This document shows, piece by piece, positions 1 through 64,000 of a DNA stretch of 64,000 bases. A program made the position numbers and the translations under genes. The DNA comes from Lachnospiraceae bacterium A4. GTDB lineage: Bacteria; Bacillota; Clostridia; Lachnospirales; Lachnospiraceae. The stretch's first letter is position 1, and the number at the start of each line of letters is the position of its first letter. Where the stretch lies: contig KE159527.1 of NCBI GenBank assembly GCA_000403215.2, forward strand, positions 382,114 to 446,113, read 5' to 3'. The notes beneath the pieces are model-generated. The model was not told the origin of the DNA. It did not search any database and worked only from the letters and a program-made list of their open reading frames with translations.

Positions 1-3000
1 TAGCTGTCACTGCCCAGAAAGACCTCCTGTGCAAAAATCCGCGGAATATCACTGGAACTATCCGAATAATAATACCTGCCGCCGCACATGTCAGCCAACT
101 GCTCAAGCGTTTTTTGGTCTGCGCCCTCGCCCACTGCCACAGTGGAAAGTGTGATGCCGCTGCCTGCGTAATCGCTGATAATATCCGAGTAATCTTTCGT
201 TTCACCCATTCCGTCAGTCAAGAGCACAACATGTCTGACAGATGCAGGATTATTTGAAAGAACGTTATAAGCCTCCCTAAGTGCAGGTTTGATCGTCGTG
301 CCGCCGCCCTCCTCAATCTGCCAAAGCTGGTCCTTGATTGCCTGCTTATCGTCTGCCTGCCGAAGCGCTGTCTGCCATTGATACCAGTCATCGAATGTTA
401 AGATGCCCACGTAGTCCGAATCGCCCAGATTGTCAACTGCCACCTCTGCGGCGCGGACTGCCATGTCCAGATTGGTGAGCCGTCTGCCATCTACAGAGCT
501 GCTCATGCTGCCAGAACGGTCAATTACCATGACCATCGCCATTGAAGGAATCTCATTAAAGCTCCTAAGCTGCATCTCTACTGGAAGCACCGTCTCGAGC
601 ACGGTATCGCGGTATCCGCCCAGCGCATAGCTGTTTTCTCCGCCACAGCAGACAAAACCACAGCCGTAATCCTTTACATAGGTTTCCAGATTTGCCAGAA
701 ACCCGTCCGGCAGCTCATCAATATAAGTGTCCACCAATATCATCGCCTTGTATTCCAGCATGGCATTGATCTCATTGGGGGCATTCAGCGCCGAAACCAT
801 GCTGTAATTGCATCCTGCCGCATTTAATACAGACGCAAAGCCTGATGTATCGCTCTCCTGTCCTGAGATCACCAGCACACTGGGCGGCATCTCCACGATG
901 GAATACGCGTTATAAGAATCATTCTCCGCGCAGGTATCGCCCTGCGCCTGCACCTGTACACGGAGCGTTTCCATAGAATTTCTTCCAGCCTCTGCATTCA
1001 CCTGCGCGCTGAACACAAAACGGTTGCGCCCCTTGTTCAGATGCACGTTATTCGCCGCTGTCTGCCTGCTCCCATCATAGAGCGCAAGAACTGCCTCCGT
1101 GTCAAAATTGCTCTCCACCAGCACCGTGATCGAATACTTGTCACCGGGATAAAGGTACGACGGCAAAACTACGCTGTCAATATAGGCGTCTGGCTTTTCC
1201 TCCTGCGAAAACAGCAGCGTCAGAAACTCTGCCCGGCTTGCCGTCAGCGCCTGTGCCATATTGCGAATGTCTCCTCTTGTCTCTTTGCCGTCTGTGAGCA
1301 CTACAAGGCGCTTGCTGTACTCCGCCGGAATCATCATCAGCGCCTTCGACACGGCCTCCTCAAAATTTGTCGCCGTTTTCTCCGGCACTGTCATCAGCCC
1401 GGCATAATGCTTCTCACTTGTCAAAAACTGCTCGACCAGCGTATTTTTTCCAAATGTCACAATCCCATAGACATTTCCAGCAGGCATATGGCTGACAGCC
1501 TCCGCCAGATACTCCTCCATCTCCCCAATGTGTGCCTCATTACTGTTGGAATAATCCACCACAAACACCGTGGCGGTCTGGCTGCTTCCCTTGTATAAAC
1601 GTACTCCGGACAATGCAAGAAAAATACAGAATACCAAACAGCCTCTCACTGCCAGATAAAATCTTCCACGATAGCGCATCTGGCGCACATAGACCACCCA
1701 CTCTAAAACCAGCAGCGCCAGCACAATAATCAAAAAGAGTGTTCTAAGTGTCCGCTTGACCTTCTGAAGCCCAAGTCCGCCTGTGCCGCTCACAGATTCT
1801 GCTTCCTTCCTGCCATCGGACTCTGTAGCCGTCTGAAAGCGCACCACATAAGACTCTTGACTGTTTTCCTTGCCGATGCTGTAAACGCCCGCTTTGGAAG
1901 GCCGGCTGTCAAACTGGGTTCTGTCGAGCTCTGCCCACGGCTGCAGCAAGATCTCCTCGCCCGCATAACAAACCGTTGAGGAAAGCCATGATGTATCTGT
2001 GAGATAGTTCATCGCATTGGCAAGAAATACAGGAAACTCCGCCCGCAGGGGAAAGTCTGATTCACGGATATCAAATCCCACCACGATTTCACGGATTCCG
2101 TCCGCCTCCCTATAATACCCTGCACAGCGTCCATCATGTTCCAGAAAACACTGCGCCCCCTCCGGCAAGTCAAAGCAGTATGCAGTATTCACGCCAACGG
2201 TAAAGCCAGACAGCCCCGCTGCCAAATCACAGTCCGTTACTTCCAGTATTACATTTTCGAGCGTCTCTGTCACGCTTCCTCCCAGCGCGCCAAATACCAG
2301 CCGGTTTGACGCCGCTGGCTGAGGTTTTGTCCCTGCATCGTAAATTACTGCATTATATCCCATTTCCTGTAAAGGTGTACGCATCAGCGCGTCATCCGAC
2401 GCTGACTTCGCAATGCTTTCTCCTGTCACAGCAAGATACGCCTTTTCAAGAAACGTGTTTCCCTCTCCGACAAGCAGCCCGTGAAGCTGCTGTTTCTTCC
2501 CTTTTACCGCCTGTGAGATGTTATCCCGCAAAAGGCTGTCTCTGGCGCCTCCCGAAAAGGAAATACTGCCCAGACGGCTGCTGAGCACCTGCCCCTGCCA
2601 TTCCACCGCCTCAAAGAGACAGAATGTGCTCTCCGATGGCATTAAGTGCAGTTGCTTCAATGCGACCAGCTTTTCATCAGCACTATTTTCATCATACAGG
2701 CTGACCTCGAACGAAACCTCCTCATCACTGTAATTTGCCACGCTCACCATCACGTCGTACAGCTCGTCCTCCCGTCTGGTATATGCGGTGTACTCGTTGG
2801 CAATATTTGCGGACGGAGCGCCTGCCACAAAAAGCTCTTTTCCGCCAGTGCTTTGCAGCTTCTCAAACCCGTCTGCACCCTCGCCGTCTGTGCAGACAAT
2901 CAGCGCTGCCGCCTCCTGTGCGGTATCTCCCATCAGCGTGTCAAGGACATTTTGTGCCTGCACCAGCGTTCCGCCGCCATCACTGCATTCAAGCCGCTGC

Positions 3001-3470
3001 AATGTCTCCACCAGACTGTCTGTATCCGTGAGATCAACTGCCAGCAGCTTCACCCCCGCTGCATCTGTCGTCACAATGGAAAATTTCGTATTCTCTGAAT
3101 TTCGCACGATGTCGCAAGCGTAGCTGACTGCCTCCTCCATGCGGCTCTTTCCCGTATCGCTGACATGCTGCATACTGCCGCTAGTGTCCAGCAGCAGTAT
3201 TTTGCGCCCGCCGCGCTGTCCGTCCACCTTGATAAATGGTGACATCAGCGCAATCACCAGCAGCACAGTAATCAAGATTTGCAGATACATCAGAATATTG
3301 TGGACAAATTTCTCCAAAAAGGTTCGCGACTGCTCATTTTTTAACAGCTCTTTCCAGAGAAGATTGGAGGAGATCAGATAGTCCTCCCCCTTTGGCTTGA
3401 GCAGATACAAAATAATGATGACAGGCACTGCTGCCAGAAACAATAACGGCCATAAGCTCTCAAATATCAT
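1..3470 (-). CDS. Large BatA/VWA/glutamine-amidotransferase-like membrane protein (3' end outside window)
   Basis: The frame starts at ATG 3470, overlapping the end of the DUF58 gene by 11 bp, and stays open to the left edge, so 1156 codons are visible and the C-terminus is missing. Residues 1-80 look like a BatA-type N-terminus with two membrane helices (about 5-23 and 60-78). A VWA metal-binding motif DTSGS follows at 95-99. A long extracellular-type stretch leads to a second pair of helices near 575-625, then a degenerate VWA motif (DYSNS, near 640). Near 900-975 is a glutamine-amidotransferase-like segment with the family's GG..SY.LGGY pattern, and then a third VWA motif DRSGSM near 983. 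It is the last visible gene of a MoxR/DUF58/ABC operon. In such clusters these proteins are thought to act in envelope protein assembly with the MoxR ATPase. The exact role is unknown. Confidence 0.85.
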   Translation of the reverse strand, partial: MIFESLWPLLFLAAVPVIIILYLLKPKGEDYLISSNLLWKELLKNEQSRTFLEKFVHNILMYLQILITVLLVIALMSPFIKVDGQRGGRKILLLDTSGSMQHVSDTGKSRMEEAVSYACDIVRNSENTKFSIVTTDAAGVKLLAVDLTDTDSLVETLQRLECSDGGGTLVQAQNVLDTLMGDTAQEAAALIVCTDGEGADGFEKLQSTGGKELFVAGAPSANIANEYTAYTRREDELYDVMVSVANYSDEEVSFEVSLYDENSADEKLVALKQLHLMPSESTFCLFEAVEWQGQVLSSRLGSISFSGGARDSLLRDNISQAVKGKKQQLHGLLVGEGNTFLEKAYLAVTGESIAKSASDDALMRTPLQEMGYNAVIYDAGTKPQPAASNRLVFGALGGSVTETLENVILEVTDCDLAAGLSGFTVGVNTAYCFDLPEGAQCFLEHDGRCAGYYREADGIREIVVGFDIRESDFPLRAEFPVFLANAMNYLTDTSWLSSTVCYAGEEILLQPWAELDRTQFDSRPSKAGVYSIGKENSQESYVVRFQTATESDGRKEAESVSGTGGLGLQKVKRTLRTLFLIIVLALLVLEWVVYVRQMRYRGRFYLAVRGCLVFCIFLALSGVRLYKGSSQTATVFVVDYSNSNEAHIGEMEEYLAEAVSHMPAGNVYGIVTFGKNTLVEQFLTSEKHYAGLMTVPEKTATNFEEAVSKALMMIPAEYSKRLVVLTDGKETRGDIRNMAQALTASRAEFLTLLFSQEEKPDAYIDSVVLPSYLYPGDKYSITVLVESNFDTEAVLALYDGSRQTAANNVHLNKGRNRFVFSAQVNAEAGRNSMETLRVQVQAQGDTCAENDSYNAYSIVEMPPSVLVISGQESDTSGFASVLNAAGCNYSMVSALNAPNEINAMLEYKAMILVDTYIDELPDGFLANLETYVKDYGCGFVCCGGENSYALGGYRDTVLETVLPVEMQLRSFNEIPSMAMVMVIDRSGSMSSSVDGRRLTNLDMAVRAAEVAVDNLGDSDYVGILTFDDWYQWQTALRQADDKQAIKDQLWQIEEGGGTTIKPALREAYNVLSNNPASVRHVVLLTDGMGETKDYSDIISDYAGSGITLSTVAVGEGADQKTLEQLADMCGGRYYYSDSSSDIPRIFAQEVFLGSDS

Positions 3471-4350
3471 ATAATTTCCTTAAATCCTCAAAAATCAACT
3501 GATCAATCGCTGTCTCTGTGCTGCACACCGCATAAAACGCGCCTGCCTTCGCACACATGCGCCGCAAAGACGACAGAAATTCCCCAAGTGCAGCTTGATA
3601 TACCCGTATACTCGCAGCGTCCAGCGTCAGACGCAGGGCGCTGTTCTCCTCCATGTCAATCAGGTTTTTGGTGCCTGTCAGTTCCACTGACAACTCCTCA
3701 CCTGCCAGCACCTGCAAAAGCACTGGATTTTGTTTTCTGTAATTCAGAAAACGCAGCATGTTACCCAGCGCCTCCGCCTTTGGCTCCAAAAATATATCCT
3801 GCAAAAAATCGCTTAGAATGATGGTCATGCCTGCCCCCTTTGCCGGAAGTCTCCTGACTGCCTCTGTGAGCTCCACGCGCCCCTCAAATGTAAGACCTGA
3901 CAAAAAACCTGCCAGTCTCGGCAGTGCCCTCTTTCCCCCGCCAGCCACAAAAGACGTCTGCATATTCTGCATGTCATAGAGCACTACACGGTCCATGTTA
4001 TTGAGACCCATGCAGGCGAGCGCCGCAGCCAGCATACAGGCAAGCGCGCTCTTACTCTTTGCGCCATACCGCATAGATGCGCTGGTGTCTATCAAAATCG
4101 AAACAACAGTTTCCTTCTCCTCCATGTACTCCTTCACGTACAGCCGGTCCAAGCGCCCATAGGCATTCCAGTCAATGCGCCGCAGATCATCGCCCGGCAT
4201 ATATTCCCGGAAATCAGAAAACTCCGTCGAAGAACCCTTCTGCATGGATTTGCGGTTTCCTGTCATATTCATGGAGGACTTGCCGCCCATCGCCAGCCGC
4301 AGCCTTGAAAGCCTGTCAAAAAAAGCTGCATTCAGCATCATCTCCATCAT
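3460..4350 (-). CDS. DUF58 domain protein
   Basis: This 296-residue protein is a DUF58 family member, the usual partner of MoxR ATPases. The N-terminal third carries the conserved stretch with FSDFREYMPGDDLRRIDWNA near residues 42-62. A VWA-like fold follows, with the metal-site-like motif DTSAS near 89-93. No membrane segment is obvious, so it is probably cytosolic. Its start overlaps the MoxR stop by 4 bp (ATGA) and its end overlaps the start of the BatA/VWA gene, so the three are translationally coupled. Established knowledge: MoxR-DUF58-VWA sets act like chaperone or metal-insertion systems for envelope or enzyme complexes. The substrate here is unknown. Confidence 0.93.
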   Translation of the reverse strand: MMEMMLNAAFFDRLSRLRLAMGGKSSMNMTGNRKSMQKGSSTEFSDFREYMPGDDLRRIDWNAYGRLDRLYVKEYMEEKETVVSILIDTSASMRYGAKSKSALACMLAAALACMGLNNMDRVVLYDMQNMQTSFVAGGGKRALPRLAGFLSGLTFEGRVELTEAVRRLPAKGAGMTIILSDFLQDIFLEPKAEALGNMLRFLNYRKQNPVLLQVLAGEELSVELTGTKNLIDMEENSALRLTLDAASIRVYQAALGEFLSSLRRMCAKAGAFYAVCSTETAIDQLIFEDLRKLYDI

Positions 4351-5315
4351 ACTTTTCTGTCCTCCAAAATTCCCTGAATAATCGCATCCTCGCTGACACC
4401 CTCGCTGATCGCGTCAAAACTTGGTATAATGCGGTGGCGCAGCACGGGATAGGCAGTCTCCTTCACATCTTGAAAAGAGACGTTAAAACGCCCCTCCAGA
4501 AATGCCTTCGCCCGCGCTGCGCGTATCATCGCCTGCGCCGCTCTCGGGCTTGCGCCTTCCCGGATATAAGGATTGGGCGCATGTGTCGCCATCACAATCT
4601 CCAGCAGATAATCCATCACCGCATCTGCTACAGGAATCTGCCCCACCAGCGCACGCGCCGCCAGAAGCCCTGCGCCGTCAAACTGTCTTTGAAGCGGTGG
4701 CGGCTGTACCCCCTCTGTCAGCTCCACAATTCCCCTCAACTCCTTCTTCGAGGGAAATCGAACCAGAATTTTGAACATAAAACGGTCAAGCTGTGCCTCC
4801 GGCAAGAGATACGTTCCTTCATTTTCTATTGGATTCTGTGTCGCAAGCACAAAAAAGGGTTCTGCGAGTGCGTGGCTTTCATTTCCGACAGTCACAGTAT
4901 GCTCCTGCATCGCCTCAAGCAGCGCGGATTGTGTTTTGGGCGTGGCACGGTTGATTTCATCTGCCAGTACCAAATTGGCAAATATCGGCCCCCGCTCAAA
5001 GGAAAATGCACTTCCCCGCTCATTTTTGATAATAATATTCGTGCCCGTCACATCACTTGGCATCAAATCCGGCGTAAACTGAATGCGTTTGAACGACAGC
5101 TCAAAAACCTTTGCGATCGTGCTGACAAGCCTTGTCTTGCCCAGTCCCGGCATTCCCTCCAGCAGTACATTTCCCCCTGTCAGCATGGCAATCATCACCT
5201 GACGGATAATCTCGTGCTGGCCGATCATTCCCTTTTGAATTTCCAGCTCACAGGCTGCAATCCGCTGCGCTACATACCCCGGATTTTGCAGCAGATTCTG
5301 ATCTAACATGTCCAT
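4347..5315 (-). CDS. MoxR-family AAA+ ATPase
   Basis: At 322 residues this is full length for a MoxR/RavA-type AAA+ ATPase. The Walker A motif GMPGLGKT lies near residues 58-65, Walker B is LVLADEINRA near 113-122, and a sensor-1 region ATQNPIENEGTYLLPEAQLD follows near 158-177. The C-terminal lid domain carries GASPRAAQ. It is cytosolic and probably remodels client proteins together with the DUF58 and VWA proteins encoded directly downstream. The stop overlaps the DUF58 start by 4 bp. A 48 bp gap separates it from the upstream membrane-protein gene, with a purine-rich ribosome binding site (GGAGAGAGGG) before the ATG. Confidence 0.95.
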   Translation of the reverse strand: MDMLDQNLLQNPGYVAQRIAACELEIQKGMIGQHEIIRQVMIAMLTGGNVLLEGMPGLGKTRLVSTIAKVFELSFKRIQFTPDLMPSDVTGTNIIIKNERGSAFSFERGPIFANLVLADEINRATPKTQSALLEAMQEHTVTVGNESHALAEPFFVLATQNPIENEGTYLLPEAQLDRFMFKILVRFPSKKELRGIVELTEGVQPPPLQRQFDGAGLLAARALVGQIPVADAVMDYLLEIVMATHAPNPYIREGASPRAAQAMIRAARAKAFLEGRFNVSFQDVKETAYPVLRHRIIPSFDAISEGVSEDAIIQGILEDRKV

Positions 5316-5363
5316 ATCCCTCTCTCCTATTAAAAATCAAATATAAAGTCAAATATTTTACAA

Positions 5364-6656
5364 TCACTGGTTAAAACTCGAAAAATACTCCTTGATCACT
5401 TCCTCCATGTTGCTTGGATACTGCCCCGCGGCAATCCCCTCATACGCCTTCTGCTCATAACTTCCAAGCACCGACTCATATGTCGTGTGTTCTCCCTCCC
5501 ACCCAAGTCCGTTCTGGGCACGGAAATATTCAGAAGCCTCGTGATTTGCAACATTTCCTGTAAGATTTCCACTGTCAGCTATGTCATTTGGGACACTGAC
5601 ATAATCATGCGGTATACTGTCACTCCCGACTCCCCTGCCACTGCCTTTAGAATGATCACTCATTTGATTTCCGCTCTGCCCTGTCTGGCTTCCACTGCCA
5701 TTTTGTCCGTTTTGGCTTCCATTACCGTTTTGTCCAGCCTGACTTCCACTGCTGCCTTGTCCGTTTTGACTGCCGCTCTGCCCCTGTTGATTGGAGCCTG
5801 TCTGCGCACCAGTTCCTTTGGCAAGCTGCATACCGCCCAGTTCCTGCATTCTCTCTGCCAGCACCTGCATGGACTCTGCCGTCATCGGTGAAGCCGCCAC
5901 GCCATCGCGCAGCCGTTTTGCAAATTCTTCCAGCTCACTGCCCATCATTGCGTATTTATATTCGAGCTTATTCGTTGCGGCAGAGAGTAGTTTTGCAGAG
6001 TCTGCCTGCTCAAACTCTGTCCGTGAAGCCTCCAGACTCCCCAGCATCTCCTGCAATGTATTTTTTTGTTCTTGGGAAATCTCCTCCTGCGCAAGCTTGT
6101 CAATTGAACTGGCAAGCTCATCAAGTTCTTTCATCTGTTCCCTTGCTTCCTTCCTGACCTCATGAAGTTCTCTGGCACGTTCCTTCACCGCAGACGGAAG
6201 AAGCGCAAGCCCTGACATCACCGCAAGAAATCCAAGCAGCAGCACAGGCTTTTTCCATGACGGCAGCAGCGCCAGCCTGATTCTGTCCTGATGCTCCGCC
6301 AACTGGTTCATGGCGTCCTCCCGCTGGAGCCTGACCAGCACGCTCTCCTGCCCCAGACACTCATATGCCGTGATAATCCGCTCATCAAAGCCAAAACTGT
6401 CCATCGCCAGCGCAGCCTGCTCTGGCGAAATCCGCTTCACGTAAGCCAGCACCAGCGCAGTCAAAAGCGAAAGAGCCAGCACCAGACCTGAATAGAGACT
6501 GGCATAATAAAACGGAACCACCAGCGCGGCGGCTTGAAACAAAATGCCAGCAGCCGCGCCGATACATAGCGCCGCAATGGACTTTTGCAGCACCGATGCG
6601 ATATTCATTCTCCGCTGAAAGGCGTGAATCATCTTCACAAACGCTCTCTGTTCCAT
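5364..6656 (-). CDS. Membrane protein with coiled coil and Gln/Gly/Ser-rich stretch
   Basis: I do not recognise a named family. The 430-residue protein has three predicted membrane helices: about 22-48, 53-73 and 136-155. A charged, Glu/Lys-rich region (158-235) that should be a coiled coil follows. Next is a low-complexity block of Gly, Ser, Gln and Asn (about 283-332), and then a less biased C-terminal 90 residues. Its place between the ABC permease and MoxR genes suggests that it works with the exporter or as a MoxR client at the membrane. Gaps are 29 bp upstream and 48 bp downstream, so it belongs to the same operon. Function unknown. Confidence 0.85.
   Translation of the reverse strand: MEQRAFVKMIHAFQRRMNIASVLQKSIAALCIGAAAGILFQAAALVVPFYYASLYSGLVLALSLLTALVLAYVKRISPEQAALAMDSFGFDERIITAYECLGQESVLVRLQREDAMNQLAEHQDRIRLALLPSWKKPVLLLGFLAVMSGLALLPSAVKERARELHEVRKEAREQMKELDELASSIDKLAQEEISQEQKNTLQEMLGSLEASRTEFEQADSAKLLSAATNKLEYKYAMMGSELEEFAKRLRDGVAASPMTAESMQVLAERMQELGGMQLAKGTGAQTGSNQQGQSGSQNGQGSSGSQAGQNGNGSQNGQNGSGSQTGQSGNQMSDHSKGSGRGVGSDSIPHDYVSVPNDIADSGNLTGNVANHEASEYFRAQNGLGWEGEHTTYESVLGSYEQKAYEGIAAGQYPSNMEEVIKEYFSSFNQ
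5661..5810 (-). repeat. Coding low-complexity repeat (Gln/Gly/Ser/Asn)
   Basis: Within the membrane-protein gene at 5364-6656, short units encoding GSQ-NGQ/GSQ-TGQ patterns recur about ten times. At the DNA level, variants of TTGTCCGTTTTGGCTTCC recur on the plus strand. Such tracts are prone to slippage and length change. They normally form a flexible linker between domains. Confidence 0.75.
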
Positions 6657-6685
6657 ACTTCCTCCATTTTCTGCATCATAAAAAT

Positions 6686-7603
6686 TTATTTGCTTTTCTT
6701 CTTCGCCGGCTTTCTCTCAGCAGCTGCGCTCAGCGGATCAATCCGCCACGCCGCAATCAGCATAAACAGAAACGCCAGCAGCAAAATGCATCCTGCGGAC
6801 AGGAATACCCACACTTTCCCATAGGTAAAACAATACGTCAAATAGCCCACTTCGGTTTTAATAAAGTTTGACTCTCCTGTACTTCCCAGTATAGATTCAC
6901 CCGTCATAACCTGCATAAAAAATTCCTCGAAAAACACATTCGGATTAAACAGCAAGGGCAGCAGGCATTCTCCCATGCTTTCTTCCTCCCAGCTCCCAAA
7001 CAGGTACACAAAAAGCGGACAAAAGGTCAGGATATTTAGAACAAAATACATCACAAAAGTCAGGATTACCGCGGAGATTGAGCGTCTGCAAAGAGACGAA
7101 CACAAGATTCCGATACTCCCTGCAAAGACTGACAAAACAATGACTGCAAGCACAAAGTAAAACAGGACACTCCAGCTTAGCCCGCCCACCACAAACGACA
7201 ACGCCATAACGGGCAGACTGCCCATCACATAAAACAGCACGCGAAGCACTGCGGAGGACACCTTACCAAACACAATGGACAAGGGTGACATGCAGGTTGT
7301 CATCATGATATCAAAGGTCTGGCGTTCCTTCTCTCCTGAGATGGAGGAAGCTGTCATAACCGGTACAATCAGTGAAACAATACATACCTGTGCGATTGCC
7401 AGCACAGGAAACAAATTTATCAACTCCTGATAGATATTCCCATCGCCGTAATAGCCGTCAACGCTCGACTGTATGGAGCTGAGCCCCAGCAAAAATGCCA
7501 GCGCAACCACTGCCTCATAGGCAAATAATCCCCAGCTAAACCGCATACTGCGCGCCGTCACCTGCAAATCCTTCTTGACGATCGGATTCAACTGTACTCT
7601 CAT
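6686..7603 (-). CDS. ABC-2 type transporter permease
   Basis: This 305-residue integral membrane protein has about six hydrophobic segments. It begins with a cytosolic N-terminus reading NPIVKKDLQVTARS, typical of ABC-2 permeases. The conserved SGEKERQTFD motif sits near residues 89-98 after the second helix, as in exporters of the ABC2_membrane family. Its start overlaps the stop of the ATP-binding gene by 4 bp, so the two make one transporter. The substrate is unknown. In this type of operon it may move or integrate an envelope protein or peptide. Confidence 0.92.
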   Translation of the reverse strand: MRVQLNPIVKKDLQVTARSMRFSWGLFAYEAVVALAFLLGLSSIQSSVDGYYGDGNIYQELINLFPVLAIAQVCIVSLIVPVMTASSISGEKERQTFDIMMTTCMSPLSIVFGKVSSAVLRVLFYVMGSLPVMALSFVVGGLSWSVLFYFVLAVIVLSVFAGSIGILCSSLCRRSISAVILTFVMYFVLNILTFCPLFVYLFGSWEEESMGECLLPLLFNPNVFFEEFFMQVMTGESILGSTGESNFIKTEVGYLTYCFTYGKVWVFLSAGCILLLAFLFMLIAAWRIDPLSAAAERKPAKKKSK

Positions 7604-8529
7604 GACGGTTCACCTCCTCCTGTCAACTGCATAAACAAGGACTCGAGATTTCCCTCCTCCTTGTAAAAGCCTGTCAAAATAACCTTATTTTGAAGCAGTG
7701 CGCCAATCAGGGCACTGATCTCCTCATCTGTACCGCTGTTCGTGATAATCACTTCATTTTCCATGACAGACTCCAGCACAACGCCCGCATGTTCCTTCAA
7801 TATACGCACTGCCGTTTCCATCTCTGATGAAATCTGTATATGAATCCTCTTTCCGCCCGAGAGCTGGTACATAATCTCCTCGATGCGCCCGGCTGTGATG
7901 AGCTGTCCATGATTCATAATCCCAATACTGGTGCACATCTCCGAAAGTTCAGAGAGAATATGAGAGCTGATCAAAATTGTTTTTCCCATTGAATGAAGAT
8001 TTTTCAACAGCTCTTTCATCTCCACCCGCGCTCTCGGATCCAGACCAGAGCTGGGCTCATCTAGCAGCAAAAGTTTGGGATTGTGGAGTAATGCCCTCGC
8101 CACGCACAGCCGCTGTTTCATTCCGCGCGAGAGCGTGTCCACATAGACCTCCTTCTTGTCAGAGAGATTGACCAGCTCTAACAAATCGTCTGCCAGCTTC
8201 GCGGTCTCCCTCGCATACATGCCATACATCGAACCGTACATATCCATGTATTCACGCACCTTCAAGTTATCATAAACCCCGAAAAAATCCGGCACATAAC
8301 CAATCATGCGCTTCATTTCCTTACTCCCCACAGCACCTTTGATATTCCCGATTTTGATCGAACCGCTGGTCGCTCTTAACAGCCCGCAGACCATGCGGAT
8401 TGTTGTTGTCTTGCCCGCGCCGTTTGGCCCTACAAAGCCAAATAAATCCCCCTCTGGAATATGTAAGGACAACTGTCTGACTGCCGTGAAAGCGCCATAT
8501 TTTTTCGTCAGATTATTGATATACAGCAT
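7600..8529 (-). CDS. ABC transporter ATP-binding protein
   Basis: This is a 309-residue nucleotide-binding subunit. Walker A is GPNGAGKTT near residues 34-42, the signature motif is the variant LSRGMKQRL near 133-141, and Walker B is LLLLDEPSSGLDP near 153-165. The last 90 residues form the extra C-terminal domain seen in drug/peptide exporter ATPases of the CcmA/NatA type. Its stop overlaps the permease start by 4 bp, and it follows the surface-protein gene by 12 bp. The start ATG at 8529 has a good upstream site, AAAGGGGG. Confidence 0.95.
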   Translation of the reverse strand: MLYINNLTKKYGAFTAVRQLSLHIPEGDLFGFVGPNGAGKTTTIRMVCGLLRATSGSIKIGNIKGAVGSKEMKRMIGYVPDFFGVYDNLKVREYMDMYGSMYGMYARETAKLADDLLELVNLSDKKEVYVDTLSRGMKQRLCVARALLHNPKLLLLDEPSSGLDPRARVEMKELLKNLHSMGKTILISSHILSELSEMCTSIGIMNHGQLITAGRIEEIMYQLSGGKRIHIQISSEMETAVRILKEHAGVVLESVMENEVIITNSGTDEEISALIGALLQNKVILTGFYKEEGNLESLFMQLTGGGEPS

Positions 8530-8541
8530 CGTTTTCCCCCT

Positions 8542-10533
8542 TTATCGAATCACATACACGCACCCAACTGCCGTCTCATTACAGTTGCCGTCCACAGCCT
8601 TGTCCCAGTCCTCTGTCACGCCGATCACTGTGGTTTTATAGCGGTTTTTATCTGAATACACCATCTCAACCGCAGCCCCCAACGCTGCAATAGTATCCAA
8701 ATCTTTTTTTTGATTCTGGTCATAGAGTTCTCCCAAAAAGTTTTCCAGATAAACAGCGCCGGGTTCTTCTGTATATCCAATTCCGCTAAAGGCCTTCTTG
8801 GTTTCACCAAGCTCGCAGCTTTCCCCTGATGGCAAATCTTTATAAATATACAGCGTGTCATCATATATGACCGCAAAATACGCAAAATCCCACGCGGTCT
8901 CATTGGTTACGGTTCCATAGATGCCATGTTCTCCATAGTTTACTTCACTTTGAATCGTGCCGCCTTCTGTCTGTTTGGCACCCTCTGCCACAAAAAAGCC
9001 TTCCTCAAAGCTGGCATTGGGCACCATGCCAAACATCAGCCTGTCCCCCTCCTGCCGTATATGATGGTAGTAGCTTTCCTTGTAGCTGTTATCGTAGTAA
9101 ATCCCCACCAGCGGCCCTACGGAGGCATACTGCTCTGAAAGCGGCAGCGACCATTCCCGGTGTTTGGCATCATAGCAGCGCAGATAAGTAAGATACTCCT
9201 GTTCGTCGAGATTTCTGACAGACATGGAATATACTTTTGTATCACCTACCTCAAAGCCTCTTCCCGCAAAATAAATCATTACAATACCTGCCAGTGTCGC
9301 GGCAGGCACCGCAAACCAGTAATAGTCTCTTTTGTCAGCGTACTTCAATATCGTATACAGCACTGGTCCCACAAAGATGACATAGGCAGCAACGAGCATT
9401 CCCAGCAGGCCAAAATGGAGTTGTTCATTGCTGTTCCCAAACATATTAAAGCTTAGGTTAAAAATGTAGGAGGTTTTCGCTGCCAGATTATATTCCTCTG
9501 ATTTTCTAAACCGTGAATTTGCTGCTTTGCTCACCTCGTCGAGAAGCATCTCGGTAAAATCCTCCCTCGTACTGCCATTCCGATATGCAGATGTATCCAG
9601 CTTGCCAAGCTCTGACAGTGCGTAAGGCACAATCCCTACCGCGCCGTCTCCCCAATTATTTACAAATGCATGGGGTCTGGTATGAAGCTGATACATGCCT
9701 GTGCGGTCATTGAGCTCTGCAACAGGAAGTTTGTACAGGTTCAGATTATACGCCTGTATACTTTTGTTCTCCCCGGGATTGTTTATTTTTGTGACGTCCA
9801 TTTTCAGATACCGAAGCCCTTTTAGCGTATCCTCTGCATAACTGCCAGTCCCAACAAGCAGAATGCCTCCGTGGTCAATCCACTGTTCAACCGCATTCAC
9901 CGTGTCATATGGCAAAGCCGAAGTATTATATTTATCTATTACCAAAAACGTAAGATTGCCAAGTTCGTCTGCAAGCGTGTCACGATTGAGCTGTTTTAAC
10001 TTCACTGGAAAGTACGACCGCTCAAAAGCCAGCTCTCTTCCGCCCATATCCAGATAGGTCAGCGCCGGATACGCATCACTTAGAATCCCCATAGACAGCA
10101 CACTGGCTCCATCTGTCAAAAGCCGGTTTAACTGCCTCTCCTCTGTTTTCTGCTTCTTATTATCCCAAAATACTACTTTGACTGGATACTCAATGTATTC
10201 AATGCTTTTCTTGGGTATGTGGGTCACAAACTGTTTGATGCTGTCTTGCGGAAGTGAAATCTGTACATCATACGCACAGTCATAAATATCCTTACCCGGA
10301 TCGCCGTTTACCAGCAATTGCACGACTCCTTCCCAGTCCTCACCGCAGTTCTCAATGGTTAGCTGAATATCATAGGTACCCCCGTCCGACGGCAGCAGCC
10401 TCGCCTCAACCTCAAACCTTGTCTCCTCTGCATGGACGGTCTGCATTGTCTGTTCAAAAAACAGGCAGCTAAGAAACATACCCAGCATCAAAAACAACAT
10501 ATATTTACGATATAAACCCAATCTACAGTTCAT
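8542..10533 (-). CDS. Secreted, membrane-anchored protein with amidotransferase-like fold
   Basis: The open frame runs upstream to 10647, but the start at 10533 is preferred. It has the site GGATGGGGG just upstream and directly opens a signal peptide (residues 1-37). The 663-residue product has a large extracytoplasmic region. Around 140-215 this resembles the glutamine-amidotransferase-like domain of BatA-cluster proteins (WIDHGGILLVGTG). Two membrane helices near residues 380-430 follow, then a C-terminal domain with beta-rich character. It is the first gene of the ABC/MoxR/DUF58/VWA operon, behind the promoter at 10619-10647. I know of no assigned function. A role as substrate receptor or scaffold of the exporter is a guess. 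Confidence 0.82.
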   Translation of the reverse strand: MNCRLGLYRKYMLFLMLGMFLSCLFFEQTMQTVHAEETRFEVEARLLPSDGGTYDIQLTIENCGEDWEGVVQLLVNGDPGKDIYDCAYDVQISLPQDSIKQFVTHIPKKSIEYIEYPVKVVFWDNKKQKTEERQLNRLLTDGASVLSMGILSDAYPALTYLDMGGRELAFERSYFPVKLKQLNRDTLADELGNLTFLVIDKYNTSALPYDTVNAVEQWIDHGGILLVGTGSYAEDTLKGLRYLKMDVTKINNPGENKSIQAYNLNLYKLPVAELNDRTGMYQLHTRPHAFVNNWGDGAVGIVPYALSELGKLDTSAYRNGSTREDFTEMLLDEVSKAANSRFRKSEEYNLAAKTSYIFNLSFNMFGNSNEQLHFGLLGMLVAAYVIFVGPVLYTILKYADKRDYYWFAVPAATLAGIVMIYFAGRGFEVGDTKVYSMSVRNLDEQEYLTYLRCYDAKHREWSLPLSEQYASVGPLVGIYYDNSYKESYYHHIRQEGDRLMFGMVPNASFEEGFFVAEGAKQTEGGTIQSEVNYGEHGIYGTVTNETAWDFAYFAVIYDDTLYIYKDLPSGESCELGETKKAFSGIGYTEEPGAVYLENFLGELYDQNQKKDLDTIAALGAAVEMVYSDKNRYKTTVIGVTEDWDKAVDGNCNETAVGCVYVIR

Positions 10534-10618
10534 GTGTCCCCCATCCTTCTTGTGTAGTGTATGCCTCCCCGAAACATATGCATAATCATGTACTGAACAT
10601 TTATAATTATACAAAACT

Positions 10619-10647
10619 ATAGTATAAATTGCAATGTAAAATGTCAA
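10619..10647 (-). promoter_or_regulatory. Sigma-A promoter of the MoxR/ABC operon
   Basis: On the minus strand, TTGACA (10642-10647) is followed 17 bp later by TACTAT (10619-10624). It lies just after the galK terminator hairpin and about 90 bp upstream of the first ATG at 10533. Confidence 0.55.
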
Positions 10648-10649
10648 AA

Positions 10650-10673
10650 GGGATAAGCCTGACGGCTTATCCC
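10650..10673 (-). terminator. Rho-independent terminator after galK
   Basis: GGGATAAGCC and GGCTTATCCC form a perfect 10 bp stem with a 4-base loop. On the minus strand it is followed by TTTTGACATTTT. It lies 19 bp after the galK stop and separates that gene from the MoxR/ABC operon promoter. Confidence 0.8.
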
Positions 10674-10692
10674 ATAAATGAACGCAGCGAAG

Positions 10693-11925
10693 TTAAATTC
10701 TGACTGCCCCTACTGCCCTGATATTCATTGGATATACATTGCTCTCCCCTACGAACTGCGCTATGTAACGCACATAGTTGTCCGCCTCCGCAAGCGGCAC
10801 CAGACACATGATCACGCCCGCAAAGCCGCCGCCGTGCACACGGCATACACCATCGCCGATTCCCCTTAAAAACAGGTCTGTGAGCGCCAGTGTCCTTGTG
10901 ATCTTCTGCTCTTTGCAGTCCTGTAACGAATAACAGTTCTGCAACAGCTCCCACGAGGAAGTGCCAGACTCCTTCACGAGCTTCAGCACTGTATCAATGT
11001 CCTCTTTCCCAATTGCCGCAGCCATCTCATCGACCCTTCTGTTCTCCTCAAAGAAATGAATCGCGCGCAGCACTGCCCTGTCATTGGGAATCTCATTGAC
11101 ATGTGCAAGCAGGCTGTCAAGATTTGTCTCGCACAGCAACTCCACACCGAGTACTTTTGCCGCTTCCTTCATCTCATTTGGAATCCCTGAGTACTCCTCG
11201 CTCAAATCCGCATGTCCTTTGCCAGTGTTTACGATGACAAGGCGGTATCCTTTTTTCTCAAAAGAAAATGAGAGCGGCTTGTACTCCGGCTGGCTTCCGT
11301 TTGCAAAATCAAACAGCACAGGGCCGCCCACTGCACATGCCATCTGGTCCATCATGCCCGAAGCCTTATTCCAGTACACATTCTCAGAGTATTTGCCAAT
11401 CTTGGCATAATCCGCACAGCTCATCGCCCCATCGTTAAAGAAATGGTTGACAATCGTGCACACCAGCATCTCAAACGAAGCGGACGAGCTGACGCCTGCC
11501 GCTGCAATCACGTTCGTAGACACACAGGCATCAAATCCGCCAACCTGAAAGCCAAACTTCTGCGCGCCTTCTACCATACCCGCAAGCAGCGCCACAGTCC
11601 CGCCGCCCTTGGCAATGCTGTCAAGCGCATCAATGTCCACAACGATTTCCTGACTATAGCCCTCACTTGTAATGTGAATCACATTGCTGTTATTGGGAAA
11701 TGCCGCACCGACCGTATCCAAGTCAATGCTGCCTGCAATCACCTTGCCGCCGTTATGGTCTGTGTGATTTCCGATGATCTCCGTCCTGCCCGGCGCGGTA
11801 AAAAACGCTGCCTCGTCATGTCCATACTTTTCTTGAAACTGCTCTGCCAGCGCTTTCAAACGCGCCGCACTCTCTACACTTTCTCCGTAAACCTTTTCCA
11901 GTCTCTCGCTGCTTGGGATATTCAT
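10693..11925 (-). CDS. galK: Galactokinase
   Basis: It phosphorylates alpha-D-galactose to galactose 1-phosphate in the Leloir pathway, in the cytosol. The 410-residue product shows the galactokinase signature GRTEIIGNHTDHNGG near 43-57, the GHMP kinase ATP-binding motif AAGVSSSASFE near 126-136, and the C-terminal glycine-rich motif RVHGGGFAGV. An upstream TTG at 11943 is also in frame, but AAGGAGG lies 8 bp before ATG 11925, so that start is chosen. No galT or galE is adjacent. Upstream, 39 bp away, is a putative esterase gene in the same direction. A strong hairpin terminator follows. Confidence 0.96.
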   Translation of the reverse strand: MNIPSSERLEKVYGESVESAARLKALAEQFQEKYGHDEAAFFTAPGRTEIIGNHTDHNGGKVIAGSIDLDTVGAAFPNNSNVIHITSEGYSQEIVVDIDALDSIAKGGGTVALLAGMVEGAQKFGFQVGGFDACVSTNVIAAAGVSSSASFEMLVCTIVNHFFNDGAMSCADYAKIGKYSENVYWNKASGMMDQMACAVGGPVLFDFANGSQPEYKPLSFSFEKKGYRLVIVNTGKGHADLSEEYSGIPNEMKEAAKVLGVELLCETNLDSLLAHVNEIPNDRAVLRAIHFFEENRRVDEMAAAIGKEDIDTVLKLVKESGTSSWELLQNCYSLQDCKEQKITRTLALTDLFLRGIGDGVCRVHGGGFAGVIMCLVPLAEADNYVRYIAQFVGESNVYPMNIRAVGAVRI

Positions 11926-11964
11926 TGTTAATTCCTCCTTCAATTCATTTCTACGCTGCTTTTA

Positions 11965-12690
11965 TTATACCTCAAACTGTCTCAAAATCCAATCAATTCC
12001 TTTTGCAATCCGCAAATCCGGTTCCGCGAAATGCCCGCCATGGTTCCACTCCAAAATATCTCTTTGATGCGGCTGATGCCCGCAGAGCAGCGCATACGTT
12101 TCTTTGGTACAGTCCCTCACGGCTGCCATCCGCTTATTTTTCGTCTGATGCTCCTTGTCGCCAAGGCTCATGTAATGATACATACTCTTGTTTTCGCGGA
12201 CTTTCATGGACTGTTTCTGCACATACTCCAGCCAGCCCTCATACCACAAGGAGGCGGAACAACTGACCACTCCTGCAAACAATTCGCATTTACAGTATAC
12301 CCATAGACTAAAAAGCCCTGCAAGAGAATATCCGACCGGAAAACGGGCAATTTCGCACATCCCCCGCTCAACGAATGGCATACAGCACGCGGTGAGCCAC
12401 TCGAAGGTATCCTCCCCCTTCCCGCCAAAGGCTTCTGTCCCAAAGACTGCCTGCGCCGCCCACGGCGAGAAATCATCATTCCAGCTTTCAGACTCATACG
12501 CTGCCAGTAAAAAGCCGGCTTTGGGCTGATGTGTCTTTAAATATGACACAACTGTCATTACAGCATCTTTATTTCCCCTGCTGATTCCCCAATAAAACAC
12601 TGGAAGCCGTGGAAAAGTATGCGCAGTGTTCTGCTGATAGAGGTGGCATGTCCTGCCATGAAGCGTAGTGGTTGTGAAATCGTCTGACAT
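11965..12690 (-). CDS. Putative alpha/beta-hydrolase (esterase-like)
   Basis: The 241-residue protein has an alpha/beta-hydrolase layout. The nucleophile elbow GYSLAG lies near residues 119-124. A following strand SCSASLWYEGW is typical of putative esterases of the IroE/D family. A late His in WNHGGHFAEPDLR could complete the triad. There is no signal peptide, so it is probably cytosolic. The substrate is unknown. It lies 28 bp after the CoA-transferase gene and 39 bp before galK, so it may be co-transcribed with both. The ribosome binding site is weak. Confidence 0.75.
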   Translation of the reverse strand: MSDDFTTTTLHGRTCHLYQQNTAHTFPRLPVFYWGISRGNKDAVMTVVSYLKTHQPKAGFLLAAYESESWNDDFSPWAAQAVFGTEAFGGKGEDTFEWLTACCMPFVERGMCEIARFPVGYSLAGLFSLWVYCKCELFAGVVSCSASLWYEGWLEYVQKQSMKVRENKSMYHYMSLGDKEHQTKNKRMAAVRDCTKETYALLCGHQPHQRDILEWNHGGHFAEPDLRIAKGIDWILRQFEV

Positions 12691-12718
12691 TATTTTTCAA
12701 TCTCTTTCTTTTATTATT

Positions 12719-14059
12719 TTACCGCCGGTTCGACCGCCGCCAAATTTTGCGTTTGTCCGCCTCCTCGATTAGCCTCTCGCGAAAATCGGGGTGCGCGATG
12801 GAGATCAGCCCCTCCGCCCGCTCCCATGTGGAACGCCCTTCAAGATTGATCACGCCGTACTCTGTCGCCAGAAAGTAGACCTGGCTTCTCGGTGAGGTGA
12901 TGATATCCCCGTCAAACTGCGGACGGATACGGGAATGATACACGCCTTCCTTATCTTTATACACAGAGCTCATACAGATAAAGGCTTTGCCGCCTCTGGA
13001 GGCAGAAGCGCCTATGAGAAAATCAAGCTGTCCGCCCGTGCCGCTGATCTGTCTGGAGCCAGAACTTTCCGCCGCCACCTGACCATACAAATCCACAGAG
13101 ACACAACTGTTAATAGAAACCATATTGTCAATCTGGGCAATCACGCTCGGTCTGTTGACATACTCCAGCGGATACGCCGCGATGCCGTGATTGTCGTCCA
13201 CCCATTCATACAGCTCCGGCGAGCCAATGGCACAGCCAAACACCCCTTTGCCCTTGTCAATATTTTTTCTTTTGTTGGTGAGCTTTCCTGCTTTGTACAT
13301 ACTCAGATACGCATCGGAACAAAGCTCTGTGTGCATGCCCAAATCCTTGAGATCGGACTCTGCAATCAGTTCTCCCAGCGCATTCGGCATACTGCCAATT
13401 CCAAGCTGCAACGTCGCACCATCTACAAGATAGGGCAGAAGCTTCTCCGCAATCCTTCTGTCAATTTCCGTCGGCACAATCGCTTTGCTGCCCGCAAACG
13501 GTTCATGTTCCCCCTCCACGATATAATCCACGTCAGAAATATGGATACACTCGTCATAGCCGCCATGCACTTTGGGCAGATGCTCATTCACTTCGACGAT
13601 CAAAAGCTCAGCCATGCGCGTAATCGGCGCTGCGACACCCGTATTGACCGAAAAATTAAAATACCCGTGCTTATCCATCGGCGAGACACTGACCATCGCG
13701 ACGTTGACTTTTAGAAAATATTCATAGTAGGCAGCATTATTGTGAAACACCATTGGAATATAGTAACACAGCCCCCGGTCGCAGAGCTTTCTCTCATAGG
13801 AGGAACAATGCCAGCTATGGTACGTAAAATGCGCCTGTGTCTCATCGCACTCTGCAATCTCAATGGGACCTGATATCAGATTCCCGCGAATCTTGACGTC
13901 ATACAAATCATCTCTTCGCTTTGCCAGTGCCCTGTCTAAGAGCACCGGCTTGCCAAGACAGCTTGTATAATCAATCCAGTCGCCGCTCTTCACCACGCGC
14001 ACTGCCTCCTCGGGCGTGACAAGCTTTGTATTGTATTCCGTGAGAAAGTTTTTCAGCAT
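12719..14059 (-). CDS. Acetyl-CoA hydrolase/transferase family; butyryl-CoA:acetate CoA-transferase-like
   Basis: This 446-residue enzyme belongs to the family that moves CoA between acyl-CoA and a carboxylic acid, usually acetate. The motif GMHTELCSDA (about 241-250) matches the region holding the catalytic glutamate of 4-hydroxybutyrate/butyryl CoA-transferases (Glu245 here). The C-terminal part has SGTGGQLDF near 341-349 and the ending ERAEGLISIAHPDFRE typical of the family. It is a likely final step of butyrate or propionate formation. Substrate choice cannot be read from the sequence alone, and a canonical but gene would be expected to show higher similarity than I can judge here. The start has GGAGG at a good distance. 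Confidence 0.85.
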   Translation of the reverse strand: MLKNFLTEYNTKLVTPEEAVRVVKSGDWIDYTSCLGKPVLLDRALAKRRDDLYDVKIRGNLISGPIEIAECDETQAHFTYHSWHCSSYERKLCDRGLCYYIPMVFHNNAAYYEYFLKVNVAMVSVSPMDKHGYFNFSVNTGVAAPITRMAELLIVEVNEHLPKVHGGYDECIHISDVDYIVEGEHEPFAGSKAIVPTEIDRRIAEKLLPYLVDGATLQLGIGSMPNALGELIAESDLKDLGMHTELCSDAYLSMYKAGKLTNKRKNIDKGKGVFGCAIGSPELYEWVDDNHGIAAYPLEYVNRPSVIAQIDNMVSINSCVSVDLYGQVAAESSGSRQISGTGGQLDFLIGASASRGGKAFICMSSVYKDKEGVYHSRIRPQFDGDIITSPRSQVYFLATEYGVINLEGRSTWERAEGLISIAHPDFRERLIEEADKRKIWRRSNRR

Positions 14060-14113
14060 TGTATTACGCCTCCGTTTTTATATTTTAGACGAATCATACT
14101 GTCTCTTATCATC

Positions 14114-14548
14114 TCATCTGCCAAATACAGCCCCAATCGAAGCCTCCACGCGCTGAAGGGACTCCACTGCGTCATTCAGGTTCCCCAGCGCCTCGGAGAG
14201 CTCTGTCGTGTCAAGTCCCTCGATTGCGCTGTTGAGCGCGTCGATGTCCAGTTCATCCAGCGCTGCCACTGCCTGCTCCATCGTCTCTACCGCATGGTCC
14301 AGATCGACAGTATCCAGCATCGTCCTGAGCTGCCAGAGAGTCTCATTGACATTCTCGATATCCACTTCCGCCGCCTGCTCCAAAATAGGCTGTACATTCT
14401 CCAAAATACCCTGCATTCGCAGAAACAGATAGCCTCCTCCACAGAGTAAAAGAAGTGTTAAAATTGAAGTAATGATGCACACCCCTCTGGTAAAAGCAAG
14501 GTCCCTGCGCAGTTTTTTCATCTGATGGTCATAATTTTGTTCACTCAT
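14114..14548 (-). CDS. Small membrane-anchored coiled-coil protein
   Basis: The start at 14548 follows GGGAGG by 7 bp. A further in-frame ATG lies 15 bp upstream but has no such site. The 144-residue product has a short basic N-terminus, one membrane helix near 25-45, and then about 95 residues of regular heptad-like acidic helix rich in Leu, Ala, Glu and Asp. Repeats of the type D(I/L)(D/E)xAxE predict an extended coiled coil outside or under the membrane. No family is recognised. It has its own likely promoter at 14578-14607 and lies 54 bp before the CoA-transferase gene. Confidence 0.8.
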   Translation of the reverse strand: MSEQNYDHQMKKLRRDLAFTRGVCIITSILTLLLLCGGGYLFLRMQGILENVQPILEQAAEVDIENVNETLWQLRTMLDTVDLDHAVETMEQAVAALDELDIDALNSAIEGLDTTELSEALGNLNDAVESLQRVEASIGAVFGR

Positions 14549-14577
14549 TGCAAATCCTCCCATAATTAATTTTGTCT

Positions 14578-14607
14578 ATCATACCATATTTATAGTAAAA
14601 AGTCCAA
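14578..14607 (-). promoter_or_regulatory. Promoter of the coiled-coil protein gene
   Basis: On the minus strand, TTGGAC (14602-14607), an 18 bp spacer and TATGAT (14578-14583) lie 30-60 bp upstream of ATG 14548. Transcription diverges from the CheX/receiver gene. Confidence 0.5.
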
Positions 14608-14653
14608 AAATTTGTAACATTTCCCAAATTTTCGATTTTTTTCAAATTTATAG

Positions 14654-14682
14654 TTGTTATATTTTCAATAATTTTATAAAAT
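14654..14682 (+). promoter_or_regulatory. Promoter of the CheX-like/receiver gene
   Basis: TTGTTA (14654-14659), a 17 bp spacer and TAAAAT (14677-14682) stand about 47 bp before ATG 14729. The surroundings are very AT-rich, so chance matches are possible. Confidence 0.4.
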
Positions 14683-14728
14683 AGAAGTATCAAATTAGTC
14701 AAATACATGACAGAGAGGTGCGATTACT

Positions 14729-16027
14729 ATGTTTATACAACTATTTAGTAACTATTTGGTCGGACAATCCGTGATCACAATCGAGCAGAGGGACACATTT
14801 CAGGAGGAAATCCAGAAAACGCGCGTCAAGCTGGGCACGATTGCCATCGCTGAGGGACTGCTGACAGAGGCGCAGGCTGAGGAGATCAACCATCAGCAGA
14901 CCTTACAGGACCGCCGCTTCGGTGACATCGCTGTCGAGCTGGAATACCTCACACCAGATCAGGTGTCCGAGCTGCTGGGCAAACAGGGTGATGTGCCCAT
15001 GAAATTTTTCCAGCTTCTCATCAACAACCTCGGTCTGTCTATGGAAGCTGTCACAGAACACCTTCACGGCTTCCAGAAAGCACACGGCTTCACAAACGAG
15101 GAACTCGAGGCGGTCAAGGAGGACGATTTCGAGACGATTATTCCTCTGTTTGCCACGGTGCGGGACACTACCATCACGGACCTAGCCGGACTTGTCATGC
15201 GTAATCTCACCCGCTTTGTCACCAACAACTTCTTTTTTGGCAGAATGAAGAAAGCCACCGAGTATTCGTACAGTATGCTTGCGGGGCAAAAATCTGTCGG
15301 GGAAGCCGATATTTTCCTTGGTTTTAGCGCTGCAAACGAGCTGGACGGCATTATCAAGCTTGCCAAGAATTACGCAAAATCTGTCTCTGTCACCAGCAGC
15401 GACGAAGTGTATGACGCTGTCTGTGAATTTGCAAACCTAAATAACGGTCTTTTTGACTCTGTGCTCAGCGACGACGATGTATTTATTGAGATGGTTCCGC
15501 CAGAGGTCTATTTAAACCAGCAACTGTCCGGCAATGCTTATTATATGCCAGTTTATATTGACGATTCAGAATTTGACCTCATTATCTCTACTGACGCTGC
15601 CTTTGTTCCCGGAGAGAAGCCCCATACATTGAATCTGAAAAAGACAGAACTCAGCCCCAGCGCTGCCAGCTCACTGCCCACTGTCTTAGTGGTAGATGAT
15701 TCTGCCCTGATTCGAAAGATGCTCATCAAACTGCTGAATGAAAACGGCTATCAGGTTGTGGGAGAGGCAACCAACGGTGCAGAGGGCGTCGAGCTGTATA
15801 AGGAGCTTGATCCAGATATCGTGACGCTCGATATCACAATGCCTGTGATGGATGGCGTGACTGCCCTCAAGAAAATCAAAGAGTACGATCCAGAGGCGAT
15901 GGTTGCGATGATCTCCGCTGCGGGCCAGAAGGACAAACTCATGGACGCGCTGCGGGAAGGCGCCGAGCTGTTCTTCACAAAACCTTTTAATGCGCAGGAA
16001 GTCATCTCGAGCCTGAGAAGCTCTTAA
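14729..16027 (+). CDS. CheX-like phosphatase/response-regulator receiver fusion
   Basis: This 432-residue cytosolic signalling protein appears to have three parts. Residues 20-90 resemble the MshE/GspE N-terminal domain, with two rounds of a (L)G.IA.E.G.LT...(A/V) pattern. The middle (about 130-300) looks like a CheC/CheX phosphatase fold. It carries an ExxN motif (EFAN, near 232-235) of the kind used by these enzymes to dephosphorylate CheY-P. The C-terminus (about 312-432) is a complete CheY-like receiver with an acidic pair VDD, a phospho-accepting Asp near 367 in LDITMPVMDG, and the conserved Lys in FTKPF. No chemotaxis genes are adjacent. The site GAGAGGTG precedes the ATG. Confidence 0.85.
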   Translation: MFIQLFSNYLVGQSVITIEQRDTFQEEIQKTRVKLGTIAIAEGLLTEAQAEEINHQQTLQDRRFGDIAVELEYLTPDQVSELLGKQGDVPMKFFQLLINNLGLSMEAVTEHLHGFQKAHGFTNEELEAVKEDDFETIIPLFATVRDTTITDLAGLVMRNLTRFVTNNFFFGRMKKATEYSYSMLAGQKSVGEADIFLGFSAANELDGIIKLAKNYAKSVSVTSSDEVYDAVCEFANLNNGLFDSVLSDDDVFIEMVPPEVYLNQQLSGNAYYMPVYIDDSEFDLIISTDAAFVPGEKPHTLNLKKTELSPSAASSLPTVLVVDDSALIRKMLIKLLNENGYQVVGEATNGAEGVELYKELDPDIVTLDITMPVMDGVTALKKIKEYDPEAMVAMISAAGQKDKLMDALREGAELFFTKPFNAQEVISSLRSS

Positions 16028-16039
16028 ATGAAACACATA

Positions 16040-16084
16040 ATTCCTCTGGGAATACACTTAGTACCTGTGTATTTCCAGAGGAAT
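16040..16084. terminator. Long inverted repeat, probable bidirectional terminator
   Basis: ATTCCTCTGGGAATACAC pairs with GTGTATTTCCAGAGGAAT over 18 bp, with one G-U type mismatch and a 9-base loop. It lies between two convergent genes, the receiver gene on plus (end 16027) and the last gene of the central operon on minus (end 16095). There is no clear T-run on either side, so the termination mechanism is not certain. Confidence 0.6.
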
Positions 16085-16094
16085 CTATAAGGAT

Positions 16095-16862
16095 TCAAAA
16101 ATGAACTTCCCACTCTACCATTTTTATAAGAGGCAGGGACGGATAGTTATCATACGTTTTTTTATAGTAATCTTTTCCATTTGCATCCTGCAATTCTGTA
16201 TCAAAGATATACCACTCATCACCAATCTTAACTTCTGTCCAACCATGAGGAGTAGTACCTCCTCTTCTTGCACTAACCTCTCCCGTTATCACTTTTGCTT
16301 CATATCCAAGCCCTGCCATCAGATATGCAAAAGCCGATGCATATTTGTAACAATTCCCCTCACCTGTCATAAAAAGCTGCATCGCATACTCCCCGGTCCA
16401 ATCTCCTGTAGGCGTATCGTATGTTCTCTTATAGACAGTATTATTGATTATATGCATATAACAGATATGTATTTTCTCCTCTTCTGTCATATAGGGCTGA
16501 ATTATGACAGAAAGAATATGGTTCACTACTTCCTTTAACTGCTGATCACTATTTACAGGCGTTCCAGTATCTATTCCAGTAAACTTGCCATCTTTTCCAA
16601 ATACAAATCCATTAATTACAGTATCTATTGCCATCGAACCATCATAAGGGCTAAAGAAAAACCAATCGTTGCCAATCTGAACCCAATCCATTGCAAGTGT
16701 ACCATCAGGATATATGAAATAAATTTTGCCATCTTTCCCAATAAGTTCTCCCACGACTTCGGACTGTTCATTTGCATATACCAAAAAGCTGTTCTGCCGT
16801 ACAGAAAGGCACATACTGATTACAAACACTACTATTACAGTATATATTCTATATTTTTTCAT
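16095..16862 (-). CDS. Secreted transglutaminase-like protein with wall-binding-type repeats
   Basis: The 255-residue product begins with a signal peptide (1-30). Residues 40-95 contain two to three short aromatic repeats of the choline/cell-wall-binding type (W-x-x-I-G-N-D-W, then DG). The second half is a transglutaminase-like cysteine peptidase fold with Cys in GEGNCYKYA, His in TPHGWTE and Asp in WYIFDTE, so the triad is complete. It should act outside the cell, perhaps cross-linking or cleaving peptide bonds in wall proteins. It is the last gene of the central operon and ends just before the inverted repeat at 16040-16084. Confidence 0.85.
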   Translation of the reverse strand: MKKYRIYTVIVVFVISMCLSVRQNSFLVYANEQSEVVGELIGKDGKIYFIYPDGTLAMDWVQIGNDWFFFSPYDGSMAIDTVINGFVFGKDGKFTGIDTGTPVNSDQQLKEVVNHILSVIIQPYMTEEEKIHICYMHIINNTVYKRTYDTPTGDWTGEYAMQLFMTGEGNCYKYASAFAYLMAGLGYEAKVITGEVSARRGGTTPHGWTEVKIGDEWYIFDTELQDANGKDYYKKTYDNYPSLPLIKMVEWEVHF

Positions 16863-16882
16863 TACTCTTCTCCCAGAATATT

Positions 16883-17365
16883 TTATTCATCTAGATATTC
16901 TATATGCCCATCAGAATATGTAATTTCCCAATAGCCGCTATCAGAACCGCAATCTTCTATATATCTTCTGTTAACCTCTACAACTGCATTTTCTGATGGT
17001 GATTCCTCCTGAATCAGCGTCTCATCTGACATTTTAGCTTCTTCCGCTTTCATCTGTGCGCTGGCCTCTGCCTTTGCTTTCGCTTTTGCTTTTGCCGGTG
17101 CCTTGGCTGCCGGCTCAGTTTCTTCTGTCTGTGTTATCTGTTCTATTTCTACCTCTGTCTGTGTATCGGTCTCTATAGCAACTTTTTCTTCCACCTCTGT
17201 CTCAAATACTGAATCAGGTTCCTGAGCTTCCTGTCTTATATTTTCTTCGCTTTGAGACTGGGATTCCTGTGTCTCTTCATTATTCATACCCTGTACTTTT
17301 CCTACAACAAGTACACTTCCTGCAAACAATACTCCAGCTAACATACATATTACTATTCTTTTCAT
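16883..17365 (-). CDS. Secreted acidic protein with Lys/Ala repeat
   Basis: No family is recognised. The 160-residue protein has an N-terminal signal sequence (1-26) and a very Glu/Gln/Thr-rich middle. A run of Ala-Lys dipeptides (about 90-102) is followed by a compact C-terminus of about 30 residues ending in YWEITYSDGHIEYLDE. This looks like an exported protein with a disordered linker and a small folded tip. It lies 27 bp after the AlgJ-like gene and 20 bp before the transglutaminase-like gene, so it is part of the operon. Confidence 0.75.
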   Translation of the reverse strand: MKRIVICMLAGVLFAGSVLVVGKVQGMNNEETQESQSQSEENIRQEAQEPDSVFETEVEEKVAIETDTQTEVEIEQITQTEETEPAAKAPAKAKAKAKAEASAQMKAEEAKMSDETLIQEESPSENAVVEVNRRYIEDCGSDSGYWEITYSDGHIEYLDE

Positions 17366-17392
17366 TGCTCATCCATCCATTTCGACATCATT

Positions 17393-18790
17393 TTATTGTT
17401 CTGTTTCTTTTAATATTCTTACTTTAAAATTATCACTTTTCAGTACAACCTCGGAAATATATATGGCAAATCCAAAATCGTTCCTCCCCTCTTTTTCATT
17501 TATTTCTATGCAAAATGTCTCATAAACACTGTTATGTTCCCGCTCCTCAATTTCTACAAAAATACGGCTGTCTACAGACATACCTTCACTGTCCACAGTT
17601 CCTGTAATCTTCCAGTAGCTCCCTTCCTTTACTATGCTATAGTTTGCATTATTATCCACAATAACGGAATCTTCATCCAGCCGTACTTCTGGCGCACTCA
17701 TCACGGGTGGAATTTTACCCAGTGTGTGTAAATGACGTTCCACTTTTTCCAATATAACAATATCTGGTTCATACGTCACCAAATCTGTCATTGTATACGG
17801 AACATACTTCGAAAATACTGACTTCGAAAATTCACCTGCTATCAAAGGAATCAGTGAATTGCCAAAAGAATCCCGATACATGAGTAAATTCTGACTGCCT
17901 TCTTTGTATTCCGTTATTATAATTGTATCTTCTACAGTCTCTCCCTGACGATACTCCCATGTGTTTCCACCTTTATAATTCAGATATTGCTCGGGCTTTG
18001 CCCCTGTCGGAAACAACATCATGTTCAAATCACCATAGTAATCATTTGTTATCAGGATATCGTCATCATCATAAATCTTATGCCTCTTATTACAGGCATC
18101 GAGAAGTAAATCATATACCAGAACTGCTCCTTTTTGATTCCAGTGAGAATCCCTTTTATAATACAGGATCTCATTCTGCGAAGAAAACAACTGAAAAAGA
18201 TCCACATAATTTATTCCTGTTTGTTCAAGCCAAGGTCTGAGGCGTTCTATATCACTTTTTTCTGCTACTTGGCAGGATAGTCTCGCCGGCATATTTTCTC
18301 CGTAGAGAGAATTTTTGTTTGGCGCAACTATAAACAAAAACTGCTTGCCCATTGATTCTGTATACTGCTGCATTAATAGCAAATTATGTGCTATATTGAA
18401 CAGCATTCTATCCGAAACGAGGTTTCTATGCTGAAAATCATCTAAAGTAGCAGTATAATACAACCAGCCATTTTTCCCAACAATCACATCGCTGACAGAA
18501 GAAACCTCAAAAAGCTCTGCCTTAATCATTGCATCCATTGATACCAGTTCCTGACGAAATGCAAAATGATCTTCAAAGTATTTGCCCAGCTCCTGAATAT
18601 AATTCCAGTTTATCCCCTCCTGACCATATCGTTGTGGTATTGCCGCCAGCGTCCGATTTTCTTTTTCGTTGTCAGACGCTTTCACACTCATTGCCAACAG
18701 CGGTATCAGACATATTCCAAATATTATCATTAAATATAAACATTCTAAACATCCTTTTATTTGTTTTTGCATGATCAACCTCTGATTCAT
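17393..18790 (-). CDS. AlgJ/AlgX-like SGNH-fold O-acyltransferase partner
   Basis: The 465-residue protein has an N-terminal membrane anchor (about 15-35) and an extracellular SGNH-like domain of the AlgX/AlgJ family. Visible marks are GKNGWLYY near 106-113, APNKNSLY near 158-165, and the motif YYKRDSHWNQKGA near 212-224, which holds the Asp and His of the catalytic site. Such proteins work with an AlgI-type MBOAT in O-acylation of exopolysaccharides, and the MBOAT gene lies 7 bp upstream. An alternative start at 18772 has the better site (AGAGG, 6 bp spacing). Confidence 0.82.
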   Translation of the reverse strand: MNQRLIMQKQIKGCLECLYLMIIFGICLIPLLAMSVKASDNEKENRTLAAIPQRYGQEGINWNYIQELGKYFEDHFAFRQELVSMDAMIKAELFEVSSVSDVIVGKNGWLYYTATLDDFQHRNLVSDRMLFNIAHNLLLMQQYTESMGKQFLFIVAPNKNSLYGENMPARLSCQVAEKSDIERLRPWLEQTGINYVDLFQLFSSQNEILYYKRDSHWNQKGAVLVYDLLLDACNKRHKIYDDDDILITNDYYGDLNMMLFPTGAKPEQYLNYKGGNTWEYRQGETVEDTIIITEYKEGSQNLLMYRDSFGNSLIPLIAGEFSKSVFSKYVPYTMTDLVTYEPDIVILEKVERHLHTLGKIPPVMSAPEVRLDEDSVIVDNNANYSIVKEGSYWKITGTVDSEGMSVDSRIFVEIEEREHNSVYETFCIEINEKEGRNDFGFAIYISEVVLKSDNFKVRILKETEQ

Positions 18791-18797
18791 TTATTCT

Positions 18798-20213
18798 CTA
18801 AAATCTAAAATAAATAAACGGATGATATGTTCCACCAGCCAAACTCATCATACATAATAACAGCAATGCCGCAGAACATACATAACTCATCCCATTTAAG
18901 ATATATAGACTTCCTGTTGCCTTAATCCAATGTTTTTCTGCCTGCTTTATCCATTGAAATACTGGCATGGCGCAAATCATCGATACTACCAATACGAACA
19001 GAAACAAATTATCACATATTCTCATCATGGCAGCTTCTATTTGCAAATTCCATTCAAAGTTCGTGAACATAGCTGAGAGGATCATCACAGCCTGTTCCAT
19101 CGTATCAGAGCGAAAGATCACAAAACCAACGCATACTACCAATAATACATAAATATGTCTCAACACTTTAAATCTCTTTGTAAAATAAGGGAATACTGTT
19201 TCCAATGATATAAAGACTCCATGAAACAACCCCCATAAAACATATGTCCAATCTGCACCATGCCATAATCCAGTACAGAAAAACACAATCATTCTGTTCA
19301 TCCATGTTCTAACTTTTCCTTTACGATTTCCACCAAGAGGAATATAAAGGTATTCCCTGAACCAGTCTGTCAGTGATATATGCCATCTTCTCCAAAACAT
19401 CTGAATACTGGATGATGCATATGGCAATTGGAAATTCTCGGCAAAATCAAATCCGAATATTTTGCCCATTCCAATCGCCATATCACTGTAACCACTAAAA
19501 TCATAATAAATCTGGAACATATATGCGACTGCACCAATCCATGCTGTTGCCATTCCCAATTCACTAGAATCTAAAGAGAACACAGAATCCACTGCCACTG
19601 CCAGTGTATCAGCCAATAATACTTTTTTAGACAATCCCATAATAAAACGTCTCATTCCCTGACACACCTTGCTCAAATCTGCCCCACGCTTTTCAATCTG
19701 CGCCGAGACGCTATGGTATTTGATAATTGGTCCTGCAATCAGCTGCGGGAAAAGAGATATATATAACAGAATTTTAGAAAACTTTTTACTGGCTTCCACT
19801 TTGCCTCTGTATACATCTGTCACATAAGATAATGCCTGAAATATGAAAAATGAAATTCCAGCTGGAAGGCGGATCTGTGGTACTGTCAATTCCAAATTTG
19901 TTACATTATTTACTGTCAGAATGACCATTTCTGTATACTTAAATATACCAAGAGTCCCCAGATTAATTACTACAGCAATAAAAAGTAATCCTTTCTTTGC
20001 TTTATGAAAGTATTCCATCAGTCCTGCAAGTACATAATTGATAAATGCACAGGCAATCATCAAAAATATAAAATATCCCTCCCCATATGCATAAAACAGC
20101 ATACTCGCTGAAAGCAAAAAATAATTTTTAATTTTTCCTGAAGGCAGCAAATAATAAAATATAACAGTCAAGGGAAAGAAAAAACACAAAAAAGGAATTG
20201 AACTAAATGCCAT
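18798..20213 (-). CDS. MBOAT family O-acyltransferase (AlgI-like)
   Basis: This is a polytopic membrane O-acyltransferase of 471 residues. The family-defining segments are present: FQALSYVTDVYRG near 125-137, RRWHISLTDWFREYLYIPLG, and CTGLWHGADWTYVLWG with the catalytic His. ATG 20213 is chosen over an in-frame GTG at 20237 because AAGGGAG lies 7-8 bp upstream of it. The gene is paired with the AlgJ/AlgX-like gene, the usual arrangement for acetylation of surface polysaccharide. It is the second MBOAT of the same operon (the other is at 31216-32784). Confidence 0.93.
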   Translation of the reverse strand: MAFSSIPFLCFFFPLTVIFYYLLPSGKIKNYFLLSASMLFYAYGEGYFIFLMIACAFINYVLAGLMEYFHKAKKGLLFIAVVINLGTLGIFKYTEMVILTVNNVTNLELTVPQIRLPAGISFFIFQALSYVTDVYRGKVEASKKFSKILLYISLFPQLIAGPIIKYHSVSAQIEKRGADLSKVCQGMRRFIMGLSKKVLLADTLAVAVDSVFSLDSSELGMATAWIGAVAYMFQIYYDFSGYSDMAIGMGKIFGFDFAENFQLPYASSSIQMFWRRWHISLTDWFREYLYIPLGGNRKGKVRTWMNRMIVFFCTGLWHGADWTYVLWGLFHGVFISLETVFPYFTKRFKVLRHIYVLLVVCVGFVIFRSDTMEQAVMILSAMFTNFEWNLQIEAAMMRICDNLFLFVLVVSMICAMPVFQWIKQAEKHWIKATGSLYILNGMSYVCSAALLLLCMMSLAGGTYHPFIYFRF

Positions 20214-20249
20214 CTCGATGCTCCCTTCAATTTTCACCTCGATACAATT

Positions 20250-22298
20250 TTACTCAAAGATATAAAAACTCACTTCTGGTTTTTCTGCGCTGATATGTTC
20301 AGCCTGTTTCATGATCTCTTCATTCTCCATGCTTTCCTGACTGCTAAATGAAACACTGTATAAATTATCCAGTTCCAAGAGTGGTGACAAATCTTCAATT
20401 TCAGCTCTTTCCATATACAGACTCACATTTCTTAGGTTTTCCATACCGCTAAGCCATGAGATATCAGACAAAGTACCTATTCCCCATATATCTAACCGCT
20501 CAACATTTTTGAGTTCTTTCAGTACATTAAAATCAATACTTTCATCCAGATGTTCCTGTGCATTAAAATATACACTTTTCAAATATTCCAAATCACTTAG
20601 CCATGAAATGTCCTTTACATGGTCCATTCCTATAATTTGTAAATCTGTCAGATTTTTAAGTGTTCCCAATACTTTCAAGTCTAACACGCGCTCATTCGCA
20701 TTCATTGACAGCCTTTTAAGTCCTTGCAGGTGTGCAAAATCCTTTATATCCTGTGTTTCACAAAGAGAGATTGTTAAATCTTCCAAATTCTGCATTGCCT
20801 CAAAACCCGCAAGTTCTATGTTATGAATATCCTCATATATAGGTATATCAATCGATCGGGTTCCCTGTCCGCATTCAATCCTTTTTAGTTTTTCACATCC
20901 CAAAAACTGACTGAAATATACATATTCAACTGATCTGCATACAATATCTTCCAAACAGCTGCCATAAAAAATGCCTTCCGCTACTGTCGTGACATTTTCA
21001 GGCACTGTATAACGGATATTTTTGTTCCCGGCAGGGTATGCAATCAATTCTCCTGCTCTTTTATCTACAAGCGCACCCTCAACGGATTCATAAAACGGGT
21101 TCCCTTCCTCGACCAATATTGTCTCTAAATTCTTACATCCAGTAAATGCATTGGGGAAAATCATTTCCACTTCCTGTGGTACTGTGTAACTTTGACCAGC
21201 TTTGGCAGCAGGATAAGCAATTAATTTCTTTCCATCCTTAGAATAAAGCACCCCATCTGTCACCTGAAAACTTGTATTCTCTTCATCGACTCTAATTTCT
21301 TCTAAATTCAGACAATATCCAAAAGGATTGGGAGAATAGTATTCACTTTCTCCTATACTCTCTACAAAAGCCGGTATAAATACACTTTTCATTTCATAAG
21401 ACCAGCTAAATGCATCATATGAAATATTCGTAATTGGTATCGTCTCATCATGATATGTAAGCTGCTCAGGAATCAATATATCTCCCGAATAGTATACATC
21501 ATGTATTATCTCTGCCATCTGTCCATCTTCTGTTTCTGATAATTTTACAACCAGATACTGTTTCTGATTATCATTCCCATCATCGATAGCGACCCTGACA
21601 CTCTCAGACTGTTCATCAGTTGTTATATAGATCTCACAGTAATCATAATACCCCTCACCCTTATCTTTTCCTTCCTCCGTAGTAACTGAAATATAAGAAT
21701 ATCCAGCTACCGGCTGACATGTGACAAGTCCTGTATCAGATACTGTAGCACATTCGGGATCGCTGCTTTCCCATATGTATTTTTCATCATGATCTCCCAA
21801 TACTTCTAATTGGATTTCAGGATCTTCTGTATCAATTCTGCGCGTAATCTGTTTATAGTTTAGCTTAATTGGCGTATGTACTTCCTCAGCAATGACCTCT
21901 GACTCCCGGATCTCCTCCTCCGGCTCTGGCTCGCCTTCATTTTTCGCAGAGAGCTCGTCCAGAATCTGTTGCAGAAAAGCCTCTAATTCTGTAGGGTCCT
22001 CTACTTGCCCAATACCTGTCCTCAAGGTCTCAATCGCGTCCTGATATAACTCCAAAGCATATTGTGCTTTGGCTTTACCCAAATATGCCTCAGCACATTT
22101 AGGCTCAATTGCGATCGCTTCATCAAATACCGCTATTGCAGACTCATATTGCATATCTTCTAAATATTTTTCTCCAAGCTTTAAAAGATCATCTAATTTT
22201 TTACCTCCTGACTGCATTCTGATTAGCGGAATTGTCACTAACACAATCAAAACGACAATGATTGCCGCCATTACGCTTCTCTTTTTTCGTTTGTCCAC
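20250..22298 (-). CDS. Membrane-anchored TPR/Ig-like/leucine-rich repeat surface protein
   Basis: A GTG start at 22298 is preferred because AGGAGG precedes it by 8 bp. The frame also opens at ATG 22337 inside the upstream gene. The 682-residue product has an N-terminal membrane anchor (about 10-28) and two to three TPR units (about 35-130). A Glu/Pro linker and a Big-type Ig-like domain (about 150-230) follow. Next come BspA-type leucine-rich repeats with pairs of the type YPAxxxxxxYTVPxxV, and then SDS22/internalin-like repeats to the end. It probably faces outward and binds protein. Its domain plan resembles the gene at 36942-38414 in the same operon. Confidence 0.85.
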   Translation of the reverse strand: MDKRKKRSVMAAIIVVLIVLVTIPLIRMQSGGKKLDDLLKLGEKYLEDMQYESAIAVFDEAIAIEPKCAEAYLGKAKAQYALELYQDAIETLRTGIGQVEDPTELEAFLQQILDELSAKNEGEPEPEEEIRESEVIAEEVHTPIKLNYKQITRRIDTEDPEIQLEVLGDHDEKYIWESSDPECATVSDTGLVTCQPVAGYSYISVTTEEGKDKGEGYYDYCEIYITTDEQSESVRVAIDDGNDNQKQYLVVKLSETEDGQMAEIIHDVYYSGDILIPEQLTYHDETIPITNISYDAFSWSYEMKSVFIPAFVESIGESEYYSPNPFGYCLNLEEIRVDEENTSFQVTDGVLYSKDGKKLIAYPAAKAGQSYTVPQEVEMIFPNAFTGCKNLETILVEEGNPFYESVEGALVDKRAGELIAYPAGNKNIRYTVPENVTTVAEGIFYGSCLEDIVCRSVEYVYFSQFLGCEKLKRIECGQGTRSIDIPIYEDIHNIELAGFEAMQNLEDLTISLCETQDIKDFAHLQGLKRLSMNANERVLDLKVLGTLKNLTDLQIIGMDHVKDISWLSDLEYLKSVYFNAQEHLDESIDFNVLKELKNVERLDIWGIGTLSDISWLSGMENLRNVSLYMERAEIEDLSPLLELDNLYSVSFSSQESMENEEIMKQAEHISAEKPEVSFYIFE

Positions 22299-22311
22299 CA
22301 ATATCTCCTCC

Positions 22312-23889
22312 TCATAAATTAACGATGATTTTCTCATACTCTTTATTAAAATTTAAATCTGGCTTTTGTTGTATACGATAGGCTCTGACACTTGTCTGTT
22401 TTTTCACGGTCATAATCATTTTTGGAATTTCTTTCATTGCTCTTTTACATTGAATCATCACCTCATCATTCTTCTCAGCATACGCTCTTATATACCATGA
22501 TAATAAAATCTGAAAATAATCTTCATATTCCTTTACTTTATATTTTCTAAGTTTCAAAACCTGTTTCCGATTTTCTATAAAAAGATCTACATTTCCTTCC
22601 TGTGCTGCTGCATTCGACTTGATTAAATACGCTGTATAAAGATATTGGTTATCCCTGAGCAATTTATCTGCATATTCTGCCGCACTCCTCAAATCTTCTG
22701 ACTGTAATAAATACTCCTGTTTATATTGTGCTGACAGTGGATTACACTTTATTGCATATTGATAATTACCCTGAGCTGCAAAGTACTGCGCCATTGTATC
22801 TGCAACAAACAATCCTGTGGCAGCAACTGTTCCAAAAACAATGATCCATCTCCATTTTAATAATTGTCTGCCAGTACAGACAACAGTTCCTTGGGGAAGC
22901 AGTAATAACACAATACATACAATACTTGTAAACTGTAAATGAAAATCAAAAAAACTACACACTGCAATTATGCTTAATAGCTCCTTTTGCATAGCTCCCA
23001 TTTTCTTCAACTTAAACTGCCTGATAAAATATACTACCAGTCCAATTCCTGCCAGCATTCCATAATCCAATAACCATTGCAGCCACTCATTATGCACAAA
23101 ACGAACGCTATATACCCCTGCCTGTACTGTCTGCTGCAAGTAAAAATATCCCATATAACCTAAACCCAATGGATGTTTTATCAACATCCTCAGCGCATCT
23201 TCCCAGTAAAGCAATCTTCCCTGCAATGTACTTGAATGGATATTTATTTTCATAAATCTGCCAAAACCGTATAAATTCTGTCCGCAGGTAACAGTAATAT
23301 AGATAATCAAACCAATTAGAGCTATCAATATCATAAAGGTTTTATTTTTCCCGTGACTTCTCAGAAAACAATAAAGCAAATAGAAGCAAAGTACTACAAA
23401 TACAGTTCTGCTGCCTGTCGCAATCACACCGGTTATCAACAAGAATTGAATAATACGTTTGCCCTGTTTCCATAACCTTTCTGCAACAATCACACCCAGC
23501 AGGAGAAATAGCGCCATTGTATTTGGATATTCAAATGGACCCGCAAGCCTCCCTGACGGCAGTGCAATCCAGTATCGAAACAATATACAGTCATGAAAGA
23601 GACTGCACACAGATAAAATGACTCCCAGCACAGGTATAGATGACAAGATGCGCTGCCTGTCTTTGTCCCTGATTTGTTGAAATGCCACCCCTGCAATCAG
23701 ATAAACACCTAATCTCAGAAGACCATATATACTTTCTCCCTTATCTATCCCTGTATAAACAGAAAGCAGACCGCCAGAAAAAATAACCACTTTCCAGACT
23801 CTCTCCTGCATAGTTTCTATGAGCAGTGATTTTCTCCTGATTATAATAAAACAGATATAGATCTGTGACAAAAACAATAAAACACTCAT
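22312..23889 (-). CDS. O-antigen ligase/polymerase-like membrane protein
   Basis: The 525-residue protein has about 10-12 membrane helices and the Wzy/WaaL-type motif. A segment reading GRLLYWEDAL is followed by HPLGLGYMGY and, after a short loop, VRFVHNEWLQWLLDYG (near 222-275). In this family the loop holds the residues that transfer or polymerise glycan. The C-terminal 130 residues are soluble and helical (TPR-like), an extension found in Firmicutes members. It probably handles a lipid-linked glycan in this operon. The start overlaps the preceding stop by 4 bp. Whether it acts as ligase or polymerase cannot be told. Confidence 0.83.
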   Translation of the reverse strand: MSVLLFLSQIYICFIIIRRKSLLIETMQERVWKVVIFSGGLLSVYTGIDKGESIYGLLRLGVYLIAGVAFQQIRDKDRQRILSSIPVLGVILSVCSLFHDCILFRYWIALPSGRLAGPFEYPNTMALFLLLGVIVAERLWKQGKRIIQFLLITGVIATGSRTVFVVLCFYLLYCFLRSHGKNKTFMILIALIGLIIYITVTCGQNLYGFGRFMKINIHSSTLQGRLLYWEDALRMLIKHPLGLGYMGYFYLQQTVQAGVYSVRFVHNEWLQWLLDYGMLAGIGLVVYFIRQFKLKKMGAMQKELLSIIAVCSFFDFHLQFTSIVCIVLLLLPQGTVVCTGRQLLKWRWIIVFGTVAATGLFVADTMAQYFAAQGNYQYAIKCNPLSAQYKQEYLLQSEDLRSAAEYADKLLRDNQYLYTAYLIKSNAAAQEGNVDLFIENRKQVLKLRKYKVKEYEDYFQILLSWYIRAYAEKNDEVMIQCKRAMKEIPKMIMTVKKQTSVRAYRIQQKPDLNFNKEYEKIIVNL

Positions 23890-25859
23890 AAATCCTCTAC
23901 ACAGTAGCCTTCCTCATCAAAGCTGTACTCTTTCCCATTTATTACTTCTATTGTGTCCTCATAAAAACTGCCATCCTTCAACTGGTATCTCCAGCCTGTG
24001 TCATCTTTTTTCCACCCTTCAACTGATACGCCCTCTCTCAAATATGATTTTAATCCAATTTTTTCTTTGGTCTCATCATCCTGAAAATGCCACCACTCTG
24101 AAAACAAATCATTGTACCCAGCTTCCTTCATATACTTTGCCAGCAAACGTGCATTATCATTGTTTTGTACAATTGCAGCATATGCACTCAAATCATGTAT
24201 GTAAGTCTGCATCTTGAGTTCTTCATTTGTATTCAGATCAACCAATGTGAGATCTAAAGCAATCCCCTTGTTATGTGCGGAAATTGATGCTGCTAAAAAA
24301 CTAGAAAGCCTGTATTTCCCATTATTTGTCATCATTTCACGCAGAGTAATTTCTGAATCCATCTGTTCACCTGCTATTGGCTGATCAATCACAGACTCCG
24401 TAATATCATAATAGTATCGCGTCGCCTCATTTGGACGAAAAGCGTCATAGATTCGAAAACGATAACCATCTTCAGCTGCATACTCTATTGCCCTGCACAA
24501 TTTTTCGGTACATGGATACAAATAAGGCACTAAATATTCACCATCACCGAGACATATGTTTTCATATCCTTTAATTACTTTTCCTGTAATACCCGGAATA
24601 TCATATCCATGTATCGAAGACATACTATGAACACTGCTGGTAATGTTATAATCACACAAATCACCTATATATTCGGGTAAATTAATCATGCAGTAAGATG
24701 AATCCACAAATCCAATACATTCCTTATAAAAAACCTTAAAATATCCATCTCTTTCCTCCAAAACGCATAGAGCTTCCCCCGCCGGAACTTCACCCAAACT
24801 TCTTTCTGAATCCGGGTTATCCAGAAGATGAAGCGGTATGATTGGCCATATCGTACAATACAATGGCGACATATCCGTATGAAATGTCACTTCTGAAGGT
24901 TCTGATTCAAACTCCTCCTGATCACGCTTATCAGGATCAATATAAGATATAACACGAAACCGAATCTGTCTGCTGGAAGGAAGATGTCCTGTCTGATAAC
25001 ACAGGTTTTCAGTCCGGTGAAAAATCTCTTTCGTTTGCCAGCGCTGCTCCTCTTGCAGCCATTGCTGGACTTCATACCACTCTCCCCGGCACACCTGCCA
25101 TGTTAATGCATACTGCCTTTCACTGGTCTGCTGCCATTCCAAAAACAGTTCTTTTTCCAGTAAATCTTCACGCTCAATCATAACGATATCAGACATTGGA
25201 CCATACAGTGTATAATCTTTCTCATGGCATACAGCACGCACAGCCACTTTAACTGGAGCATCATTTTCTGGCATTGGAATTTTATCATTAAAATCAAGCA
25301 TGATTTCATTGCCACTTATTTGTTCATATACCTGTCGTCTCCCATATTCATCAAACAGATATACTTCATAAGTATCTGCCATTTCAGCATTCCACGTAAT
25401 ATGTACTAACCTGCCTGCCGGGTCAGCTGACATATTCAGCTCAAGATCTCCAAAATCTACTGGCATGATCGTCAAGTCCCGCGAATAACCGGGAATTGCT
25501 ATCCCAAATCCAAATATTTTTATATAATTTACTGCCCTCAGACGTAGTTTCATATATTCTGTGATTGATTCGCCACTTAGAAGCATTGTCTGTCCCGTAT
25601 ATTCCCCACAAGGTAAATATTCTTTAGTCCATTCATCATATCTGTACAGACGGCATGCATCCAGTTTGAATGATGGTTTCCACGTAAGAGATATTGTATT
25701 ATTCTGAAAGAAGATATCTATATCATTCAACTCGTTTTTTAAATGGGTGTGCCATAAATAAAACATTATGCATACAACGATCCCTGCAATCACTGATCCC
25801 CATAAAATGGAATGTTCTTTTCTGTTTCCTCTACGCTTCCCACCTTTCCTTTTTTTCAA
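23886..25859 (-). CDS. VanX-like M15 peptidase with fibronectin-like, SH3-like and wall-binding parts
   Basis: The start is a TTG at 25859 with AAAGGAT upstream. The 657-residue product has an N-terminal anchor (about 15-35) and two to three fibronectin-III-like modules (about 45-340). An SH3-like stretch (about 355-400) leads to a peptidase M15 domain. The zinc and catalytic motifs are clear: SAHNKGIALDLTL near 525-537 and EWWHF near 590-594. They closely match the SxHxxGxAxDLTL and EWWHF of D-Ala-D-Ala dipeptidases (VanX). The C-terminus is an aromatic wall-binding-type repeat. It probably trims peptidoglycan stems or a D-amino-acid-containing surface polymer. The catalytic set looks intact. 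Confidence 0.85.
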   Translation of the reverse strand: MKKRKGGKRRGNRKEHSILWGSVIAGIVVCIMFYLWHTHLKNELNDIDIFFQNNTISLTWKPSFKLDACRLYRYDEWTKEYLPCGEYTGQTMLLSGESITEYMKLRLRAVNYIKIFGFGIAIPGYSRDLTIMPVDFGDLELNMSADPAGRLVHITWNAEMADTYEVYLFDEYGRRQVYEQISGNEIMLDFNDKIPMPENDAPVKVAVRAVCHEKDYTLYGPMSDIVMIEREDLLEKELFLEWQQTSERQYALTWQVCRGEWYEVQQWLQEEQRWQTKEIFHRTENLCYQTGHLPSSRQIRFRVISYIDPDKRDQEEFESEPSEVTFHTDMSPLYCTIWPIIPLHLLDNPDSERSLGEVPAGEALCVLEERDGYFKVFYKECIGFVDSSYCMINLPEYIGDLCDYNITSSVHSMSSIHGYDIPGITGKVIKGYENICLGDGEYLVPYLYPCTEKLCRAIEYAAEDGYRFRIYDAFRPNEATRYYYDITESVIDQPIAGEQMDSEITLREMMTNNGKYRLSSFLAASISAHNKGIALDLTLVDLNTNEELKMQTYIHDLSAYAAIVQNNDNARLLAKYMKEAGYNDLFSEWWHFQDDETKEKIGLKSYLREGVSVEGWKKDDTGWRYQLKDGSFYEDTIEVINGKEYSFDEEGYCVEDL

Positions 25860-25893
25860 AATATCATCCTTTCAACTTCACCTTTCATCACAT

Positions 25894-27102
25894 TTATTGT
25901 ATGTTTGGATACAGCTCCCTGTCATAATTATGTGTGCCATTATGTGTCTTGGAGTACTTCATCAGTTCCTCATCTGTCAAATAAAAAAATGTAGCGCCGT
26001 CTGCCCGTCTGGTGGAATCAAAATGATGCCATCCTTCCCCAAGCTCGATGAGATTCCAGTAATGCATAGAATTATTTTTCCGTATTTTCTCAATATCCAT
26101 ATTTTTTATCCCTGCCCTTGTCAACAGGCACTTTGCAGTCATGGCATATGTATAACAATCTCCCTTTTGTTCCAGTATTCCCTGATATGCCCCTTCCACC
26201 CAATTCTCTTTAGACGCTCCATTAGAATATGCTATATGGTCATGACACCACCAGTATATTGTCTCTGCCTTTTCATATGGAGTCATAGCTTCATTTAAAA
26301 TCTCCGACAATAATCTGTCTGCCTCTGCATTAATAATCTCTTCTGTCACGGTCTCGGCTGTAATGGGCTTTACATGCAAAATGGTAGAAACAACGGTATT
26401 ATTTCCGGCTGAATCAGTTGCTGAATACGTCACACTATAATCTCCCGCTTTACTCGTATTAACATCTTTTGTATCTATTACAAGTTTTACATTTTTGTCA
26501 CAATTATCTGTGACTGTGACGCCTTTCTTATATTGAACACGCTCATTCGCGGTGATGGTGATTTCCTCTACGCCATTGATCTGAGGCGGTTCGTTATCAT
26601 GAATAACTTCCAGTTCAGCTTTCACTTCTGTTATATTTTTTCCCTCATCTTCAACCTCTATAATCACTGTATGAATACCTGTTGTCTCACAATCTGGCTG
26701 CGTTTGAAAGCGTACTGACGTTTTTGTCCTATCCATTATGGATTCTATAAAATCATCTGGCTGAATTTCAGTTCCTGAATAAATACAGACATTCTTTGTT
26801 GTAACCGTTGGCGCAATTGTATCTCTTACATGAATTACAGAAGCACTCTTTCTTCCATAAGCATAAATAACTACTCCATAATCTCCTATATTGTTCAATA
26901 CCGTTTTCTCATTTATGTCAGCAACAAAACAGGCATCTGAGTTCTCCCAATTCAGAAACTCTGTTATTTCAGGGCAGGGATCTCCTACTTCAGCCGTCAC
27001 TTCATACTTGATACAGTACACAGGCAGCAGCAGATATATGAACCAAAGCATCATAGAAAAAACAGCAGCTATCATACTGAAAAAACATATTTTAAGAATC
27101 AC
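25894..27102 (-). CDS. Transglutaminase-like protein with Ig-like (DUF5011-type) domains
   Basis: The start is a GTG overlapping the adenylating-enzyme stop by 4 bp. The 402-residue protein has one N-terminal membrane helix (5-30) and three Ig-like modules of the DUF5011 type (about 35-245). These carry repeated signatures such as RDTIAPTV, NEPPQI and YSATDSAGN. The transglutaminase-like domain follows (about 255-385). Cys lies in QKGDCYTYA, His in SMHYWNL and Asp in WHHFDST, so the active site appears complete. It should be anchored in the membrane and face outward. It is the second protein of this fold in the operon. Confidence 0.85.
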   Translation of the reverse strand: MILKICFFSMIAAVFSMMLWFIYLLLPVYCIKYEVTAEVGDPCPEITEFLNWENSDACFVADINEKTVLNNIGDYGVVIYAYGRKSASVIHVRDTIAPTVTTKNVCIYSGTEIQPDDFIESIMDRTKTSVRFQTQPDCETTGIHTVIIEVEDEGKNITEVKAELEVIHDNEPPQINGVEEITITANERVQYKKGVTVTDNCDKNVKLVIDTKDVNTSKAGDYSVTYSATDSAGNNTVVSTILHVKPITAETVTEEIINAEADRLLSEILNEAMTPYEKAETIYWWCHDHIAYSNGASKENWVEGAYQGILEQKGDCYTYAMTAKCLLTRAGIKNMDIEKIRKNNSMHYWNLIELGEGWHHFDSTRRADGATFFYLTDEELMKYSKTHNGTHNYDRELYPNIQ

Positions 27103-28607
27103 ATGAGAGAATTTTTTTTTAATTCTATTCTGTCAATCTTCCCATTTGCTGTTAATGGCATTTTATCCAGTCTTATGATACGATTTGGAAGCATGTATCC
27201 CGGAAGCATGTCTTTTATTGCGTTTTTCACCTCTTTGTGCGTGCTGTTTCCGGTATAATAAAGCACTATTTTATCCCGATTCCCATCATAAATACATCCT
27301 GCCAGTTCAACTTCTTCTAGCATATTGGCATATGCCTCAATCTCACCTAACTCGATTCTATGTCCCATATGTTTAATCTGGGAATCCTTTCTGGATACAA
27401 ACACAAGCTCACCATATTTATTGAATTGTCCAATATCCCCTGTTTTGTAGACAATCTCAGGATAAGCATCATTTAAAGGGTTTTGGACAAAGGCATTTCT
27501 TGTTCTTTCCATGTCTTTATAATATCCATGTGAGACGCCTGTACCTCTGATATATATTTCTCCGCATTCACCATCTTTCGCTTCTTCATTGTTTTCATTT
27601 ATTAATAATATTGCTGTATTTTTAAACGGTTTTCCTATTGGTATCACTTCATCGGCGTGAATTTCCCGTTCTATCTTATAATAGCAGCAGACTCCTGTCC
27701 CCTCTGTCGGACCATACAGATTCACAAACACTGCATTAGGCAAAACTTTTTTCCAACGGTTAAACTGCTTTACAGGAAATACTTCACCTGCAAATGCAAC
27801 TGTATGTAAATATTTCGGAACTGCTTCATCAAAAGTTCCCAATGATGAAATCATTGTCAGCGCTGAAACTACCCAGCATATTGTATTAATCTGATACTTG
27901 TTAAGAAATTCTACCAGCTTTATCGGAAACAAAAACAAGTCTCTCGGCAACAAATATGTCGTAGCGCCAAACTTTAGTGTCGGATAAATTTCTTTTAGGC
28001 ATGCATCAAAATACAATGGTGCCTGATTGCCAAATACTGTATCTTCCCCAAATGCCAGCACCTCCGAAAGCTGCTCAATATAATCAATAATGCTCCGATG
28101 ACATCCTGTTACTCCTTTCGGAATCCCTGTGGAACCGGACGTGAATACAACATAGACAAGATCTGTATCTATAGCAGAATCCCGCACGCACGCCAATGCC
28201 TGATCATCTATCTGGGTCTCACATATATCATCATAGACAATGATCTCTCCCTCAAACTCAAACTCCTTTGCAGTCTCAAAAGTATCTCTGTCACAGATCA
28301 TCATCTTAGCGCTCAGATTTTTAATAATTAATTCAATCCTCATCTTTGGCATTTCTGCGTCCATGGGCACATAAAAACATCCTGCTGCCACTACTCCATA
28401 AAATGCTGTTACCATTTTAGGATGTTTGTTCATAAAAACCACAATGGGTTCTTTATAATTTCCCTTCTGATATATCCATGTTCCAACAGCCCTGCTCAAA
28501 TCAAAAACCTCGCGGAAAGTTAATTTATCTATACCATCAGAAAATGCAATTTTATCTGGTTTGCTGTTTACAATCTCGTCTAAATAATCTAATACATTGT
28601 TTTGCAT
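27099..28607 (-). CDS. Amino-acid adenylating enzyme (DltA/NRPS A-domain-like), stand-alone
   Basis: This 502-residue AMP-forming ligase activates an amino acid with ATP and should load it on the carrier protein at 32789-33019. The motifs are in order: FTSGSTGIPKGV (155-166), YGPTE (298-302), YKTGDIG, GHRIELGEIE, and the catalytic Lys in TANGKID. The frame opens at 28658, but ATG 28607 fits the family N-terminus and avoids overlap. The inferred specificity positions are Asp201, Ala202, Lys205, Cys244, Ala271, Ala273, Leu297, Gly305 and Val306. They differ from DltA, which has a Cys where Ala273 is. A pocket Lys suggests an acidic side chain. It is flanked by a racemase gene 5 bp upstream. Confidence 0.88.
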   Translation of the reverse strand: MQNNVLDYLDEIVNSKPDKIAFSDGIDKLTFREVFDLSRAVGTWIYQKGNYKEPIVVFMNKHPKMVTAFYGVVAAGCFYVPMDAEMPKMRIELIIKNLSAKMMICDRDTFETAKEFEFEGEIIVYDDICETQIDDQALACVRDSAIDTDLVYVVFTSGSTGIPKGVTGCHRSIIDYIEQLSEVLAFGEDTVFGNQAPLYFDACLKEIYPTLKFGATTYLLPRDLFLFPIKLVEFLNKYQINTICWVVSALTMISSLGTFDEAVPKYLHTVAFAGEVFPVKQFNRWKKVLPNAVFVNLYGPTEGTGVCCYYKIEREIHADEVIPIGKPFKNTAILLINENNEEAKDGECGEIYIRGTGVSHGYYKDMERTRNAFVQNPLNDAYPEIVYKTGDIGQFNKYGELVFVSRKDSQIKHMGHRIELGEIEAYANMLEEVELAGCIYDGNRDKIVLYYTGNSTHKEVKNAIKDMLPGYMLPNRIIRLDKMPLTANGKIDRIELKKNSLM

Positions 28608-28612
28608 GATTG

Positions 28613-29329
28613 TTATAAGGTGATCAGTTTTCTGTATTCGGCTCTTAACCGTCCACACTTTTGTACAGTTTTTGCAGCCAGCACTTCCATAACATCAAGA
28701 TATCCTGTTCCAATTGGAAAGTCTTTTTTAATCAAAGACAATTCTGTACATGCCAAAATAACCACCTGTGCTCCTTTCTCATTCAACTCTGCGGACACGC
28801 GTCCAAACCTTTCTATGTCTACTGTTTTACCTTCCTTTATATCGTGATAAATCATATCTGTAATAATTTGTTGCATTTCTTTGTCTGGAATCTCACTGGA
28901 AATTCCATACCCTTCCAATACCCTTTGAAATATTTGACTTTGTATGGTTCCCTCTGTCGCTAAAATTCCCACATGCTTAATCCCCCTGTTCCAAAGGCAG
29001 ACTGCTGTTTCCTCAACGGCATTCATCACAGGCAGCCCCACTTCATCTTGTAACTCATCATGAAAAAAGTGTGCTGTGATACATGGAATCGCCAAAATTC
29101 CTGCCCCCAGCTGTTTTAACTGTTTTCCAGTCCATATCATTTCTGAAAGCGGGGACTGTACAGACTTTCCTAATATGTAATTCGTCCTGTCTGGTATGGA
29201 AGGTTTGCTGATCATGTAAATCTCCATATGTTCCTGATCTGTCCGTGCTTCGCTCATTTGTGTCAGCAATTGCATGAAATATGCTGTTGCCATGGGGCCC
29301 AATCCACCTATTATTCCTAATTTTTTCAT
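28613..29329 (-). CDS. Aspartate/glutamate racemase family protein
   Basis: This 238-residue cofactor-independent racemase inverts amino acids through two cysteines. The N-terminus GIIGGLGPMAT is typical of the YgeA/RacX/aspartate racemase branch. The first catalytic Cys is in PCITAHFF near 83-90 and the second in LACTEL near 195-200. The protein is cytosolic. It sits 5 bp before the adenylating enzyme, so it most likely supplies the D-form of the amino acid that the enzyme activates. Substrate range in this family reaches beyond Asp and Glu, so the amino acid is not fixed by homology. Confidence 0.9.
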   Translation of the reverse strand: MKKLGIIGGLGPMATAYFMQLLTQMSEARTDQEHMEIYMISKPSIPDRTNYILGKSVQSPLSEMIWTGKQLKQLGAGILAIPCITAHFFHDELQDEVGLPVMNAVEETAVCLWNRGIKHVGILATEGTIQSQIFQRVLEGYGISSEIPDKEMQQIITDMIYHDIKEGKTVDIERFGRVSAELNEKGAQVVILACTELSLIKKDFPIGTGYLDVMEVLAAKTVQKCGRLRAEYRKLITL

Positions 29330-29359
29330 GTTTTTACACGCTGCCTTCCTTACTACATG

Positions 29360-31201
29360 TTAAACAGAAAGATGGAACTGCTCACATAACATGGTAACTG
29401 TCATTACAATCAACAGATAATCAATCTCATAGGCTCCCATCAGTTTAAAATCATTCTGTCTGTACACATCCTTCATTTTTTTTACATAATTTAAATCAAA
29501 TAGATTATATTTTTTTATCATATCATCATTGAGCAATTCCCCCTTGCAGGATTTTTTTATCATTTCCGACATCCCCGGCGCCTGAAAAGGAAATTTCTTC
29601 CTTTTGAGAATTGCCTCCGGTACAATCCCCTCACCCGCTTTCTTTAATATGTACTTTTCATTCACTCCATTTAATTTATATTTATCTGGAATGCATGACA
29701 CAAAAGTCAACAGTTCCATATCAAGAAAAGGATGCCGCCCTTCCACTGAATGTGAAAAAAACATACGGTCTCCATGCTCTCCCAGCAAATGATCCGAAAG
29801 CCGGAGCTTATAGTCAATATAAGAACGTCTTTTTTGACTGCTAAGTCCCCTGACACGTTCTACATTGATTGGGCTATCCGCGATTGCAGAAAACTTTTCT
29901 GCCTCGCAGCGAATATCTGCACTATAGATTAGGTGATGCATTTTCTCTATTTCTGAATGATTGCGTTCATACCGAAAATATGGATCTCCCCATAATCTCT
30001 CATTCACCTCACACTCCTCAAGGGACATGACATTCTTCCGCATTCCACGAAACTGATCCACCATATATCCTACATAACCACAGAAAAATTCATCTGAGCC
30101 CTGTCCTGTCAGAACTGCTTTGGCTGGTGAATCCTTTACCAAAGCGGACAATAGATACGCTGCTACATCATAACTCTCCTTCAATCCGGCTTCAGCATGA
30201 TAGACAACCTGTCCCAGATTCTCCCATAAGTTTTCTTCTGTGATTCTTGTCCTATAATGTGTTGAATGTACACAATCACAAATGACTTTTTGAAACTGAC
30301 TTTCATCCAACTCATCAGAATCCATCTCAGCCGAAAAAGAATAAGAACTGTTCATCCCATATTGTGCTATGCAGCAGGCTACCATAGAACTGTCAAGACC
30401 GCCGGAAATATAAAACCCAATCGGCACATCCGCCACCAGTCTTCTGTCAATGGCATTCTTTAACAGCTCACGCAAGTTTTCGATATAATACTTTTCTCCC
30501 CTGTCCTTCTCCTCCTCTGTCTGATAAACCAAATCCCAGTATTCAATATCCTTTAATTCCCCGCCTATTCTGCTACAGATCATATGTCCACATGGCAGAG
30601 CGTAAATCCCTTCAAAAAATGTATTTGGAGAGATTACGCCGGGATAATTCATTAATTGATCCACCGCTTTTAAATTCAGCCTTCTGTTCACTCCGGGATA
30701 TTGTAAAATTGCCTTGATCTCAGAGGCGAATACCAGTTTTCCATTCACCACAGTATAAAACAACGGTGCAATACCAATTTGATCTCTTACCAGCAAGAAC
30801 TGTTGTAATTTATGGTCATACAATGCAATCGCAAACTGACCATTCAAATAGGATGGAAAATCCAGCCCCCATTCTTCATAAAGATGCAGAATAACCTCCA
30901 CATCTGTTTTGGTACGAAACAAATGTCCTTTCTCTTTCAATTCGGTGCGCAGCTTTTGAAAATTATAAATCTCCCCGTTGCAGACCATAGAAATTGTTTT
31001 ATCCTCATTTTGAATTGGCTGCATGCCACTTTCCAAATCAATAAAACTAAGACGGTTAAATCCGAGTGCTATTTCGTCCATCATTAAACTGCCGCTGCCA
31101 TCTGGTCCCCGGTGAAACATCGTCTTTAACATATTTTCCAAAATATACTTTTCATTCTTTTTATCATTCATCAGGTTAAATATTCCGCAAATTGCACACA
31201 T
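29360..31201 (-). CDS. asnB: Asparagine synthase (glutamine-hydrolysing) family
   Basis: ATG 31201 is chosen because the mature N-terminus must begin with the nucleophile (Met-Cys2: MCAICGIFNL). An in-frame TTG 18 bp upstream is rejected. The 613-residue product has the class II glutaminase domain (HRGPDGSG near 34-41) and the synthetase domain with PP-loop SGGLDSSM near 255-262. Normally it makes Asn from Asp, Gln and ATP. Here it lies within an amino-acid-loading cassette and next to the racemase. It could supply a cosubstrate or amidate an acidic residue on a surface polymer. Relatives in polysaccharide clusters amidate sugar acids. Confidence 0.9.
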   Translation of the reverse strand: MCAICGIFNLMNDKKNEKYILENMLKTMFHRGPDGSGSLMMDEIALGFNRLSFIDLESGMQPIQNEDKTISMVCNGEIYNFQKLRTELKEKGHLFRTKTDVEVILHLYEEWGLDFPSYLNGQFAIALYDHKLQQFLLVRDQIGIAPLFYTVVNGKLVFASEIKAILQYPGVNRRLNLKAVDQLMNYPGVISPNTFFEGIYALPCGHMICSRIGGELKDIEYWDLVYQTEEEKDRGEKYYIENLRELLKNAIDRRLVADVPIGFYISGGLDSSMVACCIAQYGMNSSYSFSAEMDSDELDESQFQKVICDCVHSTHYRTRITEENLWENLGQVVYHAEAGLKESYDVAAYLLSALVKDSPAKAVLTGQGSDEFFCGYVGYMVDQFRGMRKNVMSLEECEVNERLWGDPYFRYERNHSEIEKMHHLIYSADIRCEAEKFSAIADSPINVERVRGLSSQKRRSYIDYKLRLSDHLLGEHGDRMFFSHSVEGRHPFLDMELLTFVSCIPDKYKLNGVNEKYILKKAGEGIVPEAILKRKKFPFQAPGMSEMIKKSCKGELLNDDMIKKYNLFDLNYVKKMKDVYRQNDFKLMGAYEIDYLLIVMTVTMLCEQFHLSV

Positions 31202-31215
31202 ATCCTTTATTCCCT

Positions 31216-32784
31216 TCAAAATTGATTATATATAAACTGATTTGCATCATATCCTATGCCATATGCTCCCATGAGCAGCACAATCAAAAACAAACTATAC
31301 CACAATACAAAACGTATCGGATACGGCAGACGGGCAATCTGGGTTCTGACACTTCCCCCACGCTGAAGAAGGCTTACCATCACCATGATCAGTATCCCCA
31401 CAGACAAAATCAAATAATCGTATAAGGACAATCCCAGTTCTGCCAGAGAACCATCCAGCAAAATATTCCAGTTATGGACAGTTAAAATTGAACCAAACGC
31501 GCGAAATGTATCTAACACATTTTCATAACAATCAAAAAGATTTAAGCAGCAAACCAGCATAAAGGTACGTCCCATTTCAAATAATTGATATGCTTTGAAT
31601 CTCCTGAACATTGGATAGCGTACATGAAAACGCTCATATAGCGGTTCTAACTCTTCTGATACCATTAAGATAATCCAGTTCGCAATACCCCACACAACAA
31701 AATTCCAGCTTGCCCCATGCCAAATACCAGTGACAAACCATACAATAAAAGAAGCTATGTACACCGGCAGCCGTCTGCCCAATCTGTAAATTTTCCGCAT
31801 CATCTTACTGGACGAGACTGGATAAAAAATATAGTCCCTGAACCACGAGCACAACGAGATATGCCATCTGCGCCAATATTCTTTCAACGATTTGGAAAAA
31901 TAAGGCCGTATAAAGTTTTCCTGTACACGAATACCCATGGCTTCTGCAATACCGATCGTAATATCAATGCCACCTGTAAAATCTGCATATAACTCTATTG
32001 TGTAAAATAGCATCCCTATAAAACAGTAAGCACCACGATACTCACCTGTATTCTGAATAATCGTGCTGACTCCTGTCATGATGCGGTCTGCAATTACCAT
32101 CTTTTTAAAATATCCCCAGAGCATTCTCTGCAATCCCCTGCAAAAATTTTCTGCCTTAAAAGAATGCCCACCGTATAGTGTTTTTGACAGATCCCCATAG
32201 CGGCTGATAGGTCCCTGAATTACCTGTGGAAAAAAAGAAATAAACAAGGCAAACTTAAAAATATTTTTTTCTGCGGGTATCGTTGTGCGGTAAACATCGA
32301 TCAAATATCCCAATGCCTGAAATGTATAAAAAGAAATTCCCATAGGAAGGATTACTGTTAGAAAAGAAATCTGTCTATCATTTCCAGTACCCTTTAATAT
32401 CCAGTTAAAATTGGATATTAAAAAATTTCCGTATTTTACTACTGTAAGAATTCCTATATTTAACACAAGACCAACTATCAGCCATCGGAAACGCGTCTTC
32501 CCCCGTCTCTCCCTGTAAGCCTTCCGCTCCTCCTTCGTCATCTCTGTCTGATGTTCATTCAGATATTTTTTCTGTTGTAATGCATTGTGTTCTATATAGA
32601 TTGCACCAATATATACAGTGATTGTTGTCACTAAAATATACATCAGGTTTTTAATACCAGAAACACAATAAAACAAATAACTTGCCAACAGCAGAACCTG
32701 CCACTGAAATCTTTGGGGAATAAGATAATATACCAAAAATAATACAATCAGAAACCCAAAAAATGCATAGGAAACAAAAAGCAT
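31216..32784 (-). CDS. MBOAT family O-acyltransferase (DltB/AlgI-like)
   Basis: The 522-residue polytopic membrane protein carries the MBOAT segments FYTFQALGYLIDVYR, EYWRRWHISLCSWFRDYIFYP and FVTGIWHGASWNFVVWG, the last with the catalytic His. A basic loop of about 35 residues (near 75-105) lies early in the chain. It follows the carrier-protein gene by 4 bp, as dltB lies next to dltC in Dlt operons. It is therefore the likely transferase that moves the thioester-bound amino acid across the membrane or onto a surface acceptor. The gap to the asparagine synthase gene is 14 bp. Confidence 0.93.
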   Translation of the reverse strand: MLFVSYAFFGFLIVLFLVYYLIPQRFQWQVLLLASYLFYCVSGIKNLMYILVTTITVYIGAIYIEHNALQQKKYLNEHQTEMTKEERKAYRERRGKTRFRWLIVGLVLNIGILTVVKYGNFLISNFNWILKGTGNDRQISFLTVILPMGISFYTFQALGYLIDVYRTTIPAEKNIFKFALFISFFPQVIQGPISRYGDLSKTLYGGHSFKAENFCRGLQRMLWGYFKKMVIADRIMTGVSTIIQNTGEYRGAYCFIGMLFYTIELYADFTGGIDITIGIAEAMGIRVQENFIRPYFSKSLKEYWRRWHISLCSWFRDYIFYPVSSSKMMRKIYRLGRRLPVYIASFIVWFVTGIWHGASWNFVVWGIANWIILMVSEELEPLYERFHVRYPMFRRFKAYQLFEMGRTFMLVCCLNLFDCYENVLDTFRAFGSILTVHNWNILLDGSLAELGLSLYDYLILSVGILIMVMVSLLQRGGSVRTQIARLPYPIRFVLWYSLFLIVLLMGAYGIGYDANQFIYNQF

Positions 32785-32788
32785 GGTT

Positions 32789-33019
32789 TTAATTTTCCTC
32801 CTCCAGTTTCTGGATCAGGGCATATAAATTCTTTGCCGAATTAAAATTGTCAGGAATAATATATTTTGCCGAAATCGTCACATCAAACACTTCCCCAATT
32901 TCTGCAATCAATGTTACAATATCGAACGAATCTAATATCATGTCATTGATGAGTCTTTCCTGACTTAAAAAATCCACCTCTGGATGCAGGTTGTTTAAGA
33001 TTTCTAATAACTTTTCCAT
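32789..33019 (-). CDS. Acyl/D-alanyl carrier protein (DltC-like)
   Basis: This 76-residue four-helix carrier protein has the phosphopantetheine attachment Ser in LDSFDIV (near 30-36). ATG 33019 is chosen since AGGAG precedes it by 9 bp and the length then matches the family. An in-frame ATG at 33040 overlaps the lipoprotein stop. It should carry the amino acid activated by the enzyme at 27099-28607. The neighbours, MBOAT downstream and SGNH protein upstream, reproduce the Dlt set. Confidence 0.9.
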   Translation of the reverse strand: MEKLLEILNNLHPEVDFLSQERLINDMILDSFDIVTLIAEIGEVFDVTISAKYIIPDNFNSAKNLYALIQKLEEEN

Positions 33020-33032
33020 TCTTCTCGTCTCC

Positions 33033-33602
33033 TCATTCATCTAATATTGTTGTTTTATACTCTATAGAGGATACAAAATCCCCCTCTGTGATAAAACAGA
33101 GTTTCATGTCATCTTTGCAATATACTGTCATGCCATTTTCTTGTATTGAATCCCCTCCATAAGTCTCTGTCAGTTTTTCCACAGAATCACCAATCCCGAT
33201 TCCTTCCATCGTGGTAACCGTGTCGTCCTTAAACAGTACCGAAGAAATAAAATCTTCACCGTCTAAAGGATATGTATCCAATTCAAAACTGTTATAGGTG
33301 TATATTTTATCAATTCCGTCAAATGCACAGCTGGGTGCTTCAAAATATGAATTTGGCTCTCCTAACTGTTCTAAAACAGAATCAGCAGCAGAATCAATTT
33401 CTATCACCACATCATTATATACAAACACATAACCTTTATAATCTGCTGTTTCTCTTACAACACTTCCATCATTTTCTGACAGCTCCTGTATTGCAGCCTG
33501 CTCATTTTCAACAGTTTCATCCGAAACTGTTGTTTCGTTATTTCTGTCACTACAACCCGATACCAACAGAGAAAACAAAATTAATATCAATCCCTTTTTC
33601 AT
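33033..33602 (-). CDS. Lipoprotein
   Basis: The 189-residue lipoprotein has a signal peptide with lipobox LVSGC, so Cys17 should be lipidated. A Glu/Asn-rich linker runs to about 60. The rest is a small domain with two similar halves. Each has a strand, then an LEQLGEP or LTETYGG turn, which suggests an internal duplication. The family is not recognised. The start overlaps the SGNH gene's stop by 4 bp and the end lies just before the carrier protein, so it is part of the cassette. It may assist the transferase outside the membrane. Confidence 0.82.
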   Translation of the reverse strand: MKKGLILILFSLLVSGCSDRNNETTVSDETVENEQAAIQELSENDGSVVRETADYKGYVFVYNDVVIEIDSAADSVLEQLGEPNSYFEAPSCAFDGIDKIYTYNSFELDTYPLDGEDFISSVLFKDDTVTTMEGIGIGDSVEKLTETYGGDSIQENGMTVYCKDDMKLCFITEGDFVSSIEYKTTILDE

Positions 33603-34636
33603 TCTATGCTCCTTTCGTTCAGGCTCCTGTATTGTCTCTGCGCATCCATATCATACATTTTACGCTTCTCTTTCCATCCTTCAGCCAACTCAGGTACATT
33701 CCGCTTGTCGCTGACATTCGTGTTTTCTATCAGATACCTGCCTAAGTATTTTGTCAGCTTTTCCGCACCGGATAAATTCATATGAAGTCCCCCATCATAG
33801 GTATCCATACTGTAATCAATTCCTGTCTCTTCGATGTGTTCTAAAAAATTGATATAGAAAAGATTCTTTTCCTTAGCATAATCCTCTATCTGTTTTTCCC
33901 ATTCATCATACCAAAAAGGATATAGCGATGGCGCCTTAATCAACACGAGCTGGATATTATTTGTCTCACAAAGCTCCACAAGCCGATCGAGATACTGACA
34001 GGCGTTTTCTCCAAATTGATAGTTTCCCATAGGTTTTGCTTCAGGAATATTTTCAGCCGGCTTTACATCTACACGCATATAATACCCATTATGCGATACG
34101 AGTGGCTTCTCAAACATATATTTTATATCATCCTTGGATAGCTCACTCCACCTAGAATGATACCGCAGAATCGGAAATACATAATCCAGAAAATTTTCAC
34201 TGTCAGTCATCGAAGCTTTAATTGACTTTATCTTTGCCCATGACCATTCCATCCCATCCAGAGTCATCCTGTTATAAGCTTCTCTTTGTGGTTTATCAAC
34301 ATGCATTGACTGAACATTAAAAATAACTACTTTGGGAGTCTCATATCGCAATGTATCCTCCAACAAATAATACGACTGCCAGATCAATTGTTCAGCACTT
34401 CCTCTAATATAACTGTTAATTCCAAAATCATCCCATAAAACCTGCGGGGAAAAATTTTCATATACCTCACAGTCTCCAATAAAGATTACATCATGCTTTT
34501 TTTCCTGCTGATAATATTCTGCGATCATCGCCCCTTCCACGATATTTGATACATACTTTGGGAGAAGAAGCCTTTGCAGAAGATATAGACTTCCCACAAC
34601 AATAAATGCACTGAAAATAATCACTTTTTTATTCAT
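33599..34636 (-). CDS. SGNH-like membrane-anchored protein (DltD-like role), nucleophile position Cys
   Basis: ATG 34636 with upstream AAGG is chosen. The frame also opens at 34696 inside the zinc-ribbon gene. The 345-residue product has one N-terminal helix (4-22) and an extracellular SGNH-type fold. Block I reads FIGDCEVYENF (near 52-62), where the usual Ser of GDS is Cys56. The last block, DGGLHMNLSG, offers the Asp/His pair. In Dlt systems a membrane SGNH-like protein (DltD) is needed for the final transfer, and the order SGNH, lipoprotein, carrier, MBOAT here suggests the same job. Confidence 0.82.
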   Translation of the reverse strand: MNKKVIIFSAFIVVGSLYLLQRLLLPKYVSNIVEGAMIAEYYQQEKKHDVIFIGDCEVYENFSPQVLWDDFGINSYIRGSAEQLIWQSYYLLEDTLRYETPKVVIFNVQSMHVDKPQREAYNRMTLDGMEWSWAKIKSIKASMTDSENFLDYVFPILRYHSRWSELSKDDIKYMFEKPLVSHNGYYMRVDVKPAENIPEAKPMGNYQFGENACQYLDRLVELCETNNIQLVLIKAPSLYPFWYDEWEKQIEDYAKEKNLFYINFLEHIEETGIDYSMDTYDGGLHMNLSGAEKLTKYLGRYLIENTNVSDKRNVPELAEGWKEKRKMYDMDAQRQYRSLNERSIE

Positions 34637-34637
34637 T

Positions 34638-35042
34638 TTACCTTGGCGCCTCCATCCTGCTGCCACAGAACATGCAAAACTTATTTGCCGAATCATTCAT
34701 CTTTCCACAAACAGGGCAATCTGTCTCATCCTCTTTTCCTGATGGTCTGACGCTGTGTTGAACAGTCCAAACACCCACTGCCAAAAAAATACTGGCTGCC
34801 AGCAAAAATCCACCGTAAAACCTGCTTATTCTCCCAATCCAGACATCCGCATCCAACAGTCTGAGTCCCCATGTCTGACTAAACAGCCCAACTCCTGTCA
34901 GAAGCAGAATCACACCGCATAAAATTTCAACATACCCATATATACCTCCTGTTTTCTTACTCCGCGTTCTTTCGTGAACCGCCGAACTCCCTGAAGTAAT
35001 CAGCTGCTGGTTTTTTCGTTTCTTCTGTTTTAATTTCATCAT
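34638..35042 (-). CDS. Small membrane protein with C-terminal zinc ribbon
   Basis: The 134-residue frame has two membrane helices (about 38-57 and 74-92) and a C-terminal zinc ribbon CPVCGK...FCMFCGS (about 108-127). The start is uncertain. ATG 35042 has GGAG 6 bp upstream but lies 86 bp inside the preceding VWA gene. A much stronger AGGAGGT site sits just after the VWA stop, and the ATG behind it is in another frame. A one-base difference there would give a start reading MGYVEIL. It is probably a cytosolic-facing sensor or assembly factor of the operon. Confidence 0.65.
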   Translation of the reverse strand: MMKLKQKKRKNQQLITSGSSAVHERTRSKKTGGIYGYVEILCGVILLLTGVGLFSQTWGLRLLDADVWIGRISRFYGGFLLAASIFLAVGVWTVQHSVRPSGKEDETDCPVCGKMNDSANKFCMFCGSRMEAPR

Positions 35043-36945
35043 AATCCACTCCTACGTGATAGTTCTTTTCAGCAAGAAGATGGCTGCGTTCGAGTGAAAC
35101 AGAACATATTCTTGAAAAGTCATCGAGCTCTGTCACAGCATTAAAAATAATTAGATATTCATTTACCATATAGGAACCAATCTCAGCATAGACAGCATCA
35201 AGCATATCACTTGACTTTGCCTGTATAAACTTTCCCTTACAACTGTTAGCAATATAACTGAGATATTCTGTGTCCGCACCTCCAAATCCTATGGTATATA
35301 CATAGATATTACTTTGATGAAGCTGCCTCAGCACTCCGTCTATCTTAGAGGTATCTCCATCCTCTCCATCTGAAAGTAAAATAATGATCTTTCTTCCTGT
35401 CTCAGTCATCAGCTCATCACCAGCCATCTGAAGCCCGGACCAGATGCTTGTCCCACCGCCGGATTCGATTGCACGCACTCCCTGTAATACAGTGCTGCTA
35501 CTGTCTGTCATTGGCGTAATTACCTGCGCTGTATCATCAAAAGCAACCAGCCCCACCCTTATATCAGACCGAATATTTTTTATAAAAGAAACTACTGCTT
35601 TTTTGGTGTTCTCTAATGGTTCTCCTTCCATACTTCCACTGTGATCTACCACCAAGGCAACAGACACAGCATCCAGATCATCCAATTCCGATACACTTGT
35701 AACAGTGAAATCTTTCAATTCTGCATCCATATCCTTTAGCAGAAAATCTTCTTTTTTTAAATTATTTTCAGTCTCAACTGCCACATTGACTGTGAGATGT
35801 ACCTCTGGATAGAACGATGCATCAATATTCCTTATAATCAGACCATTGTAAAGCTCATCCATCACACTCAACACAAACTCATAAAAAGAATTATCCTTTT
35901 CTATCAGATACAGTGCCTGTCGAATACGTTCCCATCGGATATCCAGATCATTCTTCTGATACGTCTGATACTGCTGTTCTTCCACAAAGCCATTCATCCT
36001 TTTATATTCATACAAAAAATCGCGTAGCAAAACTGCAATTGTTTCGTCATGATCTGCTGATGCTGCCAGCACTGTTCTCAATAAATCTCTTGATTTCTTC
36101 TCCTTATCTGCATAAAAATACAGATAAGCCCGTTCCAGATTATATGCACTTGTTCTGCGTTCACTGACTGGCGTAACTGTCTCTATAAAATTGATTGCTT
36201 TCTCTGCACCTGCCGATTGCAAATTTATTCCGTCTATTGCAGTAATATTTGCCAGTAATGCTTTATTCTCAAAAGAATGGTTCTTTTTGTACAGCGCCTT
36301 TGCAGTTTCATAAGCACTGCCATAATTCCCGTTCCTCAAATTTCCTGAGACCTGTACTTTCATGCTTAAAGCAGAATGATCCTTCTGTAATAATTCAAGA
36401 CTTTCATAACTTACCAAATCTGACGAATACATTATATCAAGCATGGTCTGTAACGTATCATTGTCAACCTTTGCATTGATTGTCTCTTCTATACGAAACA
36501 GCAATGCCATCAGTTCTTCAAAAATATGACTATCAAGTTTCTGCCTTTCCTCCTGATACATCAATTCATCATCAAAAGTCAGATCTTTGATCTCCGATAA
36601 CTGTTTCTGGTAAAGCTGGATCATGTCCTGTAAAATATCATCAGACTTTGATTTTAAATATGCTTCTGCGTTCCGAATACCAGATTCATAATCTGCCTGA
36701 AAACCAGCCGCCAGCACGATCAGCTCTTGTGCAGTATTATTTTTCTTCATCTGATTATTTTGAACAGCTAACATTCTTCCCTGTTCATATGCCCCCATTT
36801 CCATCAGTCTTGAAGCCATATAATTTTGTTGATTCTTAAATGTTTCCGTGTTCAGTACATTTATAAAATAAATGGCCAACAAAACAAATATTCCTATCAA
36901 AAATACCAACACTGCCACTTTAACAGCTGTTCTCTTCTTTTTCAT
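34957..36945 (-). CDS. Membrane-anchored VWA domain protein
   Basis: The 662-residue protein has an N-terminal anchor (about 8-30) and a long helical, TPR-like region (35-380). A VWA domain follows, with a complete metal site beginning at DHSGS (434-438), then the later Thr in GGGTS and Asp in LLSDGEDGD. The VWA domain probably binds a protein partner outside the membrane. Its start overlaps the TPR/LRR gene's stop by 4 bp. It resembles the VWA-FHA protein at 42338-43909 in having a metal-site VWA domain, but lacks the FHA part. Confidence 0.88.
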   Translation of the reverse strand: MKKKRTAVKVAVLVFLIGIFVLLAIYFINVLNTETFKNQQNYMASRLMEMGAYEQGRMLAVQNNQMKKNNTAQELIVLAAGFQADYESGIRNAEAYLKSKSDDILQDMIQLYQKQLSEIKDLTFDDELMYQEERQKLDSHIFEELMALLFRIEETINAKVDNDTLQTMLDIMYSSDLVSYESLELLQKDHSALSMKVQVSGNLRNGNYGSAYETAKALYKKNHSFENKALLANITAIDGINLQSAGAEKAINFIETVTPVSERRTSAYNLERAYLYFYADKEKKSRDLLRTVLAASADHDETIAVLLRDFLYEYKRMNGFVEEQQYQTYQKNDLDIRWERIRQALYLIEKDNSFYEFVLSVMDELYNGLIIRNIDASFYPEVHLTVNVAVETENNLKKEDFLLKDMDAELKDFTVTSVSELDDLDAVSVALVVDHSGSMEGEPLENTKKAVVSFIKNIRSDIRVGLVAFDDTAQVITPMTDSSSTVLQGVRAIESGGGTSIWSGLQMAGDELMTETGRKIIILLSDGEDGDTSKIDGVLRQLHQSNIYVYTIGFGGADTEYLSYIANSCKGKFIQAKSSDMLDAVYAEIGSYMVNEYLIIFNAVTELDDFSRICSVSLERSHLLAEKNYHVGVDYDEIKTEETKKPAADYFREFGGSRKNAE

Positions 36946-38414
36946 GACTCTTTATCCTTTAGGTTCAATACATCTGTATCTATCCGTTTCAGCCGAGGAT
37001 AGATGCTTCTGATTTCTTCCATATTTTGAATTGGGTTATCATAAATCATCAGCACATCAAGTTTTGGCAGATTCACAACACTGCTGATATCAGCAACCTG
37101 ATTGGAGTACAGCCATAGCTGCTGTACATTCATCAATCCCTGAACTGGACTAATATCAGCTATATTATTATCAGAAATATCCAAATATTCCAGAAACCCC
37201 AGATCTTCAATTCCTTGAATACTGTTGATCTTATTTCCCCATACTCCCAGAGACAGCAGCTTCTTCATACCGATAACCGCCTTTATATCAGTGATCCTAT
37301 TCCATCCAAGATTCAAAACCTGCAATTCCTCCAACCCCGACAAAGCTGAAATATCCGCGCTGGTCAGACCGTTTCCGACCAGAGACAATTCTCTCAAATT
37401 TCTGAGAGATTCGAGCCCTCTGATGTCAAGATCTGGCTGATAAGCAACTACGACACGCTCCAGAAATGGCATCATTTCCAAATCCTGTAAAGACTGAAGA
37501 ACAGCCTGCCCTTCTGGAGTATATGTATATCCGTCAATTGTGTAAGCAGTGCCCTCAAGAACGACATTGTGAAGATCCTCACCTTCCGCCACCACTCCGC
37601 CAATAATATATAATTCCGTCATACGTTCAATATCATCATTGTATATTGGTTCATTATTTGGAATTTGCATTGTTTCACGTATAATTCTCTCAATTACAGG
37701 TTCATGAACCTCTGTTATTTTATCCTGAATTGTAATATTATAGCTTTTTTCCGCAAAATCACTTTGAAACCCCAATGAATTGACCACGACAGCCTTTATA
37801 TCCGTTTTCCCGTTAGGCAGAACAATTGGTTTGTCATATACCTCTGCTTCCAAATCCGGCATTCTTCCATCTGTCGTATAATAAATTACTTGCCCTGCTT
37901 CAGCTGCCGTAATTTCTACCTTTATCCTTTCCCGATATGTCCCGGAATCATAATTCATTACCGGCGCAGCAGGATGTGCCTCTGCATACAATTGTTTTAC
38001 ATCCTCATCATCTGTTTCTTTCACGGCCTCATCTAGCAGCATCCCAGCCTCTTCGTACTTTCCCTGACCAATATACATATTGATAAGTTTACAGTATACC
38101 TCTGGCTGGTTCTTTTCATCTTTGAGCAGATCTTTATACGCTGCTTCAGCATAGGTATACATACGGCTCGATTCATATGCCTCTGCCAGCCCCATTCCAG
38201 CCTCTTTGTTTTTGGGATCAATGTCCAATGCATTTCTGTATGATGCAATCGCCTGCTCATAATTCAAATCAGATAGGTATTGGTTTCCCATCTCAATACT
38301 TTCACTTGTCTTTTTTATTTTTCTGCTTTTAAAATAACCTCCCACACTCAAAACGATCACACAGATTGCTGTAAGTGATATTACCAACAGTCTAAATTTC
38401 TTCTTCCATTTCAT
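36942..38414 (-). CDS. Membrane-anchored TPR/chitobiase-like/leucine-rich repeat protein
   Basis: The 490-residue product has one N-terminal helix (about 8-28) and two to three TPR units (about 35-145). A beta-sandwich of the chitobiase C-terminal/FN3 type (about 148-228, with YYTTDGRMPD) follows. The last 180 residues are seven or so SDS22/internalin-like leucine-rich repeats with the pattern LxxLxxLxLxxNxIxDI. It faces outward and probably binds protein. AGGAG precedes ATG 38414. The architecture is parallel to the gene at 20250-22298, so the two may be diverged paralogues placed on either side of the Dlt-like cassette. Confidence 0.87.
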   Translation of the reverse strand: MKWKKKFRLLVISLTAICVIVLSVGGYFKSRKIKKTSESIEMGNQYLSDLNYEQAIASYRNALDIDPKNKEAGMGLAEAYESSRMYTYAEAAYKDLLKDEKNQPEVYCKLINMYIGQGKYEEAGMLLDEAVKETDDEDVKQLYAEAHPAAPVMNYDSGTYRERIKVEITAAEAGQVIYYTTDGRMPDLEAEVYDKPIVLPNGKTDIKAVVVNSLGFQSDFAEKSYNITIQDKITEVHEPVIERIIRETMQIPNNEPIYNDDIERMTELYIIGGVVAEGEDLHNVVLEGTAYTIDGYTYTPEGQAVLQSLQDLEMMPFLERVVVAYQPDLDIRGLESLRNLRELSLVGNGLTSADISALSGLEELQVLNLGWNRITDIKAVIGMKKLLSLGVWGNKINSIQGIEDLGFLEYLDISDNNIADISPVQGLMNVQQLWLYSNQVADISSVVNLPKLDVLMIYDNPIQNMEEIRSIYPRLKRIDTDVLNLKDKES

Positions 38415-38417
38415 TCC

Positions 38418-38849
38418 TTACTCCTGTTTGCTGCCGCAATTCCCGCAGAATACTGCCCCTTCCGCCAACACAGCACCACAATTTTTGCAGATATTTTCAT
38501 TTCCAATTGTATTCATTAACACTTCCCTGTTCATTTCTGCCCTGCTTCTGGAAACTTCGCTGCCACAATTAGGACAGATATTAATGTTTCTAATTTCATT
38601 TACTTTATCTGTATCAGATTGTATATTTTCCTGAAGTATTTCTATTTCTTTTCTTTTGCCCGAAACTTCCGCATCCTCCACCAAAAGACCTTCTTTAATC
38701 ACATATTCCCCTATCTGTGTATATAAATCTTTCATATTCTGTGTATATGTACTGATCTCTACATTTAGGCGTGTAACCTCTGCCATTTCTTTGCTTTTAG
38801 AAATCGCCGCCTGTGTTGCCCTGCTAAATTTTTCACCCCAATTTGCCAT
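38418..38849 (-). CDS. Zinc-ribbon protein with N-terminal coiled coil
   Basis: The 143-residue protein has a helical N-terminal two-thirds (10-90) and two CxxC pairs near 92-130 (CPNCGS and CKNCGA), ending with a further CGNCGS. This is a typical double zinc ribbon of small Firmicutes membrane-associated adaptors, but no membrane helix is present here. Function unknown. It lies 3 bp before the TPR/LRR gene and 16 bp after the small membrane-protein gene. Confidence 0.85.
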   Translation of the reverse strand: MANWGEKFSRATQAAISKSKEMAEVTRLNVEISTYTQNMKDLYTQIGEYVIKEGLLVEDAEVSGKRKEIEILQENIQSDTDKVNEIRNINICPNCGSEVSRSRAEMNREVLMNTIGNENICKNCGAVLAEGAVFCGNCGSKQE

Positions 38850-38865
38850 TCTTATCTCCTCTCTG

Positions 38866-39246
38866 TCACTGATTAATCTGTAATGATTTTCGGTAACACT
38901 GATATGCTAAATATCCAAAAAACAAAAGATTTATAATACCTCCCCAGTTCATTGCATGAAATTTCAAAAGACTAAGAAGCGTAGGATATACATGCATCAG
39001 CGCATATATTCCAAGTCCAATAAAAGCCATCTTGAATCTGCATTCAGACAATACCAAAAGCACCATAAAGAAAAATCCAAGATAAGACACTGTCTGCATT
39101 ACACCCCCCAACGCAATAAAATACCCCATTACCTGAAATGCAACACAGATCAGCATGATTGGAATACTAATCGGAATTAATATCCTTATAATTGGATTCT
39201 GCTTAAAAAATGTGTTCATTGACTGGCAAACCTGTTCAAATTTCAT
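38866..39246 (-). CDS. Small polytopic membrane protein
   Basis: ATG 39246 follows the site GGAGG at good distance. A further in-frame ATG at 39261 lies before that site. The 126-residue product has four hydrophobic segments (about 22-42, 46-65, 70-88 and 95-112) after a short soluble N-terminus. No family is recognised. It belongs to the operon by spacing. Confidence 0.78.
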   Translation of the reverse strand: MKFEQVCQSMNTFFKQNPIIRILIPISIPIMLICVAFQVMGYFIALGGVMQTVSYLGFFFMVLLVLSECRFKMAFIGLGIYALMHVYPTLLSLLKFHAMNWGGIINLLFFGYLAYQCYRKSLQINQ

Positions 39247-39272
39247 CCTATATTCCTCCATTGTTGTATGAT

Positions 39273-39410
39273 TTATTTTTCACTGCTGCTGATATCTTTT
39301 TTTAATTTGCTTCTCTGAACTGCAAATACTTTTGATAAAAACAGCATTATAATAATACCCAACACAGCGCCTGCGGCACCTCCATAGTGCATCAGCATTC
39401 CCATTGTCAT
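39273..39410 (-). CDS. 45-residue single-helix membrane protein
   Basis: This short frame starts at ATG 39410 with GGAGGG 9 bp upstream. It encodes a Met- and Gly-rich hydrophobic helix (about 8-28) followed by a basic tail (QRSKLKKD). It lies 5 bp after the kinase stop and 26 bp before the next gene, filling what would otherwise be a gap. This spacing and the site support translation. The family is unknown. It may be an accessory subunit of a membrane complex. Confidence 0.65.
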   Translation of the reverse strand: MTMGMLMHYGGAAGAVLGIIIMLFLSKVFAVQRSKLKKDISSSEK

Positions 39411-39415
39411 TCGTT

Positions 39416-41611
39416 TTATCCCTCCAGCCATCCACCAGATATCAATTGCTCATACATCTGTTGTAACCATTGAATCTCTACATCATTCGTTTCCAGTTTT
39501 GTTTTTTTATACATATCCATCGTCGTATTGTAATATTTTGCAAACTGTCTGTAATCCCGTTCTTCGTTTGGTATGGTTCCCTGAATATCCGCCTCGAGAA
39601 CGGCAAGTCTTTTATAATATATATAATTGTCAGCATCTTTTCCAATCAATTCATTCAGGACTGCTTCCGCCTCCCTCAATCTGCCTGACTTTTGCAGCAA
39701 AATGGCTTTGTTCATGTGTGTCGTGTCATTATCCCAGCCATGTTTAATGATTTCTTCCAGAACTGCCAGTGCATTTTCATCGTATTGCTCATTTCCTGTG
39801 ATGGATGCTAAATCTATATAATCCTGTGCCAGTCTCTCAAAAACCAGCAATTGATCTCCCAATTCCACATCTGTCGTTGCTTTTATGAGCAGCTCTGTTG
39901 ATTCCTGTAAGATCTCTTCTGTATCTCCTTTCTTTCTGAACGTTTTATCGCACAGGATATATGCCCGTAGCTTCATTGTCTGATTCGTCGTCGAATCAAT
40001 ACATTCCTTGAAATGAGCGATCGCCTCATCATACTTTCCTTTTGCAGATTCAATCTCAGCACTGACAAGCAGCACATAATCAGAGCCCATTCCCCGTTCC
40101 CTTCCCTGCCGCAATACTTCTTCTGCGTTATCTATCCTGCCGCAATACACTAACGAAATTGCATAATCCCCATAATACTGACTGACTTGTCCATTACGCT
40201 CCACTGCTGCCTGATAATATACCACTGCCTCTTTGTATTCCTCTAATTCAAAATAGCAGTTTGCAATCAGATAATACGTATCATCTGCAAAATCCTGACC
40301 TGAAAGAGAAGTTTGATTTAACAGATTTTCCTGTATAAACAATATATTTTCTTCGTATCTGCACTGTTCTGTAAGATAAACTGCCTTCTGATAATGCGCA
40401 TCCAGTTTTTCCGGCATCAGTGTACAGGCTTTTTCATACAGCGATTCAAACTGTGCAGAATCATTTTCCCTTGCTATTGTCAATTCTGTTATTATTGCAT
40501 CATACTCTTCAAGCTGTTCCACCTTCATTCTCTGTTCACCAAGAAAAAACATCAGCACGGATGCTCCTATAAAAAGCACCATCGCAAAATACGCAATCTC
40601 TTGTTTGATAATCAGTATTTTGTATTTTCTGTCATACTTATGGATTTTTTCCAAAGCCTGAAGCATTTCTCCTGCATTCGCAAATCTTCTGTCGGGCTCT
40701 GCCTCCATAGCCTTATTAATGATAACACTGAAACCATTGCTGTATCCTTCCGCTATATTTTCAATCGGGAGATTCTTTTCCGGTTCTGTACTTGGCCGTA
40801 CTCCTGTAGCCAGATGATACATCGTCGCACCTATACTGTATACATCTGCTCTGAGATCTATCTTGATGACAGAGTTATCCAGTGTAATGCTCTCTCGTTG
40901 TTTGACTGGTGACGTTGTTTTGTCTTCCTTCAGATAATCAGACATTACTGTCAATGCTTCTGTTGCATCATTTTTCGCACTCATGGGCGTTTGCTGCAAT
41001 ATTGTTTTCTCTTCCGACGTTCTGACTGATTGCTTTGTATAGAAAGCACTGTTTTCTAACGATTGCACTGCCTGACATTGTTCCGGTGAAGCATACCCTT
41101 CCGAATATCCTACCGTTACCATAGTACCCTCTGATAAAAAACCTGCTATATTGAAATCGATCAGACATATATTATCATCTGGCTTTAACATAATGTTAGC
41201 CGGTTTGATATCTCCATGTAAGACAGGCGGTTTCTGTTTATGAAGATATGCCATTACTTCACAAAGCTGCCTTGTATACTTCAATATTTGTTTATTTGAA
41301 AAAAGTACTTTTTCTTTTATCAGCTGTTCAAATGATTTCCCATCAACAAAATCCATAACCGTATATACATCATTTTCAATTTTCAGGAAATCAAATACCT
41401 GTGGTAAATACTCATGATGCAGATTTTTTAGAATATCTGTCTCCATTCTTTCATCCAGTATCCCATGAACCTGTGTACGCATTTTCTTTAGGACGACATA
41501 TTTTTGAAGACGCTGATGGTATGCCTTGAAAATCACACCTCCTCCACCTGAACCAATCTCCGTTATATCGCTATAAAGTCCTTTAAATTCTTCCCTTGAA
41601 GTTCCTGTCAT
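39416..41611 (-). CDS. Membrane Ser/Thr protein kinase with TPR C-terminus
   Basis: The 731-residue protein starts with a PknB-type kinase domain. The glycine loop GSGGGGVIFKA lies near 20-30, the ATP-binding Lys in VVLKKM (39-44), and the catalytic loop HGDIKPAN at 132-139. The metal-binding segment is IDFN (151-154, DFN instead of DFG), and YASPEQ is at 173-178. About 75 Ser/Thr/Lys/Glu-rich residues (179-252) are inserted before helix F (DVYSIG). A single membrane helix near 339-357 is followed by TPR units to the end. It should phosphorylate targets read by the two FHA proteins of this operon, and the PP2C phosphatase lies 14 bp upstream. Confidence 0.9.
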   Translation of the reverse strand: MTGTSREEFKGLYSDITEIGSGGGGVIFKAYHQRLQKYVVLKKMRTQVHGILDERMETDILKNLHHEYLPQVFDFLKIENDVYTVMDFVDGKSFEQLIKEKVLFSNKQILKYTRQLCEVMAYLHKQKPPVLHGDIKPANIMLKPDDNICLIDFNIAGFLSEGTMVTVGYSEGYASPEQCQAVQSLENSAFYTKQSVRTSEEKTILQQTPMSAKNDATEALTVMSDYLKEDKTTSPVKQRESITLDNSVIKIDLRADVYSIGATMYHLATGVRPSTEPEKNLPIENIAEGYSNGFSVIINKAMEAEPDRRFANAGEMLQALEKIHKYDRKYKILIIKQEIAYFAMVLFIGASVLMFFLGEQRMKVEQLEEYDAIITELTIARENDSAQFESLYEKACTLMPEKLDAHYQKAVYLTEQCRYEENILFIQENLLNQTSLSGQDFADDTYYLIANCYFELEEYKEAVVYYQAAVERNGQVSQYYGDYAISLVYCGRIDNAEEVLRQGRERGMGSDYVLLVSAEIESAKGKYDEAIAHFKECIDSTTNQTMKLRAYILCDKTFRKKGDTEEILQESTELLIKATTDVELGDQLLVFERLAQDYIDLASITGNEQYDENALAVLEEIIKHGWDNDTTHMNKAILLQKSGRLREAEAVLNELIGKDADNYIYYKRLAVLEADIQGTIPNEERDYRQFAKYYNTTMDMYKKTKLETNDVEIQWLQQMYEQLISGGWLEG

Positions 41612-41625
41612 GTAAGTATTTCTCC

Positions 41626-42324
41626 CTAATTTTTATCTGACTTTACTGCCACTATCACCATTGACAAATTGTCCTTTGCTCCGTTCTGATACACCCGTTT
41701 TTTAATCTGTCTGGCTACTGTCAGACCTTTTTTCCAAACCAGACTTCGGAGCTCAAAAAAAAGATAGCAATTTTCACAATATTTATATACTCCATCACTG
41801 CACATAAAAAAGTGTGTCTTTTTTTCTATTACGCCTGTACATATATGAACAAATAATTCTTCCTGAGCGCCTAATGCCTGTGTTAAACCATCAAAAGAAA
41901 AATTATCATCTGTAGTCATCAATATACATGACCATTTCTGGCATCGATAAAGCCTGCTGTCCCCCACATTTATAACTGCATATGTATTCTTTTGAATCAG
42001 CAGCAGACACAATGTTGTGCCTCCCAGCTGATTCATTTCATAGTACATTCTATAAACATCCTTGTTTATATCTCTAATTTTCTTTTCCAATGCAGCAACA
42101 ATCTCTAAAAACGGTATAGAAAGAATGCATTCTTGGATTTCCTCCCACCATTTTCTCAACAAAGAGACTGCTGACTGACTTGCCAGTTCTCCTTTATAAT
42201 GGCCACCCATACCATCTGCTACTGCAAAAAGCCCTGCGTGTTCTGTATTTAATGCAAGTACAGAGTCTTGGTTATTCTGGCGGCATAACCCAGTCTCTGA
42301 CATTGCCATAATATCCAATATCAA
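41626..42324 (-). CDS. PP2C-family protein Ser/Thr phosphatase
   Basis: The start is a TTG at 42324 with GGGAG 7 bp before it. The 232-residue product carries the metal-binding motifs of PP2C enzymes: NNQDSVL near 17-23, VADGMGGH near 35-42, NVGDSRLY near 116-123, SDGVYKYCE near 174-182 and KDNLSMVIV near the end. It is soluble and cytosolic. It should reverse phosphorylation by the adjacent kinase. It lies 13 bp after the VWA-FHA gene and 14 bp before the kinase gene. Confidence 0.93.
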   Translation of the reverse strand: MILDIMAMSETGLCRQNNQDSVLALNTEHAGLFAVADGMGGHYKGELASQSAVSLLRKWWEEIQECILSIPFLEIVAALEKKIRDINKDVYRMYYEMNQLGGTTLCLLLIQKNTYAVINVGDSRLYRCQKWSCILMTTDDNFSFDGLTQALGAQEELFVHICTGVIEKKTHFFMCSDGVYKYCENCYLFFELRSLVWKKGLTVARQIKKRVYQNGAKDNLSMVIVAVKSDKN

Positions 42325-42337
42325 AATTCATCTCCCG

Positions 42338-43909
42338 TTAATTGTCTACCAGTTCTACACTATATTGGTATTGTCCTATTTTTATCTTTCCGCCGTTCAC
42401 AATTGGTACTTCATCATCTTCATGTATTAATACATTCTCATAATAAGTCCCATTACTTTTACTGCAATTCTGAAGATACATCAACCCGCCTCTTATGATT
42501 ATTTTACAATGCTCCCTCGACACTTCTGGATCATCAATCATAATATCCTGCGTACTCCGACGCCCGATAGTGATTATTTCCATCGTTGGCACTTTAAAAA
42601 ATATACTGGGTATGTCCAGATTTTTTAATAGAAGTGACTGCTTCCCCCACAATTCTTTCTCAGGCTCTGTTCCCGAAGCAAATCTAGGACCAATACGAGT
42701 TGGAATATCTATTATTACTGGTTCAGGCTCTGGAACGGGCTCTGATGATGCATCTGACTTTTTCCTTTTCGTAATTAACAAGATTATCAGTACTGCGATC
42801 AGTATTACAACAATGCCTGCCAACAGAATGATAATCCACAAAAAACCAAAAGATTCAATCTCAGTGTCTTGATTGACCGATGCTGGACTAATAGTTGGAA
42901 GAACATTTACTGATTCAGGTTCTGATTGTACTGTAGACATCGTTTCAGGCTCTGGCTGGGACTCGAGTTCGGGTTCTGAATGGATATCATCTATTTTCCC
43001 AAACGGCATATCTGCACTGGTCTTTAACTCAAATGCCCCCTCTGCTGTATTGAGTTTCAACAGAATACTTCTGTTACTTCCATCTTTCAAGGCTTCATCG
43101 GGAGTGATCTTTACACAGACCCCTATCTGGTCTGTACACAGAGCATTCACAATATCTTCACCTGCAATATTTCCATCCATAAGAAAATATCCGCTCTTTG
43201 CTGCTCTTGAAAAAGAAAACATTGTTTCCAACTGTGAAGCATTACTTTTTTTTGGAATGCCAACCGTATAGACAGGATAGAAATTCTCATCAATATATCT
43301 TTGTACTTCATCATTTGTGTACCCAATATAATTATCATCTGCTCCGTCTGATACAATAATTATCCTCGTACAGGCAAACGTATTTTCTGAATTTAATTCT
43401 GATATAATATTGTACAATACATCACTTAGATAGGTATCCTGATCCTTGTAAGTAATGTTATCAATTATATTTTCTAAAATTACATGATCATTTGTATAAT
43501 CACATAAATACGTAGCCTCTTTCGAAAATGTCCCTATTTTTATCTGTTCATTTTCTTTGGCATTCGATACAATTCCTTTTACTAACGCCTGAATATCAGC
43601 ATGATTTTTCTCCGGCACAGACTTTGAATTATCTATTAAAATTATCGTTCTCATAAAATCATCCATATGTTCGAAAGATGATACGGAGATTTGATCGGGT
43701 TTACATACCGTATTTCCAATCTGTATTGTAGAATCCGATGCCAGCTCAGATATACCTTTTATATAAATATAAATTTCCTCGTCATAAACCTTCGTTTGCA
43801 GAACTTTAACATCTGCTGCATATGCTGTCAAAGGAGACACTGTTATATAAAAAACAGCCAAAAATATTACCAGTACTTTTCTCTTTCCGTCAGCAATATA
43901 TTTATTCAT
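42338..43909 (-). CDS. VWA-FHA membrane protein
   Basis: The 523-residue protein has a signal sequence (1-31) and an extracellular VWA domain with metal site DNSKS near 92-96. A Pro/Glu/Ser linker leads to a membrane helix near 355-380 and a cytosolic FHA domain (about 425-523). The FHA marks are GRRSTQDIMI, then SREHCKI, then SKSNGTYYEN, so phospho-Thr binding residues are intact. It therefore links an outside protein-binding domain to an inside phosphopeptide reader. The gene is 31 bp after a WXG100-size gene and just before the phosphatase and kinase. GGAGG precedes the ATG. Confidence 0.92.
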   Translation of the reverse strand: MNKYIADGKRKVLVIFLAVFYITVSPLTAYAADVKVLQTKVYDEEIYIYIKGISELASDSTIQIGNTVCKPDQISVSSFEHMDDFMRTIILIDNSKSVPEKNHADIQALVKGIVSNAKENEQIKIGTFSKEATYLCDYTNDHVILENIIDNITYKDQDTYLSDVLYNIISELNSENTFACTRIIIVSDGADDNYIGYTNDEVQRYIDENFYPVYTVGIPKKSNASQLETMFSFSRAAKSGYFLMDGNIAGEDIVNALCTDQIGVCVKITPDEALKDGSNRSILLKLNTAEGAFELKTSADMPFGKIDDIHSEPELESQPEPETMSTVQSEPESVNVLPTISPASVNQDTEIESFGFLWIIILLAGIVVILIAVLIILLITKRKKSDASSEPVPEPEPVIIDIPTRIGPRFASGTEPEKELWGKQSLLLKNLDIPSIFFKVPTMEIITIGRRSTQDIMIDDPEVSREHCKIIIRGGLMYLQNCSKSNGTYYENVLIHEDDEVPIVNGGKIKIGQYQYSVELVDN

Positions 43910-43940
43910 CGTTTATCCTCCTCCAACCATATTTAATATT

Positions 43941-44231
43941 TTAAAGAAACGCTCTGGCATTTCTGCTATTTTCATTTTCAGCAGTTTCATATTGCCTAAT
44001 ACAGCAATTCACAACTTCGCGCAATTGGCTGATTCGCTGCTCCACTTCTTCAACCTTCCCGCATACACACTCAAGTCTTTGTCCAATCTGATACCTAGCA
44101 CATATATCATCAGGCAACTCTCTTTTGCATCTGTAAATCTGTCTTTTCACGAAATCTGCCCTAGATGCTATATATAATAAAGAATAATTTGCTTCCCTAA
44201 TCTCTCTGAAATTCACATAGATTTTTGCCAT
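43941..44231 (-). CDS. WXG100-size helical protein with C-terminal YxxxE
   Basis: The 96-residue protein is almost all helix with a turn near the middle, the size of a WXG100 secretion substrate. No central WxG is present. A YETAE stretch near 81-85 fits the YxxxD/E export signal of type VII substrates. It has five cysteines, unusual for this group. It lies 10 bp after a similar small gene, so the two may form a heterodimer. Confidence 0.7.
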   Translation of the reverse strand: MAKIYVNFREIREANYSLLYIASRADFVKRQIYRCKRELPDDICARYQIGQRLECVCGKVEEVEQRISQLREVVNCCIRQYETAENENSRNARAFL

Positions 44232-44241
44232 TTCTGCTCCT

Positions 44242-44481
44242 CTATTCCTCTGTTAACTCCTCATATGCTTTAACAATATCCTGTCCGATATCATAAACCT
44301 CATCGGCAGTCAACCTAATCTGACCAGTCAATCTCTCCAAAAGATCGTTGATTCCTTCTGCTTCATCTGATACCCAAGACTCATTAATTTGGGCCTGATA
44401 ACGAAGTATATCTATGCGAAGCTCCAAAAGTTCATCCCCCAGCTGCCTTAATTTTCTGTCATATTTCCTTTCCATGTCCAT
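44242..44481 (-). CDS. Short WXG100-like helical protein
   Basis: The 79-residue product is predicted helix-turn-helix. SWVSDEA near 35-41 stands where the WxG turn would be. It is shorter than typical WXG100 proteins (about 100). The C-terminus AYEELTEE is only a loose match to the export motif. It is placed between the lipoprotein gene and another small helical gene. Confidence 0.65.
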   Translation of the reverse strand: MDMERKYDRKLRQLGDELLELRIDILRYQAQINESWVSDEAEGINDLLERLTGQIRLTADEVYDIGQDIVKAYEELTEE

Positions 44482-44512
44482 CTTCCAGTCCCTTTTATTC
44501 TTAAATCAGCCT

Positions 44513-44543
44513 GATTCAAGGCTGCGAAATGCATCCTTGAATC
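44513..44543. other. Intra-operon inverted repeat
   Basis: GATTCAAGG and CCTTGAATC form a 9 bp perfect stem with a 13-base loop in the 92 bp gap between the lipoprotein gene and the next small gene. No T-run follows on the minus strand. It may be an RNA processing or stability element that adjusts expression of the distal operon. Confidence 0.4.
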
Positions 44544-44573
44544 TGACTGTATACATCGTTTCAATCCATCATG

Positions 44574-46577
44574 TTATAATGGCTGGAAACCCGAAGTGTC
44601 GTTATACTCTATTTCTACAGTGACACCTACATATACACTGAACTTATCATCGGGTGTAGAAATTTTTAGTGTAGTACTTCCCGGGCTGACTGCTGTTACT
44701 GTTCCCCCGCTCACACTGCATACTGACGAATTGTCCGACTGATACAACAATTCACCTGCACTATACCCATCAGGTATTGAAAGAATTCCTATAACCAAAG
44801 ATTCACCTTCTGAGAGGTACACTGTCTGTGATGCGACTTTGATAAAACCAAAGACTATTTCTTGAAAATCAAAGATTTTATATTCCTCGTATGGATTTCC
44901 ATCCTCATCAACAGGTTTTGTTTCCACCTTCTCTTTGTCTCTTGTACATGTTTCTACTAATTGTCCATCTTCCCAATGAAACCGCTGGTTGACCGGACTA
45001 TTCTTTGAATCCCACACGACTCCCGACGCTTTGAGCTTATCACTGAGATCTGCCATAACACATCCATCTTCGTTAATCGCCCATCGAAGCGGAACATACA
45101 TATATACATCAATACAATTTGGTTCATTTCCCAATAAATCAATATCTACATTGGAAATTGCAACCACTCCTGAAATTACCTTGACATTTGTAAGTCCTCT
45201 GCCCAGAAAACAAAGTTCCACCTTCAGACATGGCTCTACTGTAATCGTTGCATCTGCATGAAAATCACAATCAGGATTATTATTGGAAACGGATTTTCCA
45301 AGTCCTTTTCCTTTCTCATAATTTACCATCAATGATATTTTAGAAGAATATGATAGTGATACCTTGCCATCAAAACCAAGATTTGCCACCAGCGAAATTT
45401 TGGCAGTCAGGGGTGTGGGACCTATTCCCATCTCTATTGTCCCTAGAGGTACTTGTTTGGATATATGCTCTGCCTGATATTCTGCTTTAACACTGTCATC
45501 AAAAGTCATTGTGACATTTGCTTTTTTCAGTCCGCTGAATATTCCAAAATCCACGTCAGTACTGACAGAGATATTTGAAATAGCCACATTCAATGTAACC
45601 CCATCGCCTAGATTTGCATCCAGTTTAACATTGTTACCTTCCTTTTTGATTCCAGTTAATATCACATTGTCAGTTTTATCCAAACATTCAGGATACTCTG
45701 CTTGGATTTCCTGTTTAGCTGGAAGATAATCTGCATATGTCAGCAGCGAACTGTCTGAAGCACCACCCATACTGATTGTTACGCCTTCTGCTGGCTCTAT
45801 ATTGAATACTGTAGCCTCATACGTACCAGATACCTGAACCTCCTGATAGATTTCCTCCATTCCTACCTGTTCATAAGTAAACTCATTGTCTGATACAGAA
45901 TTTACTCTGACTGCATATGCCGGACTTTCCTCAGAAGGCTTAACATAAATTACATCACCAGCCTTGTAAGATGTATTATCGCGTACAATTGCAGTAATTC
46001 CATCACCTTTTAAAATTACTGCATCCGATTCCGCTTCCTTTACGCCTTCATTATATGTATATTCGAATTTTTGAGGAAGTTTTAGATCCACAGCATAATT
46101 GTAAGCATAAGCAAGTATCAGTGACGAGTCCTCCATTGTCAGAGCTGTATCAAGTGATGAACTGTCTATATTTGCGATTTTATTAACAAAAAAATCCACA
46201 AGATTATCTTCTGTTATTTCCATGCCCACATCACAGCTGTTTAATTTTTCTATCCCAATTGCGCGCACAGAGGTTTCTATCGCATACCTCCATGTTGCCT
46301 GATCATCTGGATGAAATGTACCTGTTTCTGGCAATATTGCCCACTCCGCACAAGCCTGAATCTCATCATAATAAGCGCTATCCACGCTTACATCTGAATA
46401 AAAATCCTGTGTACTTTCATATGAATTGTATCCAAATTTATCTCCTAAAAGTCCTGCCCACTCTCTTCTGGTCAGATTGCCGCTCATTTCTGTTGTCTCA
46501 GAAACTTTCTGGCAACCACACAAAATGATTGACAAAAACAGCATCACTGATAAGAGAAAAACAATTCGCTTCCTCAT
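44574..46577 (-). CDS. Large lipoprotein with SLH-like start and Ig-like (Big) end
   Basis: The 667-residue protein has a lipobox near residues 18-22 (LCGC), so it should be anchored outside the membrane. Residues 35-120 resemble S-layer-homology repeats (EWAILPETGTFHPDDQATW). The middle (about 200-560) is beta-rich with no family that I recognise. The C-terminal 85 residues fit a Big_2-type Ig-like domain (SDNSSVCSVSGGTVTAVSPGSTTL). It lies 23 bp after a WXG100 gene in the secretion core, so it may form an outer part of the secretion apparatus. Confidence 0.82.
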   Translation of the reverse strand: MRKRIVFLLSVMLFLSIILCGCQKVSETTEMSGNLTRREWAGLLGDKFGYNSYESTQDFYSDVSVDSAYYDEIQACAEWAILPETGTFHPDDQATWRYAIETSVRAIGIEKLNSCDVGMEITEDNLVDFFVNKIANIDSSSLDTALTMEDSSLILAYAYNYAVDLKLPQKFEYTYNEGVKEAESDAVILKGDGITAIVRDNTSYKAGDVIYVKPSEESPAYAVRVNSVSDNEFTYEQVGMEEIYQEVQVSGTYEATVFNIEPAEGVTISMGGASDSSLLTYADYLPAKQEIQAEYPECLDKTDNVILTGIKKEGNNVKLDANLGDGVTLNVAISNISVSTDVDFGIFSGLKKANVTMTFDDSVKAEYQAEHISKQVPLGTIEMGIGPTPLTAKISLVANLGFDGKVSLSYSSKISLMVNYEKGKGLGKSVSNNNPDCDFHADATITVEPCLKVELCFLGRGLTNVKVISGVVAISNVDIDLLGNEPNCIDVYMYVPLRWAINEDGCVMADLSDKLKASGVVWDSKNSPVNQRFHWEDGQLVETCTRDKEKVETKPVDEDGNPYEEYKIFDFQEIVFGFIKVASQTVYLSEGESLVIGILSIPDGYSAGELLYQSDNSSVCSVSGGTVTAVSPGSTTLKISTPDDKFSVYVGVTVEIEYNDTSGFQPL

Positions 46578-46600
46578 ATATGCCCCTCTCTGAATGAATC

Positions 46601-46906
46601 TTATATAAATTGTGATGCATTCGATGTATTTGTCTGCTCAGTTTCCTTATAAGCTTGTCCTGTATTACGTAAAAATTTTGCATAATTGTCTACTACATCA
46701 TGATAATCTAAAAATCTTGGTTCCATTCCCTGTATTTTACTTCTTATCTCGGCCGCCGAATTACTTTCCCATTCACCTTCTAAGCTATTAATCAACCTTT
46801 GTATTTCATGCAGTTTATCTAATAACTCCTCGTTTCTTTTATCAATTTTACTTGCCCAAAACTCAAAGTTTCCATACTTGGCTACAATGCCTCCTGTTTG
46901 TGACAT
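46601..46906 (-). CDS. WXG100 family protein
   Basis: The 101-residue protein has two long helices with a turn GEWESNSA near 48-55 in the WxG place, and a C-terminal YKETE that matches the YxxxD/E export motif. These are hallmarks of type VII secreted EsxA-like proteins. GGAGGAG precedes the ATG. It lies between another WXG100 gene and the lipoprotein gene. Confidence 0.85.
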   Translation of the reverse strand: MSQTGGIVAKYGNFEFWASKIDKRNEELLDKLHEIQRLINSLEGEWESNSAAEIRSKIQGMEPRFLDYHDVVDNYAKFLRNTGQAYKETEQTNTSNASQFI

Positions 46907-46961
46907 ACCATTCTCCTCCTTATTTATACTTTAAAATTATCTAGTGATATTTTTAATTATT

Positions 46962-47261
46962 TTATCTAAGATTGTTTATAGAATTTAAAGCATTACTCTG
47001 TGTGCTAGCATAATTATCAGCCGCCTGACGCAGAAAATCAGCATACTCATGCATAAGCTCTCTCATCTTATTAAAATCCTGCTCAAAATTAAAAACTTTG
47101 TTTTTAAAAGCATCTGCATCTGCCCCCCTATAGTCCTCAGATACCAAATCATCTACATCTCTAATCAGTCCTTGATATTCAGCATAGTAATTCTGTGCCT
47201 CCTGATCCACCTTTGCTGCCTGATTCCGCAGTGTCTGTGGTGTTACTTTAATATAATCCAT
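46962..47261 (-). CDS. WXG100 family protein (EsxA-like)
   Basis: ATG 47261 follows AAAGGAG by 7 bp, giving 99 residues. An open frame reaching 47324 adds an unlikely leader. The N-terminus IKVTPQTLRNQAAKVD and the central YRGADADAF (YxG in place of WxG) identify a WXG100 protein. It should form a helical hairpin dimer and be exported by the EssC machine encoded upstream. Confidence 0.9.
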   Translation of the reverse strand: MDYIKVTPQTLRNQAAKVDQEAQNYYAEYQGLIRDVDDLVSEDYRGADADAFKNKVFNFEQDFNKMRELMHEYADFLRQAADNYASTQSNALNSINNLR

Positions 47262-47342
47262 ATAAGTCTCCTTTCTGAAAATTTTACAACTAGATGCCAC
47301 AAAATATATTGTCCAGCTGCACATGGTTAATAGTTACTTTCT

Positions 47343-47600
47343 TTAAATTAACATCAGCTTCGAACCATTTTTTAAATGAAGTTCTTCCACTGAAGAATTT
47401 ACGTTATACATTTTGCCATCTTCCATGCTACATAACACAGTTGTATCATCTGGCATATACGCTCCTCCTGTCATTCCGGTAAAAAATCCTGAAATCAGTT
47501 GTGTTGCCTGAATGACAGATAATGTCCGCGGAAGCAGAAAATCAAAACTAACTCCTGTTACAGGAATGCAAAGCTGAACTAATACTTTATTTTTATTCAT
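47343..47600 (-). CDS. YukD/EsaB-like ubiquitin-fold protein
   Basis: The 85-residue protein matches the small ubiquitin-like component of type VIIb systems: a beta-hairpin start, one helix (LSVIQATQLISGFF) and an end reading LKNGSKLMLI. Such proteins are cytosolic regulators or assembly factors. Its start overlaps the EssC stop by 8 bp. Confidence 0.82.
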   Translation of the reverse strand: MNKNKVLVQLCIPVTGVSFDFLLPRTLSVIQATQLISGFFTGMTGGAYMPDDTTVLCSMEDGKMYNVNSSVEELHLKNGSKLMLI

Positions 47601-50600
47601 CTTCCTCTTCTACCTCCCTGCCTATACGTTCTGATATTAAAAGCTTTACTAGCTGCGCATTGGTTCTCCTAATATAAAAACCACTTGTACAATCAATATT
47701 CTTTGTAAGTGCTGCATTTTTCCTGTTATACTTCATCTTAATCTGATCACCAATTCCATTACCAATCCAGATTCCATCTCCGTTACACCAGCTCTCTGTG
47801 TTATAACTGTTAGAGGAATGATAATCATCAAATGCCCAGTAATAAAGTCCATATTTGCCACTTGTTTTTTCAAGCAGCACTTTTAATTTATCTTTGCCAT
47901 CATCACTGACCAGCCTCCTAATCTGCCCTACTCCCATTATAAGTACACTAACCGGATGCATATCCACAGTCTCTGGAGGATTACCATCAAATTCCTTATA
48001 CACATTATTACGGTCTCGTGTCATCTCAAACAATCTAATCACTGCCGCTTCTATATCTTCTGCAATATAGTGATCCTGATCCTGCTTTTCCAGAGATAAC
48101 ATTTTATTCGGATCAAGTACAAAAGTTTCACAATACGGAGCACGCATCAGCATATTTGCAAGACCTTCTGCAAATGCAGCTATATCCTGCCTGTCCATGG
48201 CAAGCACTTGCTCTACATTTCCTTTCCAGCAATTTATACTAACTGGTTCTGCCGTAATTGTATTCAGCCCGATTGGAACATTTCCAAAAGAAACTTTTCC
48301 TTCATTAAAATGTCTCTCATACACTGCCCTTGGCATAGATGGAATCAACTTTGCCCGTTTCTGTCCAGATTCAGCCTGCATCTGACAAAATTTCTTTACA
48401 ACATCTGCACTTTCTTCAGGGACTTCTGCCACACAAGCTGTCTGAAATTCATAAACCAGTTTTTCTCGAAAAATCCCCCTTCCCTGCACTCTGGAAGGGT
48501 ATACTCCGCTGGTATTTCCAAGAATCGCCGTATAATCTGACTTATCGTTCATCTGCAATACAAACACCTGTGAAAAGTTCTGCTGCAATTTAAACCGAAT
48601 CCCTGCTTGGGATAAATTGGTAACAATAAAGTAAACCCCATATTTTGTACAGTCTCTTGTCAGAGAGGCCATCTTATCATCCAACATCTCATATTGTTCT
48701 GCAAAATTTGCATATTCATTAATGACGACAACAATTGCCGCAACATCCGCATTTCCCTGTTTGCGGTAAGACACATAATCTCCCCCGGCTGCAACAAACT
48801 GTTTTTTACGCTGTTTTACTTCCCGCTCCAGCATTTGAAATAAATTATTGATTTTCTCATCCTCCCCGGAAAACACTACACCACCTGTCTGCGGAGCATT
48901 TCCAAACATTTGCAGCGTCTCGGCGCCAAAATCCACAATATATGTATTTAACTCATCACTTGTATGTGACTGGTAAAGTGAGTACAAGACGGTTACAAGA
49001 AACTCTTCTTTACCACTCCCTGCCGAACCATAACAAATTACATTCCCCCGCTCTGTCAATGGCATTGTCAAAAGCCGCTGATCCTGTTCAAACGGATCAT
49101 CCAATTCACCTATGATTGGATTTAAAATAAATTTACTTCCTCTGTTTTGCCAGTAATGATATTTATCCTCCAAGTACTCCACCTTAATTCGCGCTGGTAT
49201 CTCAGGAAGCCATAATGGTTTCGAATGAAGGCATTCCTCCTGCGCAATCAATGTGAGATATTCCACGATCTCTACAATCTGCTTTTTGGCATATCCTGCA
49301 TCCGCTACTTTCTTCTGTGGTTTTGCTTCCTCCACTATATTTCCCTGACGGTCAAGCATCTGCACCCGCTCGTCTAATTCTTCCATTGCTGTATCAGAAG
49401 GCATATATGGTGCACCACACCATGCAGACTGACCTTGTTCAAACAATTCATTGTATCCTACCTGAAGATAAAAACGCCCTGTCTCTACAAGTTCCGCAGC
49501 ATCTGGTCGTTTTAACATTTCCATGCTGTCTGCTCTGTCCTGAACTTTCAGACATATTTTAAATTTAGAATTTGCCCAGATTTGATCACTGACAACGCCA
49601 CTAGGTTTCTGCGTCGCCAGAATCAAATGCACTCCAAGACTCCTTCCTATACGAGCTGTACTTATTAGCTGTGTCATAAACTCTGGCTGCTGGCTTTTTA
49701 ACTCTGCAAACTCATCTGATATAATCAAAAGATGCGGAACTGGCTCTGTAACCACCTTACTTCGATAAAGTTTTTGATATTTATAAATATCCATTGTCCC
49801 TTCATTGGCTGCTCGTCTGGCATCTGCAAATATTCTTTGGCGCCGTTTTAATTCACTCTGAATAGATAGAAGAGACCTTGTGATTGCAGCACCATCCAAG
49901 TTCGTAATTGTTCCCGCCAAATGTGGTAAATGATACTGATCGCTCTCAAAGGCACCGACCAATCCACCCCCTTTATAGTCTATCAAGATAAATGCAATAT
50001 CTTCTGGGCTGTAATTAACTGCCAATGACAATACAAAAGTGATAATAAATTCCGATTTGCCAGATCCTGTCATTCCTGCAATCAAACCGTGCGGACCATG
50101 CGCTTCTTCATGTAAATCCAAATAAAATAATCCACCATCTGTATTGACACCTATCGGTGTCTGTAGAGAAGCTACAGGATTACTTGTTTTCCAACGCCTA
50201 AGTACATTCAAATGTTCAAACTTTCCCACTTTGTACATATCCAAAAATGTCAGCATATCCGGCAATGCATACTTTCCGCCTTGAAGATCCAGCCTATATT
50301 CAGCTATATCCATAACGACTTTTTGTGCTTCTTCTTGTATCACCATATCCTGCACAAAATTAATTGGCGCGCCTCCCGACAACTTATAATTAAACATCAT
50401 TCCCTGCATACGGTTCGCCTGAAGAATCATAGTACATTCTTTCGGAAGATTTCCTACAGTATCATACGCAGCCATATAGCTAAAACAATGCAGTGTATCA
50501 TCCTTTAACAACTCTGCAAGAAAAGCGCAACTGTCAGATAGTGCCTTGCTCGTTGATACGACAATATAATAGGGGGACCTGATTGCATACTCCTTATATC

Positions 50601-52182
50601 TTTGCATTTCCCGCAAAAAATATGCTGACAAATCCCGCACTTCTTCTGTATTTGCAGCAAGAAAACGCATTCGGAAATCATTATCCCACACGTGGGGCAT
50701 CCATCTGACATAATTATATTTCCCGAGATTTGATTCATCACAAAGGAACACAACCTTGACTTCATCATAACTGTGATATGCAGCAATCTGAACAAGCAGA
50801 TTGTTCAGAATCCCACTTACCAAATCCCTGTCACCTACAATTCCTGAGACTCTATGCTCTATGAGAGAATATACCACTGGTACACCTGATATAATCTGTT
50901 TTTCTTCACTGAACCGATTGACTTCCTCACGCAGAACATCATCATCAATACTGAATCTTTGTTCTGGAAATGATAGTTGCGCATTCAACGGAATATTGCC
51001 AACCCCTACCCGCAATGTCAAAAATCCTTGATGGCCAATCACACGATTCCAGAGCACCATTTCATAAAAGTCCTGCTGCATCGTCTGCGACAGCACAAAA
51101 GGATAACTCTCTTGCAAAATTTCCTGCTGCTTTTTAGATTCTTTGTATATTTCCGCCCGAATATTCTCCAGATATTTCAAATATTTTTTTCGCCGTTCAA
51201 GCTCTCTTTCTTTCTTTTTTTCACGATCCCTTTTTTTCAAAATAAACGGAAATAAAACCATTCCTGCCAGCATAGACAAAGACATAATAAAGTTTGGAAT
51301 AACACTTACAATATTTCTGCCATTTTGCAGTGCTGATGCAATTGTCAGGATTCCAGTTGAAAAGGATGCTATTCCCATCACAAGAGAAGGCGCCAATACC
51401 AGTGCCATAGGTGTATCCTCTCCTCTTTCCTGTGCTACTGGGGCATCTATCTTTAAAACCATGGGCACAATCTCTTTATTGTATTTTGGGGAGCGATAGT
51501 ATATCTTCTCCTCTATTTCATCTGGTGCTTCATAATTCTGTGCAGATTCCATATGATATTGTTTTAATACAGCGTCATTTATGGTAACAATCTGGTCAGG
51601 ATTATTCAACGCCAAAAATTTATATCCAAATACAATTTTTACCCCAAGAATATATAAAACATCGCCAAAATGCAATGTTATCGAACGATGTACTCGTTTT
51701 CTATTTACATAAATTCCATTTTTACTATTATTATCAGTTAATGTCCATATTCCATTTGTTAAAGAAATTTGTGCGTGAACAGGCGATACATATGGACTAT
51801 TTATTATTATCTGATTATCCTGATATCTTCCTACATTGATTGTATGATCAGCGCTCACTAAATATTTTTTTAATGTACATCGATCTTGTGTATAGGATTC
51901 TGTAAAAATATAGCCCTTTTTCTTCATGGAAAACTCTATTGGATAAATTTTTCCTGATTCCAGCAATAACTGAGAAACTTCTTTATCCGAATCAGCTTCC
52001 GACAACTTTAATTTTTGATTTGCAACTATTTTCCAAACGTCATTCTCTCCTTCTATACTGATAATCCGTTTTCTTTGATCTGTAATCTCCAAATCAGGAT
52101 CTTCTATCCAATAACGCCCACATATTTTCTTCGGGAGAAGAACATCATATAATTTATCTTCACACATTAAAGTTACAATCAT
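47593..52182 (-). CDS. essC: EssC/YukB-like type VII secretion ATPase with FHA domain
   Basis: The 1529-residue motor protein is first in the operon. It starts with a beta-rich FHA-type region. A second FHA domain (about 115-190) carries GRYQDNQI, SPVHAQI and NSKNGIYVN. Two membrane helices lie near 259-315, followed by a basic coil. FtsK/SpoIIIE domain 1 has Walker A GMTGSGKS (703-710) and Walker B LLIISDEF (818-825). Domain 2 has GSAGSGKEE (1052-1060), but its Walker B reads VVVINEY. In domain 3 no Walker A is visible. The family uses ATP to export WXG100 and related proteins. EsaB and four small helical genes follow directly. Confidence 0.95.
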   Translation of the reverse strand: MIVTLMCEDKLYDVLLPKKICGRYWIEDPDLEITDQRKRIISIEGENDVWKIVANQKLKLSEADSDKEVSQLLLESGKIYPIEFSMKKKGYIFTESYTQDRCTLKKYLVSADHTINVGRYQDNQIIINSPYVSPVHAQISLTNGIWTLTDNNSKNGIYVNRKRVHRSITLHFGDVLYILGVKIVFGYKFLALNNPDQIVTINDAVLKQYHMESAQNYEAPDEIEEKIYYRSPKYNKEIVPMVLKIDAPVAQERGEDTPMALVLAPSLVMGIASFSTGILTIASALQNGRNIVSVIPNFIMSLSMLAGMVLFPFILKKRDREKKKERELERRKKYLKYLENIRAEIYKESKKQQEILQESYPFVLSQTMQQDFYEMVLWNRVIGHQGFLTLRVGVGNIPLNAQLSFPEQRFSIDDDVLREEVNRFSEEKQIISGVPVVYSLIEHRVSGIVGDRDLVSGILNNLLVQIAAYHSYDEVKVVFLCDESNLGKYNYVRWMPHVWDNDFRMRFLAANTEEVRDLSAYFLREMQRYKEYAIRSPYYIVVSTSKALSDSCAFLAELLKDDTLHCFSYMAAYDTVGNLPKECTMILQANRMQGMMFNYKLSGGAPINFVQDMVIQEEAQKVVMDIAEYRLDLQGGKYALPDMLTFLDMYKVGKFEHLNVLRRWKTSNPVASLQTPIGVNTDGGLFYLDLHEEAHGPHGLIAGMTGSGKSEFIITFVLSLAVNYSPEDIAFILIDYKGGGLVGAFESDQYHLPHLAGTITNLDGAAITRSLLSIQSELKRRQRIFADARRAANEGTMDIYKYQKLYRSKVVTEPVPHLLIISDEFAELKSQQPEFMTQLISTARIGRSLGVHLILATQKPSGVVSDQIWANSKFKICLKVQDRADSMEMLKRPDAAELVETGRFYLQVGYNELFEQGQSAWCGAPYMPSDTAMEELDERVQMLDRQGNIVEEAKPQKKVADAGYAKKQIVEIVEYLTLIAQEECLHSKPLWLPEIPARIKVEYLEDKYHYWQNRGSKFILNPIIGELDDPFEQDQRLLTMPLTERGNVICYGSAGSGKEEFLVTVLYSLYQSHTSDELNTYIVDFGAETLQMFGNAPQTGGVVFSGEDEKINNLFQMLEREVKQRKKQFVAAGGDYVSYRKQGNADVAAIVVVINEYANFAEQYEMLDDKMASLTRDCTKYGVYFIVTNLSQAGIRFKLQQNFSQVFVLQMNDKSDYTAILGNTSGVYPSRVQGRGIFREKLVYEFQTACVAEVPEESADVVKKFCQMQAESGQKRAKLIPSMPRAVYERHFNEGKVSFGNVPIGLNTITAEPVSINCWKGNVEQVLAMDRQDIAAFAEGLANMLMRAPYCETFVLDPNKMLSLEKQDQDHYIAEDIEAAVIRLFEMTRDRNNVYKEFDGNPPETVDMHPVSVLIMGVGQIRRLVSDDGKDKLKVLLEKTSGKYGLYYWAFDDYHSSNSYNTESWCNGDGIWIGNGIGDQIKMKYNRKNAALTKNIDCTSGFYIRRTNAQLVKLLISERIGREVEEEDE

Positions 52183-52239
52183 TTTTTTGCTCCGTTTTAT
52201 CAGATATTTCTACAAATTTCATTAAAAATTTACATTATC

Positions 52240-52268
52240 ATTATAAACGCCTTAGTATCCGTTGTCAA
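52240..52268 (-). promoter_or_regulatory. Consensus sigma-A promoter of the 36 kb operon
   Basis: On the minus strand, TTGACA (52263-52268), exactly 17 bp and TATAAT (52240-52245) match the consensus at all twelve positions. It lies about 60 bp before the EssC start codon. The palindromic operator pair begins at the -35 box. Confidence 0.9.
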
Positions 52269-52301
52269 CTCTATAGAGTAAAATTATATACTCTATAGAG
52301 T
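52268..52301. promoter_or_regulatory. Pair of 12 bp palindromes, probable XRE operator
   Basis: ACTCTATAGAGT occurs twice, at 52268-52279 and 52290-52301. The copies are identical and self-complementary, with centres 22 bp apart (two helical turns). The first touches the -35 box of the EssC promoter. The divergent XRE regulator gene begins 145 bp away and is the obvious candidate to bind here. Confidence 0.8.
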
Positions 52302-52445
52302 GTATTTGTAAGACATGGATATTGTTATACTAATTTGTAAATAATCATTCTTGATTAGTCCAATATTGTTTCCATATTCATAAGTATCAACATAGATATT
52401 TGTAAATCGTCCAAACACCTCTCTCTAACCCTTAGGAGTGATAAT

Positions 52446-52778
52446 ATGACAATAGACATAGACAAAGATTACAACTTATTCGTAGGCCTGCGCATCCGGG
52501 AAATACGTGAATCCTTACATCTTTCCCGTGAAAAATTCAGTGAGAAGTGTGATATCTCGCCCAGTTTTCTCTCAGATGTTGAAAGGGGGAAAAAAAGCTT
52601 AACGTCAAAAACAATTTATAAGATTTGTACTGCATGTAATATTTCAGCAGACTATATTGTACTTGGACACAAAGAAGGTTTTGATAAAGATGTCGGAATA
52701 GAACTTCTTAACTCATTTAACGACGAAGAAATGGAACATATTATAAATATTCTCTATGAAATCAGAAAGCTCTCATAA
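52446..52778 (+). CDS. XRE-family transcriptional regulator
   Basis: The 110-residue protein has a helix-turn-helix of the Cro/C1 type at about residues 12-70 (LRIREIRESLHLSREKFSEK, then ISPSFLSDVERGKK). A short C-terminal helix is likely for dimerisation. AGGAG precedes the ATG by 7 bp. It is divergent to the 36 kb operon and next to its palindromic operators, so it probably represses or activates that promoter. No ligand domain is present. Confidence 0.92.
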   Translation: MTIDIDKDYNLFVGLRIREIRESLHLSREKFSEKCDISPSFLSDVERGKKSLTSKTIYKICTACNISADYIVLGHKEGFDKDVGIELLNSFNDEEMEHIINILYEIRKLS

Positions 52779-52795
52779 TAAAAACGCAAAAAATA

Positions 52796-52829
52796 CACAT
52801 GGGGCAATCGCAAGCGATTGCCCCATGTG
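52796..52829 (-). terminator. Strong hairpin terminator
   Basis: CACATGGGGCAATCG and CGATTGCCCCATGTG pair perfectly over 15 bp with a CAAG loop. On the minus strand TATTTTTTGCGTTTTT follows, so it ends transcription of the amidase gene. It may also stop the XRE transcript coming from the other side. Confidence 0.88.
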
Positions 52830-52892
52830 CCGTAAAAGTGTGTAATATATTGAGAATTTTAACTGGCTGGCATATTGAAATAAATCTGCGGC

Positions 52893-54029
52893 TTACAGTA
52901 TATAGTGTCTCACATCATCTAATAGCTGCTGCCATGCGTCCTCGTGTTCTACATAATAAAGCGGGCATTTCTTTCCGCCGCAGTCATAGTGGCGCAAAAT
53001 ATCCTGCGGTTCCAGATGGTACTCGTCCGTCAGCCATGCGAGCATTTCGATCAGCGAATCATAGGTCGCCTGCGTAAAGGAACCATCTTCCGCAATATAG
53101 CAGCATTCAATCGAAATCGAATCGGCATTGCGCTCTCTCACCGCATATGCTTCCTCCTCCAAAGGTATACACTGGATAATCTCCCCATCATAGCCAATGA
53201 TAAAATGTGCACTTGCCGCCCGCTCATGAGTCTGCCCCAGACTTTCAAAATAACTCCTGTTCTGTGCCGCGGAGGTTCCCGGGTTGGCTGTGTAATGGAC
53301 AAAGATATTGTTCACTCTCTCAAGCTTTGTGCCGGGGCGGTTATACTCGCTGATTGTCAGAAAATCTTCTAACATCTCTGGCTTTCTTTTTGTATCCTCC
53401 ATCACAGGCAGTGCGTCGAACAATGATTTGGCAGTAATTTCTTCTTTTGTTATGGGCGGCTTTTTCGTGCTTTGGAAAAAAGCTTTTCCCATAAAAAAGA
53501 TCGCTGTGGACATGGCTGCAATCCAAAGAATCGCAAGACACTGGCTGATTCGGGCACGGCGCCCGCGTTCTGCGGCAGGTCTTGCCACTGTTCTCGAAGG
53601 GCTTGTCCGTTCTCTGTCAAATGCTATGTATTCAGACCGCACTTGTCTGGCGGCTGTTTGTCCTGCGGTGGCAGGTCTGGCGTCAATCCTGTATGTTTGC
53701 TGCCTTGATGACCTTGCCGCGCTTGTCCGTGGCATATCTGGTCTTGCAGTCCTTGCTGCATTCGGTCTTACAGCCCTTGACGCCTGTCTTCTCGGCGCGC
53801 TGGGTCTAGTGCCCGCGGCATTAGGATAAAGCACCTTGATTGAATCGCCAGAAGCTGTGTGGCCAGCCGCCCGCCGTGTTCTTGAAACTTGTATTGTTTG
53901 TATTTCTTCGGAATGCATGTCCCGGTTTCTTGGCCTTGATGTTCTGGACGGTTTGTTTTTATTATTTTTCGGCGGGCTTACCACCTGCCACAATTCCAGC
54001 TCCTGACGCTGTTGTGCCTGATTCCCCAT
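52893..54029 (-). CDS. N-acetylmuramoyl-L-alanine amidase (Amidase_2) with basic N-terminal region
   Basis: ATG 54029 after GAGAGG is preferred to an in-frame ATG at 54044. The 378-residue product has a disordered, Arg/Ala/Thr-rich cytosolic part (1-160) with repeats of the RTAxxDxPR type and one membrane helix near 167-185. The C-terminal zinc amidase domain (about 240-378) has zinc ligands in FVHYTAN and RHYDCGGKKCP. It cleaves the bond between MurNAc and the stem peptide, outside the cell. The basic N-terminal tail is unusual. The gene-free 195 bp upstream is AT-rich with no promoter that I would defend. Confidence 0.88.
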   Translation of the reverse strand: MGNQAQQRQELELWQVVSPPKNNKNKPSRTSRPRNRDMHSEEIQTIQVSRTRRAAGHTASGDSIKVLYPNAAGTRPSAPRRQASRAVRPNAARTARPDMPRTSAARSSRQQTYRIDARPATAGQTAARQVRSEYIAFDRERTSPSRTVARPAAERGRRARISQCLAILWIAAMSTAIFFMGKAFFQSTKKPPITKEEITAKSLFDALPVMEDTKRKPEMLEDFLTISEYNRPGTKLERVNNIFVHYTANPGTSAAQNRSYFESLGQTHERAASAHFIIGYDGEIIQCIPLEEEAYAVRERNADSISIECCYIAEDGSFTQATYDSLIEMLAWLTDEYHLEPQDILRHYDCGGKKCPLYYVEHEDAWQQLLDDVRHYIL

Positions 54030-54224
54030 AGTACCTCTCCCCATAACAAAACAAATTCATTTGCAGTCTCTATATATTAGACGTTTTTGTACACTGAAAA
54101 GTTGCATTGATTTTATAAAAAATCTATAAATTTTTCGTGTATATTTCTTATTTCCAGAAAAGTATATCACACCAAGCTCTAAAATACATCTAAAAAACAA
54201 TAATTTAGCTTTACAATTTTTACA

Positions 54225-55202
54225 TCATAATTTAACGTCATAGCCCAATTTTTTTAACAATGCCAAATCCGTTGCAACCGTAATGCCTGCCGTTGTGAGC
54301 ATATCCCCAGAAATTGCGGCATTTGCGCCGCTCTGAAAGCACCGCTCTCCCTTGTCCGCCATAAGCCCTCTGCCTCCGGCGAGCCGAATGTCTGCATCGG
54401 GTATGAGAAAGCGGTAGATCGCAAGAATGCGGCAGAACACTTCATCGGTGAGAATCTCATTCTTCTCATAAGGAGTGCCCTTGATGGGATTGAGGAGGTT
54501 GACAGGAACGGACTTTACGCCAAGCGCCCGTATGTCCAGCGCCATATCAATGCGGTCCTCCATCGTCTCTCCCAATCCCATGATTCCGCCAGAGCAGATG
54601 CTCAGTCCTGCACTTTTTGCCGCTTTCAGCACAGCAATCTTTTCATCATAAGTATGTGTAGTGCATACTTTGGGGAAATATTTCCTCGATACTTCAAGAT
54701 TACAGTGCACTCTCGACGCGCCTGCCTCCTTGAGCTTGCGAAACTGCCGTTCCTCCAGCAGCCCAAAGGACACGCAGACTGCTATGTCCACCTGCCGGCG
54801 TATCTCGCGAATACTCTCACAGACCGCATCAATCTCCTTGTCACTCAGACGCTTTCCCGATGTGACAATCGAATAGCGAAGTACGCCTTGCTCCTTGTTG
54901 TGCCTTGCGTCTGCCAGAAGCGCCTCGGTCGTCAGAAGCGGATAGGTCTCTTGGCAGTCTGTATGGTAATGCGCACTCTGCGCACAATATTTACAGTCCT
55001 CAGAACATTTTCCACACTTGCCGTTCACGATTGTACACAAGTCAAACCGGTTTCCGCACATATGCGCACGGATTTCATTCGCCGCTGCTGTCAGTTCCGC
55101 CAATGGTGCGTCCACAAGCGCGAGCGCCTCCTCTCTTGTGATCTCCAAACCTGCATAAATTTCCTGTTTACATTCTTCAATGATACTGATTCTATGCGCC
55201 AT
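54225..55202 (-). CDS. bioB: Biotin synthase
   Basis: This radical SAM enzyme inserts sulfur into dethiobiotin, the last step of biotin synthesis. The 325-residue length is normal. The cluster motif is CSEDCKYCAQ near 67-76, the YSIVTSGKR strand follows, and NLLNPIKGTP and AGGRG near the end are typical of BioB. No bioA, bioD, bioF or bioW is adjacent. A strong AGGAGGG precedes the ATG. A BirA-like operator overlaps the promoter, so biotin should repress it. Confidence 0.96.
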   Translation of the reverse strand: MAHRISIIEECKQEIYAGLEITREEALALVDAPLAELTAAANEIRAHMCGNRFDLCTIVNGKCGKCSEDCKYCAQSAHYHTDCQETYPLLTTEALLADARHNKEQGVLRYSIVTSGKRLSDKEIDAVCESIREIRRQVDIAVCVSFGLLEERQFRKLKEAGASRVHCNLEVSRKYFPKVCTTHTYDEKIAVLKAAKSAGLSICSGGIMGLGETMEDRIDMALDIRALGVKSVPVNLLNPIKGTPYEKNEILTDEVFCRILAIYRFLIPDADIRLAGGRGLMADKGERCFQSGANAAISGDMLTTAGITVATDLALLKKLGYDVKL

Positions 55203-55219
55203 ATCTTTTGCCCTCCTAA

Positions 55220-55249
55220 TGTCAACTTAATATATATAACAGGTTAACA
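55220..55249. promoter_or_regulatory. BirA-type operator upstream of bioB
   Basis: TGTCAACT, 14 bp and GGTTAACA form the inverted repeat arrangement of the biotin repressor site in Firmicutes (TGTTAACC, 14 bp, GGTTAACA), with two mismatches in one arm. It lies between bioB and its -35 box and covers the -10 region. Confidence 0.65.
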
Positions 55250-55269
55250 GTTAGGGCAAGAATTGTCAA
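55241..55269 (-). promoter_or_regulatory. bioB promoter
   Basis: On the minus strand, TTGACA (55264-55269), 17 bp and TAACCT (55241-55246) are present. The -10 is weak by consensus and falls inside one arm of the BirA-like site. Confidence 0.5.
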
Positions 55270-55298
55270 TTCAAAAATCGTTATGAAAATTGTTCTCC

Positions 55299-55327
55299 TT
55301 GCCAAGGATGCACCATTTTACTATAAT
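55299..55327 (+). promoter_or_regulatory. Promoter of the WYL regulator gene
   Basis: TTGCCA (55299-55304), 17 bp and TATAAT (55322-55327) are about 52 bp before ATG 55379. A short palindrome CCTTGCCAAGG (55297-55307) covers the -35 box and could be an autoregulatory site. Confidence 0.6.
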
Positions 55328-55378
55328 GTATTTTAATATAATAAATTACAAGGCTTCAAACCGGAGGATACACCACTT

Positions 55379-56293
55379 ATGAAAATCGAACGGCTCTATG
55401 CCATCACCCTGTATCTGCTCAACCATGGACGAACCTCTGCGAGCACACTCGCAGCGTATTTCGAGGTGTCACCGCGCACCATTCAGCGGGACATAGATTC
55501 CCTGTGTCTGGCAGGCATTCCCGTCATCGCCATCGCAGGCGCATCAGGCGGCTATGAACTGTCCGACAGCTTCCAGTTCGACAAAAACTTTGCAACCCCA
55601 GAAGATTATGCCTGTCTCCTGACTGCATTGCACGGTCTGGTCTCCGCCACCTGTGACCCAAAGGCAAAGCATCTCTTGGAAAAAATAATTCCACTGTCAA
55701 AATCAAACGAAACGGGCATGATTCTGGATTTTTCTATCCTGAGAGAAGGTGAGCAGACCACACTACAGCTTCTGCAAACTGCCATCGCAGAAAAACATGC
55801 TGTCCAATTCTCATACACAAACAACAACAATGAAACCCGGCTACACTGTGTAGAGCCGATCGCCGTACTATACAGATGGTATGCGTGGTATCTGCTTGCC
55901 TACTCGAAAGCCAAAAAAGACTACCGCACATACAAATTGATTCGAATGCATCAGATATCGCTCACCAGCCAGCCCTTTGAGCAGGAACATGTTGCGGCAG
56001 ATGTGATCTTGAAAGAAAATGACCGAAATGATTCCCGCCAGTATACACAAATTCTCCTAAAATGCCAAGAATCAGCCAAAATGCGCGTGATGGAATACCT
56101 AAAAGGAACCATCTTAGAAACCAATTCAGACGGCAGCTTCCTGATGCAGGCAACAATTGTGGAAAATGAACATCTATGGCTTGGCACGCTGTTATCACTG
56201 GGCGATGCTGTGGAGGTTCTCTCACCGGAGCATGTGCGCACACGCCTGTCCACTGCTGCCGAAAAAATTGTCGCGCTGTACAAAAAAACTTAG
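55379..56293 (+). CDS. WYL-domain transcriptional regulator
   Basis: The 304-residue regulator begins with a winged helix-turn-helix (about 1-60, with TSASTLAAYFEVSPRTIQRD). The WYL domain (about 135-215) carries WYLLAYSKAKKDYRTYKL, and a WCX-type C-terminal extension follows. WYL domains sense a ligand, often a nucleotide or nucleic acid. A proximal target could be its own promoter or the GNAT gene downstream. CGGAGG precedes the ATG. Confidence 0.92.
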   Translation: MKIERLYAITLYLLNHGRTSASTLAAYFEVSPRTIQRDIDSLCLAGIPVIAIAGASGGYELSDSFQFDKNFATPEDYACLLTALHGLVSATCDPKAKHLLEKIIPLSKSNETGMILDFSILREGEQTTLQLLQTAIAEKHAVQFSYTNNNNETRLHCVEPIAVLYRWYAWYLLAYSKAKKDYRTYKLIRMHQISLTSQPFEQEHVAADVILKENDRNDSRQYTQILLKCQESAKMRVMEYLKGTILETNSDGSFLMQATIVENEHLWLGTLLSLGDAVEVLSPEHVRTRLSTAAEKIVALYKKT

Positions 56294-56333
56294 CGTTGAG
56301 AGAATACTTTCACTTTTTCTACAGTTTCTGTAT

Positions 56334-56410
56334 ATATACGACATACTGCTGTCGTATATGCCATGCTATCCTAAAAATAGATCGAAATTCTAAGAATAGA
56401 TCAAAATTCT
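56334..56410. repeat. Inverted repeat plus direct repeat between regulator and GNAT genes
   Basis: ATATACGACA and TGTCGTATAT (56334-56343 and 56350-56359) form a perfect 10 bp inverted repeat with a 6 bp centre. Then AATAGATC(G/A)AAATTCT occurs twice with a 19 bp period (56376-56391 and 56395-56410). No T-run follows the hairpin, so operator sites for the WYL regulator are more likely than a terminator. Confidence 0.55.
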
Positions 56411-56431
56411 TTAAGTTGGAGGTATCAAACA

Positions 56432-57001
56432 ATGATAAGCCCTTATGAAAAATGTCCCGTATTTGAAAATGATAACTATTGTCTGAGACTGATTGACGCA
56501 TCTGACGCGCAAGATCTGTTTCTGGTGTATTCCGACGAGAAGGCAGTGCCGTATTTCAACAGTGACAACTGCAACGGCGATACATTTCACTATACACTGC
56601 CAGAGCACATGCAGGGCGCGATCGCGGCGTGGCAGCAGGAATACAAAAATCACGGCTTTGTGCGCTGGACAATCCTCGACAAAAAGACACAACATGCAGT
56701 GGGCACAATCGAACTGTTTCGCCGCAAGGCCGACGATTATTTCAACAATTGCGCCATTCTGCGGCTGGATTTGCGCAGCGACTATGAGCGGGCGTCCGCC
56801 ATCTATGAGCTTCTGTCTCTCATCGTGCCGCAGACCTGTGAACTGTTTGCATGTCAGATGATCGCCACAAAGGTAAAACCATTTGCAGCAGAGCGCAGGG
56901 CCGCCGTTGAGAAATTGGGCTTTGCCGCCTCAACGGAAATCCTAGTCGGCGGTCACGACCAGAAGCGCTACACGGATTATTACGTTCTACACAAACGTTA
57001 A
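56432..57001 (+). CDS. GNAT-family N-acetyltransferase
   Basis: The 189-residue protein has the RimJ/RimL-like GNAT layout. YCLRLIDASDAQDLFLVYSD lies near the start, VGTIELFRRK near the middle strand, and DLRSDYERASAIYELLSLIV in place of the acetyl-CoA loop. The acceptor is unknown. TTGGAGGT precedes the ATG. The stop overlaps the convergent gene by 15 bp. Confidence 0.85.
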   Translation: MISPYEKCPVFENDNYCLRLIDASDAQDLFLVYSDEKAVPYFNSDNCNGDTFHYTLPEHMQGAIAAWQQEYKNHGFVRWTILDKKTQHAVGTIELFRRKADDYFNNCAILRLDLRSDYERASAIYELLSLIVPQTCELFACQMIATKVKPFAAERRAAVEKLGFAASTEILVGGHDQKRYTDYYVLHKR

Positions 57002-57697
57002 AATCCACTCGGAGAGCTTTTTCTTTGCCCAATCGTATAACGCCTCATCTTCTACACATGTGCCAGGCGCGGGCTGCTCTGGCTGCCCGTTTCCTTCCTG
57101 CGTCCGTGCGCATGAACAGCTCTCCTCCCCCTGCGGTGCAGTGATGTATTCGGAGGGAATATCTTCGTCCTCTGTAAAGAGCTGAAGCTCCTGTGCATCC
57201 TGCCACCAAAACGCGCCATAGCGTCTTTCCTCTGTCTCATCCCAAATCATCCACAATGGTTCGTCCTCTGCGCCATTTCCATCTACAAGTCCGCAGCAAA
57301 TGTCATATGCCACCTCCTCCACATGCGCTGCGGGCAATGCCGTCTCTGACAAATGCCGCTTTAAATCAGGCAGAACACGCTCGCTTCTGTAGTCACATGT
57401 CGCCATATCCACAATCGGCAGCAGCAGCAAATACATATCACTGTCCAGTTCTTTCACCACATCATATGATAGACAGGGCTGGTATAACGCCCGCTCTCCA
57501 ATTCTATACTCTATATGATGGCGGTACATCCAGATTGTAATCTTCTTCCCTGCTGCGACGACATTGTACTGCGCCTGTTGATGCCTGTGCGTACAAGGAG
57601 GGTTTGCTGAAAAATATCGTTGTATACCAAGACAGCTTGGAAAAGCCGCATAGAGCCAATAGTGCAGAAAATCCTTGTCTTTCATTGACAGCTTCAT
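56987..57697 (-). CDS. Uncharacterised soluble protein
   Basis: No family is recognised. The 236-residue product has no membrane helix. The N-terminal part (20-150) is mixed alpha/beta. Near 130-165 it is acidic and Trp-rich (WMIWDETEERRYGAFWWQD). A poorly conserved-looking linker with Cys, Gln and Pro lies near 185-210, and a final helix follows. AAGGGG precedes the ATG. It converges on the GNAT gene. Confidence 0.7.
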   Translation of the reverse strand: MKLSMKDKDFLHYWLYAAFPSCLGIQRYFSANPPCTHRHQQAQYNVVAAGKKITIWMYRHHIEYRIGERALYQPCLSYDVVKELDSDMYLLLLPIVDMATCDYRSERVLPDLKRHLSETALPAAHVEEVAYDICCGLVDGNGAEDEPLWMIWDETEERRYGAFWWQDAQELQLFTEDEDIPSEYITAPQGEESCSCARTQEGNGQPEQPAPGTCVEDEALYDWAKKKLSEWILTFV

Positions 57698-57740
57698 CTG
57701 TTTTCCCCTTTCATAACACTCGTATTTATATCAAGTATAT

Positions 57741-59375
57741 TTATATCAATCGTATTTTTTCCCGCAGCTTTAAGACCATCGACGGCGTCACAGACAATTC
57801 ATCCACGCCCATATTGACAAACGTTTCTGTGAGCGCCAGATCTGCGCCCAGCTCACCGCAGATGCCAACCCACTTTCCACGCTTGTGCGCATTGTCCACA
57901 ACCATCTGAATCATGCGCAGCACCGCCTTGTGATGCGGAGGACAAAACGCCTCCAAGCGTGGATTCTGCCGGTCGATGGCAAGGGTATACTGTGTCAGAT
58001 CATTGGTGCCGATGCTGAAAAAGTCCACCTGTTCTGCAAGCTCATCACTGAGCATCACCGCCGCCGGCGTCTCAATCATAATCCCCTGCGCTGGCACGCG
58101 GTATGGAATTTGCGCCTGTTTTAATTCTTCTTCCACTTCTTTTACCACTGCATAAATCTGCGCAACCTCCTCGCAGGAAATGATCATCGGATACAAAATA
58201 GCAAGATTTCCATAGACTGCCGCCCTCAAAAGCGCGCGCAGCTGTGGTTTGAAGATTTCGGGCTGTCTGAGGCAGATGCGGATTGCCCGATAGCCCATCG
58301 CCGGATTCTCCTCTCTGCCAAGCTGAAAGTAATCTGCCTGCTTGTCTGCCCCGATATCAAGGGTTCTGACTACCACCCTCTTTTGTCCCATCATCTGCAC
58401 GACCTGTCTGTATGCCCGAAACTGCTCCTCCTCCGAAGGAAAATCACTGCGCCTCAGATATAAAAATTCACTGCGGAACAGCCCAATCCCCTCCGCATCA
58501 TTCTCCAGCACATATGCCACATCGCTGACACCGCTGATATTTGCATAAATGCGGATTGTCCTGCCGTCGCTGGTCACAGTTTTCTTTCCCTTTAGCTCCT
58601 GTAACAGCCGAAGCTTTTCCTGCTCACACCTGATTTTTTCTTCCACCTCGCCGCGCTGCAATACGGTCGGTTCAAAAATCACCTCGCCCGCCGCCCCGTC
58701 CACGATCGCTGTCATGCCCGAACGAATCGCGTCAAAATCCAGCGGCACACCAATCAGCGCGGGAATCCCCATCATGCGCGCAAGAATCGCCGTATGGGAA
58801 TTTGTGGCGCCCTGCTCTGTGACAATCGCCAGTATCTTCTCTTTATCCAACTGAACTGTCTCGCTTGGGCTCAATTCCTTTGCCACAATGACAGACGGTT
58901 CTGTCATACAAAACTCCTTATTCCCCTGCCCTGACAAATTCCGCACCAAACGCGCTGAAATATCCCTGACATCTGCTGCGCGCGCCTGCATGTACGCATC
59001 CTCCATCTCGGCAAATATTTCCTCGAAATTGTCTCCTGTGACCGCCACCGCATACTCCGCATTGACCAGTTCGGTCCGTATCATATGATCAATCGCATTC
59101 AGAAAGTCCTTGTCCTCAAGCATCATTTGATGCACTTCAAAAATCGCCGCGCTCGACTCCCCCAGCTTTTTTACCGCCTGATGATAAATCGCTGCAAGCT
59201 GCTGCTTTGAGACATCAACCGCCATGCGGACACGCTCGATTTCACGCGCCGGGTCTGCTATTTTTCTCCTCCTGATCTGATCCTTGTCGTTTCTTAGAAC
59301 CATCACTTTGCCTATCGTGATGCCATGGTATACGGTCTTGCCCGAAAGCCTTATTCCTGAAAATGTGCCTTCCAT
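57741..59375 (-). CDS. ptsI: Phosphoenolpyruvate-protein phosphotransferase (PTS Enzyme I)
   Basis: It transfers phosphate from PEP to HPr and so energises sugar uptake by the PTS. The 544-residue length is slightly short of the usual 570. The active His is in GATNSHTAILAR, and the PEP-binding domain has the motifs GIGLFRSEFLYL and DFFSIGTNDLTQY and ends with the CGELGAD region. It lies 11 bp after fruK. No HPr gene or Enzyme II gene is adjacent. Confidence 0.95.
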   Translation of the reverse strand: MEGTFSGIRLSGKTVYHGITIGKVMVLRNDKDQIRRRKIADPAREIERVRMAVDVSKQQLAAIYHQAVKKLGESSAAIFEVHQMMLEDKDFLNAIDHMIRTELVNAEYAVAVTGDNFEEIFAEMEDAYMQARAADVRDISARLVRNLSGQGNKEFCMTEPSVIVAKELSPSETVQLDKEKILAIVTEQGATNSHTAILARMMGIPALIGVPLDFDAIRSGMTAIVDGAAGEVIFEPTVLQRGEVEEKIRCEQEKLRLLQELKGKKTVTSDGRTIRIYANISGVSDVAYVLENDAEGIGLFRSEFLYLRRSDFPSEEEQFRAYRQVVQMMGQKRVVVRTLDIGADKQADYFQLGREENPAMGYRAIRICLRQPEIFKPQLRALLRAAVYGNLAILYPMIISCEEVAQIYAVVKEVEEELKQAQIPYRVPAQGIMIETPAAVMLSDELAEQVDFFSIGTNDLTQYTLAIDRQNPRLEAFCPPHHKAVLRMIQMVVDNAHKRGKWVGICGELGADLALTETFVNMGVDELSVTPSMVLKLREKIRLI

Positions 59376-59386
59376 CTCATATCTCC

Positions 59387-60289
59387 CTACAGGCTTGCAT
59401 ACACCTGTTCAATCTCCGTTCCTGTCGCTAACAGCGCAGAAAAAGCACTTGCACTGCCCGCGGCAACCCCCATGCGGAATGCATGTTCATAGTCCTTTTT
59501 CTCCAGCCAGCCTGCGAGAAATCCAGCAACCATAGAATCGCCTGCCCCCACTGCATTGACAAGCTTTCCACGGGGTGCTGCAAGCATATGCACCGTCCCT
59601 GTCTCATCAACGAGAACCGCACCCTGTCCTGCCAAGGAAACCAATACATTTCCCGCCCCCTTTTCTTGCAGTTTTTTTGCATACGCAACGACGGCTTCCC
59701 TTGTATCTAGCGTCACATCAAAGAGTTCTCCCAGCTCATGATTGTTTGGCTTAATCAGAAACGGCTTATATTGCAGCGCATTCAGCAACAGCTCTTTCGT
59801 CGCGTCCACGACAAAGAGAATCCCTCTATTCTGTAAGCGCATCAAAATCTCACTGTAGATGGCAGCGGGCAGGCTTTTGGGAATACTGCCTGCGAGGACA
59901 AGCAGGTCTCCCGCCTTTAACTGCTTTAGTTTCTCATGCAATGCCTCCACATAATTGGGTTCGATTGCTGGCCCCATACCATTGATCTCCGTACCATCGT
60001 AGTCCTTCAGTTTGACATTGATGCGTGAAAAGCCGCTATTGATATGAATAAAATCCGTGCACAGCCCCATATTCTGTACTTCGCGTGCTATCTGTTCTCC
60101 TGTAAAGCCCGCTGTAAACCCCAGTGCTGTGCTCTCAAATCCCAGATTTCTCAAAACAATCGAAACGTTGATTCCCTTGCCGCCGGGAAGCATCTGCTCA
60201 CTTGTGGTGCGGTTGGTCCTGCCCAGCTCAAAGCCGTCCATCGACACCGTATAATCCAGAGACGGGTTTAATGTAACGGTATAAATCAT
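59387..60289 (-). CDS. fruK: 1-phosphofructokinase
   Basis: This PfkB-family kinase converts fructose 1-phosphate to fructose 1,6-bisphosphate. ATG 60289 has GGAGG 9 bp before it; the open frame runs to 60322. The 300-residue product has the PfkB signatures GGKGINVS near 37-44 and AVGAGDSMVAGF near 245-256, the latter with the catalytic Asp. The N-terminus MIYTVTLNPSLDY is typical of FruK and LacC. Tagatose-6-phosphate kinase is an alternative, but pairing with ptsI favours FruK. Confidence 0.9.
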   Translation of the reverse strand: MIYTVTLNPSLDYTVSMDGFELGRTNRTTSEQMLPGGKGINVSIVLRNLGFESTALGFTAGFTGEQIAREVQNMGLCTDFIHINSGFSRINVKLKDYDGTEINGMGPAIEPNYVEALHEKLKQLKAGDLLVLAGSIPKSLPAAIYSEILMRLQNRGILFVVDATKELLLNALQYKPFLIKPNNHELGELFDVTLDTREAVVAYAKKLQEKGAGNVLVSLAGQGAVLVDETGTVHMLAAPRGKLVNAVGAGDSMVAGFLAGWLEKKDYEHAFRMGVAAGSASAFSALLATGTEIEQVYASL

Positions 60290-60305
60290 GGTGGTGTTCC
60301 TCCTT

Positions 60306-61871
60306 TCAGACAACAGCCTCAATAATAATCTTATTCCCTATCATTTTTTCCCACACGCCAGTTTTTTTATTTTGATTAAAATTAAAGCTAAGCAGATATC
60401 CTACATCTTTTCCATATGCCTCCAAGTACTCAGCCAACTGCTGTTCTCCCTGCCGATTATATTCCTGTCCACGCCAGATTTTCATCTCAATGATGTATTG
60501 CTGTCCATGATAATCAACAACTACATCTGTGCGTCTGTCATCTCTCGTCTGTGCCTCAATATAATAATTTCCCGTACCGTTAATAATCGGACGCAAATAT
60601 AATAAAAAATGCTTTCTTCCATACTCTTCTTTGAAGCGTACACTGCTGTTTCCATATAATTCATCAAAATGTACCACAAACTTTTCCAAGATCAGCCGCA
60701 TATTCAACATTCCATTAAGAACAAATTGATTTCGATCAGAGACAGACATCTGATACAGATCACATTGCTTGATTTCATCTGATGTGAGATAATAATTGTA
60801 CAGTCTAACCTCAAAGATTCTATTGGCAATCATGACAAAACCATGCTCATTTTTAATAAACCCAAACCTGCTTGCGAGAGATACCATGGAATCATCCATG
60901 TTATAGGATATTTTTCTTCCATGAAATAATATCAGCTCAATCATTTGATGAAGCTTCTCATAAGTGTCAAGTTTATTAATCAGCGATTCAAACAAGGTGT
61001 TCTGCTCAACTGCAAGCCTTCTCTCAGCCTCCAAAAAGCCTTCTCTCGTCCATTGCAGCGCTGCTTCGTCTATAATCTGACACAATCTTGACACCAGATA
61101 GGGATATCCACTGGTATAGTTATACAACAACCCCGACATTTCATCTATGTCCATCTCTGTATGATACTCCTGTTCATACTCTGCAAGCATATTCGCAATC
61201 TCTTCTTTAGAAAACGCCATGCAAATTTCATATTGTGCAGCAATATTCCACGGACTGTTTGTATTATGTTCCTCATCTGGTCTTATCTTTCGTTTAAAAT
61301 TTCTGACATCATATACCCCTGCAAGTATGACAGACTGAAATGTCGGCTCATTGTCCCTGTTTAGATAATATCCTCTAAGCTGCGCCAGAAAATCCAAAAA
61401 GACTTGATTGTTGCTGGCATGATCTGCCTCATCAATCATCAGAACAACCGGCTTATCAGAAATAATACAGAGCTCGGAAAGCTTCAAAAACAGATCCAGC
61501 AGCAGATACAGTTCACTCTGGTTTGCCTCCTGTAGTAACTCCTCCAAAACCTTCTGTACTGCTGGTGAAACTGGCTGGCACATCCGCATTTTTTTCACAA
61601 ATAATTTTGCAAAAGACTTGGAAAAAAGTACTTCATCCTCAAAGCTCTTATTTCCCAGCATCTGAAAGTCAAGACTGACTACATAATATTCTGCTTGCAG
61701 TTCTTTCTCCAATGCTTTCAATATCGTTGTCTTGCCATACTGCCTCGCGCGGCTGAACACAAAATACATTTCAGCATCGACAAGCTCCTTAAACTGACCA
61801 AGCCGCTTCTCAAGGCTGACCATATAATGCCTGTCTGGAAAACATGCCCCTGTTGTATTGAACTTTTTCAT
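60306..61871 (-). CDS. AAA-ATPase-like protein with PD-(D/E)XK nuclease-like C-terminus
   Basis: ATG 61871 after AGGAGG is chosen over an earlier in-frame start. The 521-residue product begins with an AAA-ATPase-like domain. The P-loop-like segment SRARQYGKTT lies near 40-49, and Walker B is VVLMIDEADHA near 135-145. The C-terminal 120 residues belong to the DUF1703/PD-(D/E)XK type, with RTDVVVDYHGQQYIIEMKIW holding the Asp and ExK residues. The family is frequent, often in many copies, in gut Firmicutes and Bacteroidetes. Its function is not established. Confidence 0.9.
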   Translation of the reverse strand: MKKFNTTGACFPDRHYMVSLEKRLGQFKELVDAEMYFVFSRARQYGKTTILKALEKELQAEYYVVSLDFQMLGNKSFEDEVLFSKSFAKLFVKKMRMCQPVSPAVQKVLEELLQEANQSELYLLLDLFLKLSELCIISDKPVVLMIDEADHASNNQVFLDFLAQLRGYYLNRDNEPTFQSVILAGVYDVRNFKRKIRPDEEHNTNSPWNIAAQYEICMAFSKEEIANMLAEYEQEYHTEMDIDEMSGLLYNYTSGYPYLVSRLCQIIDEAALQWTREGFLEAERRLAVEQNTLFESLINKLDTYEKLHQMIELILFHGRKISYNMDDSMVSLASRFGFIKNEHGFVMIANRIFEVRLYNYYLTSDEIKQCDLYQMSVSDRNQFVLNGMLNMRLILEKFVVHFDELYGNSSVRFKEEYGRKHFLLYLRPIINGTGNYYIEAQTRDDRRTDVVVDYHGQQYIIEMKIWRGQEYNRQGEQQLAEYLEAYGKDVGYLLSFNFNQNKKTGVWEKMIGNKIIIEAVV

Positions 61872-61946
61872 ATACGCCCTCCTCCTGCGGCAGCAGCCTC
61901 CTGTCAATCCTCTATGCCGCTGATGTTAGCTTTGTCTAACCAAAAC

Positions 61947-63317
61947 TCATGCCTCCCTGCCTACAGGCAGCCACTTCCCACTCAGAAAGCGTCCTGTAAA
62001 AATCACGGAACGGGCTGTCCAGTCCGCGAACATGCCAATCCACACTGCCATCGGTCCAAACTGGTAAACCTTGACTAGAAAAATACACAAGACCACCCGG
62101 CAGCACCACATCGTAACCGTGGAGACAATCATGGAAAACTGTACATCCCCAGCCGCCCGCAGTCCATAAGAGATGATAAAGGACCCTACCCATGCAAACG
62201 GCTTGACAATGGTAATCGCTGTGACCATCTCAAAACACAGCTTGGCAGATGCCGCCTCCATGCCGGCAAGCCAAGTGACAGGCTTCGTGATTGCAAACAC
62301 CACAAGACAGGAGATTACTATGCTGACCCACGCCGCCTTTGTCAGCTTCACAATATAATACTTTGCCTCCTCATACCTGCCCGCGCCGATGCACTGCCCG
62401 ACTACGGTCATCAGCCCGATGCCAATCCCAATCCCGCATATTCCATTTAATCCTTCCAAGATACTTGCCATCGCCTGCGCTGCGATCGCTGCCGTTCCCA
62501 TCGTCGAGACCGTAGACTGAATCGCCAGCTTGCCAAACTGAAACATTCCATTCTCAATGCCAGACGGAATCCCGATTGCCATAATCTTCCAGATTAAGGG
62601 CATATCCGGCCTGAACCTGAGATAGTCTCTGATTACGATTACCTGACGCGGTTTGCGCAGCGCCGCAAATACGACAATCATAGAAAAAACTCTTGATATC
62701 AGCGTGGCAAGTGCAGCGCCGCCGACACTCCACTTGAAACCATAGATCAGCACAACATTCCCTGCAATGTTCAACAAATTAGCATAAATAGACACCTTCA
62801 TCGGAAAGCTGGAATTTCCCCCTGCCCTGAAAAGCGCAGTTCCCACGCTAAAGAGCGCCAGAAAAGGATAGGAAACCACCGTAATCAAAAAATATACAAG
62901 GCAGTCTTTCATCACCTCTTCTTCTACCTCTCCGAATATCAGGCGAAGGAGCCGCTCTCCTCCCAACAGACAGATCAGCATTACCACCGTCGAGATTACT
63001 GTCACCGTGAGTACCACCTGTCTGGCTGCTTTGTTGGTCTCCTGCGCATTCCCACTGCCAAGATACTGCGAACATATGATTGCAGCACCTGCCGCCATCG
63101 CCGAAAAGACCTGAATCACTAAATTATTAAAAGAATCAACAAGCGAAACAGCAGAAATTGCTTCACTGCCGACCGTTGACACCATCATCGTATCCACCAT
63201 ACCCATAAAAGAGTTTAGCAGCTGCTCTACGACAATCGGAACTAGCAATAAGAATAACGCACGGTTGTCAAACAAGAGAGGCTTCTGGCTGATTTGTTTT
63301 TTATCATATAGTTTCAT
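61947..63317 (-). CDS. MATE-family efflux transporter
   Basis: The 456-residue integral membrane protein has 12 predicted helices in two homologous halves, each with the pattern PIVVEQLLNS-like start and GxGxG/AAGAAI motifs. It should export drugs or metabolites using a Na+ or H+ gradient. The substrate is not evident. It lies 75 bp before the AAA gene and 27 bp after the HAD gene. Confidence 0.92.
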   Translation of the reverse strand: MKLYDKKQISQKPLLFDNRALFLLLVPIVVEQLLNSFMGMVDTMMVSTVGSEAISAVSLVDSFNNLVIQVFSAMAAGAAIICSQYLGSGNAQETNKAARQVVLTVTVISTVVMLICLLGGERLLRLIFGEVEEEVMKDCLVYFLITVVSYPFLALFSVGTALFRAGGNSSFPMKVSIYANLLNIAGNVVLIYGFKWSVGGAALATLISRVFSMIVVFAALRKPRQVIVIRDYLRFRPDMPLIWKIMAIGIPSGIENGMFQFGKLAIQSTVSTMGTAAIAAQAMASILEGLNGICGIGIGIGLMTVVGQCIGAGRYEEAKYYIVKLTKAAWVSIVISCLVVFAITKPVTWLAGMEAASAKLCFEMVTAITIVKPFAWVGSFIISYGLRAAGDVQFSMIVSTVTMWCCRVVLCIFLVKVYQFGPMAVWIGMFADWTARSVIFTGRFLSGKWLPVGREA

Positions 63318-63344
63318 TGGTTTGACCTTTTTTAATTCTAACTG

Positions 63345-64000
63345 TTATTGATTCATCTGTTTTAAAACATCTGCTATTTCCATTGGTGTTTCCACAAAGG
63401 TCTGCGCGCCATGCTCTATCAAAAATGCTTTGTCCCGAAATCCCCACAGCACACTGATACAGGGAAGCCCCGCATTTTTCGCTGTTGCCAAATCTACGTC
63501 AGAATCCCCCACATATACTGCCTCTTCCTTTGTCCTGCCAAGCTCCTCCAACGCAAGAAACACACTGTCCGGCTGCGGCTTCCTTCTCAGATTCTCGCGG
63601 TCGCCGATTGCGACCTCTACCTGCGAAAAATATCGGTTGTTTAAATCCTGCACCGCCGAATCTATCTTATTGGAGACAATCGCCATCGTATAACCATTGT
63701 TTTTTAATTCCTGCAAAAGTTCTGGTATGCCATCATACGCTTTTGTCGTGTCATTGCAATGCACTCCATAGTATTCCTTAAAAATATCAAATGCGCGTTC
63801 AAACTGCGGATTGTCCTCGCCGCCGGGCACTGCGCGGCACATAAGCTGCTTCACGCCATTTCCAACAAAGCGGCGTACCTCCTCCAAGGTGCGCTCTGGC
63901 ATTCCGCAGGTTTTCAATGCATAATTTGTCGCGTTCTTCAAATCCTCCAATGTATCTAAAAGCGTACCATCCAAATCAAAAATGACTGTTGTTATCTTTG
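63345..64000 (-). CDS. HAD-family phosphatase, phosphoglycolate phosphatase-like (5' end outside window)
   Basis: The frame is open to the right edge, so the start is missing. Codons visible upstream read KITTVIFDLDGTLLDT, the HAD motif I with both catalytic Asp residues. Motif II (Ser/Thr) is in IVSNK, motif III Lys in RKPQPDS, and motif IV is GDSDVDLATAKNAG. About 218 codons are visible, close to the whole 215-220 of the Gph/PpaX group. It hydrolyses small phosphate esters in the cytosol. Confidence 0.92.
   Translation of the reverse strand, partial: KITTVIFDLDGTLLDTLEDLKNATNYALKTCGMPERTLEEVRRFVGNGVKQLMCRAVPGGEDNPQFERAFDIFKEYYGVHCNDTTKAYDGIPELLQELKNNGYTMAIVSNKIDSAVQDLNNRYFSQVEVAIGDRENLRRKPQPDSVFLALEELGRTKEEAVYVGDSDVDLATAKNAGLPCISVLWGFRDKAFLIEHGAQTFVETPMEIADVLKQMNQ

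Follow-up and report, generated by a model that had tools for sequence, protein, structure and literature searches.

A conserved gene cassette of some gut Lachnospiraceae and their relatives is predicted to encode a carrier-fed pathway that aminoacylates the cell surface and is distinct from the D-alanylation (Dlt) system. We give roughly even odds (about 0.5) to the reading that it transfers D-aspartyl groups, optionally as D-asparaginyl, to a surface acceptor. The gene set, its conservation, the catalytic residues and the motifs can be read directly from the sequences; from these we infer the substrate, its stereochemistry, the order of amidation and the acceptor. If true, the surface of these bacteria bears a D-amino acid that is not D-alanine, and an AsnB-type enzyme could set the charge of that residue, which bears on antimicrobial peptides and host immunity. 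The cassette would unite the carrier-fed Dlt system and the acyl-CoA-fed MBOAT-SGNH pairs, mechanisms so far separate, and would provide a natural test case for an SGNH enzyme whose nucleophile is a cysteine.

Gene set and conservation

The window, a stretch of 64,000 nucleotides from Lachnospiraceae bacterium A4 (assembly GCA_000403215.2, contig KE159527.1, positions 382,114–446,113 of the forward strand), contains the following features:

33599..34636, minus strand: SGNH-fold acyltransferase with a predicted DltD/PatB-like role (model matches); Cys (GDC) replaces Ser as nucleophile
33033..33602, minus strand: lipoprotein (LPP), modeled with a beta-rich fold; 79/90 complete loci
32789..33019, minus strand: aminoacyl carrier protein; Ser in a DSFD motif; longest open reading frame to 33040
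31216..32784, minus strand: MBOAT acyltransferase; own C-terminal acyl-shuttle motif FIYNQF
29360..31201, minus strand: AsnB-type glutamine-dependent amidotransferase, optional member; Cys2 present; TGQGSDE replaces SGEGSDE
28613..29329, minus strand: PLP-independent aspartate-type racemase; both catalytic Cys and R48/K164-type residues conserved
27099..28607, minus strand: stand-alone amino-acid adenylating enzyme; pocket code DAKCAALGVK; longest open reading frame to 28658
25894..27102, minus strand: transglutaminase-like surface protein, main member; N-terminal hydrophobic anchor, Ig-like domains, C/H/D triad
23886..25859, minus strand: M15 (D-Ala-D-Ala peptidase-type) protein; recurrent neighbor, cassette membership uncertain

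The first seven genes, running in tandem from 34636 to 27099, were named in an earlier note on this DNA; all are present and open and share one strand, and neighboring genes are spaced or overlap by a few to some tens of bases. The starts given there for the SGNH protein (34636) and the carrier (33019) fit the relatives better than the longest open reading frames do. The AsnB start at 31201 yields Cys2 (MCAICGIF), and the adenylating enzyme probably starts at 28607. While the named genes do lie at 27099–34636, this extent was too narrow, as it missed the transglutaminase-like gene at 25894–27102, which shares 4 bases with the adenylating gene and belongs to the unit.

Conservation was assessed in 90 complete, de-duplicated loci, the window's own included. 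Four loci fetched twice were removed beforehand, and 27 of 117 loci were excluded for a cluster end at most 1,200 bases from the end of the fetched sequence. For one set of relatives, the top 80 among at least 574 were retained, which favors close relatives. Genes were labeled by their best blastp match to window proteins (E ≤ 1e-4) and counted only on the SGNH strand and at most 9 kb from the SGNH gene, and AsnB matches below 50% identity were dropped; the racemase of locus L133 is uncounted because it sits just past the 9 kb limit.

In this set, the SGNH gene is accompanied by an MBOAT partner in 89/90 loci, the transglutaminase in 85/90, the lipoprotein in 79/90, the carrier and the adenylating enzyme in 78/90 each, the racemase in 64/90 and AsnB in 18/90. 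The racemase is thus a main part and AsnB an optional one, so that of the racemase and amidotransferase once proposed to be built in together, the former holds its place and the latter is an accessory. All seven main genes (transglutaminase, racemase, adenylating enzyme, carrier, MBOAT, SGNH protein and lipoprotein) are kept in 55 of the 90 loci and occur there in 12 orders, AsnB and doubled transglutaminases being ignored, which argues against a chance association. Over 89 loci, 37 distinct gene strings are found, in which content and order are mixed. AsnB was rejected as a main cassette gene on the same 18/90 loci and on its presence in 6 of 397 genomes at E ≤ 1e-200.

SGNH orthologues occur in 25 of 150 sampled genomes of the window's family (E ≤ 1e-100) and in 3 of 398 genomes of a phylum-wide sample (E ≤ 1e-70), all three from that family; the cassette is also found in Gottfriedia (Bacillaceae; G. 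endophytica RG28, locus L197), there without AsnB. Agathobacter ruminis JK623 (locus L208) has a cassette that includes AsnB. Viral contigs hold one relative of the racemase, at 32% identity.

Activated amino acid

The adenylating enzyme exceeds the cut-off of the amino-acid adenylation domain model TIGR01733 (325 bits against 317). Its pocket code was aligned by hand onto what we take to be the GrsA pocket positions, and we know of no characterized A-domain with the code DAKCAALGVK. DA[KR]C is found in 89 of 94 adenylating enzymes, and K or R occupies pocket position 239 in 90 of 94. Among complete loci, a racemase is present in 61 of 72 with the DA[KR]C code and in none of five with other codes (p = 2e-4), these five enzymes being few and partly related. 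Lys239 itself is no racemase signature, since it occurs without a racemase in locus L129 and also in the non-cassette enzymes L215 and L222.

The racemase scores 200.8 bits against the Asp/Glu racemase model TIGR00035 (cut-off 93.1), and R48, C83, K165 and C194 are invariant (22/22). Its top PDB match is the aspartate racemase of P. horikoshii (158.8 bits, as opposed to 28 for glutamate racemases). The code stands without a racemase in 11 of the 72 complete loci. Twelve racemase-less loci, part of 17 that carry the code and taxonomically broader than the 125 controls, were searched genome-wide, and an aspartate racemase was found elsewhere in nine of the 12 genomes, compared with 14 of the 125 family genomes lacking an SGNH orthologue. 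The match in one of the nine (G580) contains a stop codon, G440 and G583 have weak matches only, and G065 encodes a PLP decarboxylase-like domain within the transglutaminase gene instead of a racemase. Two of the 12 loci, L150 and L188, lie near contig ends. Across the family sample, aspartate racemases occur in 17/25 genomes with and 14/125 without the SGNH orthologue, a partly circular comparison, as 14 of the 17 are of the cassette's own type.

The aspartate type of the racemase makes D-aspartate the leading candidate, and together with the Lys or Arg in the pocket it points to this substrate. A possible though rather unlikely alternative is that the same architecture handles another acidic or polar D-amino acid, such as D-cysteate or D-glutamate, supplied by a broad racemase. 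The racemase falls barely below the cut-off for cysteate racemase (CuyB; 189.3 bits against 190), so that its substrate need not be aspartate, and a basic residue 239 would suit any acidic side chain in a pocket whose code fits none known to us. However, its closest solved relatives are aspartate racemases, the glutamate-racemase models reach 25–34 bits against cut-offs of 147–328, and an AsnB in 18 of 90 loci suits a conversion of Asp to Asn.

Relation to Dlt and other known systems

Dlt (DltXABCD; dltDABC in C. difficile, PMC10642750) shares with the cassette an adenylating enzyme, a carrier protein, an MBOAT and an SGNH protein, and its donor is a carrier-bound aminoacyl thioester (PMC12148441). 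The cassette could accordingly be viewed as a divergent D-alanylation operon in which racemase and AsnB are passengers, a view we consider improbable. The gene roles do correspond (A-C-B-D), the DltA and DltB equivalogs match below their cut-offs (TIGR01734, 291 bits against 559.85; TIGR04091, 156.9 against 375), and curated DltA, as TIGR01734 above its cut-off, is present in 0 of 21 cassette genomes, which leaves the niche open. The carrier protein likewise matches all models below their cut-offs (32.6 bits against 80 at best; DltC equivalog NF003464, 27.4 against 68), although it has the DSFD serine; the relatives listed are 75–84 residues long. Yet a tree of 20 rows places seven code-bearing cassette enzymes and seven DltA-type enzymes on opposite sides of a branch with support of 100/99 and 100/100, and the pocket code differs, without the Cys301 found in 6 of 7 DltA-type enzymes. 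With an adenylating enzyme that groups apart from DltA and bears another code, the cassette is, on these sequence comparisons, not Dlt. Furthermore, the racemase, needless for D-alanine, is retained through rearrangements, and the cassette adds a transglutaminase, a lipoprotein and the optional AsnB. The earlier proposal of a Dlt-like, carrier-fed MBOAT/SGNH route that has its own racemase and differs from D-alanylation is supported at this level, and the interpretation as a whole in part.

The predicted final transfer steps set the cassette apart as well. The MBOAT (PF03062, 55 bits against a cut-off of 27; WH motifs present in the commonest segments listed) carries FIYNQF C-terminally, and FIYxx[FY] recurs in each of the 39 C-termini listed for its relatives. 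This corresponds to the FxYxxF acyl-shuttle motif as defined in PMC12148441; in Dlt it lies on DltX, and an MBOAT with a shuttle of its own has no need for that protein. The SGNH protein has weak GDSL matches, all under cut-off, and a profile search of PDB sequences returned no relative (best E 0.079), but its AlphaFold model (pLDDT 83) matches GDSL enzymes, PatB and DltD and supports an SGNH fold. The nucleophile position is Cys76 (GDC), invariant in 40/40 aligned sequences; it is Cys in 23 of 24 orthologues, as opposed to Ser in 5 of 5 distant paralogues. The open-licence literature yielded no match for an SGNH protein with a catalytic cysteine, and none is described in the passages covered of PMC9487903. 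SGNH/MBOAT neighbors of another family are mentioned in PMC12419801. In MBOAT-SGNH O-acetylation pairs (PatAB and the like), a C-terminal FxYxxF shuttle also feeds an SGNH transferase, but the donor is acyl-CoA and no carrier protein takes part (PMC12148441), whereas the cassette has a carrier and an amino-acid adenylating enzyme.

The AsnB-type protein (Asn_synthase and GATase domains; TIGR01536, 435.6 bits against 267.1) has its Cys2 nucleophile, and Gln replaces the Glu of the SGEGSDE motif in all 27 cassette enzymes. In human asparagine synthetase this Glu, E364, is essential and E364Q is inactive (PMC6748925). The change makes a plain asparagine synthetase unlikely, and of the two roles suggested earlier, feeding the pathway or amidating its product, it disfavors the first and favors amidation of an intermediate. 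The cassette enzyme was rejected as the sole AsnB-type enzyme of the cell, as the genome encodes three more. In the Lactococcus peptidoglycan cross-bridge, the racD-aslA-asnH system similarly combines an aspartate racemase (RacD) with AsnB-type amidation of D-Asp after attachment by AsnH; there an ATP-grasp ligase adds D-Asp (PMC4155827), in contrast to the adenylating enzyme, carrier, MBOAT and SGNH protein proposed here. Among the papers listed by searches of the open-licence literature, none describes this gene set, and searches on exosortase clusters, or on D-aspartate combined with an adenylation domain, a carrier protein and teichoic acid, came back empty.

Ligase, amidotransferase and PLP decarboxylase co-occur in exosortase-A (XrtA/PEP-CTERM) EPS clusters, whose models TIGR03098 (ligase, 195/592 bits) and TIGR03108 (amidotransferase, 363/817) match the cassette far under their cut-offs. 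Such clusters, the PLP decarboxylase-like domain of locus L101 (TIGR03099, under cut-off) and the closest PDB matches of the A-domain, which are NRPS A-domains rather than DltA, bring to mind a small NRPS-like cluster whose product is a secreted aminoacylated metabolite or lipid rather than a modified polymer, but this is hard to credit given the MBOAT/SGNH pair with its shuttle motif, the conserved surface transglutaminase and lipoprotein, and the lack of a condensation or thioesterase domain in all cassette proteins scanned.

Proposed mechanism and surface proteins

In the D-aspartyl pathway that we favor, the racemase would convert L-aspartate to D-aspartate, which the adenylating enzyme would activate and load as a thioester onto the carrier protein. 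In cassettes with an AsnB-type enzyme, this enzyme would amidate the side-chain carboxylate that activation leaves free, probably while the residue is carrier-bound, and so convert an aspartyl group with no net charge into an asparaginyl group that is cationic. The MBOAT may then carry the residue through the membrane to the Tyr of its own FIYNQF, from where the Cys-SGNH protein would accept it as a thioester and pass it on to an acceptor at the outer face, which may be a wall glycopolymer, peptidoglycan or a surface protein. Outside the cell, the acceptor or the product would be the target of the transglutaminase-like protein and of the lipoprotein. A more speculative version, which we hold only tentatively, sees a new envelope modification centered on Lachnospirales, with D-Asp turned into D-Asn by an on-carrier AsnB relative, a tyrosine-shuttle MBOAT and a Cys-SGNH protein, and with the surface transglutaminase maybe linking proteins or glycans to the wall via the installed residues.

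The window's cassette lies inside a T7SS-like locus. A link to type VII secretion was rejected and looks local, since only five of 80 loci (L132, L133, L135, L170 and L174) have, in the sequence retrieved around them, genes that match those of the window's T7SS-like locus. The M15 protein is also found near the cassettes of L059 and L127 (one genome), L060, L115, L132 and L204. The lipoprotein model (pLDDT 84.5) bears a weak likeness to DUF4309 and CAP-associated domains, with a best fold match of E 1.2e-3.

The cassette and its surroundings

The window comes from an assembly of 6.96 Mb in 40 contigs (G000:C1:382114-446113, the window's own genome). GC content is 38.5% across positions 16001-54000 (16-54 kb) vs 49.6% and 47% in the flanks, and this low-GC stretch suggests acquisition as a block. 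It contains the seven Dlt-like genes named by the earlier note, all of which proved to be open, as well as an eighth gene overlapping the adenylating gene by 4 bases. The features concerned are as follows:

38418-52182, minus strand: Type VII secretion-like locus upstream of the cassette, with an EssC/FtsK-type ATPase with FHA, two WXG100 proteins, FHA-vWA, PP2C, Ser/Thr kinase-TPR and a zinc-ribbon protein
34636 down to 27099, minus strand: the seven cassette genes
27102-25894, minus strand: eighth gene, encoding Ig-like domains plus a transglutaminase-core domain
17393-20237: second MBOAT (C-terminus FIYFRF), adjoining an AlgX-like SGNH protein

Part of the Type VII secretion-like arrangement is retained in a locus from a rabbit-gut MAG (L132). 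The second MBOAT and its SGNH neighbor look like an ordinary O-acylation pair within this low-GC stretch; the genome holds nine MBOAT matches altogether.

A recurrent gene set

Relatives were collected using the cassette SGNH protein as bait. An orthologue (E ≤ 1e-100) was found in 25 of 150 sampled family genomes, own included, and a scan of species-level genome contigs returned at least 574 coding stretches, the best 80 of which were retained. The regions read, comprising 40 around baits from the family and order plus these best 80 loci, share a set of transglutaminase (T), racemase (R), adenylating enzyme (A), carrier (C), MBOAT (B), SGNH protein (D) and lipoprotein (L), joined in some by AsnB (N). 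Among 90 complete, de-duplicated loci including the window, D occurs in 90, B in 89, T in 85, L in 79, C and A in 78 each, R in 64 and N in 18. The seven genes other than N occur together in 55 of the 90, in 12 different orders of which TRACBDL is the most frequent (30). Both R and A are found in 62 loci, and in 51 of these R lies immediately ahead of A. Since the genes have been reshuffled without loss, these arrangements are strong evidence for a joint function. The cassette is probably (about 0.8) a carrier-fed aminoacyl export system distinct from Dlt, whose acceptor, by analogy, would most likely be a wall polymer. Proteins resembling M15 peptidases are repeatedly encoded close to some of the cassettes, a hint of a peptidoglycan connection.

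Lachnospiraceae is named for 37 of the best 80 of at least 574 relatives; these 80 also include Acetatifactor, Roseburia, Butyrivibrio, Oscillibacter, Gemmiger and further genera, as well as Gottfriedia endophytica (Bacillaceae). A published description of this gene set was not found in the open-licence literature searched. Seven variant loci (L112, L114, L115, L119, L127, L128, and L131) retain T, B, D and L with no A, C or R recognised, suggesting that the outer machinery is able to use another acyl supply. In L115, the MBOAT appears as a pair of overlapping ORFs (8522-9779), and in L210 (394-7968) the carrier protein is preceded by two long ORFs, of 1276 and 1242 aa, in a cassette where no adenylating enzyme was recognised.

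The adenylating enzyme and its pocket code

The adenylating enzyme is a stand-alone amino-acid A-domain (TIGR01733 above cut-off; motifs TSGSTG, YGPTE, TGD, and NGK). Its identification as DltA was rejected, as it reaches 291 of the 560 bits required by TIGR01734 and falls in a separate tree group; none of 21 cassette genomes encodes a DltA above this cut-off. A tree built from 20 chosen rows places the seven cassette enzymes bearing the pocket code DA[KR]C in one group (100/99) and seven DltA-type enzymes, three of them above the cut-off and four just below it, in a second (100/100). The four cassette enzymes whose codes differ sit within the wider group of code-bearing ones, but not together.

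Code positions were placed by hand according to the GrsA numbering. The majority cassette code is DAKCAGLGMK (81 of 98 rows, duplicates still in) and the window enzyme reads DAKCAALGVK, whereas six of the seven DltA-type enzymes read DL[ML]..C.V.K and the seventh (L241) has Asp in place of Cys. DA[KR]C occurs in 89 of 94 enzymes (including L142, its first letter unread) and position 239 is Lys or Arg in 90 of 94. Lys at this position occurs in glutamate-activating domains, making an acidic substrate plausible, a reading limited by the presence of Lys there in L129 as well as in certain enzymes from outside the cassette (L215, L222). Three cassettes (L124, L125, and L126) carry no racemase and a divergent adenylating enzyme with a phenylalanine-rich code such as DVHFFAMHVK; perhaps they use the same export machinery for a different amino acid.

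D-aspartate as candidate cargo

The racemase is a member of the PLP-independent aspartate racemase family, scoring 200.8 bits against TIGR00035 (cut-off 93), with P. horikoshii aspartate racemase as best PDB match, and R48, C83, T85, K165, C194, and E196 are invariant among 22 aligned cassette racemases. It is present in 61 of the 72 complete loci whose enzyme has the DA[KR]C code and in 0 of 5 with other codes (Fisher p 2e-4, from few, partly related sequences). Of 17 genomes with a code-bearing, racemase-less cassette, 12 were tested: nine encode an Asp racemase elsewhere (155-276 bits), one of them (G580) with a stop codon inside the match, and G440 and G583 have only weak matches. Among 125 family-sample genomes without an SGNH orthologue, a differently sampled control, 14 encode an Asp racemase (E ≤ 1e-30).

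AsnB orthologues (64-73% identity, E ≤ 1e-200) occur in six of 397 family genomes, own included, all six in the cassette. The enzyme retains Cys2 of the glutaminase as well as the PP-loop motifs, and its synthetase site reads TGQG[SA]DE in 27 of 27 aligned cassette enzymes vs SGEGSDE in E. coli AsnB. In human asparagine synthetase the corresponding residue, Glu-364, is reported to contact the alpha-carboxylate via water in a model, and E364Q has no activity with L-aspartate (PMC6748925). The cassette motif would fit a substrate with its alpha-carboxylate engaged in a thioester. A precedent is AsnH, which is reported to amidate D-Asp solely after its attachment and thereby to lower sensitivity to cationic antimicrobials (PMC4155827). 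Chances are about even that D-Asp is what the system exports, with amidation in those cassettes that include AsnB. In G065, the remaining one of the 12 genomes tested for a racemase outside the cassette, one ORF (L101:7713-11057) of the racemase-less cassette joins the transglutaminase to a domain resembling PLP-dependent decarboxylases, which scores 151 bits with TIGR03099 and 148 bits with lysA, in both cases under cut-off.
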